Assembly: GCA_013373445.1 (NCBI GenBank)
Contig: JABXHV010000091.1
Coordinates: 1 to 51,673 of the forward strand
Direction: 5' to 3'
DNA from: Paracoccaceae bacterium
GTDB lineage: Bacteria; Pseudomonadota; Alphaproteobacteria; Rhizobiales; Stappiaceae
DNA: 51,673 nucleotides
Shown: positions 1 to 51,673 of the stretch, one piece after another
Numbering within the stretch: the stretch's first letter is position 1
How the letters are laid out: every line of letters starts with the position of its first letter
Translations under genes and position numbers: made by a program
The notes under the pieces: model-generated
Seen by the model: only the letters and a program-made list of their open reading frames with translations
Told to the model about the DNA's origin: nothing
Databases searched by the model: none

Positions 1-885
1 AACGTGTTCTACACCGGCGCTGCTCCAAACACTCAGGCTATCCCTGCTGTTGACTACCTGATGAGCGAAGAAGGTGGTTCGGTTGAGCGTTGGGTTCTGG
101 CCGGTACCGACTATGTCTACCCGCGCACAACCAACAAGATCCTTGAAGCTTACCTGAAGTCGAAGGGTGTTGCTGAAGAAGACATCATGATCAACTACAC
201 GCCTTTCGGTCACTCCGATTGGCAGACGATCGTGTCTGACATCAAGACGTTCGGTTCAGCTGGCAAGAAGACCGCTGTGGTCTCCACCATCAACGGCGAT
301 GCAAACGTTCCTTTCTACAAAGAACTCGGCAACGCTGGCATCAAGGCTGAAGACATCCCAGTTGTTGCATTCTCCGTTGGTGAAGAAGAGCTGGCTGGTC
401 TGGACACTGGTCCACTCGTTGGTCACCTGGCTGCCTGGAACTACTTCCAGTCTGCTGATACCGATGCCAACGCCGAGTTCATCGAAACATGGCAGGCATT
501 CACCGGTGACCCTGAGCGCGTAACAAACGATCCAATGGAAGCAAGCTACATCGGTTTCAACATGTGGGTTGAAGCTGTTGAGAAGGCCGGTACCACAGAC
601 GCTGATGCGGTCATCGACAGCATCGTTGGTGTCTCCGTTCCAAACCTGACGGGTGGCTACTCGGCAATGATGCCAAACCACCACATCACGAAACCGGTTC
701 TGATTGGCGAAATCCAGGAAGACGGTCAGTTTGAAACTGTCTGGGAAACTTCCGGCCTTGTTGGCGGCGACGCCTGGTCTGATTACCTGGAAGGTTCCAA
801 GGATCTGATCGCGGATTGGCGCGCACCAATGTCTTGCGGCAACTTCAATGTGAAGACCGGCAAGTGTGGCGGCTCTGAAGGCTAA
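1..885 (+). CDS. urtA: Urea ABC transporter substrate-binding protein UrtA (5' end cut off by the window)
   Basis: This is the C-terminal part, about 294 residues, of the periplasmic urea-binding protein of the UrtABCDE importer. The reading frame is open from base 1, so the signal peptide and first lobe lie outside the window; members of the family are usually about 430 residues. The fragment shows a type-1 periplasmic binding fold, with a conserved stretch around NHHITKPVLIGEIQEDGQFE and a Cys-containing C-terminus (SCGNFNVKTGKCGG). The identification rests mainly on urtB, urtC, urtD and urtE following in order. Codon use is strongly biased (mostly GCT, GGT, CTG, GTT) compared with urtB, as expected for an abundant binding protein. 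Confidence 0.93.
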   Translation, partial: NVFYTGAAPNTQAIPAVDYLMSEEGGSVERWVLAGTDYVYPRTTNKILEAYLKSKGVAEEDIMINYTPFGHSDWQTIVSDIKTFGSAGKKTAVVSTINGDANVPFYKELGNAGIKAEDIPVVAFSVGEEELAGLDTGPLVGHLAAWNYFQSADTDANAEFIETWQAFTGDPERVTNDPMEASYIGFNMWVEAVEKAGTTDADAVIDSIVGVSVPNLTGGYSAMMPNHHITKPVLIGEIQEDGQFETVWETSGLVGGDAWSDYLEGSKDLIADWRAPMSCGNFNVKTGKCGGSEG

Positions 886-901
886 TCACTGAAACATTGC
901 G

Positions 902-928
902 GGGAGGCTGCTTTTCAGGTGGCCTCCC
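902..928 (+). terminator. Stem-loop between urtA and urtB (partial terminator or 3' stabiliser)
   Basis: The arms GGGAGGC (902-908) and GCCTCCC (922-928) pair perfectly around a 13-base loop, 17 bases after the urtA stop. The following bases (TATCTTCATCTT) are only moderately T-rich. Such hairpins between a binding-protein gene and its permease genes commonly reduce downstream expression or protect the upstream message. That role is inferred. The rest of the 238-base gap up to urtB shows no gene. Confidence 0.5.
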
Positions 929-1123
929 TATCTTCATCTTGACCCTGGTTTGATCATCAAAAGGGCAGGATGGGTTTCTCAAGCGGCACCCGTTTGCCGG
1001 GTCTGCTTGAAAAGCCCTTCTTGAAAGATGGGCCGCGAATTCTGGGCAGGGGATGGCTTTCTGGCGATCCTTTGCACAGGTCCTCGGAATGAGGGCGGTG
1101 TAAACGTCGAAAGCCGGTGGTTC

Positions 1124-2743
1124 ATGTCCTTCTTCAAATCTTTTCTAGTTCTGATTTGCCTCACCTTTGGTTTTGCTTCCGTTGCCGCGGCGCAGGAGGA
1201 TATTGAAAGCCTTCGGCCGTTGGTGAATGCACTTGCCAAGGGCAAGTTCAAGGAAACCGAAAAACAGATTGGCGCCTTGGCGGCGACCGGGAATTCGGCG
1301 GTTGCTCCCGCGCTGGAAGCTCTCGGAGATGGCGATCTTTATGCTCGTAAGTCTGACGGTGTTGTCTTTATCGCCAAAAAGGCTGGCAAAGGTTACGCGC
1401 TGACCGATCCTCTAACGCTTGAGGACGCCGGTGAGGTAGGACGCCGCGCAGTCTCCAAGATCAAGGTCAACAACGGTTTGCGCCGCGTCATCCGTTCAGC
1501 CCTGGGGTCTTTGACCTTGCAGTCTGCCGATCCCGAGGTGCGGAAAACCGCTGCGGAGGCGATCTTCAAGGCAAAGGACCCGGATGGCATCGAGGCGCTG
1601 GATGGCGCGCTTGCCAAGGAAACGGACGACGGTGTGCGGTTGGTGATGGAGCAGGCGCGTGCTGCAGCCGTGCTTGCCTCCGATATGAGCCTTGAGGTCA
1701 AGACAGCCGCGATTGAAGTTCTTGAAACCATGGGCAACCGGGATGCGTTGTCTGTGATTGTCGGTGTTCAAAATGCCTCTGAGGGCGAGCTCAAGCAGGT
1801 TGCAGACGATGCGGTGCGCCGGATCAAGAAGAACCTGGCGATGTGGGACAATGCCCAGAACATCTGGTACGGGTTGTCGCTTGGTTCTGTGCTGCTTCTT
1901 GCAGCGATCGGTCTTGCCATCACCTTCGGCGTGATGGGTGTCATCAACATGGCCCATGGCGAAATGGTCATGATCGGAGCCTATGTCACCTTTGTTGTGC
2001 AGGAGATCATTCGGTCTTCTGCTCCCTGGCTTTTTGAATATTCATTGCTGATTGCTTTGCCCCTGGCATTCATTGTCTCGGGATCAATCGGCATTGCGAT
2101 TGAGCGGGGCATCATCCGCTGGCTCTATGGTCGTCCGCTGGAGACACTGCTGGCAACCTGGGGGCTGTCCTTGATGTTGCAGCAGGCGGTGCGTTCTATT
2201 TTCGGACCGACCAACCAGGAAGTCGGAAATCCTGACTGGATGTCCGGTGCGTTCGAGCTCGGTCAGCTGACGATCACCTATAACCGGATGTGGATTATCG
2301 TGTTCTCGCTTCTGGTGTTTGCCGGTCTGATGCTTGTCCTGAAGAAGACGCCGTTCGGATTGTTTACCCGCGCGGTGACCCAGAACCGCCGCATGGCGGC
2401 CTCCATGGGCATTCGCACACCCTGGATCGATGCCTTCACCTTTGGTCTGGGCTCGGGGATTGCCGGGATCGCTGGAGTGGCGTTGTCGCAGATCGACAAC
2501 GTGTCGCCGAACCTTGGACAGGGCTATATCATCGACAGTTTCATGGTCGTTGTGTTCGGCGGTGTTGGCAATTTATGGGGAACGCTTGTAGGGGCCATGA
2601 CCCTCGGGGTCGTGAACAAGTTCCTTGAGCCCTACGCGGGCGCCGTGCTGGGCAAGATCTTTGTTCTGGTCTTCATCATCCTCTTTATCCAAAAGCGTCC
2701 AAGGGGCTTGTTTGCCCTCAAGGGCCGGGCAGTTGAATCATGA
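1124..2743 (+). CDS. urtB: Urea ABC transporter permease UrtB
   Basis: Inner-membrane permease of the urea importer, 539 residues. I chose the ATG at 1124 because it begins a typical signal peptide (MSFFKSFLVLICLTFGF then an AxA-Q site); an in-frame upstream ATG at 1028 would bury it. Residues about 25-250 form a soluble, helical, HEAT-like extracytoplasmic domain, which is normal for UrtB. The rest is a LivH-type permease domain, starting near the NIWYGLSLGSVLLLAAIGLA segment and carrying the motif GVMGVINMAHGEM. The gene overlaps urtC by four bases (ATGA), indicating translational coupling. It should form the translocation channel with UrtC. Confidence 0.93.
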   Translation: MSFFKSFLVLICLTFGFASVAAAQEDIESLRPLVNALAKGKFKETEKQIGALAATGNSAVAPALEALGDGDLYARKSDGVVFIAKKAGKGYALTDPLTLEDAGEVGRRAVSKIKVNNGLRRVIRSALGSLTLQSADPEVRKTAAEAIFKAKDPDGIEALDGALAKETDDGVRLVMEQARAAAVLASDMSLEVKTAAIEVLETMGNRDALSVIVGVQNASEGELKQVADDAVRRIKKNLAMWDNAQNIWYGLSLGSVLLLAAIGLAITFGVMGVINMAHGEMVMIGAYVTFVVQEIIRSSAPWLFEYSLLIALPLAFIVSGSIGIAIERGIIRWLYGRPLETLLATWGLSLMLQQAVRSIFGPTNQEVGNPDWMSGAFELGQLTITYNRMWIIVFSLLVFAGLMLVLKKTPFGLFTRAVTQNRRMAASMGIRTPWIDAFTFGLGSGIAGIAGVALSQIDNVSPNLGQGYIIDSFMVVVFGGVGNLWGTLVGAMTLGVVNKFLEPYAGAVLGKIFVLVFIILFIQKRPRGLFALKGRAVES

Positions 2744-3909
2744 TGACTTCATTTCTCTTCCGCACCCTCGATGCCAAGGCTGGTGTTTTTATCGCCATAC
2801 TGCTGGCTGTCATCGTCGCCGTACCCTGCTTCAATCTGCTGGTGCCTGAAACAAGCTCCTTCCATCTGCCGACCTATGCGGTCACCTTGATGGGCAAGTA
2901 TATGACCTATGCGCTGCTGGCACTGTCGGTTGATCTTGTCTGGGGTTTTTGCGGGATCCTGTCGCTCGGTCATGGAGCGTTCTTCGCGCTGGGCGGCTAC
3001 GCCATGGGTATGTACCTGATGCGCCAGATCGGAACCCGGGGCGTTTACGGTGACCCGATTCTTCCTGATTTCATGGTGTTCCTGAACTGGAAAGAACTAC
3101 CCTGGTACTGGTACGGCTTCGACATGTTCTGGTTTGCAGCCATCATGGTGATGCTGGTGCCCGGTGTTCTGGCGTTCGTCTTCGGCTGGTTTGCCTTCCG
3201 CTCACGAGTGACGGGTGTTTATCTGTCGATCATCACCCAGGCTTTGACCTACGCTCTTCTCTTGGCCTTTTTCCGAAATGACATGGGTTTTGGCGGTAAC
3301 AATGGCCTGACAGATTTTAAGGACATTCTTGGCTTTGATGTTCAGGCCGATACGACCCGGGCCGGACTGTTCGCGACTTCCGGACTTGCGGTGCTGATCT
3401 GTTTCCTGATCTGTCGTGCGATCACCAAATCCAAGTTGGGAAAGGTGCTCGTCGCCGTGCGGGATGCGGAAAGCCGCACACGCTTCCTGGGCTACCGGGT
3501 CGAGCATTACAAACTCTTCGTGTGGACGATTTCTGCCATGATGGCAGGTATTGCGGGCGCGCTATACGTGCCGCAGGTGGGGATTATCAATCCGGGTGAA
3601 TTTGCGCCGGCCAATTCGATTGAAACGGTGATCTGGGTTGCCGTCGGAGGGCGCGGGACACTGGTTGGGGCGGTTATCGGTGCGATTTTGGTCAACTTTG
3701 CCAAGACCTGGTTCACTGCTGCACTGCCGGATCTCTGGTTGTTTGCCCTTGGCGGCCTCTTCGTCGCCGTGACCCTGTTCCTGCCGAAGGGGATTATTGG
3801 CATCGCTGGCGATTTGATGAAGAAACGCAAGTCGACGCCGTCCAAAGAGACAAACGACACGTCAGGTCCCTCGGCGACGAAGACCCCTGACCCAGAGCCT
3901 GCGGAGTAA
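2740..3909 (+). CDS. urtC: Urea ABC transporter permease UrtC
   Basis: Second permease of the urea importer, LivM type, 389 residues with about ten hydrophobic segments. The family motif LSLGHGAFFALGGYAMGMY is present, as are the EAA-like loop near AVRDAESRTRFLGYRVEHYK and the conserved VAVGGRGTLVGAVIGA stretch. The start ATG overlaps the urtB stop; a second ATG follows directly at 2743. The cytoplasmic C-terminal tail (from about residue 360) is charged, low in complexity and rich in Lys, Ser, Thr and Pro, and is probably disordered. The next gene, urtD, begins four bases after the stop. Confidence 0.93.
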   Translation: MMTSFLFRTLDAKAGVFIAILLAVIVAVPCFNLLVPETSSFHLPTYAVTLMGKYMTYALLALSVDLVWGFCGILSLGHGAFFALGGYAMGMYLMRQIGTRGVYGDPILPDFMVFLNWKELPWYWYGFDMFWFAAIMVMLVPGVLAFVFGWFAFRSRVTGVYLSIITQALTYALLLAFFRNDMGFGGNNGLTDFKDILGFDVQADTTRAGLFATSGLAVLICFLICRAITKSKLGKVLVAVRDAESRTRFLGYRVEHYKLFVWTISAMMAGIAGALYVPQVGIINPGEFAPANSIETVIWVAVGGRGTLVGAVIGAILVNFAKTWFTAALPDLWLFALGGLFVAVTLFLPKGIIGIAGDLMKKRKSTPSKETNDTSGPSATKTPDPEPAE

Positions 3910-3913
3910 AGCG

Positions 3914-4660
3914 ATGTCCAGACCGAACAGTCTTCTTTATCTCGATGGCGTTTCCGTCTCCTTTGATGGGTTCAAGGCGCTCAACGATCTCTCGATGGTT
4001 ATCGGCCCGGGTGAAATGCGGGCGATCATTGGCCCAAACGGTGCAGGCAAGACAACCATGATGGATGTCATCACCGGGAAAACCAAACCGGATACGGGTG
4101 AGGTTTACTTTAACGGCGTTGTGGATCTGACAGGCGAGGATGAAGCCTCGATTGCCGAACTTGGAATTGGCCGTAAATTTCAAAAGCCGACGGTTTTTGA
4201 AAGCCATACGATTTGGGACAATCTGGAACTCGCGCTGAAGGGCCCACGTGGACCATTCGCGACATTGTTCCATAGGCTGTCTGCGGAAGAAGAAGCACGT
4301 ATCAACGAGCTTTTGAAAGTCATTCGTCTGGGTGAGAAGGCTCACGAGTTGGCCGAGAACCTCTCCCACGGACAAAAGCAATGGCTAGAGATTGGCATGC
4401 TCCTGGCACAGGATCCCAAGCTTTTGCTGGTCGATGAGCCCGCTGCAGGGATGACTGATGCCGAGACCGCCGAGACAGCGGAGCTCCTGAAGGACATTGC
4501 CAAGACTCATGCGGTCGTCGTTGTCGAACATGACATGACGTTCATTCGTGCCCTGGGGGTCAAGGTGACCTGTCTTGCGGAAGGTTCCGTGCTGGCAGAA
4601 GGATCTCTGGACTATGTTTCTGCGAACGAGCGTGTCGTTGAAGTTTATTTGGGTCGGTGA
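3914..4660 (+). CDS. urtD: Urea ABC transporter ATP-binding protein UrtD
   Basis: One of the two ATPases that power urea uptake, LivG type, 248 residues. It has the Walker A motif GPNGAGKTT, an ABC signature in the variant form LSHGQKQWLEIGM, the Walker B LLLVDEPAAGMT and the H-loop VVEHD. The LSHGQKQ signature and AAGM after Walker B are typical of UrtD rather than of branched-chain amino acid LivG. A GGAG ribosome-binding site lies about nine bases before the ATG. It should pair with UrtE on the cytoplasmic face of UrtBC. Confidence 0.93.
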   Translation: MSRPNSLLYLDGVSVSFDGFKALNDLSMVIGPGEMRAIIGPNGAGKTTMMDVITGKTKPDTGEVYFNGVVDLTGEDEASIAELGIGRKFQKPTVFESHTIWDNLELALKGPRGPFATLFHRLSAEEEARINELLKVIRLGEKAHELAENLSHGQKQWLEIGMLLAQDPKLLLVDEPAAGMTDAETAETAELLKDIAKTHAVVVVEHDMTFIRALGVKVTCLAEGSVLAEGSLDYVSANERVVEVYLGR

Positions 4661-4668
4661 GGAAAACC

Positions 4669-5364
4669 ATGCTGAATGTTGAAAACATCGATCTCTACTA
4701 TGGTGCTGCCCAGGCGTTGAAGGGTGTTTCCTTTAACGCCGAAGTTGGCAAGGTAACCTGTCTTATGGGGCGCAACGGCGTTGGAAAGACCTCCTCGCTG
4801 CGCGCTGTCGTTGGTCAACACGGGATCCGTTCCGGCAAGATCATTTGGGATGGCGAAGACATTTCGAAGCTGCCGTCTCATGCGCGGGCACGGCGCGGCA
4901 TTGCGATCGTTCCCCAGGGCCGCGAAATCTTTCCGCTTTTGAGCGTGAAGGAAAATCTGGAGACAGGCTATGCCTGCGTTCCGCGCAAGGAACGGCATTT
5001 GCCAGAAACCATCTTTGAACTGTTCCCGGTGCTGAAATCCATGTTGTCCCGGCGTGGCGGCGATCTTTCTGGTGGTCAACAGCAGCAGCTGGCGATTGCC
5101 CGGGCTCTTGTGACGCGTCCAAAATTGCTGGTGCTTGATGAACCGACCGAAGGTATCCAGCCTTCAATCATCAAGGATATCGGACGGGCGATTGAGTGGC
5201 TGCGGGAGCAGGGGGACATGGCCATTGTCCTCGTTGAACAGTATTTCGAGTTTGCACGGGACCTTGCCGATGATTTCGCTGTCCTGGATCGCGGCGAAAT
5301 CGTCATGTCAGGCACGCGCGCCGAACTCAATGAGGTCGAAGTTCGCAAGCATCTGACAGTATAA
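4669..5364 (+). CDS. urtE: Urea ABC transporter ATP-binding protein UrtE
   Basis: Second ATPase of the urea importer, LivF type, 231 residues. The sequence begins MLNVENIDLYYGAAQALKGV, the usual UrtE start, so I prefer the ATG at 4669 with GAGG upstream over the GTG at 4657 that overlaps the urtD stop. Walker A is GRNGVGKTS, the signature is LSGGQQQQLAIARAL, and Walker B (LLVLDEPTEGIQPSI) contains the TEGIQPSII stretch characteristic of UrtE. This is the last urt gene. No urease structural or accessory genes follow; the next gene is an unrelated AsmA-family protein. Confidence 0.93.
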   Translation: MLNVENIDLYYGAAQALKGVSFNAEVGKVTCLMGRNGVGKTSSLRAVVGQHGIRSGKIIWDGEDISKLPSHARARRGIAIVPQGREIFPLLSVKENLETGYACVPRKERHLPETIFELFPVLKSMLSRRGGDLSGGQQQQLAIARALVTRPKLLVLDEPTEGIQPSIIKDIGRAIEWLREQGDMAIVLVEQYFEFARDLADDFAVLDRGEIVMSGTRAELNEVEVRKHLTV

Positions 5365-5445
5365 TTTTGCCAACTCGCTTGACGGTCGCACTATCGCCAC
5401 GCTTTACCCTTAACTCAGCGAACGAATCACGCTGGGGAATGATAT

Positions 5446-8400
5446 ATGCGCCGCATTCTGATCGGATTGGGAATTCTTGTTGCAACTCTGGTAGCCGTGG
5501 CTGCCGTTGTTCCGCTGTTCTTGCCGAAAGACACGATCAAACAACAGGTTATCAAGCAGGTTGAGAGTGCTGCCGGGTGGCGGCTGCGCCTTGATGGTGA
5601 TGTAAGCTTGTCGTTGGTACCAAGCTTTTCCCTGATAGCGGACAATATCGGCCTGTCCGGTGAGGCCGGAGCAGACGGTATCGAGTTTGCCAAGGCGCAG
5701 CGCATCGAGTTTGGGCTGGCATGGGCCGGGTTGTTCGGTGGTGAGATCCGCGTTACCGAAATTACACTTGTTGAGCCGAATATCTTTCTCGAAATTGCCA
5801 CGACGGGTACGACCAGTTGGGCGCCGCGTCGCGATCTATCCCCTGCCGAGGAAGCCGCTGAAATTCTGTCCGGTGAAGTCGTTGGAAGCGATCCTGCAAG
5901 CAGCGTTGAAACAGTAGCAGATTCGGCACCTGCAAACGCTTCCGACAGCTTTGGCTATCTCGAGCGGATCGGCATCGACGAACTGACGATTGTGTCTGGC
6001 CAGCTTGTTTACGATGACAAGACATCAGATCTTCGTCAGGAAATTTCAGATCTTGATCTGACATTGTCGGCACCGGATGTTCGCGAAGACATTACGTTGG
6101 ACAGCAGCTTCCTGTGGCAAGGCAGGCCATCTGGTGTAAGCGGAAAAATCACCGATTTGATTGCACTCTTGCGCGGTGAAAGCGCGCCGGTCGATATTAC
6201 CCTAACGCTTGAAGACGCTTCGATTGGTGTCGCAGGGCAAGTCGGTCTGGAGCCGCTTAAGCTTGACGTTGCCGTCACGGGGACAGGACCCTCTGTCGCC
6301 GCTCTTGCTGCTGTTGCAGAGACCGAGCTTGCTGTTGATCCGGGTGCCTTTTCAGTCTTTGGTCAGGTTAACGGTGATGAGACCGCAGTGTCTGTTTCCA
6401 ACCTGTCGCTCTCAGTGGGAGATGTCGGGGTTGATGGCCAAATGGCGGCCAGCCTTACCGGTGATGCTCCCAACTTGAACGGTCAGTTGGTGCTCCGCGA
6501 CAGTTCCCTTGAAAATCTGCTCAAGCTCGCCGGGCAATCACTGCCAGCGAAGGGAACCTTGTCAGGCAATATGACTTTTGCTGCAGTTGGCAAGACCGCT
6601 GATGAGATTGTGTCCAGCCTGAAACTGCAAGGTCGTGCGGCTATTCGTGATGGCGAAATTTCAGAGCTCGGCTTGGCCGATGCGGTTGGCGGCGATGCAT
6701 CAGCGGATGTGATCTCGGGAATCGCGATGGAAGCGGAGATCAACGGTCTTGATCAGAAGGCAACACTGCGCGGCGGATTGTCCTGGCGCGGTGAAGCTTT
6801 CACAGTCTCAGGGTCCGCTGTTCCTGCACCATTGATCGATGGCAAGGCAGCTCCGGTCGCGATTAAGGTCAAAGGCAATCGGGTCACCGCCGGATTTGAC
6901 GGAACAGCCTCTGCTGCACGAGGCGTGGATGGCGCCGTGACCGTCGAGACTGCAAACCTTCGCCAGCTTTTGGCCTGGCTCGGGCAGCCTGTCGAGGCCG
7001 GATCTGGTTTGAAGAACTTCAGTGCTTCCGGGATTTTTGCGGCCTCTGAAACAGCAGTTTCCTTTGAGGAGACACGTTTTACGCTTGATCAAACATCCGG
7101 TTCTGCCGACGGAAGTATTTTGTTGGGCGATAAACCAACGGTCAAAGCTAATCTGGTTCTGTCTTCTCTGGTTCTCGATCCATATCTGAGTACTGGCTCG
7201 AAGGCTTCGGCCGCAGCGTCCGGGTCTTCCGGCGGATCATCTTCCGGTGGCTCTTCCGGGGCTTCAGGTGGCGCGCCTGTCGCTCCCTCGGCATCGGGAT
7301 GGGACAGTGCCCCAATTGATTTTGCTGGCTTGAATGCGGTCAATCTGGATGTGTCGATCAAAACCAGTGAGATCCGGTGGGACAAGCTGAAAATCGATCA
7401 GAGTGCGTTGAGTGCCAAAATCCAGGATGGGATGCTGACAGCCAATCTGACCGATCTGAAGCTTTATGAAGGATCGGGCTCTGGTGCGGTTACACTGAAC
7501 GGCAAGGCGGAAACACCTGAGCTGACAGCGCAATTCTCTCTGGGAGGCGCACAGGCGCTCCCCTTGTTGAAAGATGCTGCAGATTTTGACTGGATCGCGG
7601 GTACGAGCCGGATTTCCTTTGATGTTACCTCGCGCGGCGGTTCTCAAAAGGCCCTGGTGGATGCGTTGAATGGTGCAGCCGAATTCAGCTTTGCAGATGG
7701 AGCGATACGCGGCATCAACATCCCGAAAATGGTGCGCAGTTTGTCAGTGCAAACACTTCTGGGTTGGCAGGACAGCAGCAATGAGACCACGGACTTCAGT
7801 TCGCTGTCTGCTTCCTTTGCGATTGCAAACGGCATTGCCACAAACTCTGATCTGTCCCTCGTCGGCCCGTTGGTCCGGATGAGCGGTAGCGGCACGACAA
7901 ACATGCCAGCTCAGACGTTGGATTGGCGTGTCGAGCCGAAAATTGTTGCCAGCCTGTCGGCCGAAGAACAAAGCGATGGCGAGCTGGCTGGTCTTGGCGT
8001 GCCGATCATTGCCAAGGGCTCATGGGCACAGCCTAGAATTTACCCGGATATCACAGGTATCCTGCAGAACCCACAAGCTGCCTACAAACAGCTTGAACAG
8101 CTTGGCGGCGGGCTCTTTTCTATCCTGAAAGACGGCCAGGGCGGACAGGGCAATCTGGCGGAACAGGCCACCGACATTCTCAACAAGTTGACCGGTAAAA
8201 AAGGCAAACAGGAAGAAGCCAATCCTGAAGCCGATGGGAATGCCAATCCCGAGAACGGTGCTGCGGATAACGGTGAGATCGATCTTCAAAAGGTTATCGA
8301 GGGTGATGTTGATGACAAACAGATCTTGGAATCGGTCGAAAAGGGCCTCGGCTTGCCGTCCGGTCTGCTTGGAAACTTCGGGATCGGCAAGAAAAACTAG
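5446..8400 (+). CDS. AsmA family protein
   Basis: A 984-residue envelope protein with one N-terminal membrane anchor (residues about 5-26) and a large periplasmic beta-rich body. The start of the body (about 35-200) and the C-terminal region (about 660-870) resemble the AsmA domains of proteins proposed to act in outer-membrane biogenesis or phospholipid transport between membranes. Residues about 586-615 form a flexible Ser/Gly-rich linker made of near-repeats of GSSGG. The C-terminal 100 residues are polar, rich in Gly, Asn and Glu. A GGGG ribosome-binding site precedes the ATG. It is not part of the urea operon in function; the 81-base gap to urtE shows no clear terminator, so read-through is possible. 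Substrate unknown. Confidence 0.85.
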   Translation: MRRILIGLGILVATLVAVAAVVPLFLPKDTIKQQVIKQVESAAGWRLRLDGDVSLSLVPSFSLIADNIGLSGEAGADGIEFAKAQRIEFGLAWAGLFGGEIRVTEITLVEPNIFLEIATTGTTSWAPRRDLSPAEEAAEILSGEVVGSDPASSVETVADSAPANASDSFGYLERIGIDELTIVSGQLVYDDKTSDLRQEISDLDLTLSAPDVREDITLDSSFLWQGRPSGVSGKITDLIALLRGESAPVDITLTLEDASIGVAGQVGLEPLKLDVAVTGTGPSVAALAAVAETELAVDPGAFSVFGQVNGDETAVSVSNLSLSVGDVGVDGQMAASLTGDAPNLNGQLVLRDSSLENLLKLAGQSLPAKGTLSGNMTFAAVGKTADEIVSSLKLQGRAAIRDGEISELGLADAVGGDASADVISGIAMEAEINGLDQKATLRGGLSWRGEAFTVSGSAVPAPLIDGKAAPVAIKVKGNRVTAGFDGTASAARGVDGAVTVETANLRQLLAWLGQPVEAGSGLKNFSASGIFAASETAVSFEETRFTLDQTSGSADGSILLGDKPTVKANLVLSSLVLDPYLSTGSKASAAASGSSGGSSSGGSSGASGGAPVAPSASGWDSAPIDFAGLNAVNLDVSIKTSEIRWDKLKIDQSALSAKIQDGMLTANLTDLKLYEGSGSGAVTLNGKAETPELTAQFSLGGAQALPLLKDAADFDWIAGTSRISFDVTSRGGSQKALVDALNGAAEFSFADGAIRGINIPKMVRSLSVQTLLGWQDSSNETTDFSSLSASFAIANGIATNSDLSLVGPLVRMSGSGTTNMPAQTLDWRVEPKIVASLSAEEQSDGELAGLGVPIIAKGSWAQPRIYPDITGILQNPQAAYKQLEQLGGGLFSILKDGQGGQGNLAEQATDILNKLTGKKGKQEEANPEADGNANPENGAADNGEIDLQKVIEGDVDDKQILESVEKGLGLPSGLLGNFGIGKKN

Positions 8401-8416
8401 GCGCCAGTGGCGCCTA
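8398..8416. other. Perfect palindrome formed by two converging stop codons
   Basis: The asmA-family gene stops at TAG 8398-8400 and phnN, on the other strand, stops at TAG 8416-8414. The whole interval is an 8-bp inverted repeat, TAGGCGCC and GGCGCCTA, around the loop AGT. It could act as a bidirectional 3' hairpin for both messages, but it lacks a T-tract on either side. Confidence 0.6.
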
Positions 8417-9034
8417 TAGATCCAGGGCGCTGCGGATTCTCCGCACGCCGTCCTCGATCGTGCCGGTGTTCTCAATCCGGATGATTGTCTCATAGCCCGC
8501 TACATCGAGATCAACGCTTTTCAGCCGGGTCTCGATTTCTGCTCGGGTCTCGCGGCCTCGCGCGAGCAGGCGTTCAACAAGCACCTCCGTCGGGGCCGTA
8601 ATCAGCAGCACTGCAACGGTTTGGTACTTGTCGTAGGCCTTTCCCAAGGCTCGCCTTGAGCCATTGGCTATGACCGTCTCACCGTTGCGGATGGCATCGT
8701 CGTAGACTGCCGGAATGATGTAACCTAATCCGTGGGCTTCCCAACACAGCGCAACGTCATTGCGGCGTACGTGGTCATCATATTCTTCCTGCGTGATGCT
8801 GTCGTGATCTTCGGACTTATGATCTGACACACGGGTTACGCTCCGACGCGCGAAATGGATGTCGTCGGACCCGCTCAGCTCGTGGCGCAGGGCGGCCAAC
8901 AAGGTGTCCTTGCCAGCACCGCTCGGTCCCACGACGAGGATCAATCGTCCAGGGCCGAGTTTCTGCGTGGCTTTTGACGGGTGATCAGGCAACGCGGTGA
9001 CCTTCACGCCAGACGCCGCGGATGACAGGAACAT
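8414..9034 (-). CDS. phnN: Ribose 1,5-bisphosphate phosphokinase PhnN
   Basis: PhnN phosphorylates ribose 1,5-bisphosphate to PRPP, the last step that returns the ribosyl part of C-P lyase products to metabolism. The protein (up to 206 residues) has a guanylate-kinase-like P-loop GPSGAGKD at residues 36-43 and the typical ARRSVTR segment after it. It is the last gene of the phn operon. With the ATG at 9034 it overlaps phnM by 50 bases. A GTG at 9007 and a TTG at 8992, nearer the phnM stop, are plausible alternative starts because family members usually begin only a few residues before the P-loop strand. Confidence 0.88.
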   Translation of the reverse strand: MFLSSAASGVKVTALPDHPSKATQKLGPGRLILVVGPSGAGKDTLLAALRHELSGSDDIHFARRSVTRVSDHKSEDHDSITQEEYDDHVRRNDVALCWEAHGLGYIIPAVYDDAIRNGETVIANGSRRALGKAYDKYQTVAVLLITAPTEVLVERLLARGRETRAEIETRLKSVDLDVAGYETIIRIENTGTIEDGVRRIRSALDL

Positions 9035-10127
9035 TGTCGATCATTCGAACCTGCACCAGATCGGCGCGGCGGCTCGTCTCAATTGCGCCGCGGTCGTTCA
9101 GGCCTACTGCAGCAGCTGGTGTGCTCGTAACCTTGGCGATCGCTTGCGGGATCGATATCGCTTCGACTTCGCTCGCCAGCTGGAAAGCTGCCTGGACCAG
9201 CGAGATCGGCACGTAGTCTGATGATAGAACATCCAGGTAACCGGCTTCTGCGAGCTCTCTTGCCGAAACGTTGCCGGAGTGCGAGCCACCACGCACCACG
9301 TTCGGAGCGCCCATCAGGACTGCCATGCCGGATTCATGGGATGCTCTGGCAGCTTCCAGCGTCGTCGGGAATTCGGCGATTTTTGTTTTCAGAGAAATTG
9401 CTTCGTCGACATGGCCGGCCGTTGCGTCGTCGTGGCTGGCGATAACAATGCTCTTGTCCTGGGCAATGGCAGACAGGCTCTTGCGGTTGTCGGGCGCAAT
9501 GTTGCCGGCCCGTGACTGGCGGCTTTCGATGAAAGCGGCCATCTGGTCATCATTGAAGCCCTTTTTCGATTTGTAATACAGAATGTAGCTGTCGAGAGAG
9601 ACGAACTGGCGCTGACCCGGGGTGTGGTCCATCAGCGACATCAGGCGGACGCGCGAGTCATTCTTGAAGAAGTTGAACCCTTCCATGACATCTGGCGCGG
9701 ACACCTCACAGCGCAGGTGGATCAGGTGATCGGCGCGCAAACGACCTTCTGAGACGCCTGTCTCGATGGCATCTGCAAGCGTGCGCATGTCAGCGGCTGT
9801 CAGTTCAGCGTCTTCTTCCATGCCGATGCGCAAGGCGTCAAACACAGTGGTGATGCCGGAACAAGCGATCTGGGCGTCATGGGCCTGAACGGCGGAGACA
9901 GGGTTCCACTTTACGCCCGGGCGCGGGGCATAGTGACATTCCAGGTGATCGGTGTGCAGTTCGACCAGGCCCGGGATCAGGTAATCGCCGTCGCAATCAT
10001 GTCCGTTGGTGCTCGTGTTGCTTCCGATCTCGACAATCTTGCCGTCAGAGGTATGAAGCGAGCCTTCGATGACTTCGTCCGGCAGGACCAGCTTGGCATT
10101 TCTGAACGTGGTTTCAACTGCGCTCAT
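8985..10127 (-). CDS. phnM: Alpha-D-ribose 1-methylphosphonate 5-triphosphate diphosphatase PhnM
   Basis: PhnM removes pyrophosphate from the ribosyl-triphosphate phosphonate made by PhnGHIL, giving the 5-phosphate that PhnJ cleaves. The protein has 380 residues and an amidohydrolase fold. Metal-ligand candidates are in PGLVELHTDHLECH (His58, Asp60, His61), further histidines in IASHDDATAGHVDE, and an Asp in the SSDYVP stretch near the C-terminus. The substitution of HTDH for the usual HxH is normal for PhnM. It starts eight bases after the DUF1045 gene and overlaps phnN, so it is within the operon. Confidence 0.93.
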   Translation of the reverse strand: MSAVETTFRNAKLVLPDEVIEGSLHTSDGKIVEIGSNTSTNGHDCDGDYLIPGLVELHTDHLECHYAPRPGVKWNPVSAVQAHDAQIACSGITTVFDALRIGMEEDAELTAADMRTLADAIETGVSEGRLRADHLIHLRCEVSAPDVMEGFNFFKNDSRVRLMSLMDHTPGQRQFVSLDSYILYYKSKKGFNDDQMAAFIESRQSRAGNIAPDNRKSLSAIAQDKSIVIASHDDATAGHVDEAISLKTKIAEFPTTLEAARASHESGMAVLMGAPNVVRGGSHSGNVSARELAEAGYLDVLSSDYVPISLVQAAFQLASEVEAISIPQAIAKVTSTPAAAVGLNDRGAIETSRRADLVQVRMIDNVPVIRGVWREGHRVA

Positions 10128-10134
10128 GATGTCC

Positions 10135-10887
10135 TCAATTGGAAACGGAATGATCGGCAGCCTTGGCGCTGTCCGAAGAGGTTGACCCGGTTTTGGCAGA
10201 GCCGGTCAAGGTGAAGATGGTGTGCACTTGAAAGGGTGCGCCTTTTTGAGCTTCCGTATAAAGGCCGAAGCTGTTCACGGAAGCGGGACGATCGGCGACC
10301 TTTGCAAAGAAATCTGCGGCAGCTTTCTGAAGTTTGACTCTGATGGTCTCGTTCTCAAGCTTGTTGCTCAGCGTCATATGGAACCGGAATTCGTCAAACA
10401 CGTAAGGATAGCCCCAGGTCTGAACATACTCGTCCTGTTTTGGCGTGAGTTGGGCCTGGCGGCGGCGTTCCAGATCCGCTGATGAAAGCGGTGCGCGCAG
10501 GTGCTCGAAGTGACGGACGCAGTCATTGGCAAATGCGTTCAGCGCCGCATCAGGTTTGCTCGGGGTGAGCGCGAGGAACTTGCCCAGCGCGTTGACGCTC
10601 AGGCCTGTGCTTTCAAATGGCGCGGTGCTGGCAGCGAAGGTTGCACATGCGGATACCAGATCTGCTTCCGACATTCCGTCTTTGAGGTGAAACGGCGCGC
10701 GCAGGGTTCCGTGGAAGCCGTAGCGGCGTGGATCGGTTGTGAGAAGCGCAAATTCATCAGCGCTTACACCGTCGATGGCAGGTTGCTGAAGCGTGTTGCC
10801 GGTAAACGGATCACGTCCAAGCCATTCGGAACCAAGTTGCATCAAGAGCGCATCTTTAGGTGCAGCAAAATAAATGGCGTAACGCAT
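10135..10887 (-). CDS. DUF1045 protein, 2H-phosphoesterase-like, of the phosphonate operon
   Basis: A 250-residue cytoplasmic protein matching the putative phosphonate metabolism protein family (DUF1045, TIGR03223). I chose the ATG at 10887 (MRYAIYFAAP), where family members start, over an upstream TTG. Two HxT motifs are visible, His59-Gly-Thr61 (YGFHGTLRAPF) and His170-Met-Thr172 (FRFHMTLSNKL). This spacing is the signature of 2H phosphoesterases, which act on cyclic or linear phosphodiesters. No phnP (the metal-dependent cyclic ribose phosphate phosphodiesterase) is in the operon, so this protein may open the 1,2-cyclic phosphate left by PhnJ. That role is inference. It lies between the acyltransferase gene and phnM. 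Confidence 0.85.
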   Translation of the reverse strand: MRYAIYFAAPKDALLMQLGSEWLGRDPFTGNTLQQPAIDGVSADEFALLTTDPRRYGFHGTLRAPFHLKDGMSEADLVSACATFAASTAPFESTGLSVNALGKFLALTPSKPDAALNAFANDCVRHFEHLRAPLSSADLERRRQAQLTPKQDEYVQTWGYPYVFDEFRFHMTLSNKLENETIRVKLQKAAADFFAKVADRPASVNSFGLYTEAQKGAPFQVHTIFTLTGSAKTGSTSSDSAKAADHSVSN

Positions 10888-10925
10888 GAAAGACAAGTCC
10901 GGTCGGAGACAGCAGCAAGTAGCGG

Positions 10926-11588
10926 TTAAGCAGAGACTGTGACGGTTGAATGACGTTCTGAGTAGGAAAACTCGGAATCGAAGCGTTTGCAGAAGTCATC
11001 TATATCATTGGATTGGAAGTCTGCCATATGTTCGAACAATTTTGCTTCCGGCCAGTCCCACCATGCAATGCGGTTGAGACTGTCTGATATATGTTTCGGA
11101 AAGCGCGGACGGATCGGCTTTGCGGGCACGCCGCCGACAATTGTATGGGCCTCAACATTGCGGGCGACCACGGCTCCGGCAGCCAGAACCGCGCCGTTTC
11201 CAACGGTGACACCTGGAACAATGGTCACACCATGACCGATCCAGACATCGTGGCCGATTGTGACCCTGGATTTCCTTCGGTTGTCGAAGAAGTCTGTGTC
11301 ACGGCATTGGCCATCTTCGTAATACTCAGGAACATAAGTGAACCGATGCTGTGAGGGACGTTCCATTGGGTGGTTCGGGGCGCCGATGCGCACGTGCGCA
11401 GCGACCGCGCAGAATTTTCCGATCACCGTGTCGGCAACATTGCAGTATTCGCCGAGATAGCTGTAGTCGCCCAGAGTGGTGTAGCTGACCTTGGTGTGCT
11501 CGAGAATTTCGCAGCGCCGACCAATGTCCGCTTCGCGCAGACTGGCGGTCTCATGAACGACGGTTTGCGCTATTTTCGGTTTGGTCAT
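10926..11588 (-). CDS. Hexapeptide-repeat acyltransferase of the phosphonate operon
   Basis: A 220-residue left-handed beta-helix acyltransferase of the phosphonate-linked hexapeptide family (TIGR03308). The start is the ATG at 11588 (MTKPKIAQ), ten bases after phnL; the frame is open much further upstream, but only as antisense to phnL. Hexapeptide turns run from about residue 22 to 165 (for example [16 protein letters not shown] and [16 protein letters not shown]). They end in [20 protein letters not shown], the usual coenzyme-A-binding end of chloramphenicol/virginiamycin-type acetyltransferases. The substrate is unknown. An aminoalkylphosphonate or a toxic pathway intermediate is plausible because E. 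coli has an unrelated N-acetyltransferase, PhnO, in the same setting. Confidence 0.87.
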
Positions 11589-11598
11589 GCCGGGATCC

Positions 11599-12306
11599 TC
11601 AAGCCGCCTGTTTGAAGTTTGTGACATCGACGATGCGGTCAGCAATGCGCTCACGCACATCAAGATCATGCAAGATGCCGAGCATTGCGACGCCTGATGC
11701 TTTCTTTTCCTCGACCAACTCCACAACAACGGCACGATTGGCGGCGTCGAGTGAAGCTGTTGGTTCATCGAGCAGCAGCATCGGGTAGTTGGTAATGAAG
11801 CCCCGGGCAATGTTGACCCGCTGCTGTTCACCGCCGGAGAAGGTTGCTGGCGGCAACGTCCAAAGACGGTTTGGAACGTTGAGCCGGGTGAGAAGATCGC
11901 GTGCCTTATTTACAGCGGTTTTCTCGTCGGCTCCCTGGGCGATCAACGGTTCGGCGACCACATCTTCAGCCGACACTCTCGGTATGACCCGCAAGAACTG
12001 GCTAACGTAACCGATTGTGTTGCTGCGCAGGGAAAGCATGCGACGCGGCTCAGCCTTGGCGATGTCCAGAACAGTTTCGCCATTCTCACCGGTAGCGATG
12101 AGGATTTGCCCCTCGTCGCAGCGATAGTTGCCGTAGATCATTTTCAGGATCGAGCTTTTGCCCGCACCGGATGGACCGCCGAGGACAACACATTCACCGC
12201 TGAAGACTTCCAGTTCCACATTGGTGACGACCGGCAGCGTCAATCCTCCCTGTAGATGCATTTGGAAAGATTTGCCGACAGACTTGAGAGACAGACGTTT
12301 GGTCAT
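11599..12306 (-). CDS. phnL: C-P lyase complex protein PhnL
   Basis: PhnL is an ABC-type ATPase-like subunit needed with PhnG, H and I to attach the phosphonate to ribose triphosphate. The protein has 235 residues. It has Walker [10 protein letters not shown] at 43-51, the signature [14 protein letters not shown], and Walker [13 protein letters not shown]. The N-terminal [14 protein letters not shown]-type region and the loop [11 protein letters not shown] are characteristic of PhnL. No transmembrane partner is present, as expected for a non-transport role. It lies nine bases after phnK. Confidence 0.93.
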
Positions 12307-12315
12307 AATTGAACC

Positions 12316-13104
12316 TCAGACCTGCAGGATGGAAGAGACGAGAAGCTGGGTGTATGGTTCGCGCGGATCGTCGAGGACCTGATCAGTGAGACCGGTTTCG
12401 ATGACATTGCCGTGCCGCATGACCACGATGCGATGAGAGAGCAAGCGGGCGACAGCCAGATCGTGGGTGACGATAATGACAGCGAGGCCGAGGTCAGCCA
12501 CCAGTCTGCGCAACATGTCTAGCAGCCGGGCCTGAACCGAGACATCCAGGCCGCCGGTTGGCTCATCCATGAAAATCAAACGCGGATGAGTGACCAGATT
12601 TCTGGCGATCTGCAAACGTTGACGCATACCGCCGGAAAAGGCGCGAGGGTTGTCATCAATGCGATCTGCAGCAATCTCGACGCGTTCGAGCCAGTCGGTC
12701 GCGGTGTCACGGATCTGGCCATAGTGACGCTGCCCGACCGCCATCAGGCGTTCGCCAACGTTTGCCCCTGCGGAAACGGCAAGACGCAAGCCGTCTGCGG
12801 GGTTCTGGTGCACAAAGCCCCAGTCGGTCCGCATCAAGAGGCGGCGCTCGGCTTCTGTCAGCTTGTACAGGTTACGGAAAACACCATCGCGCATGCGGTA
12901 TTCGATCATGCCGCTAGTTGGCTCTAGGCGTGTCGACAGGCAGTTCAAAAGAGTGGATTTGCCCGATCCGCTTTCGCCGACTACGGCCAGTACTTCGCCT
13001 GGCCAAAGCTCGAAGTCGACATTCTGACAGCCAATGCGATTGCCATAGAGCTTGGTGATCTCGCTCACGCGTAGGAGCGGTTCATCGTTCATCATGTCGC
13101 TCAT
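12316..13104 (-). CDS. phnK: C-P lyase complex protein PhnK
   Basis: PhnK is an ABC-ATPase that docks on the PhnGHIJ core of the C-P lyase. It has 262 residues, Walker A VVGESGSGKS (41-50), the signature FSGGMRQRLQIARNL, and Walker B LIFMDEPTGGLDVSVQARLLD, resembling dipeptide-transporter ATPases from which the family derives. The DWGFVHQNPADGLR stretch is typical of PhnK. The ATG overlaps the phnJ stop by four bases, so the two are translationally coupled. Confidence 0.93.
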   Translation of the reverse strand: MSDMMNDEPLLRVSEITKLYGNRIGCQNVDFELWPGEVLAVVGESGSGKSTLLNCLSTRLEPTSGMIEYRMRDGVFRNLYKLTEAERRLLMRTDWGFVHQNPADGLRLAVSAGANVGERLMAVGQRHYGQIRDTATDWLERVEIAADRIDDNPRAFSGGMRQRLQIARNLVTHPRLIFMDEPTGGLDVSVQARLLDMLRRLVADLGLAVIIVTHDLAVARLLSHRIVVMRHGNVIETGLTDQVLDDPREPYTQLLVSSILQV

Positions 13105-14051
13105 GACGCGTCCTGTCCTGCGGTTGATGTGGTGAGGCTCACCGCAGCGGGATCTGCTGCCATGTCGCCAAGGTGACCTGCTTCGCGGCGCTCTTCGCAG
13201 TAGTCGGTGTCGGAGCAGACGAACATCCGCCCACCCTTGTCGTCAAGAATGACTTCATCCAGATAGACATTTGCTGCGCCACAGAGCCCGCAAGGCCTTT
13301 CGAACTTCTGGACTTCAAATGGGTGATCATCAAAGTCGAGACTTTTGACCTTGGTGAAGGGCGGGATGGCGTAGATCCGTTTTTCGCGGCCTGCCCCATA
13401 AAGCTGCAAGGCAGCCATTTCGTCGATCTTCGGGTTGTCGAATTTCGGTGTGGGAGACGGATCCATCACATAGCGGTCGTTGACCTCCACCGGATAGGCA
13501 TAGGTCGTGGCTATGCGTCCGTTGCGGGCAATGTCTTCATACAGTTTCACATGCATTAGCCCGTATTCCTTGAGGGCGTGCATGGTCCGGGTTTCGGTTT
13601 CCCGCGGCTCCAGAAAGCGCAATGGCTCCGGAATTGGAACCTGAAAGACGATGATCTGGTCTTCGCGCAGGCTTGCTTCCGGAATTCTGTGGCGGGTCTG
13701 AATGATGCTGGCATCCGCTGTCGCGGTTGTGGTCTTAACGCCGGCTGTCTTTTCGAAGAAGCTGCGAATGGAGACTGCGTTTGTTGTGTCGTCGGACCCT
13801 TGGTCGATGACTTTCAAGGTGTCTTCCTGGCCGAGGATGGCTGCAGTCACCTGAACCCCGCCAGTGCCCCATCCGTAGGGCATAGGCATTTCGCGCGAGG
13901 CAAATGGAACCTGGTAGCCCGGGATGGCAATGCCCTTGAGAATTGCACGACGGATCATGCGTTTGGTCTGTTCATCCAGATAGGCGAAATTGTATTGACT
14001 TTCTGTCGACTGGTCCGGGGCGGCCTCGACGGTGCGAACGCTAGAAGTCAT
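13101..14051 (-). CDS. phnJ: Alpha-D-ribose 1-methylphosphonate 5-phosphate C-P lyase PhnJ
   Basis: PhnJ is the radical-SAM enzyme that breaks the carbon-phosphorus bond, releasing the alkane and ribose 1,2-cyclic phosphate 5-phosphate. The 316-residue protein carries the diagnostic cluster motif C-x2-C-x21-C-x5-C exactly, at Cys254, Cys257, Cys279 and Cys285, so it should bind a [4Fe-4S] cluster and be active. The conserved GYQVPFASREMPMPYGWGTG region is near the N-terminus. It overlaps both neighbours, phnI and phnK, by four bases. It is the marker gene for phosphonate degradation by this organism. Confidence 0.96.
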   Translation of the reverse strand: MTSSVRTVEAAPDQSTESQYNFAYLDEQTKRMIRRAILKGIAIPGYQVPFASREMPMPYGWGTGGVQVTAAILGQEDTLKVIDQGSDDTTNAVSIRSFFEKTAGVKTTTATADASIIQTRHRIPEASLREDQIIVFQVPIPEPLRFLEPRETETRTMHALKEYGLMHVKLYEDIARNGRIATTYAYPVEVNDRYVMDPSPTPKFDNPKIDEMAALQLYGAGREKRIYAIPPFTKVKSLDFDDHPFEVQKFERPCGLCGAANVYLDEVILDDKGGRMFVCSDTDYCEERREAGHLGDMAADPAAVSLTTSTAGQDAS

Positions 14052-15160
14052 TGTGCAGCCTCCTGGATTTCTTCTTCACCGGCGTGGGCATTGAACCATT
14101 CTTCGCGAAGGGTGCGGATCAGCTCAAGTTCGGCCTGGAAGTCGACGTAATGCGGCAGCTTCAGGTGTTCGACGAAGCCAGTCGCTTGAATGTTGTCTGA
14201 GTGAGACAGCACAAATTCTGTATCCTGCACGGGTGCGGTACATTCTTCGCCGAATTCTTCCCAGCGCAGGGCGCGATCAACCAGTGACATTGCCATGGCC
14301 TTGCGTTCTGACTGACCGAAGACCAGGCCGTAGCCGCGGGTGAATTTGGGAGATGATTTGGCCGACCCGGCGAACTGATTGACCATCTGGCATTCGGTCA
14401 ATTTGATTGTTCCCAGAGTTACCGCAAAGCCGAGCTCTTCAGCGAAGAATTCAACTTCTACGGCACCAAAGCGGATCTCGCCGGTAAAAGGATGGTTACG
14501 GCCATAGCCGCGCTGGGAGGAATACCCGAGGGCAAGCAGAAAGCCCTCATCTCCCCGGGCCAGGTTTTGAAGGCGCAGGTCGCGGTCTGCAGGAAAGCCA
14601 AGCGGTTCGCGGGTCAGATCGCCAACGACCGCGTCGTCTTCGGGCAGAACGTCGGCGTCCATAAGGCCTTCATCCCCCAAGAGCTCGGTGACGCGCGGAA
14701 CGGGTCCGGTTTCCGGCTCGCTCATGCTGACTTCTTCCAGATCGACTTCTCCGTCTGCCGCCAGTTTGAAATCGAGCAAACGATGCGTGTAGTCAAATGT
14801 CGGACCAAGTAGCTGGCCACCTGGAAGGTCTTTGTAAGTTGCGGAAATCCTGCGCTCGATCAGCATTTTGGCCGTGTCGAGGGGCAGAGAATAGCCAAAA
14901 CGCGGCAGGGTCGTGCGATAGGCACGAATGAGGAAAGCTGCTTCAATCAGGTCGCCGCGCGCCTGTTTGATGGCCAGGGCGGCAAGGCTTTCATCGTAGA
15001 GCGAGCCTTCCGCCATGACGCGTGCCACGGAGATCGACAATTGCTCGGCAATCTGGTCGATGCCGAGGGCAGGCACATCCGTGTCGCCGCGCCTGCGTTT
15101 TGCGAGCAGCTTGTGTGCATTGCGGATGGCCTTTTCGCCGCCCTTGACTGCAACATACAT
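14048..15160 (-). CDS. phnI: C-P lyase core subunit PhnI
   Basis: PhnI supplies the nucleosidase activity that, within the PhnGHI(L) complex, joins methylphosphonate to ribose triphosphate with displacement of adenine. The protein has 370 residues and starts MYVAVKGGEKAIRNAH, the usual PhnI N-terminus. The conserved C-terminal part (QATGFVEHLKLPHYVDFQ) is intact. It starts three bases after phnH and overlaps phnJ by four, so it sits in a tightly coupled operon. Confidence 0.95.
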   Translation of the reverse strand: MYVAVKGGEKAIRNAHKLLAKRRRGDTDVPALGIDQIAEQLSISVARVMAEGSLYDESLAALAIKQARGDLIEAAFLIRAYRTTLPRFGYSLPLDTAKMLIERRISATYKDLPGGQLLGPTFDYTHRLLDFKLAADGEVDLEEVSMSEPETGPVPRVTELLGDEGLMDADVLPEDDAVVGDLTREPLGFPADRDLRLQNLARGDEGFLLALGYSSQRGYGRNHPFTGEIRFGAVEVEFFAEELGFAVTLGTIKLTECQMVNQFAGSAKSSPKFTRGYGLVFGQSERKAMAMSLVDRALRWEEFGEECTAPVQDTEFVLSHSDNIQATGFVEHLKLPHYVDFQAELELIRTLREEWFNAHAGEEEIQEAAQ

Positions 15161-15163
15161 GTC

Positions 15164-15796
15164 TTAAGACTCCGCAATCGTGATTTTGGTTGATCGTGGC
15201 AGCGCCGCGATCTCATCATCGCTGGCAAAGACGACATCAACACCACAGGGAAATGACGTGTTGTTGAATTGCATCTGCTGCCAGAAACCACCTGAAACCG
15301 GATCGGTGCGGAAGCCCTGTGCACTTCGGATGCCGGGACCGGTCAGGGAGACGGATGGTCCCGCGGAGAAGTTCTGTCCGGCGAGTATCAGCGTCGTTGA
15401 TGTGTCCGGGTATTCTGCTGAACCCTGAGCGAAAGTGCTCAGATCAGGCAGGTGTCTCGGGGATGTCAGCAAGGCAAAGGTGGCCTTGGCCGCGTCGCTG
15501 GTGACCGGTGCACCTGTGTGAAAACGCAGATAACCAAGTGCATCGCTGCTTTCCATCAGATCAGGGTCGAGCCATATGGGCGTATCATAATCGAAGAGTG
15601 TGAGGGCAATTGCCGCGGCCAGGGGCGTCAACGGGGCCGGAACATCAAGCGGTGCGCGCGTGAAACGCTGCGTCTGGCCGGGACGGGCCATGGCGTTCAT
15701 GATCGCGCGGAAACAGCTTTGGGAATCAACAACAGGCGTGTCAAAGCCGGGCGCGAGGGCGCTGGAGCTGTTTTGGGTAAAGTTTTGTGCCGTCAT
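15164..15796 (-). CDS. phnH: C-P lyase core subunit PhnH
   Basis: PhnH is a structural subunit of the PhnGHIJ core, related in fold to PLP-dependent transferases but without the cofactor. The protein has 210 residues, typical for the family. The N-terminal region FDTPVVDSQSCFRAIMNAMA-type motif and the C-terminal FPCGVDVVFASDDEIAALPR stretch match PhnH. Its ATG overlaps the phnG stop by one base. Confidence 0.93.
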   Translation of the reverse strand: MTAQNFTQNSSSALAPGFDTPVVDSQSCFRAIMNAMARPGQTQRFTRAPLDVPAPLTPLAAAIALTLFDYDTPIWLDPDLMESSDALGYLRFHTGAPVTSDAAKATFALLTSPRHLPDLSTFAQGSAEYPDTSTTLILAGQNFSAGPSVSLTGPGIRSAQGFRTDPVSGGFWQQMQFNNTSFPCGVDVVFASDDEIAALPRSTKITIAES

Positions 15797-16284
15797 CAGT
15801 CTTCTCCGCGAACCATTGTGAAGAAATCGACTTTGGTGGCAGCTGTTTCGGCGCGCACATTTTGTCGTTCTTCTTCCTGGGCCGCTGCGAGCGGTGCCAG
15901 AACGGTGGTTTCGATTGTTTCGTGGTGAGCAGGGTTTTGCCAGAGAGCATCGAAGATCGCGGCCTGAAGCGCTTTCTTCTTGTCGCGCCCCATAATGTAG
16001 GAACTGCCTGCTTCCCCTGTCTTCAGCCGAATGACGCAGCGGGTGACGCTGACTTCGCCAAGGTTGAAGGGCGCGCCGGTGCCGCCCATGCGGCCGCGTG
16101 CCATCACAAGTCCGATTTCCGGTGCGCGAACGATGTCGTGAGCAGGGATGTCTGCATAGTTTTCAAAGGCCCGGGTGAGGGTCTCGACAGGGGCAGCGGC
16201 AAGGATCGCCATGCTTTTTTGCCGATTTGCGATGGCCTCGTCACTTGGCATGTTCAAATCCTGGTATGGCTGTTCTTTCGACAT
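15796..16284 (-). CDS. phnG: C-P lyase core subunit PhnG
   Basis: First gene of the phn operon, encoding the small core subunit PhnG that assembles with PhnH, I and J. With the ATG at 16284 (MSKEQPYQD) it has 162 residues, and AGAAGG lies about 12 bases upstream. Farther upstream in-frame ATGs would run into the operator, and a later ATG at 16251 is also possible. The conserved core (RQKSMAILAAAP near the start and the ARGRMGGTGAPFNLGEV stretch) is typical of PhnG. Transcription probably starts just downstream of or within the palindrome at 16341-16366. Confidence 0.92.
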   Translation of the reverse strand: MSKEQPYQDLNMPSDEAIANRQKSMAILAAAPVETLTRAFENYADIPAHDIVRAPEIGLVMARGRMGGTGAPFNLGEVSVTRCVIRLKTGEAGSSYIMGRDKKKALQAAIFDALWQNPAHHETIETTVLAPLAAAQEEERQNVRAETAATKVDFFTMVRGED

Positions 16285-16340
16285 GTGATGTGCCTTCTGG
16301 GTCAGTCCCGAAATCAACATATGTGTTGAGCTACAGCATA

Positions 16341-16366
16341 AATTCATCTATTTGTATAGACGAATT
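16341..16366. promoter_or_regulatory. Probable PhnF operator in the phnG/phnF divergent region
   Basis: A 26-base near-perfect palindrome: the left arm AATTC-A-TCTAT and right arm ATAGA-C-GAATT flank TTGT, with ten of eleven arm positions pairing. The right-hand part, TTGTATAGACGA (16352-16363), fits the nGTnTAnACn operator type known for HutC-family GntR regulators and is close to the mycobacterial PhnF site TGGTATAGACCA. It lies 57 bases upstream of phnG and 42 upstream of phnF, so one bound dimer could control both promoters. Confidence 0.75.
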
Positions 16367-16407
16367 GTTCGATTGACTTTGTGCTACCGGGGTTTGATGA
16401 CAAAGGC

Positions 16408-17142
16408 ATGACAAAGCAGGTGAAGATCGATCGAGGCACCGGTGTTTCCGTGTGGCGCCAGATTTCCGAGTGGCTGCGGGCCGAAATCGCGTCCGGTGCA
16501 TTCGTTGCTGGCGAGCGGTTGCCCACGGAGACTGATATTGCGGAACGGTTTTCCGTCAACCGGCACACTGTGCGCAGAGCCATTGCTGCACTGACGGCTG
16601 ATGGCATTTTGCGTGCCGACCAGGGCCGGGGAACTTTTGTTGCGAGCACGCCAATCAACTACCCGATCCGCAAGCGAACCCGATTTTCGGAAATCATTTC
16701 AAGTCAGGATCGCACGCCAAGCGGGCGGACCATCGGTTCGGGTCAGGATGAGGCTGATGCGCTGTTGGCGCTCCGTCTTGATGTTCCACCTGGAACACAG
16801 CTGCTGCGTATTGAGACTTTGCGCGTCGTCGACGGCGCTCCGGTTCTGGTGGCGACCAGTTGGTTCGAGGCCGAAAGGTTTCGCGACGCCGTTGGTGTCT
16901 ATGAGGCGACCCACTCCTTCACAGAGGTTTTGAAGAGCGGCGGGGTGCATGACTATGAGCGCAAGGAATCCCGTATCTCGGCTGAGCTTGTCGAACCACA
17001 GGATGCTCTGCATCTGGGCATTGCGTCGGGCCAGCCGGTTCTGGTGGTCGAGAGCGTCAACGTCGATCAGGACGGACGGCCCGTCCAATATACCAGCACC
17101 CGCATGGTCGCGGAGCGTATGCAGTTGGTCATCGAGAGCTGA
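16408..17142 (+). CDS. phnF: GntR/HutC-family transcriptional regulator PhnF
   Basis: Probable repressor of the phosphonate operon, 244 residues. Residues about 10-75 are a GntR winged helix with the turn LPTETDIAERFSVNRHTVRRAI. Residues about 95-240 are the UTRA effector-binding domain, shared with HutC and PhnF. The ATG at 16408 (MTKQVKID) is preferred over a GTG at 16381 that would put extra residues before the winged helix. It is divergent from phnG across the palindrome, the standard layout of a local regulator. Its stop codon directly abuts the stop of the converging CYTH-CHAD gene (TGA and TCA form TGATCA). Confidence 0.9.
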   Translation: MTKQVKIDRGTGVSVWRQISEWLRAEIASGAFVAGERLPTETDIAERFSVNRHTVRRAIAALTADGILRADQGRGTFVASTPINYPIRKRTRFSEIISSQDRTPSGRTIGSGQDEADALLALRLDVPPGTQLLRIETLRVVDGAPVLVATSWFEAERFRDAVGVYEATHSFTEVLKSGGVHDYERKESRISAELVEPQDALHLGIASGQPVLVVESVNVDQDGRPVQYTSTRMVAERMQLVIES

Positions 17143-18684
17143 TCACGTCCAGAATCTCTTTGCCTTTTCGACTTTCTTCCATTTGTCTCTGGCTTCCGTC
17201 CAGGCGTAGCGCGCGTTGATCTCGTGACAGCCAACGACGTAGCCGGTCGCCTTTGCGACGCCGGTCTGGGTGTTGTCCTGCAAGGCCTCGATATGCAGGA
17301 GACCTTCCGCAACCGCTACATCATTCAAATAGCCGAAGACTTCCTGAAGGTCGCGCAGCTGGTCGGTGAAGGCCTTTCGGTCTTTCTTGACGTAAAGCGG
17401 GGCGAAAAACTTGATCGTGTCGCGCAGGGTCTTGGCTGCCTTGCGCATCTTGTGGCGTTCCTCGATGGACAGGTCGTCAATCTGGTCGCCATACTTCTTG
17501 AGCTTCTTGAAGCCTTTTGCGAGCTGCTTGTCGGCAAGCTGTTGAACTGAAGTGTTCAGTGCCTTGTCGTTGGTGTCTGTGCGCCAGTCCCTGTGCGCCA
17601 GGAAGGATGACATCTTCAGGATGAATTCATTCACCCTGGCGGAGCGAAGATCCGATTTGAGCTTTGTGCGCTTGATCTCACGGGCGAGGATCAGCTTTTC
17701 CAGAAGTTCTTCCAGCGCAATGTCACCGGGCGCATCGTGGATCAGGGGCTCGACGACTTCTCTGGTCAAGACATCAAAGTCGCGGGTCTCGCCAAGCAGA
17801 CGGAAGACTTCGATGGATTCCTCCAGCAGTGGTTTTGACACTTCCTCAGGTAAGACGGATTTGAAGGTGCGGAAAGCGTTTCGCAGCCGGCGCAAGCCCA
17901 CCCGCATTTGATGCGGCCCCTCCGGATCCAGACTTTCCAGTGTCACCATGCGGTTGTGGGTGATTTGATCCAAGCAGGAGCCAAGGACTTTTTCCACGGC
18001 GTCTTCAACGCTGTCTTTGCGGGTTACCTGGCTCGGTTCGGCCTTGGTGGGCAACCAGTCGCTTTCATAAACGCCGGTTGCCAGGTGATAGCCACGCTCG
18101 GCCTTGCTGTGCGGTGAAAACCGGAATGGCACCGACCCAAGCAGCAGTTGGGCTGTGGTGTACAGGTTGGAGGTGTAGCCCTCCTGCAGCTCCATCTCAC
18201 ATTCGCCAAGCGCAATGGATTTGTCATCGGCAATGACTTCGCCATTGTCGATTGCCAGTTCAATCGTGCTGCCATCGGGCGCCGTTACGAGTTTGCTGGT
18301 GCGTTTGACGAGCGTTTCGAACTGCTCTTTCAGTTCCGCTCCGTTGAGCGCCTTGTTGAGGGCCTTCACGGCTTTTGGCTTGTCGATAACGCTGAGATCG
18401 AGTGCACGGCCGTCGACCGGGTACTCCAGTTCCTTTGCCGAGGAAAGGCCTGCCTTCACGCCGGTGCCAAGTTTGAGGGTCTGTACCCAGCCGTTGCCGG
18501 TCTTGCGCAGCCTGAGCGACATGCCAGCTTCGCGCAATGCGTGGTCATCAGTGTCAAAATAGACCGATTGCAGTGTGTTGGTGACGGCTCTGGTGGCAGA
18601 AAAGCCTTCCGGCCAGCGGGTGCGTTTTAGCCGGTTATGCTCGTCAGGTGAAACCTCGACCTTGAGTTCGACTTCTTTTGGCAT
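17143..18684 (-). CDS. CYTH and CHAD domain-containing protein (probable inorganic triphosphatase)
   Basis: A 513-residue two-domain protein. The N-terminal CYTH domain (about 1-205) begins with the ExExK metal/triphosphate-binding motif (EVELKV, Glu4, Glu6, Lys8), and has the family's strand pattern rich in Arg, Lys and Glu. The C-terminal CHAD domain (about 225-500) is all-helical with conserved histidine-containing helices (VHQMRVGLRRLRNAF-type stretch near 250). CYTH enzymes hydrolyse tripolyphosphate or related triphosphates, and CHAD domains bind polyphosphate, so a role in polyphosphate or triphosphate turnover is likely. The start is the ATG at 18684 rather than a TTG at 18702. The 241 bases upstream to the tRNA show no gene. 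Confidence 0.85.
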   Translation of the reverse strand: MPKEVELKVEVSPDEHNRLKRTRWPEGFSATRAVTNTLQSVYFDTDDHALREAGMSLRLRKTGNGWVQTLKLGTGVKAGLSSAKELEYPVDGRALDLSVIDKPKAVKALNKALNGAELKEQFETLVKRTSKLVTAPDGSTIELAIDNGEVIADDKSIALGECEMELQEGYTSNLYTTAQLLLGSVPFRFSPHSKAERGYHLATGVYESDWLPTKAEPSQVTRKDSVEDAVEKVLGSCLDQITHNRMVTLESLDPEGPHQMRVGLRRLRNAFRTFKSVLPEEVSKPLLEESIEVFRLLGETRDFDVLTREVVEPLIHDAPGDIALEELLEKLILAREIKRTKLKSDLRSARVNEFILKMSSFLAHRDWRTDTNDKALNTSVQQLADKQLAKGFKKLKKYGDQIDDLSIEERHKMRKAAKTLRDTIKFFAPLYVKKDRKAFTDQLRDLQEVFGYLNDVAVAEGLLHIEALQDNTQTGVAKATGYVVGCHEINARYAWTEARDKWKKVEKAKRFWT

Positions 18685-18925
18685 ACCCGGTTGCTCCAAC
18701 ACTCGGCTTCGACGTTGCTGTCTGATAGCCGAAAAACCTTAACTGGAAGCACCTTAGCCGTGAACGACTGTCATATTCAAATCGAACGCAATGGGTGGGG
18801 TGCTGTATTGCAGCTGGAGTTGGTGATCGCGAAGGCGCATTGCGCCAATGCGCAGCAAGAACAGTTCTTGTCGCGTTGCAAAAGTCGGATCGGCAATCGG
18901 GAGAACCCTTTTGCTTTGCGAGTAG

Positions 18926-19010
18926 TGGTGCCCCCCGCCGGAATCGAACCGGCACTTCCGAAGAAACGGGATTTTGAATCCCGCGCGTCTACCAGTTCCG
19001 CCAGAGGGGC
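18926..19010 (-). tRNA. tRNA-Leu (anticodon CAA)
   Basis: Read on the minus strand, the 85-base sequence begins GCCCCTC and ends GGGGGGC-A-CCA, forming a 7-bp acceptor stem with the CCA encoded. The anticodon stem CGGGA/TCCCG closes the loop TTCAAAA, giving anticodon CAA for the codon UUG. The T arm contains GGTTCGATTCC. A long variable arm (class II) is present, as expected for leucine. No integrase or duplicated 3' end is visible next to it, so there is no sign of use as an integration site. Confidence 0.95.
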
Positions 19011-19177
19011 AGCGCAAAAGGTGGCGCGATAATAGCTAGGAGTTTGCTGGCGTCAATCCTTTGTGAGAAGGAAATAACGTCTTATTCGCCACCTGGGTAA
19101 AACTTTGCGAAAAGCATTGGTTTGACGCCTATTCGCAATGCGTGACTTTTGGCCAAGAACGGTCTATTGGAGCGGAC

Positions 19178-19756
19178 ATGTTGCGACGCCTTTACGACTG
19201 GACCATGTCCTATGCCTCAGGACCCCGCGCGAGTACCGTGCTGGGAGCTGTTTCGTTTGTTGAAAGTTCGGTCTTTCCGATCCCGCCTGACCTTTTGCTG
19301 GTGCCGATGGTGATTGCCAGGCGTGAGGCAGCCTGGCGGCTGGCTCTGCTTTGCACACTTACCTCCGTTGCCGGTGCCCTTTTGGGGTATGCGATCGGGC
19401 ACTTGCTGTGGGAGCAGGTCGCGATGCCGATCTTCCAGTTCTACGGCTACATGGATCATTTCGAGCACTTCAAGGACATTTTCAACACCTGGGGCTGGTG
19501 GTTTGTCTGTATCGCGGGCGTGACGCCGTTTCCCTACAAGGTGATCACCATCGCCAGTGGCGTTGCTGGTCTTCCGTTGCCTGTGTTTATTCTGGCCAGC
19601 CTGTTGTCGCGCGGGATTCGCTTTTTCTTCGTTGCCGGACTGCTTTATTTCTTCGGTCCGCCGATCCGCGTTTTCATCGAGAAACGCCTCGGACTTGTTT
19701 TTACCATTTTCATGGTATTGCTGGTCGGCGGGTTTTATCTGGTCAAGTTTGTCTGA
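19178..19756 (+). CDS. YqaA/DedA-type (SNARE-associated, VTT) membrane protein
   Basis: A 192-residue inner-membrane protein with about five hydrophobic segments. It has the VTT-domain features FVESSVFPIPPDLLLVPMV (re-entrant loop with the E...PxPxD pattern) and GVTPFPYKVITIASG. These resemble the YqaA branch of the family, where an Arg in RGIRFFFVAGL is conserved. DedA-superfamily proteins move lipids across membranes, some of them undecaprenyl phosphate or phosphatidylethanolamine. The substrate here is unknown. The start is ATG 19178 with GGAG upstream; a GTG at 19142 is less likely. It lies 18 bases before dsbB and may be cotranscribed. Confidence 0.85.
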   Translation: MLRRLYDWTMSYASGPRASTVLGAVSFVESSVFPIPPDLLLVPMVIARREAAWRLALLCTLTSVAGALLGYAIGHLLWEQVAMPIFQFYGYMDHFEHFKDIFNTWGWWFVCIAGVTPFPYKVITIASGVAGLPLPVFILASLLSRGIRFFFVAGLLYFFGPPIRVFIEKRLGLVFTIFMVLLVGGFYLVKFV

Positions 19757-19774
19757 CGCATTCGGGGTTTTGTC

Positions 19775-20290
19775 ATGAAGACTGTCGCGACGCCGCGGGT
19801 TGGTACCGCGCTTCTCCTGATCGTTGGACTGATCGCCATTGCAACGGCGTGGGGCTTCCAGCTGATTGGCGGTTATGTTCCCTGCCAACTCTGCCTTGAA
19901 CAGCGCCAGCCCTATTACGTTGGTTTGCCGCTTGGGCTTGTGGCTTTGGTGCTGCTTTCGCGCGGCAATTCGCGGGCAGGTGGGTTTGTGCTTCTGGTCG
20001 TTGCCCTTGTGTTCGCCTATGGAGCCGGTCTTGGTGCCTATCAGGCGGGTGCGGAGTGGGGCTTCTGGCTTGGTCCCAACGACTGCGGCGGAAGTGGGTC
20101 TGGTCCTGCGAGCGCGTCGAACATGCTTCAAACCTTGCAGAGTACTCGCATCGTGAGCTGCACGGAAGCCAGCTGGCGGTTGTTCGGTTTGTCTTTCGCA
20201 GGCTGGAACGCGGTTGCATCTGGTGCAATAGCCTTGATCGCCTTTCTTTCAGGGCTTTGCGCCTTGAAACGTTGTAAGGTTGAGGGATGA
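19775..20290 (+). CDS. dsbB: Disulfide bond formation protein B (DsbB family)
   Basis: An inner-membrane oxidoreductase that passes electrons from a DsbA-like thiol oxidase to quinone. It has 171 residues, four transmembrane segments, the first periplasmic pair Cys37-Gln-Leu-Cys40 (VPCQLCLEQRQPYY) and a second pair Cys104 and Cys129 in the long second periplasmic loop. The loop is rich in Gly and Ser (NDCGGSGSGPASAS). No dsbA is adjacent. The stop codon overlaps the start of the small membrane gene at 20287 by four bases. Confidence 0.9.
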   Translation: MKTVATPRVGTALLLIVGLIAIATAWGFQLIGGYVPCQLCLEQRQPYYVGLPLGLVALVLLSRGNSRAGGFVLLVVALVFAYGAGLGAYQAGAEWGFWLGPNDCGGSGSGPASASNMLQTLQSTRIVSCTEASWRLFGLSFAGWNAVASGAIALIAFLSGLCALKRCKVEG

Positions 20291-20541
20291 CGAACAAGCG
20301 TCCTGACCATGAAAAAGAACGACGTGATGCCCTGCGCGCACTTGACCGTGTCCAGGACGAGAGCGAGACAATCATCGGCTCGACCTTTCAGCGCATGGCA
20401 AAGCGTGCGGGCGATCATTTTGGTGCCAACGACAAGGCGAGCGGTGATCCGATCGAAGTGTGGGGAACCCGCATTGGACGGTTTGCAGGCCCGGCGCTGT
20501 TTGTCGTTTGGTTGATTTATATGTTTTTCACGTATTGGTAG
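20287..20541 (+). CDS. Small membrane protein of unknown function, coupled to dsbB
   Basis: An 84-residue protein I do not recognise. Residues 1-66 are charged and probably helical (MTNKRPDHEKERRDALRAL...), and residues 68-82 are one hydrophobic segment (PALFVVWLIYMFFTY), so it is likely a C-tail-anchored inner-membrane protein facing the cytoplasm. Its ATG overlaps the dsbB stop (ATGA), showing translational coupling. Codon use resembles the neighbours, and the coupling argues that it is real. Confidence 0.7.
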   Translation: MTNKRPDHEKERRDALRALDRVQDESETIIGSTFQRMAKRAGDHFGANDKASGDPIEVWGTRIGRFAGPALFVVWLIYMFFTYW

Positions 20542-20592
20542 TCGGCCAAGCAGGCTTGAGTGCGGACCATACGTGACAATAAAAGGGGATTG

Positions 20593-21030
20593 ATGATGGC
20601 ATCGATCCATTCAAAGCGCAGCGCCGACTGGGGGCAGCTTGTGGCGCCAGATGGAGCCTTGCTTGAAACGCTGGCTCTCGAGGCCTTGGCGCGCTTTCCG
20701 CAGGATATCCTGGAGCAACTGGGCAGCATCCAGATGGTTGTGGCGGAGTATCCCGAAGATCAGCTGCTGAATTCACTGGGGCTTGAAGATCCCAGCGAAC
20801 TGCTCGGCGTTTTCGAAACCAACATCTTTACTGCCGAGGCGATCCGGGCTGCGAATATTCCGGCCTATAACCGTTTTTGGCTGTTCCGCCGCCCGATCCT
20901 CGATCATTGGGCAGCCCATGGCGAACCCTTGGGCATGGTCGTCTCCAACCTGCTTGTTCAGGAACTTGGATACAGTCTCGATCTGTCGGAAGAGGCGCTT
21001 GAACGCATGGACGCCGCAGTCGAGGAATAG
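20593..21030 (+). CDS. Zincin-like (DUF1025-type) protein with a lost HExxH motif
   Basis: A 145-residue cytoplasmic protein whose layout matches the small metallopeptidase family with a zincin-like fold. It shows MVVAEYPEDQLLNSLGLEDP, ELLGVF, and FWLFRRPILDHWA. Where the family has HEIGHHFGL (zinc-binding HExxH) this protein has QELGYSLDL at 123-131, so His is replaced by Gln and by Tyr. The protein should therefore not bind catalytic zinc in the usual way, while the rest of the fold is kept. The start is one of two adjacent ATGs (20593 or 20596) behind an AAAAGGGG ribosome-binding site. It may be a binding or regulatory derivative. Confidence 0.75.
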   Translation: MMASIHSKRSADWGQLVAPDGALLETLALEALARFPQDILEQLGSIQMVVAEYPEDQLLNSLGLEDPSELLGVFETNIFTAEAIRAANIPAYNRFWLFRRPILDHWAAHGEPLGMVVSNLLVQELGYSLDLSEEALERMDAAVEE

Positions 21031-21059
21031 CCTCGACGCGGCGTCCATTTGATATTTGT

Positions 21060-21089
21060 GCCTTGGGCGGTGCCCAAATTGGCCTTTTT
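21060..21089 (+). terminator. Intrinsic terminator after the zincin-like gene
   Basis: The stem TTGGGC/GCCCAA (21063-21077, loop GGT) is extended by GCC/GGC across a small bulge and followed by CTTTTT. It terminates plus-strand transcripts just before the converging ppa stop codon. Confidence 0.5.
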
Positions 21090-21615
21090 AAGCCTTGGCG
21101 CGTTCGATTGAGTCCACAATCAGCTGCTTGGCTTTTTCGATACCTTCGATGCCGGTGACCTTGACCCATTTGCCAGGTTCCAGATCCTTGTAATGCTCAA
21201 AGAAATGGGTGATCTGCTCAAGGGTGATCTTTGGCAGGTCGTTGACATCCTTGATGTCTTCGTAGCGGCGTGACAGCTTTGTGCTTGGCACGGCGATGAT
21301 CTTTTCGTCCTGACCGGACTCATCTTCCATCATCAGAACGCCGACCGGGCGGCAGCTCATGATTGCACCTGGCATGATGGGACGCTGGTTGACGACAATC
21401 ACGTCAATCGGGTCGCCATCGCCGCAAAGCGTGTGCGGAACAAAGCCGTAGTTACCTGGGTAACGCATTGGCGTGTAAAGGAAGCGGTCCACGTAGAGCG
21501 CGCCTGCATCCTTATCCATTTCGTATTTGATAGGTTCTCCGCCAGTGGACACTTCGATGATGACGTTGATGTCTTCCGGCGGGTTTTTGCCAATCGGCAC
21601 AGCATTGATATGCAT
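21088..21615 (-). CDS. ppa: Inorganic pyrophosphatase
   Basis: A soluble family I inorganic pyrophosphatase that hydrolyses pyrophosphate to phosphate and so pulls biosynthetic reactions forward. It has 175 residues, typical for bacteria. The signature [10 protein letters not shown] (three Asp that bind the metals) is intact, and Lys and Tyr residues such as in [11 protein letters not shown] and PGKWVKV are at family positions. It starts at ATG 21615 and stands alone, converging with the zincin-like gene and diverging from the exported protein at 21771. Confidence 0.96.
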
Positions 21616-21770
21616 GCAATCAGACTCCTGTTGGATGTTGCAGGGTCTATCGCAGTCAGATGGCTTCTGTGCAAGTGTTTATTGCGTTTTTGGGCCGCGA
21701 ATTGCGTGTTAGAAATTGTCTAGCGGTGTTTGTCGGCAGGTGATCAATTTACAATTTGGAGATTTCAAAG

Positions 21771-22322
21771 ATGCGTTCCATGTTCCTTTGTTTGATGTTT
21801 GTTTTGTTTGGTTTTCAGGCGCAGGCTGCTGGTCAAATTGAGAGTGCCTATACCAAGGTGATCTTGGATGACTGCACATTTGTTGCGGCGGAAGAGGTGA
21901 GCTCGACTTATGCGGGCTACTTTACATGCGAGGGTTACAAGGGCATGCCGATGGCAATTGCTGAGGGTGACCTGCGGATGTTCGTTTCATTTGGAACGTC
22001 TGCGCGCGAGGAAGTTGCCTATTCGCAAACGCTGCCGATGTTCAATACCATCAATGAAACATTTGAGTGGCGCCTGCTGGACGGCAAACCGTTTGCCACG
22101 ATCCTTCGTTGGTTCACGGATGACGGATTGGGAGCTACTGGACAGGTGCTTGTGGTGTCACAGATCCTGGCCGGCCATACCTGCCATATTGCCTATGTGG
22201 ATGCGCTGGCCAACAAAAACGCCAATGTGCTGGCGCGAGAAGCCGCTGATACTTTGGCAGGCAGGTTTGATTGCCAAAACGAACCAAAGGTTCTCGGCAA
22301 TCCCGGCTTATTGGATTATTGA
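21771..22322 (+). CDS. Exported protein of unknown function
   Basis: A 183-residue protein with a clear signal peptide (MRSMFLCLMFVLFGFQAQAA, cleavage probably after AQA). The mature part has four cysteines (in DDCTFV, YFTCEGY, GHTCHI and RFDCQN), which could form two disulfides in the periplasm, a plausible DsbB-dependent client. I do not recognise a domain. The ATG at 21771 has GGAG 11 bases upstream; a TTG at 21756 is part of that ribosome-binding region. It converges with the GNAT gene, two bases away. Confidence 0.7.
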   Translation: MRSMFLCLMFVLFGFQAQAAGQIESAYTKVILDDCTFVAAEEVSSTYAGYFTCEGYKGMPMAIAEGDLRMFVSFGTSAREEVAYSQTLPMFNTINETFEWRLLDGKPFATILRWFTDDGLGATGQVLVVSQILAGHTCHIAYVDALANKNANVLAREAADTLAGRFDCQNEPKVLGNPGLLDY

Positions 22323-22324
22323 CC

Positions 22325-22861
22325 TCAGAGGTCTGACGAAGGTGAGTTGTCTGGTTTCGGCCAGCCGAGCGTTGCCAATTCGAGTTTGCGTTGGCCGCTC
22401 TGGTAGGATGAGGACGAAATACGTTTGCCGCCAAGCGCCTCATAGAAATTGATGGCGGGGGTGTTATCCTGCAGAACCTGCACCGTGATGTCGATCAAAC
22501 CTTGCTGCGCGAGCGACTGCCGTGTCGCTTCAAACAAGGTGCGGCCAAAGCCAAGGCCCTGATACTCAGGCTTGAGATAAAGCTCGTAGATTTCGCCGAC
22601 GCGGCGGGCGGAGGGTGAGCGTGCCGACCCATAGGTGGCATAGCCTGCAGCAACGCCAGAGACTTCCAGGATGTTGATTTGAACGCCACGATTGAGTGCG
22701 CCGATCCACCAGGCATAGGAGCGCTGTTGCACGATTTTCTGCAGCTCAATGCCGTCAAGAACACCGCGGTAGGCTGACATCCAGGCTGTTTCATGGATCG
22801 CGGTGAGATCTTCGCAATCGTTGAAGTCAGCGGGTCTGACATGGATCAAGTCAGTCTTCAT
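22325..22861 (-). CDS. GNAT-family N-acetyltransferase
   Basis: A 178-residue acetyltransferase. The acetyl-CoA pocket is seen in LYLKPEYQGLGFGRTLFEAT (motif A, QxxGxG) after the beta-strand IYEL, and motif B follows in DNTPAINFYEALGGKR. The substrate cannot be inferred. I start it at ATG 22861 (MKTDLIHVRP), as GNAT proteins begin near this point; the longer frame to 22921 would cross towards an upstream terminator hairpin at 22944-22973, which lies about 80 bases before the start and may be a leader element of this gene. Confidence 0.8.
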   Translation of the reverse strand: MKTDLIHVRPADFNDCEDLTAIHETAWMSAYRGVLDGIELQKIVQQRSYAWWIGALNRGVQINILEVSGVAAGYATYGSARSPSARRVGEIYELYLKPEYQGLGFGRTLFEATRQSLAQQGLIDITVQVLQDNTPAINFYEALGGKRISSSSYQSGQRKLELATLGWPKPDNSPSSDL

Positions 22862-22943
22862 ACAAAGGATGATATCGCGGGCCACCGGGCACGAGAAGCA
22901 GAAAGAGCACCTGGCAAGCAAGATTTTTCGGTGTCACCTGGGC

Positions 22944-22973
22944 AATAAAAAAGGGCCAGCTTGCGCTGGCCCT
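22944..22973 (-). terminator. Strong intrinsic terminator with GNRA loop (minus strand)
   Basis: On the minus strand GGGCCAGC-GCAA-GCTGGCCC is a perfect 8-bp stem with a GCAA tetraloop, followed by six T. It is preceded by a second hairpin, CTTCAG-AGCAA-CTGAAG (22988-22972). The T-run is only on the minus strand, so the transcript must come from the right. Confidence 0.8.
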
Positions 22974-23135
22974 TCAGTTGCTCTGAAGATGGATCAAATC
23001 TCACTAAAGACAGAGTGCTCGGGGTGTGTGCGGTGGGGCTGGGGGGCTATTTGCATCCGCTTCGAGCGCTCATGTCCTTCAGAGCTTGATCTTAATATGC
23101 TCATGCAAGATGGCTGACGAAGGGCTGGATTAGGG
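22947..23135 (-). ncRNA. Candidate small RNA or leader RNA upstream of the GNAT gene
   Basis: The gap between the GNAT gene and DUF2794 (22862-23298) contains no recognisable gene on the plus strand, but a strong minus-strand terminator ends it at 22947. Something must be transcribed leftward through this region. Two possibilities: a free-standing small RNA, or a leader that attenuates the GNAT gene 80 bases downstream. An open frame from ATG 23104 to TGA 22994 would encode a 36-residue, His- and Arg-rich peptide (begins MSILRSSSEGHERSKRMQIA), but it lacks a clear ribosome-binding site. The 5' end given is approximate; no promoter is convincing. Confidence 0.35.
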
Positions 23136-23298
23136 CAAAAAAGTGATAATTCATTGCCAATTTCGAGTCTCATATCTCGCTGCGGTATTGGCGGGTTGCC
23201 AAACGCTGGTCAAATTGCGCAAGATGTCAGACAGATGACGATTTGATGGGGTGATGTCAGTCGCTCCAACTCAATGCGATACGTTTGCTGGAGGCTGA

Positions 23299-23727
23299 AT
23301 GAGTGAGTCGATAGAGGCGGAGCAGGGATCTAGTCTTGCGCGGCGCAGCGAAACGCGTTCAGGCAGACAGGCCCAGCCCATTTCCTACGTTGGTGCCCCC
23401 AAAAAGCCAGCTCCTCCTCCCAAGCCGATTATTGCCTTCAATCGGCAGGAACTCGATACGATCTTGAGGTTCTACGGGCGTATGGTCGCCGAAGGTGAAT
23501 GGCGCGATTACGCGATTGACCTCTTGAAAGACAAGGCCGTTTTTTCGGTGTTTCGACGCACCTCGGAGATGCCGCTCTATCGGATCGAGAAGGATCCTAA
23601 ACTTGCCAAACGACAAGGCGCGTTTTCGGTTGTTGGTGCTGGCGGGATTATCTTGAAGCGTGGCCATGAGTTACAGCAGGTCCTCAAGGTCCTGGAGAAA
23701 AAGAAGCATCTCAGGGTGGTCGACTGA
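23299..23727 (+). CDS. DUF2794 domain-containing protein
   Basis: A 142-residue soluble protein matching DUF2794, a family found mostly in Alphaproteobacteria. The first 45 residues are polar and low in complexity (PKKPAPPPKPI), then the conserved domain runs from IAFNRQELDTILRFYGRMVA through WRDYAIDLLKDKAVFSVFRR to the basic C-terminus. The function is unknown in the family. A GGAGG ribosome-binding site lies five bases before the ATG. A bidirectional terminator follows. Confidence 0.85.
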   Translation: MSESIEAEQGSSLARRSETRSGRQAQPISYVGAPKKPAPPPKPIIAFNRQELDTILRFYGRMVAEGEWRDYAIDLLKDKAVFSVFRRTSEMPLYRIEKDPKLAKRQGAFSVVGAGGIILKRGHELQQVLKVLEKKKHLRVVD

Positions 23728-23756
23728 GCCAGATTGTCTGACGGACTGCAGACACA

Positions 23757-23786
23757 AAAAAGCCCGGACATTTGTCCGGGCTTTTG
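23757..23786. terminator. Bidirectional intrinsic terminator between DUF2794 and Bax1
   Basis: The arms AGCCCGGACA and TGTCCGGGCT flank TT, with A-rich sequence on the left and TTTT on the right, so it can end both the DUF2794 message and the converging Bax1 message. Confidence 0.85.
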
Positions 23787-23808
23787 TTTTGATCAGATGC
23801 TGTTCTGA

Positions 23809-24591
23809 TTAGTCGCGGTTGCCAAACAACTGCAGCAGCATCAGGAAGAGGTTGATGAAGTCGAGGTACAGACGCAGAGCGCCCATGACGGACTTCTTGG
23901 TTGCCACTTCTGAGCTGTCGCCTTCGAAGTACATTTCCTTGATCTGCTGTGTGTCGTAGGCAGTCAGACCAGCAAACACCAGAACACCAATGACCGAGAT
24001 CGCGAACTGCAGAGCAGACGATGCAAGGAAGATGTTCACAAGTGAAGCGATCACGATACCGATCAGACCCATCATCAGGAACGAGCCGAAGCCGGAAAGG
24101 CTCTTCTTAGTGGTGTAGCCGAAGAGGCTCAAACCACCGAAGGCTGCTGCCGTGATGAAGAAGACGCGTGCGATTGATCCGCCTGTGTAGACAAGGAAGA
24201 TCGACGACAGCGACACACCCATGACCGCTGCATAGACGAGGAACGTCGCCTTGGCTGTCGACGCACTCATCGACTGAATGCGGAACGACAGGAAAAGCAC
24301 CATTCCGAGCGGCGCCAGCATAATGACCCACTTGAGCGGGGAGCCATAGATGGCCATGCCGATGCTGTTCAGGAACATGTTGTTGCCGATCTGGGCAACA
24401 GCCTGACTTGGATCCTGTGTTACAGCCAGGAACATTGTGCCAAGTGCGAAGAAGCCGGTGATGGCCAAACCAAGCGTCATGTAGTTGTAGACGCCAAGCA
24501 TGTAAGAACGCAGACCCTGGTCAATGTCGGCGGCTGCACGCGTGCCGGCCGCCGAATACATGGTCTGTTGATTTCGGTCGAAGGTCGACAT
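23809..24591 (-). CDS. Bax inhibitor-1/YccA family membrane protein
   Basis: A 260-residue inner-membrane protein of the BI-1 (TMBIM) family with seven hydrophobic segments. The start (MSTFDRNQQTMYSAAGTRA) and the motifs YNYMTLGLAITGFFALG and FAGLTAYDTQQIKEMYFEG are typical of the alphaproteobacterial members. Such proteins are linked to calcium or proton leak and to membrane proteolysis control, but the activity is not settled. AGAGGA precedes the ATG. Codon use is biased in the same direction as amtB, suggesting good expression. Confidence 0.9.
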   Translation of the reverse strand: MSTFDRNQQTMYSAAGTRAAADIDQGLRSYMLGVYNYMTLGLAITGFFALGTMFLAVTQDPSQAVAQIGNNMFLNSIGMAIYGSPLKWVIMLAPLGMVLFLSFRIQSMSASTAKATFLVYAAVMGVSLSSIFLVYTGGSIARVFFITAAAFGGLSLFGYTTKKSLSGFGSFLMMGLIGIVIASLVNIFLASSALQFAISVIGVLVFAGLTAYDTQQIKEMYFEGDSSEVATKKSVMGALRLYLDFINLFLMLLQLFGNRD

Positions 24592-24738
24592 GTTAAATCC
24601 TCTGCGTTTGTCAGTCCGGGCGTGATGCTTGAACTGCTTTGTTATAGATATGGGGGGTCTATGTGGCCATCTCAAGACATAAAAGTTGAAATTTATGTCA
24701 TGACTGCAAATTGACCCTCCATAAGCCCGATGAACAGA

Positions 24739-25512
24739 TTACTTCATTGTTTTCAGGCGTGATTCGATTTGACGGTCGCACGTCCCGCCTGGCTTGCGGA
24801 CAACTTCCTCACCAACGAAATCCAGGATTTCGCGACGGGTGTCACGCATGGTTTCCACCGACGTACCAGGCTGAAGCCATTGAAGGACCGCATAGTCACC
24901 GCCAGCGGAGGTGAAAAAGGCGATGGGCTTGCCATCTTCGAGGATCCCGAGCCGGCCGACGCGAACTTCTTCGGTGGTGATCTTGCGGGATTTGCCGTCG
25001 ACAGTGATGGCGGAGTTGGTGATCCGCAGCTTCTTCAGCGATGACGATGCCGTGCCATTCCAGCTTCCAATCAACCTGGATGCCTTGCCCTCAACGGAAA
25101 GGCAGGACTTCTGGAAATTCGGGATCGAAAGACGCTTGGCCGAAACGGTGACTGGTTCTTCGCCCTTTTTCGCAACGGTGTAGTCCATTGTCGTGTCGCT
25201 GGTGCGATAGACGCGGATACCGGCTGGCGTGTAGCCGGACGTTCCGATTGTGCGGGTGAAATAGTCAAATTGATTGGCATCATTGGTGCCTGCGCGGCGA
25301 TAGAGCCAATGGCGTGGCAACCCACCTTCGAAGAGCATCCAGTCACTTGCAACCAGACCCTGTGGGCCACTTCCTGTGTTAAGTTGCCAGACGCCCGTGT
25401 GGAAGGGGCTTTCCGCGTTGGCGCTGGCGCTCAGGCCGATGACACCGGCGGCCAATACCGCAGTGAGCGAGAACGCCTTCTTCAGGAGTTTGCCGAGTGA
25501 TTGCTTCCGCAT
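24739..25512 (-). CDS. Exported protein of unknown function
   Basis: A 257-residue protein with an N-terminal signal peptide (basic MRKQSLGKLLKKAF, hydrophobic core, ASANAES cleavage region). The mature part (about 225 residues) is mostly beta-strand with two cysteines (QKSCLSV and GGTCDRQ). I do not recognise the family. The 147 bases between its stop and the Bax1 start carry the Bax1 promoter and no gene. Confidence 0.7.
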   Translation of the reverse strand: MRKQSLGKLLKKAFSLTAVLAAGVIGLSASANAESPFHTGVWQLNTGSGPQGLVASDWMLFEGGLPRHWLYRRAGTNDANQFDYFTRTIGTSGYTPAGIRVYRTSDTTMDYTVAKKGEEPVTVSAKRLSIPNFQKSCLSVEGKASRLIGSWNGTASSSLKKLRITNSAITVDGKSRKITTEEVRVGRLGILEDGKPIAFFTSAGGDYAVLQWLQPGTSVETMRDTRREILDFVGEEVVRKPGGTCDRQIESRLKTMK

Positions 25513-25696
25513 GGCGCTGCCTCATTGTCTTGGAGTTTTCTTTATCGTTAGGCTTGATGCCCTAACGATGCAAGTTTTGATCCCTTTATAGCCGGAATTC
25601 ATGAGTCATTTCTAGACCTTGGCGCCTACCAAGCCCTGTTTTTATCCGCTACGTCAAATCGGGTCTCAAAAGTTGAGGCTGACATTTCCATGCCAT

Positions 25697-28264
25697 CTAC
25701 AGGTTGCGGAGTACAGGGGCGGGTTTTTCACCCAGAACGCGCCATGTCCCCAAAAGCCCGAAACCAACGGTCAAGACGAGCGCAATGAGTGCCGCCGCGA
25801 TGGCTGTTACTGGGAGGAATGTGAAATTGCCACCCATGACCTGTGTGACGACAAACCAGCTCGCCAATCCGCCTGCCACGAGCGAGAAGAGCGCCGTGGT
25901 AAGGCCCAGTAGCGCGTATTCAAGCGCATAGGTCTGGATCAGCCTACGCCGGGTCGCGCCAAGTGATTTGAGGATCACGGCGTCATAGATTCGGTGGCGA
26001 TGCCCCGCGGCCAACGCGCCTGCGAGAACCAGAATACTCGAGATGAGCGTGATCGAGGAGGCGCCGCGAATGGCCCACGCCAATTGGGCAACGAGGTTGT
26101 TGACCTGATCAATGGCTTCCTTAACCCGTATTGAGGTGATTGTCGGAAAGGCGGTCGAGACGCGCTTCAAGACACCGAGTTCTTTTTCGACGGGGACATT
26201 TTCATCCCAGCCAAGTGTCATCAAGTTGGCATGGGGTGCGCCTGCGAATGTGTTGGGCGAGAAGACCAATATAAAATTGATGGCCAGTGTCTCCCACTCG
26301 ACGTTTCGCGTGTTGGCGATTGTGGCGGTGATTTCACGTCCCAGGACGTTGACCGTGAGTGTATCACCTACCTCAAGATCGAGTTCGCGGGCTGTTTCAT
26401 CCTCGATAGAGACAAGCGGGTCTCCCTCGTAGTCAGACGCCCACCAGGTTCCGCGTTCGAGTTTGGAGTTTTCGGGTTTGCTGGCTTCATAGGTGATGCC
26501 ACGGTCACCGCGCAGAACCCATGAAGAGTATCCTGATTTTTGATAGGTCGCCGTCGGGATGCCCTTGAGGGCAGTGATCCGGCCACGCAGCATTGGAACG
26601 CTCTCAATCTTGGCATCCGGAGCGTCGGCCTTGATCTGTGTGATCAGGGCGTCTTTTTCACCTGATTGGACATCGATAAAGAAAAAGCTCGGTGCCTTGT
26701 CGGCGATGGTCGAGTTGAGTTCATTGCGCAAATTTCCGTCGATCAAGGCAAGGGCGACGAGGAGGGACAAGCCAAGCCCCAGAGACAGCACAACTGACGG
26801 CGTCAGGGCGCCCGGGCGGTGAATGTTGGCGATCGCCATGCGTAGTTCGGTGGAACGCACGGCCGGACTGCGACGGGCCAGCGACATGATCAGTCTTGAT
26901 ACGATGGTCAACAGGGCAAAAGCTGCCGCGGACGAGCCGATGTAGATCAGCGCAATTCTTTTGTCGAAGGACAGTGACACGGCCAGAACCACAAGCGTGC
27001 TGACAAGAACAACGGTAGCGACGATGTAGCGTTTGCGTGGCAGGTCTTTGCCTGTGTTGACGAGATCACGAAACAGCGCCGTGGCCGGGATGTCGTGGGC
27101 GCGGCCTAGCGGCCAAACAGCAAATGTCAGCGCGGTCAGGACGCCGTAGAGCGCAGAGAGAGCCAATTCGCTCGGGAACACGTTTGTCTGCAGTTCGATT
27201 GGCAGAACGCCTTGTAGAGCCGCACCGGCAAGAAAGGGAATGATTGCGCCGCCGATCAGGCCGATGACAATGCCAATGGCGGCGATGACCAGCATTTGAA
27301 CCAGGTAAATCTTGAAGGCGAATGCGCCGGTCGCTCCGAGAGACTTGAAGCTGGCAATGACGTCGCGTTTCGTATCAAGATAGGCGCGTACCGCATTGGC
27401 GACCCCAACGCCGCCGATGACCAGCGCGGTCAAACCGACGAGCGTCAGGAATTGAGCAAAGCGGTCGATGTTGCGCTTCAGGCCTGGCGCTGCATTTGCA
27501 CGCGACCGGATCCGCCAGCCTGCATCGGGAAATTCTGCCTTTGCAGCTTCGATAACAGCTTCAAGTTCCGCCTCACTTGGATTGGCGCCCAGCCGAACGC
27601 GGGTGTGATACTGGATAAGGCTGCCGGGCTGAACGAGGCCTGTCGGCGCAAGAGCGGCCTTTTCGACCATAACACGAGGCCCAAGCTCCAATCCGGAAGC
27701 CAATTTGTCCGGCTCGCGGGCGATTACACCCGTAATTTCAAAGCGGCCTCGACCGAGCTGGATTGTGTCGCCAAGCTGAAGATTGAGCCGCGACAGAAGT
27801 GTCTGGTCGACAACGGCGCCAGCCATGTCGCCGGTGTTGCGCAGGTGACTTTTCAGATCTCCGGAGGTCTGAAGTTCGAGTGATCCGACCAAGGGGTAGG
27901 CATCGTCGATCGCTTTCACCTCAACCAGTGTCTGGTCGTTGCCATCATCGGTACGCGCGATTGCCCGCATTGTCAGAATTTCAGAGGTCTGGCCAAGCGT
28001 TGTGATCCAGTCGCGCTGCTCGTCTGTGAGCTGCTGGTGGCGTAGTGTGAAGGCGATGTCGCCGCCCAGGATAGACTGGCCTTCCGCAACGATGCCTTCG
28101 GTCAAGGCTCTTGAGACAGAAGAGACGCCGGAAATCGCGCATACGCCAAGGGCGATGCAGGCGATGAAAATGTAAAAGCCACGCAGTCCACCGCGCAGCT
28201 CACGAAAGGCAAAGCGGGTCGCAAGGGCCCAACCTGCCGGGTTGATTGGCCCCAGAGAACTCAT
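25697..28264 (-). CDS. ABC transporter permease, FtsX/YbbP type
   Basis: An 855-residue inner-membrane protein with two FtsX (MacB-like) permease domains, YbbP type: TM1 at residues about 25-45, a periplasmic domain, three TM segments around 260-350, further central TM segments, a second periplasmic domain, and three C-terminal TM segments. Conserved cores include GSLGATRRRLIQTYALEYALLG-like stretches. With YbbA it forms a mechanotransmission-type ABC complex whose substrate is not clear; in E. coli ybbAP is adjacent to tesA, as here. Its ATG overlaps the ybbA stop by four bases. Confidence 0.9.
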   Translation of the reverse strand: MSSLGPINPAGWALATRFAFRELRGGLRGFYIFIACIALGVCAISGVSSVSRALTEGIVAEGQSILGGDIAFTLRHQQLTDEQRDWITTLGQTSEILTMRAIARTDDGNDQTLVEVKAIDDAYPLVGSLELQTSGDLKSHLRNTGDMAGAVVDQTLLSRLNLQLGDTIQLGRGRFEITGVIAREPDKLASGLELGPRVMVEKAALAPTGLVQPGSLIQYHTRVRLGANPSEAELEAVIEAAKAEFPDAGWRIRSRANAAPGLKRNIDRFAQFLTLVGLTALVIGGVGVANAVRAYLDTKRDVIASFKSLGATGAFAFKIYLVQMLVIAAIGIVIGLIGGAIIPFLAGAALQGVLPIELQTNVFPSELALSALYGVLTALTFAVWPLGRAHDIPATALFRDLVNTGKDLPRKRYIVATVVLVSTLVVLAVSLSFDKRIALIYIGSSAAAFALLTIVSRLIMSLARRSPAVRSTELRMAIANIHRPGALTPSVVLSLGLGLSLLVALALIDGNLRNELNSTIADKAPSFFFIDVQSGEKDALITQIKADAPDAKIESVPMLRGRITALKGIPTATYQKSGYSSWVLRGDRGITYEASKPENSKLERGTWWASDYEGDPLVSIEDETARELDLEVGDTLTVNVLGREITATIANTRNVEWETLAINFILVFSPNTFAGAPHANLMTLGWDENVPVEKELGVLKRVSTAFPTITSIRVKEAIDQVNNLVAQLAWAIRGASSITLISSILVLAGALAAGHRHRIYDAVILKSLGATRRRLIQTYALEYALLGLTTALFSLVAGGLASWFVVTQVMGGNFTFLPVTAIAAALIALVLTVGFGLLGTWRVLGEKPAPVLRNL

Positions 28265-29010
28265 GCACTGACCTCGTCGAGACCGTTCTTGCCTAAGACT
28301 TCCCGCGCAAGCTCGCTGTCGTGAGCCGGGAAGTGAGATTCGATGATTTCACCGGATCGCATGTGAATGGTTTGAGCGCACAGGTTCGCCAGTTCAGGAT
28401 CATGGGTCACCAAAACGAGCGTCGTTTCGTGCATCTTGTTGGCATCGAACATCAGCTTGATGATCTGCTTTCCGGTGTCGGCATCCAGATTTCCGGTGGG
28501 CTCATCGGCGATCAGTATCTTGGGCCGTGTCACCAATGCGCGCGCAATGGCAACACGTTGCTGCTCGCCGCCAGACATTTGTGATGGGTAATGGTTCAAA
28601 CGATGACCGAGATTGACGGATTCCAATTCGGCCCGTGCCTTCTGGAAAGCGTCCTTGTCTCCCGCCAGTTCCAAGGGCACTGCCACGTTTTCCAGAGCGG
28701 TCATGTTGGGAATGAGATGGAATGATTGAAAGATGATGCCGATGTTTTCGCCGCGAAATTTGGCCAAATCATCTTCGGACATCACGGACAAGTCAGACCC
28801 GGAGATCTTGACCTCGCCGCTGTCTGCACGCTCCAGACCTGCCAGCACCATCAGCAGGGTTGATTTGCCCGAACCGGACGGGCCGACCAGGCCGACGGAC
28901 GTGCGAAAGGGAATTGAGAGGTCAATCCCTTGCAGGATATGAACTTTCCCGGCGCCTTCACCCAGCGAAAGATGGACATTTTTGAGCGAAACGGCGTCTG
29001 TGACTGTCAT
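28261..29010 (-). CDS. ABC transporter ATP-binding protein, YbbA/LolD type
   Basis: The ATPase partner of the FtsX-like permease, 249 residues. Walker A VGPSGSGKST, signature [15 protein letters not shown] and Walker B ILIADEPTGNLDADT mark it as a LolD/YbbA family ATPase. I use the ATG at 29010 (MTVTDAVSL), not the ATG at 29106 whose extra 32 residues would cross the palindrome at 29087-29109. It is divergent from the TesA-like gene. Confidence 0.9.
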   Translation of the reverse strand: MTVTDAVSLKNVHLSLGEGAGKVHILQGIDLSIPFRTSVGLVGPSGSGKSTLLMVLAGLERADSGEVKISGSDLSVMSEDDLAKFRGENIGIIFQSFHLIPNMTALENVAVPLELAGDKDAFQKARAELESVNLGHRLNHYPSQMSGGEQQRVAIARALVTRPKILIADEPTGNLDADTGKQIIKLMFDANKMHETTLVLVTHDPELANLCAQTIHMRSGEIIESHFPAHDSELAREVLGKNGLDEVSA

Positions 29011-29086
29011 TGGTGACTTGGACCTTACTCGTTTGGGCGCTGAAAAGGGGCGTGGGTGAAAAGCTGCCTGTTTGCAATCAATGCGT

Positions 29087-29109
29087 ATTATGACCATATG
29101 GGTCATAAT
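29087..29109. promoter_or_regulatory. Perfect 9-bp inverted repeat in the ybbA/tesA divergent region
   Basis: ATTATGACC (29087-29095) and GGTCATAAT (29101-29109) pair without mismatch around ATATG. It lies 77 bases before the ybbA start and 34 before the tesA start, in reach of both promoters. It looks like an operator for a dimeric regulator, for example of MarR or TetR type. No such regulator gene is adjacent, so the factor is unknown. Confidence 0.6.
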
Positions 29110-29142
29110 TCATGCGCGTCCAGATCCTTGAAGGGCTGAAAA

Positions 29143-29817
29143 TTGCATCAGACTGTATTGCGAGCCATTGTCGAGCTTAGACGGAAGCTTGTTCACACAG
29201 GCTTTCTGGCTTTTGCAGCGCTATGCGTTCTGCCCATTTCAAGCGGATCGGCGGAGCCCCTGAAACTGGTGGTTTTCGGCGACAGCCTGACGGCCGGGTA
29301 CCAACTTGAAGAGGGCGGAGCGTTTCCCAGCCAGTTGTCGGATGCCTTGAAAGAGCGCGGTTTCGATGTCGAGGTGGTGAATGCGAGCGTTTCAGGGGAC
29401 ACGACGTCCGCCGGTCTGGCCCGTCTTGATTGGTCCATCGGTGAGGACACAGATGCGGTCATTGTTGAACTGGGTGCCAACGATATGTTGCGTGGCATTC
29501 CACCTGCACGCACCCGTGAAAATCTCGACGCCATCGTTGCACGACTGAAGGAGCGCGATATTCCCGTGCTGGTCGCGGGAATGATGGCGCAGCGAAATCT
29601 GGGCGATCAATTTGCTGCCGAGTTTGACGGGATCTTTGAAGACGTTGCAGGCACTTATGATGCGCTCTATTATCCGTTCTTTCTGGAAGGCATCGCCTTC
29701 GACCCCAAGCTTAACTTGAACGACGGTATGCATCCGAACGCGGAAGGTGTTTCCGTGATTGTCCGGAATATGTTACCGACGGTCGAACAGCTTTTGGCCC
29801 GTGCCGGGTCGTCCTGA
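29143..29817 (+). CDS. Arylesterase, SGNH/GDSL family (TesA-like)
   Basis: A 224-residue periplasmic esterase or thioesterase. A signal peptide (residues about 1-37, ending SSGSAEP) leads into the SGNH fold: block I VVFGDSLT (Ser48), block III LGANDML, and block V DGMHPNAEG (Asp and His). The start is TTG 29143, preceded by GAAGGG seven bases upstream; no in-frame ATG lies closer to the signal peptide. The divergent pairing with ybbA-ybbP is the same gene neighbourhood as tesA in Enterobacteria. Confidence 0.88.
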   Translation: MHQTVLRAIVELRRKLVHTGFLAFAALCVLPISSGSAEPLKLVVFGDSLTAGYQLEEGGAFPSQLSDALKERGFDVEVVNASVSGDTTSAGLARLDWSIGEDTDAVIVELGANDMLRGIPPARTRENLDAIVARLKERDIPVLVAGMMAQRNLGDQFAAEFDGIFEDVAGTYDALYYPFFLEGIAFDPKLNLNDGMHPNAEGVSVIVRNMLPTVEQLLARAGSS

Positions 29818-29860
29818 CCCTTCGGCCATTCCCGAGTGAAAATATCTGCAAGGATCCAAT

Positions 29861-30913
29861 ATGGACTATCGACGCCTTGGTCGTACCGACCTGAATGTGA
29901 GCTCCCTGAGCCTTGGAACCATGACCTTTGGTGAGCAAAACACCGAAGCTGAAGGCTTTGCCCAGATGGATCTGGCACTCGATCGCGGTGTGAACCTGTT
30001 TGACGCTGCCGAACTGTATCCAATTCCACCGCGGCCAGAGACCCAGGGACGCACAGAACGCATCCTTGGCAACTGGTTCAAGGAACGTGGTACGCGTGAC
30101 AAGGTTGTTCTGGCGACCAAGGTCGTTGGTCGCACCGACAGCACCTACTTCCGTGAAGACGGTTCTGAGGGCCGGTTGAACCGGGCCCAGATCGAGGAAG
30201 CGGTCAATCGCAGTCTGAAAAACCTTCAGACCGATTACATTGATTTGTACCAGGTGCATTGGCCTGATCGCAGAACACCAGGCTTTGGGACCAATCCGAC
30301 CCGCTGGAAAGAGCCTGAAATTGCTAGCGATGAAACATCGATTGAAGAGAGTCTCGAAGTTTTCGGCGATCTGGTCAAAGCCGGCAAAATCCGTCATCTC
30401 GGCCTGTCGAATGAATCAGCCTGGGGAACGATGACCTATCTGAAGGCATCTGAGATGAAGTCTCTGCCTCGGGTGGTCTCGATTCAAAATGCTTATTCCC
30501 TTGTCAACCGGACCTATGAAACGGCTCTGGCAGAAGTAACTCAGCGCGAAGACGTCGGCCTCCTGGCTTATTCGGCTCTGGCGCAGGGTTATCTGTCGGG
30601 CAAATATCAAAATGGTGCTCTGCCGAAAGGCTCGCGCAAGGAGTTGTTCAATCGCTTGCAACGCTATGAAGTTGCTGGTGCGGATGCAGCGATCTCTGCC
30701 TATGTGGATCTTGCCAAGGACGCTGGGCTTGATCCATCCCAAATGGCGCTTGCCTTTGCCAACAGTCGCAGTTTCATGACATCGGTGATTTTGGGTGCAA
30801 CCCGGATGGAACAGCTGGAAGCGGATCTGGATGTTGCCGATTTGGTCTTGTCCGACGATGTCCTGGAGAAGATCGATCATCTTCACCAGCTGCATGGCAA
30901 CCCTTGCCCTTAA
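29861..30913 (+). CDS. NADP(H)-dependent aldo/keto reductase (Tas-like)
   Basis: A 350-residue cytoplasmic oxidoreductase of the aldo/keto reductase superfamily. The catalytic tetrad is visible: Asp and Tyr in FDAAELYP, Lys in ATKVVGR and His in YQVHWPD. The start MDYRRLGRTDLNVSSLSLGT and the insertion with PIPPRPETQGRTE resemble E. coli Tas and YajO-type enzymes. The physiological substrate is unknown. AAGGATC lies before the ATG; a strong terminator follows. Confidence 0.9.
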   Translation: MDYRRLGRTDLNVSSLSLGTMTFGEQNTEAEGFAQMDLALDRGVNLFDAAELYPIPPRPETQGRTERILGNWFKERGTRDKVVLATKVVGRTDSTYFREDGSEGRLNRAQIEEAVNRSLKNLQTDYIDLYQVHWPDRRTPGFGTNPTRWKEPEIASDETSIEESLEVFGDLVKAGKIRHLGLSNESAWGTMTYLKASEMKSLPRVVSIQNAYSLVNRTYETALAEVTQREDVGLLAYSALAQGYLSGKYQNGALPKGSRKELFNRLQRYEVAGADAAISAYVDLAKDAGLDPSQMALAFANSRSFMTSVILGATRMEQLEADLDVADLVLSDDVLEKIDHLHQLHGNPCP

Positions 30914-30970
30914 GTCCAGAACACTAGTTTAAGGCACCGGCTTTGTGGGCCGGGTCAGCCGTTCATACCG

Positions 30971-31006
30971 AGACCTCGTGGGATCGAAATTCCACGGGGT
31001 CTTTTT
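30971..31006 (+). terminator. Intrinsic terminator after the aldo/keto reductase
   Basis: AGACCTCGTGG pairs with CCACGGGGTCT (one G-T pair) around a loop of about ten bases, followed by TTTTTGT. The remaining 175 bases to the next gene are AT-rich (31077-31130 especially) and probably hold its promoter; no gene is seen there. Confidence 0.85.
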
Positions 31007-31180
31007 GTATTTTCATGAGAATCACCGCGCCGAAGATCGTGATTCGGAAACCCGTATGTCGATCAAATGACGAGGATTTTTGAATTTTCCTTCGTAAAAT
31101 CAATAAATTGAAATTTTTCTTGCACTTGCGAAGAAGTTGCTTCCAGATAATTGAAGTCCAACCAGTCAGGGGGTCTGAAA

Positions 31181-31717
31181 ATGCCGCGACTGTTCACTGG
31201 CCTTGAGATTCCGGCCCAAACCGGTCTCATGCTGTCCATGCTCCGGGGAGGCCTTCGGGGCGCTCGTTGGATCGATCCTGAAAACTATCACATCACCTTG
31301 CGGTTTATCGGCGACATCGATGATCGAACCGCCGACGAAGTCGCAAATTCGCTTGATTGGGTGCGTCGCAGCCCGATTATGATCCATCTCAATGGCCTCG
31401 GATCCTTTGGCAATGGCAAGCCACATTGTGTGTTGGCCAAGATCAACCTGTCGAGTGAACTGGCCGAATTGCAGGCCGAACAGGAGCGGATCTTTCAAAA
31501 GATCGGGCTGCCCTGTGAACGACGGAAATATCTTCCGCATGTCACGCTGGCGCGCTGCCGCACGTCGAGCAATGCGGATGTTGCGCGATGGCTTGCCGAG
31601 AGGGGTGACTTTCAGGCTTTGCCCTTTGTTGCCGGACGTTTCGTGCTTTTTTCAGCCAAGGCCAGCGTCGGCGGCGGACCTTATCTGGTTGAGGAGGCTT
31701 ATCCTCTGGCAGCGTGA
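31181..31717 (+). CDS. thpR: RNA 2',3'-cyclic phosphodiesterase (2'-5' RNA ligase family)
   Basis: A 178-residue 2H phosphoesterase, the family that opens 2',3'-cyclic phosphates on RNA and was first described as a 2'-5' RNA ligase. The two catalytic motifs are His37-Ile-Thr39 (YHITLRF) and His120-Val-Thr122 (LPHVTLARC). Start and length fit the family (PRLFTGLEIP). AGGGGG lies about 12 bases before the ATG. It stands alone, converging with the glycosyltransferase gene. Confidence 0.92.
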   Translation: MPRLFTGLEIPAQTGLMLSMLRGGLRGARWIDPENYHITLRFIGDIDDRTADEVANSLDWVRRSPIMIHLNGLGSFGNGKPHCVLAKINLSSELAELQAEQERIFQKIGLPCERRKYLPHVTLARCRTSSNADVARWLAERGDFQALPFVAGRFVLFSAKASVGGGPYLVEEAYPLAA

Positions 31718-31743
31718 GGGTGAGCGGATGTCCGGAGACCCAA

Positions 31744-32916
31744 TTAGCTGCAAAGCTTGTCGTAGACTGCCAGAGTTTCTGCGCACATTTTCTCAATGGA
31801 AAAATGCGCGGTCGCATGGGCTTGGGCACGTTTGATCAGCTCGTCCCGTTCGCCGGTGTCCATGGCAAAGACTTCGCGAATGGCGTTTGCCAACGCCTTC
31901 GGATCGCCCGGAGGCACTCGCCAACCGGTGCGTTCTTCATCGCTGACTTCCGGCGGGGCAAGAACTGTTTCAGGAACCGCGCCCAGATCTGAAACGATCA
32001 CCGGAACACAAGCAGCCTGAGCTTCAACAGCAGCTCTGCCGAAGGCCTCTGGCTGGATCGAGGCAACCACGGACACATCGGCCAATGCCATGGCGGCGCC
32101 GACATCGTCGCAATGTCCGACGAGCCGCACACGATTTTCCAGACCGTTTGCATTGATACGGGTTTTCAGTTCCTCAACATAGGCTGCCCGCCCCTGGGCA
32201 TCGCCAGCCAGAATAGCGATCGTTTCCGTGTCGCCGCTTTGGGCGAGTTCAGCCAGGGCATCGATGATCACGGAGTGACCCTTCCAGCTGGTCACACGGG
32301 CGATGTTCAAAAGCACCCGGTCCGTATTTTTCAGTCCCCAGGCCGTCGCCAGTGCAGTCCTCCGGTCTTCAGTCACTGAAGCTGGAGCCAGCTTGGATAT
32401 GTCGGAGCCGCGGTGGATGACCGTGATGTTGCCCTTGGCAAACGGACTGCGGCTTTCGATCTGGCTGGCGGTGTAGTGGGAGTTGGCAATCACCGTATCC
32501 GCGCGCGCCATCACGGAGTTATAAAGTGCCTTGATCGCAGACTTTTGGCTGTAGAATCCGTGATAGGTGGTGACGAAGGGGATTTTTTCGCGGCGTGCTG
32601 CAATCAGGCAGGACCAGGCTGGCGCGCGGCTTCTGGCGTGTATCAGATCAACCTTGTGGGTGCGGATGATTTTTTGCAGCCTGGCGGCATTCTTCCAGAT
32701 CGTCAGCGGGTTCTTGGATTTCACGGGTAGCGTGATGTGCGCCGCGCCAATGGCCTCGAGTTCGTCCACAAGACGACCGCCTTCGCTGACCACCAAGGCT
32801 GTACCACCGCTCTTAACGAGGGCCTGCGCAATGTCGACCGTGGTGCGCTCTGCACCGCCAGTGTTCAGATCAGGGATCACCTGAAGAACAACAGGTTTAT
32901 GGGTGGGATTGCTCAC
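31744..32916 (-). CDS. Glycosyltransferase family 4
   Basis: A 390-residue GT-B glycosyltransferase. The N-terminal acceptor domain has the loop NTGGAERTTVDIAQAL. The C-terminal donor domain carries the GT4 E-x7-E motif (EAFGRAAVEAQ) with the following PVIVSDLGAVPE. No signal peptide or membrane span, so it probably works at the inner face of the membrane on a lipid-linked or LPS-core acceptor. No other polysaccharide genes surround it, and the sugar is unknown. Confidence 0.88.
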   Translation of the reverse strand: MSNPTHKPVVLQVIPDLNTGGAERTTVDIAQALVKSGGTALVVSEGGRLVDELEAIGAAHITLPVKSKNPLTIWKNAARLQKIIRTHKVDLIHARSRAPAWSCLIAARREKIPFVTTYHGFYSQKSAIKALYNSVMARADTVIANSHYTASQIESRSPFAKGNITVIHRGSDISKLAPASVTEDRRTALATAWGLKNTDRVLLNIARVTSWKGHSVIIDALAELAQSGDTETIAILAGDAQGRAAYVEELKTRINANGLENRVRLVGHCDDVGAAMALADVSVVASIQPEAFGRAAVEAQAACVPVIVSDLGAVPETVLAPPEVSDEERTGWRVPPGDPKALANAIREVFAMDTGERDELIKRAQAHATAHFSIEKMCAETLAVYDKLCS

Positions 32917-33005
32917 GCTTTGCTCCGGCCTCTGGACTTCTCATTTGCGGCGGTTTGTGCCAAACGAGATCGTGTATAGGACAGTGGAGCCGCCTGAGCC
33001 ATAGG

Positions 33006-33803
33006 ATGAATGAGCTGAATCCCGATTTTGTTGACGTTGGCCGGGGCGCTGCGCAGCGCCGTATTGCCGTTGTTCACGCCGCTGGGGCCCAGGGTGAAAC
33101 TGGCGACAGTTCCTGCGGTGTCTTCTGGTTGTCAGGCTTCAAATCCGATATGCAGGGCTCCAAGGCGCAAGCTCTTTGTGCCCATGCCCGGTCCAAGGGT
33201 TTTGCGTCGACCCGTTTCGACTATTCCGGACACGGGCTGTCATCAGGTGATTTTGAACAGGCCTGTGTCTCCGATTGGCTGGAAGAGGCGCTTTGTGTCT
33301 TCGACCGATGTTGCAAACAGCCCACTGTGATTGTCGGCTCGTCAATGGGGGGCTGGCTTGCGCTGTTGCTGGCGCTCGCACGGCGTGAAACAAGCTTGAT
33401 CAAGGGACTGGTGCTGATCGCGCCTGCGACGGATTTTACTGAAGAGTTGATGTGGAAGCATCGGTTTACTGATGAGATTCGCCAGGTCATCGAACGCGAT
33501 GGTCGCTGGCAGCAGGCGTCAGAGTATTCCGATGATCCTTATGTGATCACTCGCAAGTTGATCGAGGACGGTCGCAAGCATCTGCTGTTGGATAAGCCGC
33601 TGTTTGTCGGCTGTCCGGTGACCATTTTGCAAGGGCAGCAGGACCCGGATGTGCCCTGGCAACATGCGGTGCGCCTGAGCGAAGCGCTGCCGCGCGATGA
33701 TGTCACATTCAGCCTGATTCCGGATGGTGATCACCGGTTGTCGCGGCCGCAGGATCTGGCCTTGATGATAGACGCCGTCGACCATCACCTCGGACTTGCC
33801 TAG
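33006..33803 (+). CDS. Alpha/beta hydrolase
   Basis: A 265-residue alpha/beta hydrolase. The nucleophile elbow is GSSMGGW (Ser113), with Asp213 in GQQDPDVPW and His243 in PDGDHRLS as the other triad members. The oxyanion region GFKSDMQGSKA and the cysteine-containing early part resemble the ABHD10-like serine hydrolases, though the substrate is unknown. I start at ATG 33006 because the longer frame from 32955 has no better signal. The stop TAG overlaps the stop of the converging glycosylase gene (CTAG). Confidence 0.8.
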   Translation: MNELNPDFVDVGRGAAQRRIAVVHAAGAQGETGDSSCGVFWLSGFKSDMQGSKAQALCAHARSKGFASTRFDYSGHGLSSGDFEQACVSDWLEEALCVFDRCCKQPTVIVGSSMGGWLALLLALARRETSLIKGLVLIAPATDFTEELMWKHRFTDEIRQVIERDGRWQQASEYSDDPYVITRKLIEDGRKHLLLDKPLFVGCPVTILQGQQDPDVPWQHAVRLSEALPRDDVTFSLIPDGDHRLSRPQDLALMIDAVDHHLGLA

Positions 33804-34468
33804 AGCGGCAAGGTTTCCTTGCCCTGCTTGTGCACCTTGTACCAGGCCCAGAACAATCGGGCGGCGATGCCTCGCACCGGTGCCCAGTCGGCCGCGCGTG
33901 CGTCCAACTCCTTGATTGTTGGGCGGTCGGGCAATTCAAACGCCATTTTCACGGCAACCTGGAGCGCGAGATCGCCGCTCGGGAATACATCCGGATGGCC
34001 TGCACAAAACAACAGATAGATATCGGCGCTCCAGCGTCCGATGCCTTTTATTTCGCAAAGCCGGGCATGGGCAATGTCCGCAGGTTCATTGGCGAGCGCG
34101 CCGAGGTCCAATCCGCTGATGCAGGCGTCTGCAACGGCCCGCAATGTTCTGATCTTCGGCCGGGATTGGCCAAGGCTTGCAAGCTCCTCATCACTGCTGT
34201 CCCTGATCGCCTGCGCTGTGATACCGCCTGGGCCAAAGTGCTCCTCCAGACGTTTGAAGATGGCCGCTGCGCTGGCGACAGAGACCTGTTGGCTGGTGAT
34301 GATGTTGGCGAGGCTTGCAAAGGTCGCCGGTTTTCGGCGCAGCGGCAAAGGCCCCGCCTGCATTGCGATTGGTCGAAGGTCCGGACAGGCGCTCAGCAAA
34401 AGGTCGAGACCTTCGATCAGATCGTTCTCGCAAGCGATGAGCGAAATAGGTTTTCCGGGGCTCGTCAC
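33800..34468 (-). CDS. DNA-3-methyladenine glycosylase II-type (AlkA/HhH-GPD)
   Basis: A base-excision repair glycosylase that removes alkylated purines from DNA. The HhH motif LCEIKGIGRWSADIYLLF is followed by the catalytic Asp in PSGDLALQ. ITSQQVSVASAAAIF is the usual opening of the domain. With a GTG start at 34468 the protein has 222 residues, close to the family length. The frame is open up to a TTG at 34582 with no ATG, so the start is uncertain and could lie at GTG 34495 or TTG 34582. It is divergent from gluQ. Confidence 0.85.
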   Translation of the reverse strand: MTSPGKPISLIACENDLIEGLDLLLSACPDLRPIAMQAGPLPLRRKPATFASLANIITSQQVSVASAAAIFKRLEEHFGPGGITAQAIRDSSDEELASLGQSRPKIRTLRAVADACISGLDLGALANEPADIAHARLCEIKGIGRWSADIYLLFCAGHPDVFPSGDLALQVAVKMAFELPDRPTIKELDARAADWAPVRGIAARLFWAWYKVHKQGKETLPL

Positions 34469-34605
34469 GGGGTTTGCTTTGCCTTTGAAACGCACTTGGT
34501 CCGGGACTTGATTGACCTGTAAACCGGATGAATATGGCAGGACTGTCGAACTAGCTTTGACCGTTAGCTCTTGTCTTGACAACCCGTTTCAAGAATAACC
34601 GTTTG

Positions 34606-35502
34606 ATGACCTTCGATCGCTCACCCGTTCCAGTGTTTCGTTTTGCACCTTCGCCCAATGGCTTGCTGCATGCCGGTCACGCCTTTTCCGCACATCTGAA
34701 CTTTGAGGCAGCGCGTGGGCTGGAGGGTCGGTTCTTGTTGCGGATGGAGGACATTGACCAGATCCGCTGTACGTCAGACTTGGAAGCGCAGATGGTTGAG
34801 GATCTGCAATGGCTGGGCCTTTCCTGGGAGATGCCTGTCTTGCGCCAGTCAGAACGGTTTGATGTTTATCGCCAGGCGTTGAAGAAGCTGGATGAGCTAG
34901 GCGTCCTTTATCGCGGCTATTTGAGCCGCGGTGACATTCGCAAGTTTGTGGCCGATTTCGAGGTGGATGGCGCTGTCTGGCCGCGCGATCCAGATGGTGC
35001 GCCGATCTATCCCGGTGATGCGCGTGTTCTGTCTGCTCAAGAGCTTGAAAAACGGCGCGCCGGAGATGGACCTTATTCCCTGAGACTGAATATGAAGGCG
35101 GCGCTTGAGTTGATAGAAGACAGACAGCCGCTTTCGTGGTGGGAGGGCAAAAGTGAATGCCTGACGCCTGAGAGCTGGCTGGAGGGGACGAGAATTGTTG
35201 CCGATCCGTCCGTCTGGGGCGATGTGGTGCTGGCGCGCAAGGATACGCCAACGAGCTATCATTTGTCGGTGGTTGTGGATGATGCAGCGCAGGGCGTGAG
35301 CGATGTCATCCGTGGCAAGGATCTTGAGCCTGCCACGTCTGTGCACCGGTTGTTGCAAGAGCTCCTGGGGTTACCGGAACCGAGGTATCGTCACCATCGC
35401 CTGCTGCTCGATGAGGATGGCGAGAAGCTCTCCAAATCCCGCGCAAGCCTCAGTCTCAAGGCTCTTCGTGAAGCTGGGACTTCGGTTGATCAGCTTTATT
35501 GA
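34606..35502 (+). CDS. gluQ: Glutamyl-Q tRNA(Asp) synthetase (GluQRS)
   Basis: A 298-residue homologue of the glutamyl-tRNA synthetase catalytic domain that attaches glutamate to queuosine in tRNA-Asp. The class I motifs are RFAPSPNGLLHAGHAF (HIGH-like) and KLSKSRASL (KMSKS-like); the anticodon-binding domain is absent, as expected. In the region where many GluQRS have a Cys-rich zinc site, this protein reads GYLSRGDIRKFV, with no Cys, so zinc binding seems lost. I use ATG 34606 (MTFDRSP); an upstream in-frame ATG at 34576 is less likely. It may also be called yadB-type. Confidence 0.92.
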   Translation: MTFDRSPVPVFRFAPSPNGLLHAGHAFSAHLNFEAARGLEGRFLLRMEDIDQIRCTSDLEAQMVEDLQWLGLSWEMPVLRQSERFDVYRQALKKLDELGVLYRGYLSRGDIRKFVADFEVDGAVWPRDPDGAPIYPGDARVLSAQELEKRRAGDGPYSLRLNMKAALELIEDRQPLSWWEGKSECLTPESWLEGTRIVADPSVWGDVVLARKDTPTSYHLSVVVDDAAQGVSDVIRGKDLEPATSVHRLLQELLGLPEPRYRHHRLLLDEDGEKLSKSRASLSLKALREAGTSVDQLY

Positions 35503-35525
35503 TCCTGAGCGGGGTATGCGCGTGA

Positions 35526-36494
35526 CTATTGTGTCGCCCGCCACAGCTCCATCAGTGTCACCCAGATTCCGCTGGTAACAACTGCAAAACCTGTGGTGAT
35601 GGTGATGGCGTTGGCCGACATCGCATGACCGGTGCCATAGCGGTTCGCAAAGATATAGGCGTTGACCCCTGTCGGTGAGGCCGCGGTAATCGTGGCGACT
35701 GCGGTCCAGAGCGGTGACAGGTGGAAGACATAGGCGCAAAAGACAAAAACGACAGCAGGCATCACCATGGTCTTGAGCGTGCTGAGCACGAGGCCGGGCA
35801 ATATGTTGCCGCGAATGCCGTATAGCACCATGCTCATCCCCAATGAGAAAAGGGCAACCGGCAGCGCAGTGGCCGCGATCTGATCCAGAACCGTTTTGAA
35901 AATGCCTTGAACGGGCAAGCCGGTCATACGCCACGCGAGGGCACACAGAATGCCGATAATGATCGGGTTTTGCATCAGCCGCTTGACAATGTTGGCGAGC
36001 AACCCGAGGAGATCCGGATTTTCTCCCACGCCGTCATGTGTTGCGGCGCGCTCCATTGAAATTGCGATGAATACGGTCAGTGTCGGCAGGTGTACGGACA
36101 GCAGGATGAGCAGCGGTGTCAGGCCCTCTTCGCCGTAAACGCTGGAGATTAGTGGCAGGCCTACCATCACGGTGTTGGCGAAGGCCGCGGAAATGGCACC
36201 AATAACCCCGGCGCGTGCATCGCGTTTGAAGACGACACGAATGATCGTGTGCGCCAGCACGCTGATGACAGCCACACCGCTGAAATAGGCACCCCAGAGG
36301 GCCCAAGGGTTTTCATCCTGTAGCTGAAGCACCGCGAGCGTCTTGAACAGCAAAACCGGAATGCCGACGACGAAGACGTATTGTCCGAGAGCTTCACCGA
36401 CGCTTTCTGACAGGATGCCGAGTTTCGCCGCAAGGTATCCAAGTCCGATCAGGATAAAGACGGGAAGGACAATGGATAAGACCTGATAGGACAT
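35526..36494 (-). CDS. AEC family transporter (auxin efflux carrier type)
   Basis: A 322-residue inner-membrane protein with about ten transmembrane segments in two repeats, as in bacterial AEC transporters (MdcF/MleP type), which export or exchange dicarboxylates and related anions. Conserved patterns include the opening VLPVFILIGLGYLAAKLG and FANTVMVGLPLI in the fourth segment. The substrate cannot be predicted. The ATG at 36494 (MSYQVLSIV) is preferred over a start at 36551. The 194 bases up to the histidine kinase on the other strand form a divergent promoter region with no gene. Confidence 0.88.
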   Translation of the reverse strand: MSYQVLSIVLPVFILIGLGYLAAKLGILSESVGEALGQYVFVVGIPVLLFKTLAVLQLQDENPWALWGAYFSGVAVISVLAHTIIRVVFKRDARAGVIGAISAAFANTVMVGLPLISSVYGEEGLTPLLILLSVHLPTLTVFIAISMERAATHDGVGENPDLLGLLANIVKRLMQNPIIIGILCALAWRMTGLPVQGIFKTVLDQIAATALPVALFSLGMSMVLYGIRGNILPGLVLSTLKTMVMPAVVFVFCAYVFHLSPLWTAVATITAASPTGVNAYIFANRYGTGHAMSANAITITTGFAVVTSGIWVTLMELWRATQ

Positions 36495-36688
36495 GAAGAG
36501 CGGATCCGTGCGAGGTTTGGCCTTTGATAACCTCTGTTGAAGTAAAGTCACTGCGATGAGGGCGCAGGTGCTTTTGACGACGAGGTCTGGCTAGGGTGTG
36601 AGCTGTTTTATCAGACATCCTTGCTTAGAAGGCAAGGCTGACCCTGCCGCCAGCGCCACAATGATGATTGACCATATGACAGGTGAGC

Positions 36689-37843
36689 ATGGGTAACAGT
36701 TCGAAAAGGGGAGAGGCACAGGATCTTGCGTTGTTCGCGCATGATCTTCGCACCCCCTTGTCTGCCATTCGGATGCTGGCCGGACTGATCGAGCAGGACG
36801 GTTTGAGTGAGCGGCAACGTGAACGCATGGCTTTGCTCACACGCTCCGTCGATGCGTTGAATGCGATCACGGCAACACTTGTTGAGGCGGATCAGGCTGA
36901 AACCATGCCGGAAGGTCTGGTGCCCCTATTTGAGGATGTGTGCCAGCTGTTTGCCGTTGCAGCGGAGGCCAAGGGTCTGGCGCTAAATGTGGATCGCAGT
37001 GGCTTTGACGACGCCTCTGATCGCCCGCTGGACACCCATGCAGCGGCTGGAATGCGCCGCGCCTTGAGTGCGTTGATCGACAATGCGGTGAAATACACCT
37101 CGACCGGTGAGGTCAAAGTCGAGCTGCGTCATGAAACGGATGCGGATGGTGATGTTGAGATTGTCTTGCACGTTCACGATACCGGTCCGGGCATCCTGGA
37201 AGACGAGCGTCAACGGGTGTTTGAGCAATATATGCGTGGCCGCAATCAGTCTGCGCAAATCCCGGGCGCCGGCCTTGGCCTTTGGGGCGCATCAGAGCAA
37301 ATCAGGGATCTCGGCGGAACGCTGAACCTTCTGGAAGGTACCGGCATTGGTGCCTGTTTTGAAATCCGGATCGCAGCGTCTTGTCTGGCGCCTGAGGTGG
37401 CAAGCGCGGAAGATATTCAACTGGCCGATCATGCCTATATGGATCAATCCGCTCTGCATGTCTTGGTGGTTGATGACAATGAGGTCAATCGGCTGATTTT
37501 ATCCGCTGTTCTGGAATCCTTTTCGGTGTCCTGCGATCTCGTGCCGAGCGGCAAGGATGCTGCCGCATTGGCCGCTGTACGGTCTTATGGAGCTGTTTTT
37601 CTGGATCTTCACATGCCTGACATGGATGGCGTCGACACGGCTTTGGCGTTGAAACGGGTCTGTGGCACCGACTTGCCTCCGCTTGTTGCGGTGACTGCGG
37701 CGGGTGACACGGTTGACCGGGATGCACTGCGCGCTGTCGGGATCCAGGATGTGGTCTTGAAGCCTGTTTCGCCGGAAAGCCTGTTTGAGCTCCTCGTTCG
37801 TTTGCGCGGCGGTGACACGGGCAAGGCAGTGGCGATCGCCTAG
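36689..37843 (+). CDS. Hybrid sensor histidine kinase/response regulator without sensor domain
   Basis: A 384-residue cytoplasmic two-component protein with no membrane segment and no recognisable input domain. It runs HisKA (phospho-acceptor His18 in ALFAHDLRTPLSAIR), HATPase (N box SALIDNAVKYTS, G1 DTGPGILED, G2 GAGLGLWG), then a receiver domain (VLVVDDNEVN, acceptor Asp306 in FLDLHMPDMDG, Lys358 in VLKP). Everything needed for autophosphorylation and phosphotransfer is intact. The signal must come from another protein. The ATG at 36689 is used; a GTG at 36683 is possible. No partner regulator is adjacent. Confidence 0.88.
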   Translation: MGNSSKRGEAQDLALFAHDLRTPLSAIRMLAGLIEQDGLSERQRERMALLTRSVDALNAITATLVEADQAETMPEGLVPLFEDVCQLFAVAAEAKGLALNVDRSGFDDASDRPLDTHAAAGMRRALSALIDNAVKYTSTGEVKVELRHETDADGDVEIVLHVHDTGPGILEDERQRVFEQYMRGRNQSAQIPGAGLGLWGASEQIRDLGGTLNLLEGTGIGACFEIRIAASCLAPEVASAEDIQLADHAYMDQSALHVLVVDDNEVNRLILSAVLESFSVSCDLVPSGKDAAALAAVRSYGAVFLDLHMPDMDGVDTALALKRVCGTDLPPLVAVTAAGDTVDRDALRAVGIQDVVLKPVSPESLFELLVRLRGGDTGKAVAIA

Positions 37844-37953
37844 GGCTTCTTGGCTTTCCATTCAATTAGCGTCTAAAAGATTGGGGTGCTCGGCAATGTG
37901 ATCTGCGCTGCGCGGAGCTGCTCTTTTCTTCGAGACTGCGTGGGAGACTGCTG

Positions 37954-38310
37954 GTGTTCAGAACACTTGTGATTGCCTTCAAGTTGCGGCCCTATTTGTT
38001 TCTGGCGTTTTTCGCCATGTTTGGGCTGACCTTGTTCTTTGGCATCCGTTTCACACTTTCAACCATTTATTGGTCTGATCCTGCGCATATTGATCAACCT
38101 ATCGAAGGCTGGATGACACCGCGCTATGTCGCCCGATCCTGGAAATTGCCGCGTGAAGTCATCGGTCAGGCATTGGATCTGCCTCAAGGTGGTGGGCGTC
38201 CTGCGGTTACGCTCGAGGAGCTGGCTGAGCAACGCGGGCAAAGCCTGGACGAATTGATTGGCGAGCTGACACAAGCCGTAGAAGCCTATCGCTCGCAGGC
38301 CAATGACTGA
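37954..38310 (+). CDS. Small single-span membrane protein of unknown function
   Basis: A 118-residue protein with one transmembrane segment (about 13-37) and a mostly helical C-terminal part, including TPRYVARSWKLPREVIGQAL followed by a polar stretch ending in TLEELAEQRGQSLDELIGEL. Not recognised. It starts with GTG 37954 behind a GGAG site, and its end overlaps the start of the DedA gene by eight bases, which argues that it is a real, coupled gene. Confidence 0.65.
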   Translation: MFRTLVIAFKLRPYLFLAFFAMFGLTLFFGIRFTLSTIYWSDPAHIDQPIEGWMTPRYVARSWKLPREVIGQALDLPQGGGRPAVTLEELAEQRGQSLDELIGELTQAVEAYRSQAND

Positions 38311-38926
38311 GTATCTCTTCAGCCTTGTTGCCCAGTACGGCCTGCCGGTCGTTTTTCTGACTGCTTATCTGTCGTGTCTTGGTATTCCATTCCCGACGTT
38401 CGCGGTGCTGCTGGCTGGCGGTGCCTTTGCAGCCGCGGGCGATCTGGATCTTTGGTCGCTCTGGTTGCTGAGCTTTTTGGGCGCGGTTGGAGGAGACAAC
38501 ACCGGGTATCTCATCGGGCGCAGACTTGGAGAGCCATTCCTGGCGAAGTTTCGGCAGCGCCGGAAAGCGGCTGCCGTTCTGCTGCGTGCAGAGCAGTTCG
38601 TCCAAAGACGCGGGGCAATCGGGGTGTTTTTCTCGCACTGGCTGGTTGCCGCTTTGGGACCTTACGTGAATTTTATTTGTGGAAGCGTTGGTTTTTCCTG
38701 GGCGAGATTTGTGGTCTGGGATGTGTTTGCCGAAGCGATTTGGGTGAGCATCTATATCCTGCTTGGCTATCTGTTCGGCTCCAACCTGAATGTCTTGGTG
38801 ACGCTTGTTGGCGAATGGGGCGGGTTCATCACTGCAGGTGCAGGCACCATCTTGCTTGGCATCTTCCTGATGCGGACGGTCTGGGTTCGCGCCAAGCGGA
38901 TCAGGGCCAGGACAGGCGACTTGTGA
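38303..38926 (+). CDS. DedA family membrane protein
   Basis: A 207-residue inner-membrane protein of the DedA/VTT superfamily. The re-entrant loop GIPFPTFAVLLAGGAFAA and the GDNTGYLIGRRLGEPF motif, with further conserved Arg/Gly pattern in RGAIGVFFSHWLVAALGPYVNFICG, are typical. Some DedA proteins flip undecaprenyl phosphate, so a lipid-carrier role is plausible given the PAP2 gene that follows. The gene overlaps the small membrane protein by eight bases. Confidence 0.9.
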   Translation: MTEYLFSLVAQYGLPVVFLTAYLSCLGIPFPTFAVLLAGGAFAAAGDLDLWSLWLLSFLGAVGGDNTGYLIGRRLGEPFLAKFRQRRKAAAVLLRAEQFVQRRGAIGVFFSHWLVAALGPYVNFICGSVGFSWARFVVWDVFAEAIWVSIYILLGYLFGSNLNVLVTLVGEWGGFITAGAGTILLGIFLMRTVWVRAKRIRARTGDL

Positions 38927-39033
38927 CCATTGCGACCAGGCCCCCTATCGGATCTGTGAACGATTTCACCTGCTGGCCGTCTGTCGCGTGCGCAGGGATT
39001 GGCTGCTCTCCGGAATTAAGATAAACAGCGGTG

Positions 39034-39891
39034 ATGGAGAACGTATCGCATTATGCGCGCGTGACGTTGGAGCGATCACGCATGGTTTGGGACTGGGCTT
39101 TTCGGAACCCGGTCAAGGCTCTCCTTTCCTATCTCGTTTTCGTGTCGCTGTTCTTTCTGATCTTTCCGGGTGTTGATCTTTGGTTCACGGGCCTGTTCCA
39201 CTCGAGCGAGACTGGCTTTTGGGCAAAAACCCAGCCCTTCTTGCGGCGGTTCCGTCATCTTGGGCCGCATATCGTGCAGTGGGTGGCCATCGCCTGTTTG
39301 CTGGCGCTGGTTCTGAAATTGCTCTTTCCGGGCCGCACGCCGTTGATGCCCTTGCGTGTTCCGGTTTTCCTGTTGTCGACGCTGGTGCTGGGGCCGGGCA
39401 TTCTGGTCAATGCGATCTTGAAGAACAATTGGGGTCGCCCGCGCCCGGTGATGGTTGATCTCTTCGGCGGTGACATGCCCTATCAGCCAGTGTGGCTGCC
39501 GACGAATTGGTGTGACACCAATTGTTCGTTTGTCTCTGGTGAAGCGTCTGCTGCAATGTGGTTGTTGGCACTCGTCTTTGTCGCGCCAAAAGCTTGGCGC
39601 TGGGCCTTGGCGTGTTTTCTGATCCCGCTCGGCCTGCTGCTGTCCTTGAACCGGGTGGCCTTTGGTGGCCACTTCCTGTCCGACACGCTGATTTCCTGGG
39701 GCCTGACCCTGTTGCTGATCGTCCTGATGTATCGGTTGCTGTTCTACGTCCGGCCAGCGGGACTGGGGGATCGGAAGCTCGATGAGATCCTCACGCGCAC
39801 CGGCCGCAGGCTTCACGTGGCTTTCCGCAAGATTTTGAACGGCTATCGTATCCGCTGGCGGCGTTTCTGCAAAATGTTCACCAGTGCCTGA
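39034..39891 (+). CDS. PAP2-family phosphatase (lipid A 1-/4'-phosphatase or undecaprenyl-PP phosphatase type)
   Basis: A 285-residue inner-membrane phosphatase with about six membrane segments. The three phosphatase motifs are present: K-x6-RP in KNNWGRPRP, a second motif written SGEAS (no His after SG, as in lipid A phosphatases), and R-x5-H-x3-D in RVAFGGHFLSD. The substrate may be lipid A or undecaprenyl pyrophosphate. The start is ATG 39034; the GTG one codon upstream is the alternative. It follows DedA by about 107 bases. Confidence 0.85.
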   Translation: MENVSHYARVTLERSRMVWDWAFRNPVKALLSYLVFVSLFFLIFPGVDLWFTGLFHSSETGFWAKTQPFLRRFRHLGPHIVQWVAIACLLALVLKLLFPGRTPLMPLRVPVFLLSTLVLGPGILVNAILKNNWGRPRPVMVDLFGGDMPYQPVWLPTNWCDTNCSFVSGEASAAMWLLALVFVAPKAWRWALACFLIPLGLLLSLNRVAFGGHFLSDTLISWGLTLLLIVLMYRLLFYVRPAGLGDRKLDEILTRTGRRLHVAFRKILNGYRIRWRRFCKMFTSA

Positions 39892-39905
39892 CCGCTCAAC
39901 GTGAC

Positions 39906-40367
39906 TTATAGGCTCCTTCCAGTCAGCTCTTTCAAGAGCGTCTGACTGCCTTTTTTCAACATCTCATAAACGTCGTCGAAGCCTCCCGGTCCCCCATAGT
40001 ATGGGTCCGGGACGTCGGTTGGTGGTGTGTCGAGAAACAGGCGCAATTTGGCGTGGGCGGATGCGGGCGCACGGCCGCGCAACGTCGCCAGATTGCTCTC
40101 GTCCATTGCCAGAATAAGGTCGAAGGCTTCGAAGTCGCTTCCTTGAACCTGCCTGGCGCGTTGTGTTGCAATGTCGATACTGTGTCGCCTTGCAACCTCG
40201 ATAGAGCGCGGATCGGGGGCGTTGCCGATGTGCCAGGCGCCGGTGCCCGCGGAATCAAGGTGAAAGAGATCCCGCATGCCAGCCTCGGCAGCTGTGTGGC
40301 CAAAAACACCTTCCGCAAGCGGAGAGCGACATATGTTGCCCAGACAGACGAAAAGAATGGATTGCAT
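39906..40367 (-). CDS. Low-molecular-weight protein-tyrosine phosphatase
   Basis: A 153-residue phosphatase. The P-loop C-x5-R-S is at Cys8-Arg14 (FVCLGNICRSP), and the general acid Asp lies in VPDPYYGG. In bacteria such enzymes act on tyrosine kinases of capsule synthesis (Wzb type) or as arsenate reductase relatives; the LGNICRSP loop fits the former. The ATG at 40367 is preceded by AAGGAAG. The ORF is open for 60 codons upstream, but the start here aligns with the family. Confidence 0.93.
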   Translation of the reverse strand: MQSILFVCLGNICRSPLAEGVFGHTAAEAGMRDLFHLDSAGTGAWHIGNAPDPRSIEVARRHSIDIATQRARQVQGSDFEAFDLILAMDESNLATLRGRAPASAHAKLRLFLDTPPTDVPDPYYGGPGGFDDVYEMLKKGSQTLLKELTGRSL

Positions 40368-40462
40368 GGTCGTGTCTTCCTTGATCCGCTGATGTCGCCA
40401 GTTGAACCCTGACCGGTATATGATGCCGTTACACTGCTGCCCATTTCTTAAAGGAGCAAACC

Positions 40463-40756
40463 ATGCGCCGTAAACTTTCCAGCGATGAAATTTCCGATGC
40501 ATTGCAAGACGCGCCATTGTGGGTGCTGGATGAGGCTGGCATTGCAATCAGCCGCAGTTTCAGGTTTGAGAACTTCAGCGAAGCGTTCGGCTTCATGACC
40601 CGGGCAGCGCTCGCGGCGGAAAAGCTTGATCATCATCCGGAGTGGTTCAATGTCTATCGCCAGGTCGATGTCAGGCTAACCACCCACAGTGTCGACGGCC
40701 TCAGCGGTCTTGATTTCAAGTTGGCAAAGGCGATGGATACGCTTGCGTCTGGCTGA
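40463..40756 (+). CDS. phhB: Pterin-4a-carbinolamine dehydratase
   Basis: A 97-residue enzyme that dehydrates 4a-hydroxytetrahydropterin, recycling the cofactor of aromatic amino acid hydroxylases. The active site LDHHPEWFNVY carries His57 and His58, and a third conserved His is in LTTHSVDGLS (His75). Length is typical. It stands alone, in convergence with the TusA-like gene; no phenylalanine hydroxylase is present here. Confidence 0.92.
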   Translation: MRRKLSSDEISDALQDAPLWVLDEAGIAISRSFRFENFSEAFGFMTRAALAAEKLDHHPEWFNVYRQVDVRLTTHSVDGLSGLDFKLAKAMDTLASG

Positions 40757-40774
40757 GGGGCAAATGCCACTTCG

Positions 40775-40999
40775 TCAGCCCTTGCGTATCAAAAACGAAG
40801 TGCCGTTGCTGGACGTGTTTGACGACAGAACCGTATGGCCGTCTTCATTGCACATATGCGGCAGGTCCAACGTCGACATTGGATCTGTTGTCAGAACGAT
40901 GAGCTGATCCCCTGAAACAAGCTTGCTCAGGGCCTTGCGGGTTTTGAGGACCGGCAAGGGACATTTCAATCCGCGCAGATCCAGTGTCTTGTCTTCCAA
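40775..40999 (-). CDS. TusA-like sulfurtransferase (SirA domain)
   Basis: A 74-residue small sulfur carrier. The motif LDLRGLKCPLPVLKTRKAL has the CPxP sulfur-binding Cys (Cys13). TusA-type proteins pass persulfide sulfur to tRNA thiolation or other sulfur pathways. In-frame ATGs are absent, so I start at TTG 40999, which has GGAG eight bases upstream; the longer open frame to 41215 is a shadow of the divergent gene. Members of the family lie next to thiosulfate or molybdenum genes elsewhere, but not here. Confidence 0.85.
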   Translation of the reverse strand: MEDKTLDLRGLKCPLPVLKTRKALSKLVSGDQLIVLTTDPMSTLDLPHMCNEDGHTVLSSNTSSNGTSFLIRKG

Positions 41000-41116
41000 C
41001 GGTGGCTCCGGTTTGCATTGGGGCCTGCCTGGCCTCGTTATTTGCTCAAAGGTCTCTATATAATGTGGACGCCATATTAGGCGGGGCGATGAGCATGGCA
41101 ATGGGAGATGCGAAAG

Positions 41117-41668
41117 ATGAGTGATCAGGTGGTCAATCCAGTCGACGTTCTGGACTTCTGGTGGCAGGCTGGACCCTCGAAATGGTTCGCTTCTTCCGAC
41201 GACTTTGACGCCCAAATCGCAGAGCGCTTTCTGCCGTCAATCGAGGCTGCCAAGGAAGGAAGGCTCGATGACTGGAGCGAGACGCCGCACGGAGCACTGG
41301 CGCTGATAATTCTGCTCGACCAGTTTACGCGCAATGTCTATCGCGGCAGCGCGCGGGCTTTCGATGCCGATCCGTTGGCGCGGAGCCATGCGGACAAGGC
41401 GGTGAACCAGGGCTTCGACAAGGCCTTTCCAATCGATTCCCGGGCGTTCTTTTATCTGCCGTTTGAACACGCAGAGGACATCGCTTTGCAGGAGCGTTCG
41501 GTTGATCTGTTTCGCGTGTTGGGAAACCGGGAGTTTTACACCTATGCGCTGGAGCATATGGATGTCATCCGGCGCTTCGGGCGGTTTCCGCATCGTAACA
41601 AGGTAATGGACCGCAAGAGCACAGATGAAGAGATCCGCTTTCTGGAGAATGGTGGCTTTTCAGCCTAG
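41117..41668 (+). CDS. DUF924 family protein
   Basis: A 183-residue all-helical cytoplasmic protein of the DUF924 family. The segments VLDFWWQAGPSKWF, PHGALALIILLDQFTRNVYRG and FYLPFEHAED are characteristic; the last His-Ala-Glu-Asp stretch is conserved. The function is unknown. Starts at ATG 41117, with GGGAG upstream, or the ATG at 41108. The 453-base gap downstream to glnK has no gene and holds the nitrogen-regulatory elements described below. Confidence 0.88.
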   Translation: MSDQVVNPVDVLDFWWQAGPSKWFASSDDFDAQIAERFLPSIEAAKEGRLDDWSETPHGALALIILLDQFTRNVYRGSARAFDADPLARSHADKAVNQGFDKAFPIDSRAFFYLPFEHAEDIALQERSVDLFRVLGNREFYTYALEHMDVIRRFGRFPHRNKVMDRKSTDEEIRFLENGGFSA

Positions 41669-41766
41669 CGGACTGCCAAGTTGCTAACGAGATGTAAATA
41701 TTGATCTCGGGCGGCTATTTCTCATGCGATTGCCTCTCCGCAGGGCAGTTTTTGTGCTTTTTTTGG

Positions 41767-41795
41767 AGGCTCTGATTCATCTTGATTCAGAGCCT
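41767..41795 (+). terminator. Hairpin in the DUF924/glnK gap
   Basis: The perfect arms AGGCTCTGA (41767-41775) and TCAGAGCCT (41787-41795) flank TTCATCTTGAT, 98 bases after DUF924. GGCCGTTTT follows, a weak T-rich end, so a terminator is likely but not certain. Confidence 0.5.
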
Positions 41796-41807
41796 GGCCG
41801 TTTTCTG

Positions 41808-41822
41808 TGCATTTTGGGTGCA
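41808..41822 (+). promoter_or_regulatory. Candidate NtrC site upstream of glnK
   Basis: TGCA-N7-TGCA (41808-41822, in TTCTGTGCATTTTGGGTGCAT) resembles a degenerate NtrC upstream activator site. It lies about 130 bases before the sigma-54-like promoter, the usual enhancer distance. The match to TGCACC-N5-GGTGCA is only partial. Confidence 0.3.
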
Positions 41823-41950
41823 TATGATTATAAATTAGGCAATTCCTTTACATGCGCTACAGAGTAAAGATCGTGTAAAGCTTCCGCTTTGCTATCCGTA
41901 GAACTGCTGAAACGGCGGAATTCCCAAGTTTTTGAATTAATTTTTTCAAG

Positions 41951-41966
41951 TTGGCACGTTCCTTGA
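41951..41966 (+). promoter_or_regulatory. Sigma-54-like promoter of glnK-amtB
   Basis: TTGGCACGTTCCTTGA fits the -24/-12 pattern TGGCACG-N4-TTGC, except for A in place of C at the -12 GC. The GG and the 10-base spacing are exact. It lies 156 bases before glnK, as expected for an NtrC-dependent nitrogen-limitation promoter. Confidence 0.6.
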
Positions 41967-42028
41967 TTATCAAGTTGCGACACCGACCCGGCTAAGCGTG
42001 TTCTCGGCCTAGAATTGGCTGCAAATGA

Positions 42029-42460
<432 letters not shown>

Positions 42461-42483
42461 TTTCATTATCGAGGTAGTAAATT

Positions 42484-43791
42484 ATGACAAAATTCGTCGC
42501 AAAAGGCGCGGCTTCGCTTGCTGCACTTAGCCTGATGGCTGTGCCGGCGTTTGCGCAGGACTCGGGTGTTCCTGCTGAAACACAGTACATCTTCAACACA
42601 CTGCTGTTCCTCGTGGGCGGCTTCCTCGTTATGTTCATGGCAGCTGGCTTCGCAATGCTCGAAGCTGGTCTTGTTCGTGGCAAGAACGTTTCAATGCAGT
42701 GTCTCAAGAACATTGCCCTGTATTCCATCGCAGGCATCATGTTCTGGGTGACCGGTTACAACCTGATGTATGCTGGCGTTGACGGCGGCTTCATCGGTTC
42801 TTTCGGCCCTTACTCTTTTGACGCGGTCGGCGGCAACGCACTGGACACCGGTTACTCAACAGCTTCTGACTGGTTCTTCCAGATGGTGTTCGTTGCGGCA
42901 ACTGCTTCCATCGTTTCCGGTACCGTTGCTGAGCGTATCAAGCTGTGGCCTTTCCTGGCCTTCACAGTGATCCTCACAGGTATCCTGTACCCAATCTCCG
43001 GTTCCTGGCAGTGGGGCGGTGGATGGCTTTCCGAAATGGGCTTCTCCGATTTCGCTGGCTCCACAATCGTTCACTCTGTTGGTGGCTGGGCTGCTCTTTC
43101 CGGCGCACTCATCCTTGGTGCTCGTAAGGGCAAATACGGTCCAAACGGTGCTGTAACTCCGCTTCCTGGCTCTTCCATGCCACTTGCTACACTGGGTACA
43201 TTCATCCTGTGGCTCGGCTGGTTCGGCTTTAACGGCGCATCCCAGCTCGCAATGGGCACAATCGGTGACGTAACTGACGTTTCCCGCATCTTCGCCAACA
43301 CCAACATGGCTGCTGCCGGTGGTGTGGTTGCTGCTCTGATCCTGACACAGATCTTCTACAAGAAGGTTGACGTCACAATGGCTCTGAACGGCGCACTTGC
43401 TGGTCTCGTTTCGATCACTGCTGAGCCTCTTGCTCCAAGCATTGCACAGTCCATCTTCATCGGTGCAATCGGTGGTGTGATCGTTGTCTTCGCTGTTCCG
43501 CTTCTCGACAAGCTGAAAATCGATGACGTTGTTGGCGCGATCCCTGTTCACCTTTGTGCAGGTATCTGGGGCACGCTGATCGTTCCACTTTCCAACGACG
43601 GCACAGCCTACGGCACACAGCTCATCGGTATCGCCGCATACGGTGTGTTCACATTCGTCGCAACTGCGATCGTATGGTTCATCCTGAAGGCGCTGATGGG
43701 TCTGCGCGTTACTGAAGAAGAAGAAGCACTCGGCCTCGACAAAGTCGAAGTTGGTGTTGAAGCTTACCCAGAATTCGGCGTTAGCTCTTAA
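42484..43791 (+). CDS. amtB: Ammonium transporter AmtB
   Basis: Trimeric ammonium channel of the inner membrane, 435 residues, controlled by GlnK. A cleavable signal peptide (about 1-21, ending VPAFAQD) precedes about eleven transmembrane segments. Family signatures such as MFWVTGYNLMY, DFAGSTIVHSVGGWAAL and LGTFILWLGWFGFNGAS are visible, and the pore His residues in IVHSVGG and PVHLCAG are kept. It is strongly codon-biased, using codons such as GCT, GGT and CTG often, so it is likely highly expressed. GAGG precedes the ATG; a terminator follows. Confidence 0.97.
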   Translation: MTKFVAKGAASLAALSLMAVPAFAQDSGVPAETQYIFNTLLFLVGGFLVMFMAAGFAMLEAGLVRGKNVSMQCLKNIALYSIAGIMFWVTGYNLMYAGVDGGFIGSFGPYSFDAVGGNALDTGYSTASDWFFQMVFVAATASIVSGTVAERIKLWPFLAFTVILTGILYPISGSWQWGGGWLSEMGFSDFAGSTIVHSVGGWAALSGALILGARKGKYGPNGAVTPLPGSSMPLATLGTFILWLGWFGFNGASQLAMGTIGDVTDVSRIFANTNMAAAGGVVAALILTQIFYKKVDVTMALNGALAGLVSITAEPLAPSIAQSIFIGAIGGVIVVFAVPLLDKLKIDDVVGAIPVHLCAGIWGTLIVPLSNDGTAYGTQLIGIAAYGVFTFVATAIVWFILKALMGLRVTEEEEALGLDKVEVGVEAYPEFGVSS

Positions 43792-43822
43792 TTCTCTCTT
43801 TCTTCAAAGAGACTTGAAACTG

Positions 43823-43851
43823 AAAAGCCCGGGATTTTTCCCGGGCTTTTT
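43823..43851 (+). terminator. Intrinsic terminator after amtB
   Basis: AAAAGCCCGGGA and TCCCGGGCTTTTT flank TTTT. The GC-rich stem with T-run ends the glnK-amtB message and can also act on the converging HAD gene. Confidence 0.9.
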
Positions 43852-43903
43852 GCATCGACGTCCTGAAGCTTGATTGGTGTGGGTCTGGAGAAGGCGTCGT
43901 GCC

Positions 43904-44596
43904 TTACAGGCCCTTCACATGTGCCTGCATTTTTTCAAAGCTGGCAAAGACCAGAGCGGCGCCATTGGCGCTCAGCCGCTGGCCCAGATCGGCGTCCGCA
44001 TGGCCGCCGCCGGTAAAGCCCCAGACCTGCATGCCCGCTGCCACACCTGCCTTTACACCGTTCACGCTGTCTTCCACGACCACGCAGTCGGCGGGAGCGA
44101 CGCCAAGCTCAGCAGCTGTCATGAGAAACAGGTCCGGAGCCGGTTTGCCATTCTCCACGTCTTCGCCGGAATAAAGATGCGAACCAAACCAGTCGATGAG
44201 ATGTGTCTGTGTGAGCTTTTTGCGAAGGCTGTCCGGGCTTGACGACGAGGCGACTGCCACCGGGCACGTCAGTGTGTCCAGAAGGGTTTCAATGCCTTCG
44301 ATGGTATGCAGTTCTTCGTCCAGACGCCGTTGGGTGGCGCTCTTCAGGTTGCTGCGAAACGTTTCGGGAAACGGGCCCTTGTCGAGCAGGGCAAAGTCCT
44401 TTTGCAGCGCTTGGTAGAAGTCCGGATCATTGAGTCCTGTAAAACGGCGCCGGTAAGTGAGATCATCGTAGTCCAGGCCGATCTCGGCCAGGTGCTCCCT
44501 CTCCAATGCGCCGTAGATCACTTCGGAATCCACGAGAACACCGTCGCAATCGAATATGACCGCTTTCGGCATTGAATTGGTGTCAGTGGTTGCCAT
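43904..44596 (-). CDS. HAD-superfamily hydrolase (beta-phosphoglucomutase/sugar phosphatase type)
   Basis: A 230-residue HAD phosphatase. Motif I FDCDGVLVDSE (nucleophile Asp and Asp+2), motif II SSSSP, motif III and IV KPAPDLF and VVEDSVNGVKAG are present. The cap position and sequence fit small sugar-phosphate phosphatases or beta-phosphoglucomutases. The ATG at 44596 overlaps the end of the upstream permease gene by 14 bases and has GAAAGG before it; ATG 44572 is the alternative. A sugar-phosphate substrate would fit the neighbouring sugar permease. Confidence 0.88.
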   Translation of the reverse strand: MATTDTNSMPKAVIFDCDGVLVDSEVIYGALEREHLAEIGLDYDDLTYRRRFTGLNDPDFYQALQKDFALLDKGPFPETFRSNLKSATQRRLDEELHTIEGIETLLDTLTCPVAVASSSSPDSLRKKLTQTHLIDWFGSHLYSGEDVENGKPAPDLFLMTAAELGVAPADCVVVEDSVNGVKAGVAAGMQVWGFTGGGHADADLGQRLSANGAALVFASFEKMQAHVKGL

Positions 44597-45401
44597 CAAA
44601 CAGACCTTTCACAAATTGTCTTTGGCAAAAGATGACCAGCAATGCGGGCGGAAGGACGGCAAGGCATGCGAGCATCATGCCGTTCATATTGGCCCGGCCA
44701 AAGAACTGCAGACCACGCACGATGGTGTAACTTCCCTCGTCTGTGGTCACCATGACCGGCCACAGGTACTGGTTCCAGCCGGTAATGAAGAGAACCAGAA
44801 ACAGCGCGCCAGCCGTCGGCAGTGAAATCGGCAGCAGGATGTCGACGAAGAACTTGATCGGTCCCGCCCCGTCCATGCGCGCCGCTTCCTGCAACGCATC
44901 GGGGACGCCAAAAAGAAACTGGCGGAAGAACAAGGTACCGAGGCCGGAGGCAACAAGCGGCAGGATCAGGCCTGCATGCGTGTTGACCATATTCAGGTTC
45001 GCAACCACGTCATAGGTGGCCAGAAAACGCGATTCGAGCGGCAGCATCAGCGACAGCAGCAGGAACCAGAAGATGAGCTGGGCAAAGCGAATGCGGAAAT
45101 AGATCAACCCATAGGCTGCCAGCAGCGAGACCAATACCTTGAGGCCTGCAAAACCGGCTCCCAGCAGAAAGGAATTCCAGATCATGCCCAATGCAGTGAT
45201 GTTGTCTGTGAAGCCGAACTTGGCGCCCAGAAGCCTCGAATAGTTTGCCAGTCCAGCCGTTCCAGGGACAAGTGTCAGCCGGGTTTCCGGAAGGTCTGCG
45301 GGCAGGTGGGTGGTGGCGAAAAACAGGCTGATCAGCGGTCCGCAAATGAAGATGACGCCAGCCAGCAAAATCAAGTGGTCAAGGATGGTTCTGAATCGCA
45401 T
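44583..45401 (-). CDS. Carbohydrate ABC transporter permease, MalG/UgpE type
   Basis: A 272-residue inner-membrane permease with six hydrophobic segments. The EAA loop EAARMDGAGPIKFFVDILLP lies after the fourth segment. The N-terminus and the LTLVPGTAGLANYSRLLG loop resemble UgpE (glycerol-3-phosphate) or MalG-type permeases. The start is ATG 45401, or TTG 45416. The normal partners (binding protein, second permease, ATPase) are absent from both sides: the CDF gene ends 130 bases upstream. It is intact but orphan here, and overlaps the HAD gene. Confidence 0.85.
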   Translation of the reverse strand: MRFRTILDHLILLAGVIFICGPLISLFFATTHLPADLPETRLTLVPGTAGLANYSRLLGAKFGFTDNITALGMIWNSFLLGAGFAGLKVLVSLLAAYGLIYFRIRFAQLIFWFLLLSLMLPLESRFLATYDVVANLNMVNTHAGLILPLVASGLGTLFFRQFLFGVPDALQEAARMDGAGPIKFFVDILLPISLPTAGALFLVLFITGWNQYLWPVMVTTDEGSYTIVRGLQFFGRANMNGMMLACLAVLPPALLVIFCQRQFVKGLFDGNH

Positions 45402-45531
45402 GCGCGCTTTCTTCAAAGGCCAGATCGGTTTTGGCGGGCGGTAGCGGTACCGCCGACAGAAGAGTTCAGCGATTGCTCCTCGAAGAGATGACGCCGGTTC
45501 GCGTTATTTTTCAAGTGCAGATTGTATGGCT

Positions 45532-46422
45532 TCAGTCAGGCACGACGATCGCGTTGGGTTCGGTCTTGTGATCCGGTTCGATGTGAATTGTCACTTTTGA
45601 CCCTGGAACCTCTTCATGAATGATGGCCTCCAGTCGGTCACAGATCACATGCGCCTCATCAACCGGCATCTTGCCGGGGACAACAAGATGGAACTCGACG
45701 AAGATAGAACTGCCCGCCAGGCGGGTGCGCACGTCATGGGCCTCGATGGCGCCTTCACCGTGTTGCCGGATCAGATCGTGGATTTCATCCTGGATCTCCG
45801 TGGACACGGCCTCATCCATCAGACCTGCGATACTGTCCTTGACGATCTGACCGCCGGTCCAAAGAACGCCTATGCCCACAAGGGCGGCGAGCAGCGGATC
45901 AAGAATTCTCCAGCCGGTTAGAACGACCAGACCGACACCGAGCAGCACACCCAGGGATGTTGCTATGTCCGCCAACAGATGATGCCCGTCGGCTTTCAAC
46001 GACGGGGAGCGTTCTTTCTTGCCAACCTTGATGAGGACGGTGGCCCAAATGGCGTTGAGAACGCTGGCCAGCGCATTCAATCCAAGCCCAAGCGGCGAAT
46101 AGGAGAAATCCTGTTCCCTGACATAGCCGTTCCAGGCGGCCTGAAAGATCGAGAAGGCGGCCAGGCTGATCAGGATGCCAATGAAGACAGTGGCAAAATA
46201 CTCAGCCTTGTCATGGCCATACTGATGGTTCTCGTCGGCAGGTTTGGTGGCAAACCAGATAGCGATCAGCGTTGCAATGGAGGACACGACATTGACGGTT
46301 GTTTCCAACGCATCAGAAAACAGCGCGGTGGAGCCTGTCAGGTCATAGGCCATATATTTCAGCGAAAAGACTGCAATGCCGATGGCGATGCTGCCGCATG
46401 CTGCTTTGATTCGAAGATCCAT
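45532..46422 (-). CDS. Cation diffusion facilitator family transporter
   Basis: A 296-residue inner-membrane metal exporter with six transmembrane segments and a C-terminal cytoplasmic domain. The TM2 motif is SDALETTVNVVSS and the TM5 motif is ADGHHLLADIATS (His...Asp). The cytoplasmic domain carries His and Asp residues in IEAHDVRTR, EFHLVVPGK, DEAHVICD and TIHIEPDH. Since the classic DxxxD of zinc exporters reads DALET, the metal (Zn, Mn, Fe or another) cannot be predicted. It stands apart from the permease gene. Confidence 0.9.
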   Translation of the reverse strand: MDLRIKAACGSIAIGIAVFSLKYMAYDLTGSTALFSDALETTVNVVSSIATLIAIWFATKPADENHQYGHDKAEYFATVFIGILISLAAFSIFQAAWNGYVREQDFSYSPLGLGLNALASVLNAIWATVLIKVGKKERSPSLKADGHHLLADIATSLGVLLGVGLVVLTGWRILDPLLAALVGIGVLWTGGQIVKDSIAGLMDEAVSTEIQDEIHDLIRQHGEGAIEAHDVRTRLAGSSIFVEFHLVVPGKMPVDEAHVICDRLEAIIHEEVPGSKVTIHIEPDHKTEPNAIVVPD

Positions 46423-46521
46423 AAGTCTGCTGTCCGGGACTGAGTCGTGATCTATTTTAGCCCAGGATCAGGTCTTGTGGTGAAAAGAACCCGTGGGGCG
46501 GAGATGTCTTTGAAAAGACAA

Positions 46522-46542
46522 CGGCCTGCGGAGAGCAGGCCG
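46522..46542 (-). terminator. Hairpin after the DUF1223 gene
   Basis: CGGCCTGC and GCAGGCCG flank GGAGA. Read on the minus strand it is followed by TTGTCTTTTC, so it likely ends the DUF1223 message. Confidence 0.6.
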
Positions 46543-46580
46543 AGATTGCTTCTACTTCACACGGGCTGACAAAGAAACCG

Positions 46581-47369
46581 TCAGCTCTCTTGTTTCCAAC
46601 GAAGCGCGTTTGCACCGATGATCCGGCCAGGGCCTTCATCGCGTTCCAGTTGCACTAGGATCGCGCATTTGTCAGAGTGCAGCCGCATCAGCTCACTCTT
46701 TGGCATGCTGAATTTCGCTGATCCGCCAGACCAGAGGCCAATCGGCTGGATGTCGTTGACCACATTGGCGTAGGTCACCTTGCGACCGGCGTTCTCGCCG
46801 CGTTCAATCGTGACCGTTTCCTCGTCCTGGATGCTGGCAAGAACAATCGTGGCGATCTCGTAGCCTTTCGGCAACTCGCCTGTCACAACGACCTTGATGC
46901 CCATGTGGGTTCTTTGAATATCGACCTGCGCTGTCATGGCGGGCGCGTTCCGGATCGCAGCCTCGACTTCGCCCTCATTGTTGCCGACCACGTGTTGGTT
47001 GCCGTTGATGATCATTTGCGGCGTGTAGACCATACGATCACCGCGGTAGCGGGCGTAATTTCTCTGGCGATCGGAAAACTCCGGTCGCGCCAGCTTATCC
47101 TTCCAGCCAAGATAGTCCCAGTAATCCACATGGATGGAGAGCGCGAGGACATTGGCGTCCGTTGCCAGACTTTGCAGAAGCTTGTCGGCCGCCGGACATG
47201 ACGAGCAGCCCTGGCTGGTAAACAGTTCAGCAACGATGAGCGGTTCGGTCTCTGCCTGAGCAGTTGGCTGCAGCAGCGGTGCGATAGACAGCAGCATGCC
47301 GATCCCAAACGCCTTGAGAGCGGATTTGGACTTCAGGAATGAAAACCGGATTTGCGCTGTCATGCCCAT
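46581..47369 (-). CDS. DUF1223 thioredoxin-fold periplasmic protein
   Basis: A 262-residue exported protein of the DUF1223 family. After a signal peptide (about 1-39, ending TAQAE), a thioredoxin-like domain begins with LFTSQGCSSCPAADKLL, whose Cys55-Ser-Ser-Cys58 can be a redox pair. The domain continues with YWDYLGWKD and VYTPQMIINGNQ, which holds the cis-Pro position. The function is unknown. GGAG lies upstream of the ATG at 47369. It lies just beyond the ccm genes, which also handle thiols. Confidence 0.85.
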   Translation of the reverse strand: MGMTAQIRFSFLKSKSALKAFGIGMLLSIAPLLQPTAQAETEPLIVAELFTSQGCSSCPAADKLLQSLATDANVLALSIHVDYWDYLGWKDKLARPEFSDRQRNYARYRGDRMVYTPQMIINGNQHVVGNNEGEVEAAIRNAPAMTAQVDIQRTHMGIKVVVTGELPKGYEIATIVLASIQDEETVTIERGENAGRKVTYANVVNDIQPIGLWSGGSAKFSMPKSELMRLHSDKCAILVQLERDEGPGRIIGANALRWKQES

Positions 47370-47477
47370 CGGGCAAATCTCCTCGATCTATCGCTCTTAA
47401 ATAAAGGGAACCGTGATCAAGAGCCAGTCACGTCCAGGTGAATCGGACGTGGCAATCTTACGGAGTCGATTGCAGGT

Positions 47478-48107
47478 CTAAGGATTTAATATCGCGTCTA
47501 GCTGCGGCAGGAAAGTGGTTTTGTAGGTGGTTTCGGTGAGTGGACCAATGAACTTGTACCGTATCGTACCTTTTTGATCGACCACAAATGTCTCCGGAAC
47601 ACCGTAAACACCCCAATCGATTGAGGTTCTTCCCTTTTCATCAACGCCGACCCGGTCATACGGGTTTCCCAGCGCGCCAAGAAAACGCAAGGCGTTCTGG
47701 GGTGTGTCTTTGTAGTTTATGCCGACAAGCTGGATGTCATTGCGCTCGGACAGCTGCATCAGCAGCGGGTGTTCAGCGCGGCAGGGCGCACACCAGGATG
47801 CAAAGATATTTACAACGGTGACCTTGCCGATAAGATCTTCGGTGTCGAATCCGCCGATCGCTTCGGTGTCCGAAGATGGTTCCTTTGCCATCAAGCCGGC
47901 CAATGGCGGGAGGTTCGTCTCGGGCGCGGGTTTGTCCAGTAGGGCAGATGGAATGGTCTGTGGGTCGCCGCCGAGGGTTAGTTGAAACAAAAACAGCCCG
48001 GCCAGCATTGCAAATATGAGCAGCGGCAACAGGAGAATTGCCGATGGACTGCGACGGCGCGGCGGCGCCGAGGTTGGTCCGTCTTCTCGTTGTTCTGGTT
48101 CGCTCAT
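47478..48107 (-). CDS. ccmG: Thiol:disulfide interchange protein CcmG/DsbE
   Basis: Membrane-anchored periplasmic thioredoxin that keeps apocytochrome c CXXCH cysteines reduced before haem attachment. It has 209 residues. A cytoplasmic N-terminal tail (about 1-21) precedes a membrane anchor (about 22-45). The redox motif is Cys106-Ala-Pro-Cys109 (FASWCAPCRAEHP), and the GVYGVPETFVVD stretch contains the family's cis-Pro. It is the last gene of ccmABCDG; its ATG overlaps the ccmD stop by four bases. Confidence 0.95.
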   Translation of the reverse strand: MSEPEQREDGPTSAPPRRRSPSAILLLPLLIFAMLAGLFLFQLTLGGDPQTIPSALLDKPAPETNLPPLAGLMAKEPSSDTEAIGGFDTEDLIGKVTVVNIFASWCAPCRAEHPLLMQLSERNDIQLVGINYKDTPQNALRFLGALGNPYDRVGVDEKGRTSIDWGVYGVPETFVVDQKGTIRYKFIGPLTETTYKTTFLPQLDAILNP

Positions 48108-48271
48108 GAGTTCTTGTCGGTTTTGCTGGCTTCGAACCGTGCGCTCAAACGGCCAAGGGTTTTCTCCAGGGAGCGTTTTTCAAACAGGATCCAGGCTGTG
48201 AGCGCAACGATCACCAGCGCGCAGGCGCCATAGGCCGCCAGAATGAATTCGGCGTGCGGTCCAAGGGTCAT
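48104..48271 (-). CDS. ccmD: Haem exporter protein CcmD
   Basis: A 55-residue single-span membrane protein that helps release holo-CcmE from the CcmABC complex. It begins MTLGPHAEFILAAYG, typical of CcmD (HxxFI..AYG), with the membrane span at about 9-30 and a basic C-terminal helix. It is too short for most gene calls but sits exactly between ccmC and ccmG with ATGA overlaps at both ends. Confidence 0.93.
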   Translation of the reverse strand: MTLGPHAEFILAAYGACALVIVALTAWILFEKRSLEKTLGRLSARFEASKTDKNS

Positions 48272-49029
48272 GATGTTGGCTCTTGCGTGGCTGGTTGACG
48301 GGTGATTGGTGCGGCGGCGGCCTTGAGACGCAAGGTGCGAATGCGCCGGCTGAGGATTTCGTTGCGCATGGCCATCATGTGCAGTGTGAAGAACAGCAAA
48401 GTGAAGCCTATGGCGCTGATCAACAGGGGGGTAAGCAACGATGGGTGTATGGTCGGTCCATCCAGGCGCAAGACGCTGGCTGGCTGATGGAGCGAATTCC
48501 ACCACTCGACGGAAAACTTGATAACCGGCAGGTTGATTGCACCGACCAGGGTCAGGATCGCACAAGCCTTGCCTGCCAGGATCGGGTCCTCGATTGCCTT
48601 CCAAAGGGCGATCAGGCCGATGTACATGATGAACAGGATCAGGACCGATGTCATGCGGGCGTCCCATTCCCAGTAAGTGCCCCACATGGGTTTGCCCCAC
48701 AGGCTTCCCGTCAAAAGCGCAATCAGGGTGAAAGCTGCTCCGATGGGGGCGGCGGCCTTTGCGGAGACGTCGGCGAGCGGATGCTTCCAGACCAATGTGC
48801 CGAGCGCGGAGATTGCCATCAGGGAATAGCAGAACATCGACAGCCAGGCAGCGGGCACGTGAATGTACATGATCCGTACGGTCGAGCCCTGCTGGTAGTC
48901 TTCAGGTGCGACAAAGCCGAGATACAGACCCGCGGCGATCGTTGCTATGGCCAAAATGGCCAGCGGCCTGAGAACGACCTGTACGAACTTCAAAAATCGC
49001 GTGGGATTGGCAAAGGCTAAAAGCTGCAT
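48268..49029 (-). CDS. ccmC: Haem exporter/haem handling protein CcmC
   Basis: An integral membrane protein of 253 residues that presents haem to CcmE. It has six transmembrane segments, the tryptophan-rich WWD-type loop (MWGTYWEWDARMTS at 116-127) and haem-ligand histidines expected near MYIHVPAAW (His57) and WNSLHQPAS. The ATG at 49029 begins at MQLLAFANPTRFL, the family's start. The longer open frame to 49110 is not used. It lies after a 105-base gap behind ccmB, which shows no gene. Confidence 0.95.
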   Translation of the reverse strand: MQLLAFANPTRFLKFVQVVLRPLAILAIATIAAGLYLGFVAPEDYQQGSTVRIMYIHVPAAWLSMFCYSLMAISALGTLVWKHPLADVSAKAAAPIGAAFTLIALLTGSLWGKPMWGTYWEWDARMTSVLILFIMYIGLIALWKAIEDPILAGKACAILTLVGAINLPVIKFSVEWWNSLHQPASVLRLDGPTIHPSLLTPLLISAIGFTLLFFTLHMMAMRNEILSRRIRTLRLKAAAAPITRQPATQEPTS

Positions 49030-49134
49030 GATGAATTCTAGCCCGAATGTCTCTTGGTCATCAATCCGTGTTCCATATTCCGTATCATTGTCCAATGTTG
49101 CCGGGTCCAATGTTGCCGTGTCCGGGCGTCCTTG

Positions 49135-49836
49135 CTAGTGCTGCAGCACCCTCAGGCTGAAAGCCGCTGCCACTGGCGCAATCGCCAGAGACAAGAGCGA
49201 TAGTCCGCAAAGCGCCAGAAAAGGTGTCAGAGCTGGCACCAGAGGATCACTGGCTGCGCCGACGGTGGCGACACCGAAGATCAATATGGGGATTGTCAGC
49301 GGCAATACGAGGACGGCGAGCAGCAATCCGCCTCGCCGCAGATGAACGGTGATTGCAGCACCCGTCATGCCGATCAACGTCAGCGCCGGTGTCCCAACCA
49401 AAAGCGACAACAAAACCGCGCCGAGCTGGGCCGCATCCAGATTGAGAAAAAGCGCAAGTATCGGGGTTGCCAGGATCAGCGGCAGGCCAGTCGTCAGCCA
49501 GTGGGCCAGACATTTGATCAGGATGATCAGCTCCAGAGGCCGCCCGGACATGAGCATCAGTTCCAACGAGCCGTCATCGTGATCACTCTGAAGCAGCCGG
49601 TCGAGGCCAAGCAGACAGGCCAGCAATGCGCCGATCCACAAGATGCCCGGCGCGATCACCGACAGCAGTTTCATGTCCGGACCGAGGCCGAACGGCACAA
49701 TGGTAATGACGGTGGTGAAGAACAGAACGCCGATAAGCGTGCCGCCGCCAACGCGAATGGCAAGGCGAATGTCGCGCATCAAGAGCGCGCGCGCCCAATG
49801 CAGCTTTCGGTCAGAGGTGTTGGAGCGAGACTGCAT
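49135..49836 (-). CDS. ccmB: Haem exporter protein CcmB
   Basis: Membrane subunit of the CcmAB ATPase that releases holo-CcmE. It has 233 residues and six transmembrane segments. Segments such as RVGGGTLIGVLFFTTVITIVP, with the following GPDMKLLSVIAPGILWIGALL and LMLMSGRPLELIILIKCLAHW, are typical. Its ATG overlaps the ccmA stop by one base. Confidence 0.95.
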   Translation of the reverse strand: MQSRSNTSDRKLHWARALLMRDIRLAIRVGGGTLIGVLFFTTVITIVPFGLGPDMKLLSVIAPGILWIGALLACLLGLDRLLQSDHDDGSLELMLMSGRPLELIILIKCLAHWLTTGLPLILATPILALFLNLDAAQLGAVLLSLLVGTPALTLIGMTGAAITVHLRRGGLLLAVLVLPLTIPILIFGVATVGAASDPLVPALTPFLALCGLSLLSLAIAPVAAAFSLRVLQH

Positions 49837-50519
49837 CAGCTGGGCTCCCCGATTGCACCGAGGGATAGCGCAGTGCGGTTGCTCAGCTCCAGATCGATAT
49901 GGGTCGCAACAAGGATCATGCCGCCCTTGGCGAGATGTGTGTTCATCAAGTCCGTCACGAGTTTTGTGCTGGCCTGATCGAGCGCAGCTGTCGGCTCATC
50001 GAGCAACCATATGGGGCGCTGTGTTACTAGAAGACGCGCCAGGGAAAGACGTTGGGTTTGTCCTTCCGACAGATAGCTGGCCGGGAAGTCTGCAATATGG
50101 CTCAGTCCTATATGATCGAGGACCGTCTCTACGTCCATAGTGCTGTGATTGTGTTGTGGCATGCCTGAGGACGTGTCAGAGGGCCAGTCAACCGGATCCA
50201 TCAGATCATGCCACAAGGCGAGGTTTTCCTCGACACTCAGCGATGGTTTGACGCCGCTGGCGTGGCCGACATAGTGGCAGTGTTCGAAGAGGGGACGGTC
50301 GTCCGCTTGCTGATCGTCTGTCGTGTTCCGGATCAGTTCAATCGTACCGCCGGCGAAGGGCAATAGCCCGGCCATTGCGCGCAGAAGCGTCGACTTGCCC
50401 GCACCGTTTGGTCCCGTGATGATGAGTGCCGTGCCACCGGACAGTTGAAACGACACTGACGAGACAATGTCCCGTCCGTTGCGCCGGATCGCCAGATTAT
50501 GTGCGTTGAGCCTCACCAT
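49836..50519 (-). CDS. ccmA: Cytochrome c maturation ATPase CcmA
   Basis: The ATPase that powers CcmE release through CcmB and CcmC. The 227-residue protein has Walker A ITGPNGAGKSTLLRAM, signature YLSEGQTQRLSLARLL and Walker B IWLLDEPTAALD. First gene of ccmA-B-C-D-G, transcribed leftward. I start at ATG 50519 (MVRLNAHNL) with GGAAGG directly upstream; a GTG one codon later is possible. ccmE, ccmF and ccmH are absent, as they are in a separate operon in many Alphaproteobacteria. Confidence 0.94.
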   Translation of the reverse strand: MVRLNAHNLAIRRNGRDIVSSVSFQLSGGTALIITGPNGAGKSTLLRAMAGLLPFAGGTIELIRNTTDDQQADDRPLFEHCHYVGHASGVKPSLSVEENLALWHDLMDPVDWPSDTSSGMPQHNHSTMDVETVLDHIGLSHIADFPASYLSEGQTQRLSLARLLVTQRPIWLLDEPTAALDQASTKLVTDLMNTHLAKGGMILVATHIDLELSNRTALSLGAIGEPS

Positions 50520-50645
50520 ATCCTTCCGATTGCAGGAATTGATGGGATTTGCAAGCGCTGACATTCGTCATCAAGCTGATGTCGTGATAGGTTAATTTGA
50601 ATGAGCTGTCTTTTTGAGAGCAATTCAAAACACAGGGCCTCGACT

Positions 50646-50665
50646 TTTGTATACATTTGTATATA
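50646..50665. repeat. Tandem 10-bp direct repeat in the ccmA/acnA divergent region
   Basis: TTTGTATACA (50646-50655) and TTTGTATATA (50656-50665) follow each other at one helical turn. The region is strikingly AT-rich compared with the surroundings. The 427-base gap (50520-50946) has no gene, so this may be a regulator-binding site or the ccmA promoter region. A similar TTTGTATAGG occurs at 50764-50773. Confidence 0.4.
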
Positions 50666-50740
50666 ATATTTTGTTGTGCCTGAGAGATATCCTTTGAAAC
50701 CAAGCTCGATGAGATGCGTTTCCTAATTGCTGGCTTGTTC

Positions 50741-50770
50741 TTGACCTTAGGTTAACTCAAGCGTTTGTAT
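50741..50770 (+). promoter_or_regulatory. Candidate promoter of acnA
   Basis: TTGACC (50741-50746) and TTGTAT (50765-50770), separated by 18 bases, fit a sigma-70-type promoter about 180 bases before acnA. The match is moderate. Confidence 0.4.
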
Positions 50771-50946
50771 AGGATTATCAAAGCGCCGATTCTTGTCCTG
50801 CGCGGCGCGGGACCTCAATCGCCAGGCGCGCCGCCCAATGAGGCGCACGGTGGCCGACAGGTCATCGCACCAGAGATTTCAGATTGTGCCGACTGTCGCC
50901 TTACGCGCATGTCGGTGCCCAACGGACCGCAAGGAGATCGCATAAC

Positions 50947-51673
50947 GTGACCCAGTCCCTCGATACCTTCAATTGCAAGAAAACGCTTCAGGTCGGTGAC
51001 AAGACCTACACTTATTTTTCCATTCCAGAAGCCGAGAAAAATGGCCTGGACGGCGTGTCGAAGTTGCCGTTCTCACTCAAGGTGGTGCTGGAGAACCTGC
51101 TGCGGTTTGAAGACAATCGCACAGTTGGCGCCGATGACATCAAGGCTGTGGCCAAGTGGCTTGTCGAGCGCAAGTCGACGCATGAGATTTCCTATCGTCC
51201 GGCGCGCGTCTTGATGCAGGATTTCACCGGCGTTCCGGCCGTTGTGGATCTGGCCGCCATGCGCGATGCCGCCGTCAAGCTTGGCGGCGATCCGAAGAAG
51301 GTCAACCCGCTGGTGCCTGTCGATCTGGTGATCGACCACTCGGTGATGATTGACTATTTCGGAACCCAGGATGCATTCCGCAAGAATGTTGAGCTGGAAT
51401 ATGAGCGCAACGGCGAACGCTACGAATTCCTGCGTTGGGGGCAATCCGCCTTTGATAATTTCCGCGCCGTTCCCCCCGGAACCGGTATCTGTCACCAGGT
51501 GAACCTGGAGTATCTGGCCCAAACCGTTTGGACCAAGGAAGAAGACGGCGAGACCGTTGCCTATCCTGACACTCTGGTGGGCACAGACAGTCACACCACC
51601 ATGGTCAACGGCCTGGCGGTGCTTGGCTGGGGTGTTGGCGGCATCGAGGCGGAAGCTGCGATGCTTGGCCAGC
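50947..51673 (+). CDS. acnA: Aconitate hydratase AcnA (3' end beyond the window)
   Basis: The start (about 242 residues) of aconitase, which isomerises citrate to isocitrate in the TCA cycle with a [4Fe-4S] cluster. It begins [18 protein letters not shown] at GTG 50947, with AAGGAGA nine bases upstream, and contains conserved motifs [30 protein letters not shown] and [17 protein letters not shown]. The cysteine ligands of the cluster and most of the protein lie outside the window. No stop is reached by the right edge. Confidence 0.96.

Follow-up and report, generated by a model that had tools for sequence, protein, structure and literature searches.

How is the step between PhnJ and PhnN carried out in a C-P lyase operon that has no phnP? 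The question is raised by contig JABXHV010000091.1 of a Paracoccaceae bacterium (assembly GCA_013373445.1), of which we analyzed a stretch of 51,673 nucleotides, referred to here as the window. The original prediction held that a DUF1045 protein may replace PhnP, the phosphodiesterase that opens ribose 1,2-cyclic phosphate 5-phosphate before PhnN can act. Profile matches confirmed that the operon contains phnGHIJKL, phnM, and phnN, but no phnP; the DUF1045 gene lies directly upstream of phnM, as had been stated, with 7 bases between them. On the minus strand, the gene order is phnG-phnH-phnI-phnJ-phnK-phnL-hexapeptide transferase-DUF1045-phnM-phnN, with phnF divergent. The features are as follows:

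8414..9034, minus strand: phnN, ribose 1,5-bisphosphokinase, which uses the predicted product (TIGR02322 181.8 bits, cut-off 156)
8985..10127, minus strand: phnM, alpha-D-ribose 1-methylphosphonate 5-triphosphate diphosphatase (NF011983 598 bits, cut-off 486)
10135..10887, minus strand: DUF1045 / TIGR03223 2H phosphoesterase, predicted 5-phosphoribosyl 1,2-cyclic phosphate phosphodiesterase (PF06299 4.9e-58; TIGR03223 273 bits)
10372..10380, minus strand: codons of the second motif, His170-Met-Thr172 (counted from the translation)
10705..10713, minus strand: codons of the first motif, His59-Gly-Thr61 (counted from the translation)
10926..11831, minus strand: phn hexapeptide-repeat transferase (TIGR03308 257 bits, cut-off 201.65)
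11599..12306, minus strand: phnL (TIGR02324 329.5 bits, cut-off 256.3)
12316..13104, minus strand: phnK (TIGR02323 400.9 bits, cut-off 302.85)
13101..14051, minus strand: phnJ, subunit that cleaves the C-P bond and forms the cyclic phosphate (PF06007 1.5e-146)
14048..15160, minus strand: phnI (PF05861 4.1e-163)
15164..15796, minus strand: phnH (PF05845 1.8e-63; TIGR03292 180.7 bits, cut-off 91.5)
15796..16347, minus strand: phnG (PF06754 2e-54)
16381..17142, plus strand: phnF, GntR-type regulator, divergent (TIGR02325 281.4 bits, cut-off 156.8)

The true start of the hexapeptide transferase probably lies inside the frame 10926..11831, given a profile match at residues 88-284. Around the operon, the window encodes an ABC transporter set with a branched-chain-type permease (1-5364, plus strand; PF02653) that by eye resembles a urea transporter, an AsmA-family protein (5446-8400, plus strand; PF05170), and a long protein that by eye resembles CYTH plus CHAD (17143-18702, minus strand). 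Translation of 10135-10887, for which the original prediction named no strand, gave an uninterrupted ATG-initiated frame of 250 codons plus stop on the minus strand and stops in the same frame on the plus strand; a wrong frame or strand was therefore ruled out for the DUF1045 gene. The two HxT motifs are positioned exactly as claimed, with HGT at residues 59-61 and HMT at residues 170-172.

The window protein matches PF06299 (DUF1045) with 196 bits (E 4.9e-58, cut-off 24.3) and the superfamily profile PF13563 (2_5_RNA_ligase2) with 30.4 bits (E 4.7e-7, cut-off 27). It also matches TIGR03223, named 'putative phosphonate metabolism protein', with 273 bits against a cut-off of 248.95, residues 1-227 falling on positions 1-226 of 228. 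The profile search gave no TIGR03307 (PhnP) or Lactamase_B match at E ≤ 0.001. Judged by these profiles, the protein is not a PhnP and is a candidate equivalent of it. Its nearest named relatives are from Roseibium and Labrenzia (56-61% identity; best 80 of 591 similarity matches), by which the window's class is judged to be Alphaproteobacteria, and we found nothing that sets this copy apart from other DUF1045 / TIGR03223 members, of which it is an ordinary one.

An alignment was made of 76 of the 78 DUF1045 matches in a sample of 398 genomes, two fragments from genome G194 having been dropped before alignment and tree construction. His59, His170, Arg2, and Arg131 are each kept in 76/76 full-length relatives, Thr61 in 73/76, and Thr172 in 72/76, with Ser172 in one more; the motifs are not a chance occurrence. 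Four rows thus deviate at the threonines, namely one operon copy with Ser172 and three solitary copies with V61 and P172. The latter form one clade and so count as one event; they are solitary DUF1045 paralogues with HGV and HMP motifs, both motif threonines being lost (L109:9058, L110:8787, and L112:8725), and their genomes also carry an operon copy with intact motifs.

An AlphaFold2 model built with 38 sequences (mean pLDDT 93.1, pTM 0.86) gave as top PDB matches YjcG (Z 15.1), the Arabidopsis cyclic phosphodiesterase 1jh6 (Z 14.1; 169 residues aligned, 3.3 Å), and E. coli LigT (Z 13.2). The fit of archaeal 2'-5' RNA ligase-like proteins to the model is about as good as that of the Arabidopsis enzyme. 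Among the listed matches with Z > 10, YjcG, CPDase, and LigT lead and most are 2H proteins, a status that we presume for several of them. In sequence, the closest solved structure is remote, the structure sequence search giving no match better than E 0.22. As modelled, the DUF1045 fold is that of a 2H phosphoesterase, and this predicted fold by itself does not choose among YjcG, the Arabidopsis cyclic phosphodiesterase, and LigT.

A phnP elsewhere in the genome had been named as counter-evidence to the prediction. The genome comprises 3.64 Mb in 201 contigs and is rated 100% complete; in the whole of it, no protein scored over the cut-off of the PhnP profile TIGR03307, the top match reaching 51 bits against the 272 needed. 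A true phnP elsewhere was hence rejected, and the search yielded only a distant paralogue: a metallo-beta-lactamase encoded after metG and tatD (names read by eye from the sequences), whose 51-bit match extends over the full PhnP profile. This paralogue keeps the HxHxDH motif, scores 238 bits against NF038231 versus 55 bits against the PhnP profile, and is homologous to the Brucella protein BrabA.11339.a (PDB 3py5/3md7; 2e-91). According to the excerpted text of PMC3169410, PhnP is the closest structural homologue of the Brucella protein, which binds AMP or GMP in a site with a Mn2+ pair and has the same metG-tatD neighborhood; nucleotide hydrolysis was suggested by its authors. All 80 genomes tested from the window's class, of which 58 have PhnJ and 22 lack it, encode this paralogue, which is therefore apparently a housekeeping protein.

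Co-occurrence of DUF1045 and PhnP was scored in two evenly drawn and overlapping samples. In the 398 genomes of the window's phylum, both proteins were sought throughout; in 229 genomes of the class to which G246 belongs, they were sought only in the seven PhnJ genomes, which were searched together with three others. DUF1045 was counted at E ≤ 1e-10, with three fragment rows of G194 excluded, and PhnP at the curated cut-off. Among the 398 genomes, PhnJ occurs in 83, DUF1045 in 69 (41 over the TIGR03223 cut-off), and PhnP over cut-off in 19, all 19 of which have PhnJ. The 83 PhnJ genomes divide into 62 with DUF1045, 19 with PhnP, none with both, and two with neither. Relaxing the PhnP threshold to E ≤ 1e-25 gave 22 genomes, the extra three (G063, G350, and G360) being without a PhnJ match. 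Six of the seven PhnJ genomes in the 229-genome sample are new; among these six, PhnP over cut-off is present in three, DUF1045 alone (242 bits, under cut-off) in one, and both proteins in two. In total, the 89 PhnJ genomes comprise 63 with DUF1045 only, 22 with PhnP over cut-off only, two with both, and two with neither. In a set of 14 control genomes, E. coli alone was positive for PhnJ and for PhnP, and the sole DUF1045 match, from Deinobacterium chartae, was under cut-off in a genome without PhnJ. Operons that always carry both genes had also been named as counter-evidence: 87/89 PhnJ genomes do not carry both, and in the other two PhnP is degenerate. Wherever DUF1045 occurs in this set, PhnP is thus either absent over cut-off or degenerate.

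These counts are not a set of independent observations. In a tree built by a quick method from one PhnJ of each of the 89 genomes, a single change suffices for the DUF1045 and PhnP states; the 63/22 pattern is therefore near a single historical split, and the Fisher values for co-occurrence, though very small, are not independent evidence. Replication of the mutual exclusion is weak, and a shared history of two operon types could account for it. The two genomes with neither DUF1045 nor PhnP over cut-off (G374 and G377, of an enterobacterial-type family) carry phnGHIJKLMN operons (L115 and L116), G377 having a 30-bit PhnP-profile match only; some genomes thus perform the step by other means or lack it. 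PhnJ is absent in 7/69 DUF1045 genomes, five of which hold a solitary copy only, with intact motifs, and hence the DUF1045 family may have another use too. In 6/62 PhnJ genomes with DUF1045, the only copy is away from phn genes.

The gene neighborhoods mostly place DUF1045 next to phnM or phnN. We defined an operon as at least two of phnG/H/I/J within 12 kb and detected neighbors by using the window's proteins as tblastn queries, a search that is weak for distant phnN, phnG, and phnH; counts of phnM include phnM-like genes. Of the 78 DUF1045 places in the 398-genome sample, 50 are in phn operons, 12 have no phn genes but phnM and/or phnN alongside, and 16 are elsewhere. Seven of the 12 belong to one family (L087-L093) and have a DUF1045-phnM-phnN unit apart from a phnGHIJKL set located elsewhere in the genome. 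Among named loci retrieved by similarity (the best 80 of 591), the stretch examined contained phnM in 74, phnN in 66, and phnJ in 51. Pooling gave 158 DUF1045 places in two partly overlapping sets, in which at least three contigs coincide by length (L245 with G280:C54, L237 with G265:C67, and L264 with G594:C128); L264 and L269 therefore represent a single case. Within 600 bases of DUF1045, the first phn gene detected is phnM or phnM-like at 124/158 places, phnN at 33/158, and either at 135/158; at the other 23/158, no query-set gene was detected within that distance. Loci such as L137 show the order phnM-DUF1045-phnN-phnL.

The 16 copies away from phn genes are not one clade and need nine changes on the tree. 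Among their shared neighbor groups, the largest after DUF1045 itself cover six and five of the 16 loci, and most of the 25 largest groups are confined to four loci from related genomes (L104, L109, L110, and L112); the frames compared were chosen by length only and some are surely not genes. Several further arrangements were observed. In one family (f3; L125-L130, L135, L136, and L142), DUF1045 goes together with a hexapeptide transferase and a second phnM-like gene that is divergent, the adjoining main phn operon having its own phnM and phnN. Genome G071 has extra C-P lyase clusters (L121 and L122), and in each of them a separate DUF1045 adjoins a phnN match, a weak one in L122. The DUF1045 copies in the extra C-P lyase clusters of G194 (L168) are broken and its other copy (L146) is intact. 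An Allorhizobium DUF1045 stretch (L213:10001-10696) contains an internal stop, reflecting a broken gene or a frame error.

If DUF1045 replaces PhnP, then it and PhnN would be consecutive enzymes, and their occurrence in one chain would be expected. One of the 158 places, in a betaproteobacterial metagenome-assembled genome (MAG), has this arrangement: a single open frame of 434 codons (L259:4476-5780, plus strand) that encodes DUF1045 followed by PhnN. The N-terminal part matches TIGR03223 at residues 3-229 (249.4 bits, barely over cut-off) and the C-terminal part matches the PhnN profile TIGR02322 at residues 244-423 (154.4 bits, slightly below the cut-off of 156).

The strongest new point of our analysis is a degenerate PhnP beside DUF1045. 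The two genomes with both proteins, G476 and G594, belong to one genus; their DUF1045 proteins score over cut-off and their PhnP homologues score 141.9 and 117.3 bits, under cut-off. The operon reads phnGHIJKLM-DUF1045-phnN-PhnP homologue, whole in G476 and from phnI onward in G594, where the contig ends:

L276:4271-5005 and L277:4945-5679, minus strand: degenerate PhnP homologues of G476/G594, beside DUF1045 and phnN

We compared eight PhnP metal-site and catalytic positions, i.e., four of the HxHxDH motif and the equivalents of E. coli His143, Asp164, His200, and His222, whose numbering and site roles we take to be as in the E. coli enzyme. All eight are kept in 22/22 aligned PhnPs over cut-off; the G476 and G594 homologues have lost seven of the eight, with the last histidine alone kept. 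No Pfam domain was found in them at E ≤ 0.001. The PhnP profile still spans both homologues end to end, the frame is open in both species, and dN/dS for this one genome pair (NG86) is 0.119/0.244, or ~0.49; this value is the highest of seven genes and below 1, those of the neighbors being 0.35 for DUF1045, 0.41 for phnN, 0.38 for phnL, 0.20 for phnK, 0.18 for phnM, and 0.12 for phnJ. With an open frame and dN/dS below 1, the gene is seemingly not freely decaying. The observation comes from a single genus, represented by two species, of which one is a MAG (87% complete, 5% contamination); a search for more relatives found G476 and G594 to be the only members of their order in the genome set searched.

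Other readings of the locus differ in how they account for these observations. The metG-tatD-linked metallo-beta-lactamase might do the missing step, with DUF1045 being an accessory in the operon. It is the best PhnP-like match of the genome, keeps HxHxDH, and has a solved relative with PhnP as closest structural homologue and with AMP/GMP at a Mn2+ pair (PMC3169410), but its presence in 22 genomes without PhnJ looks housekeeping, it fits NF038231 far better than PhnP, and metG and tatD as neighbors suggest a different task. This explanation would also leave the travel of DUF1045 with phnM and phnN unexplained. We regard it as unlikely. Descent alone could account for the co-occurrence pattern if genomes inherited either a DUF1045-type or a PhnP-type operon with no functional exchange, given that one change on the PhnJ tree is enough for both states. 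We consider such a purely historical account very unlikely, as it predicts neither the DUF1045-PhnN fusion nor the loss of the PhnP site precisely where both proteins occur, and E. coli requires the step (PMC3463581).

Slightly less probable again is that DUF1045 acts on another cyclic phosphate or a 2',5'-linked substrate in the manner of LigT/ThpR, its phn link being regulatory or protective. The proximity of phnM or phnN at 135/158 places speaks against this, and both the PhnN fusion and the PhnP site loss beside DUF1045 suggest a role after PhnJ and before PhnN. In favor of it are the about equal fits of LigT, YjcG, and archaeal 2'-5' RNA ligase-like proteins to the model, the 16/78 copies that lie away from phn genes in more than one clade, and the five of seven PhnJ-less DUF1045 genomes that hold solitary copies only. 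LigT/ThpR and YjcG share with DUF1045 the fold and the PF13563-type superfamily profile; LigT differs in having RNA- or nucleotide-type substrates, and we know of no link of LigT/ThpR or YjcG to phosphonate operons.

Replacement of PhnP by DUF1045 is a hypothesis already in print (Hove-Jensen 2014, as cited; Martinez 2013). DUF1045 has been proposed as a phosphoribosyl cyclic phosphodiesterase (PMC8235418, citing Hove-Jensen 2014), as has RcsF (PMC3840354; PMC10574752). In the excerpted count of 54 operons in PMC10574752, 27 have phnP and 16 without phnP carry 'rcsF', a 2H gene. The gene order phnM, rcsF, phnNL (PMC5649143) agrees with the order seen here in loci such as L137, and 'rcsF' is therefore probably DUF1045. 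A Rhodobacteraceae fosmid cluster described as having rcsF and no phnP restored methylphosphonate growth of E. coli BW16787, a ΔphnHIJKLMNOP strain, these fosmids averaging 40 kb and carrying other genes (PMC3840354; Martinez 2013). In E. coli phnP strains, phosphonate yields no phosphorus that the cell can use, and ribosyl 1,2-cyclic phosphate is excreted (PMC3463581); the rcsF fosmid should therefore supply the step. A 'Putative C-P lyase DUF1045' row stands beside PhnI, PhnJ, PhnL, and PhnM in a Phaeobacter P-stress table (PMC10132767), and 'phnP', by name, is reported in a Bradyrhizobium C-P lyase cluster (PMC10708946). Our literature search, which covered few subscription journals, returned no direct DUF1045 assay, no degenerate PhnP, and no DUF1045-PhnN fusion among the matches listed; in two of the papers returned, the fusion mentioned involves other proteins.

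The closest known systems compare with DUF1045 as follows. E. coli PhnP (TIGR03307) has the same predicted reaction and pathway position; it has a metallo-beta-lactamase fold with Mn2+/Ni2+ preference (PMC3169410), in contrast to the unrelated 2H fold of DUF1045. The DUF1045 / TIGR03223 proteins of other C-P lyase operons are like the window copy in family score and in their place beside phnM. The Arabidopsis/yeast cyclic phosphodiesterase (1jh6, 1fsi) is of the same 2H family and fold (Z 14.1), but has ~11% identity and an ADP-ribose substrate. As excerpted in PMC5283653, this eukaryotic enzyme, linked to tRNA splicing by the titles cited there, converts Appr>p to ADP-ribose 1''-phosphate, i.e., a ribose 1,2-cyclic phosphate is opened and the phosphate stays on C1. 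By analogy, an enzyme that opens the same ring with the same outcome would match what feeding PhnN needs.

Taken together, a genome without PhnP over cut-off, 87/89 PhnJ genomes without both genes, the fusion, and the fold match lend support to the original prediction that DUF1045 may replace PhnP. On the basis of sequence and the structural model, we consider it quite likely that DUF1045 is a 2H phosphodiesterase that replaces PhnP and, probably without metal, opens 5-phosphoribosyl 1,2-cyclic phosphate (PRcP) to ribosyl 1,5-bisphosphate for PhnN. His59 and His170 would act as an acid/base pair, and Thr61, Thr172, and a conserved arginine such as Arg131 would hold the phosphate with no metal involved. 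Water would open the ring at the 2-oxygen to give alpha-D-ribosyl 1,5-bisphosphate, which PhnN would then phosphorylate to PRPP. We infer the substrate, the bond broken, the metal independence, and the single-residue roles; the basis found here consists of the predicted 2H fold, the conserved motifs, the operon position, the lack of PhnP over cut-off, the fusion, and the PhnP site loss. New among these are the DUF1045-PhnN fusion, the degenerate PhnP, and the match in fold to an enzyme that hydrolyzes a ribose 1,2-cyclic phosphate, along with the cautionary tree. A wider proposal, to which we give somewhat less than even credence, is that a metal-free DUF1045 phosphoribosyl cyclic phosphodiesterase displaced PhnP and that, in one gammaproteobacterial genus, PhnP survives as a constrained pseudoenzyme without a metal site, perhaps serving as a scaffold that hands product on to PhnN, much as DUF1045 and PhnN became one chain in another lineage.

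C-P lyase acting on methylphosphonate is a source of methane in oxic water, and it also liberates phosphate from synthetic phosphonates. If DUF1045 does replace PhnP, many C-P lyase genomes (63/89 sampled, all of the window's phylum and many of its class) would use a different enzyme at this step, and an annotation of 'missing phnP' would mislead for DUF1045 genomes. DUF1045, a named unknown family, would thereby gain a function.
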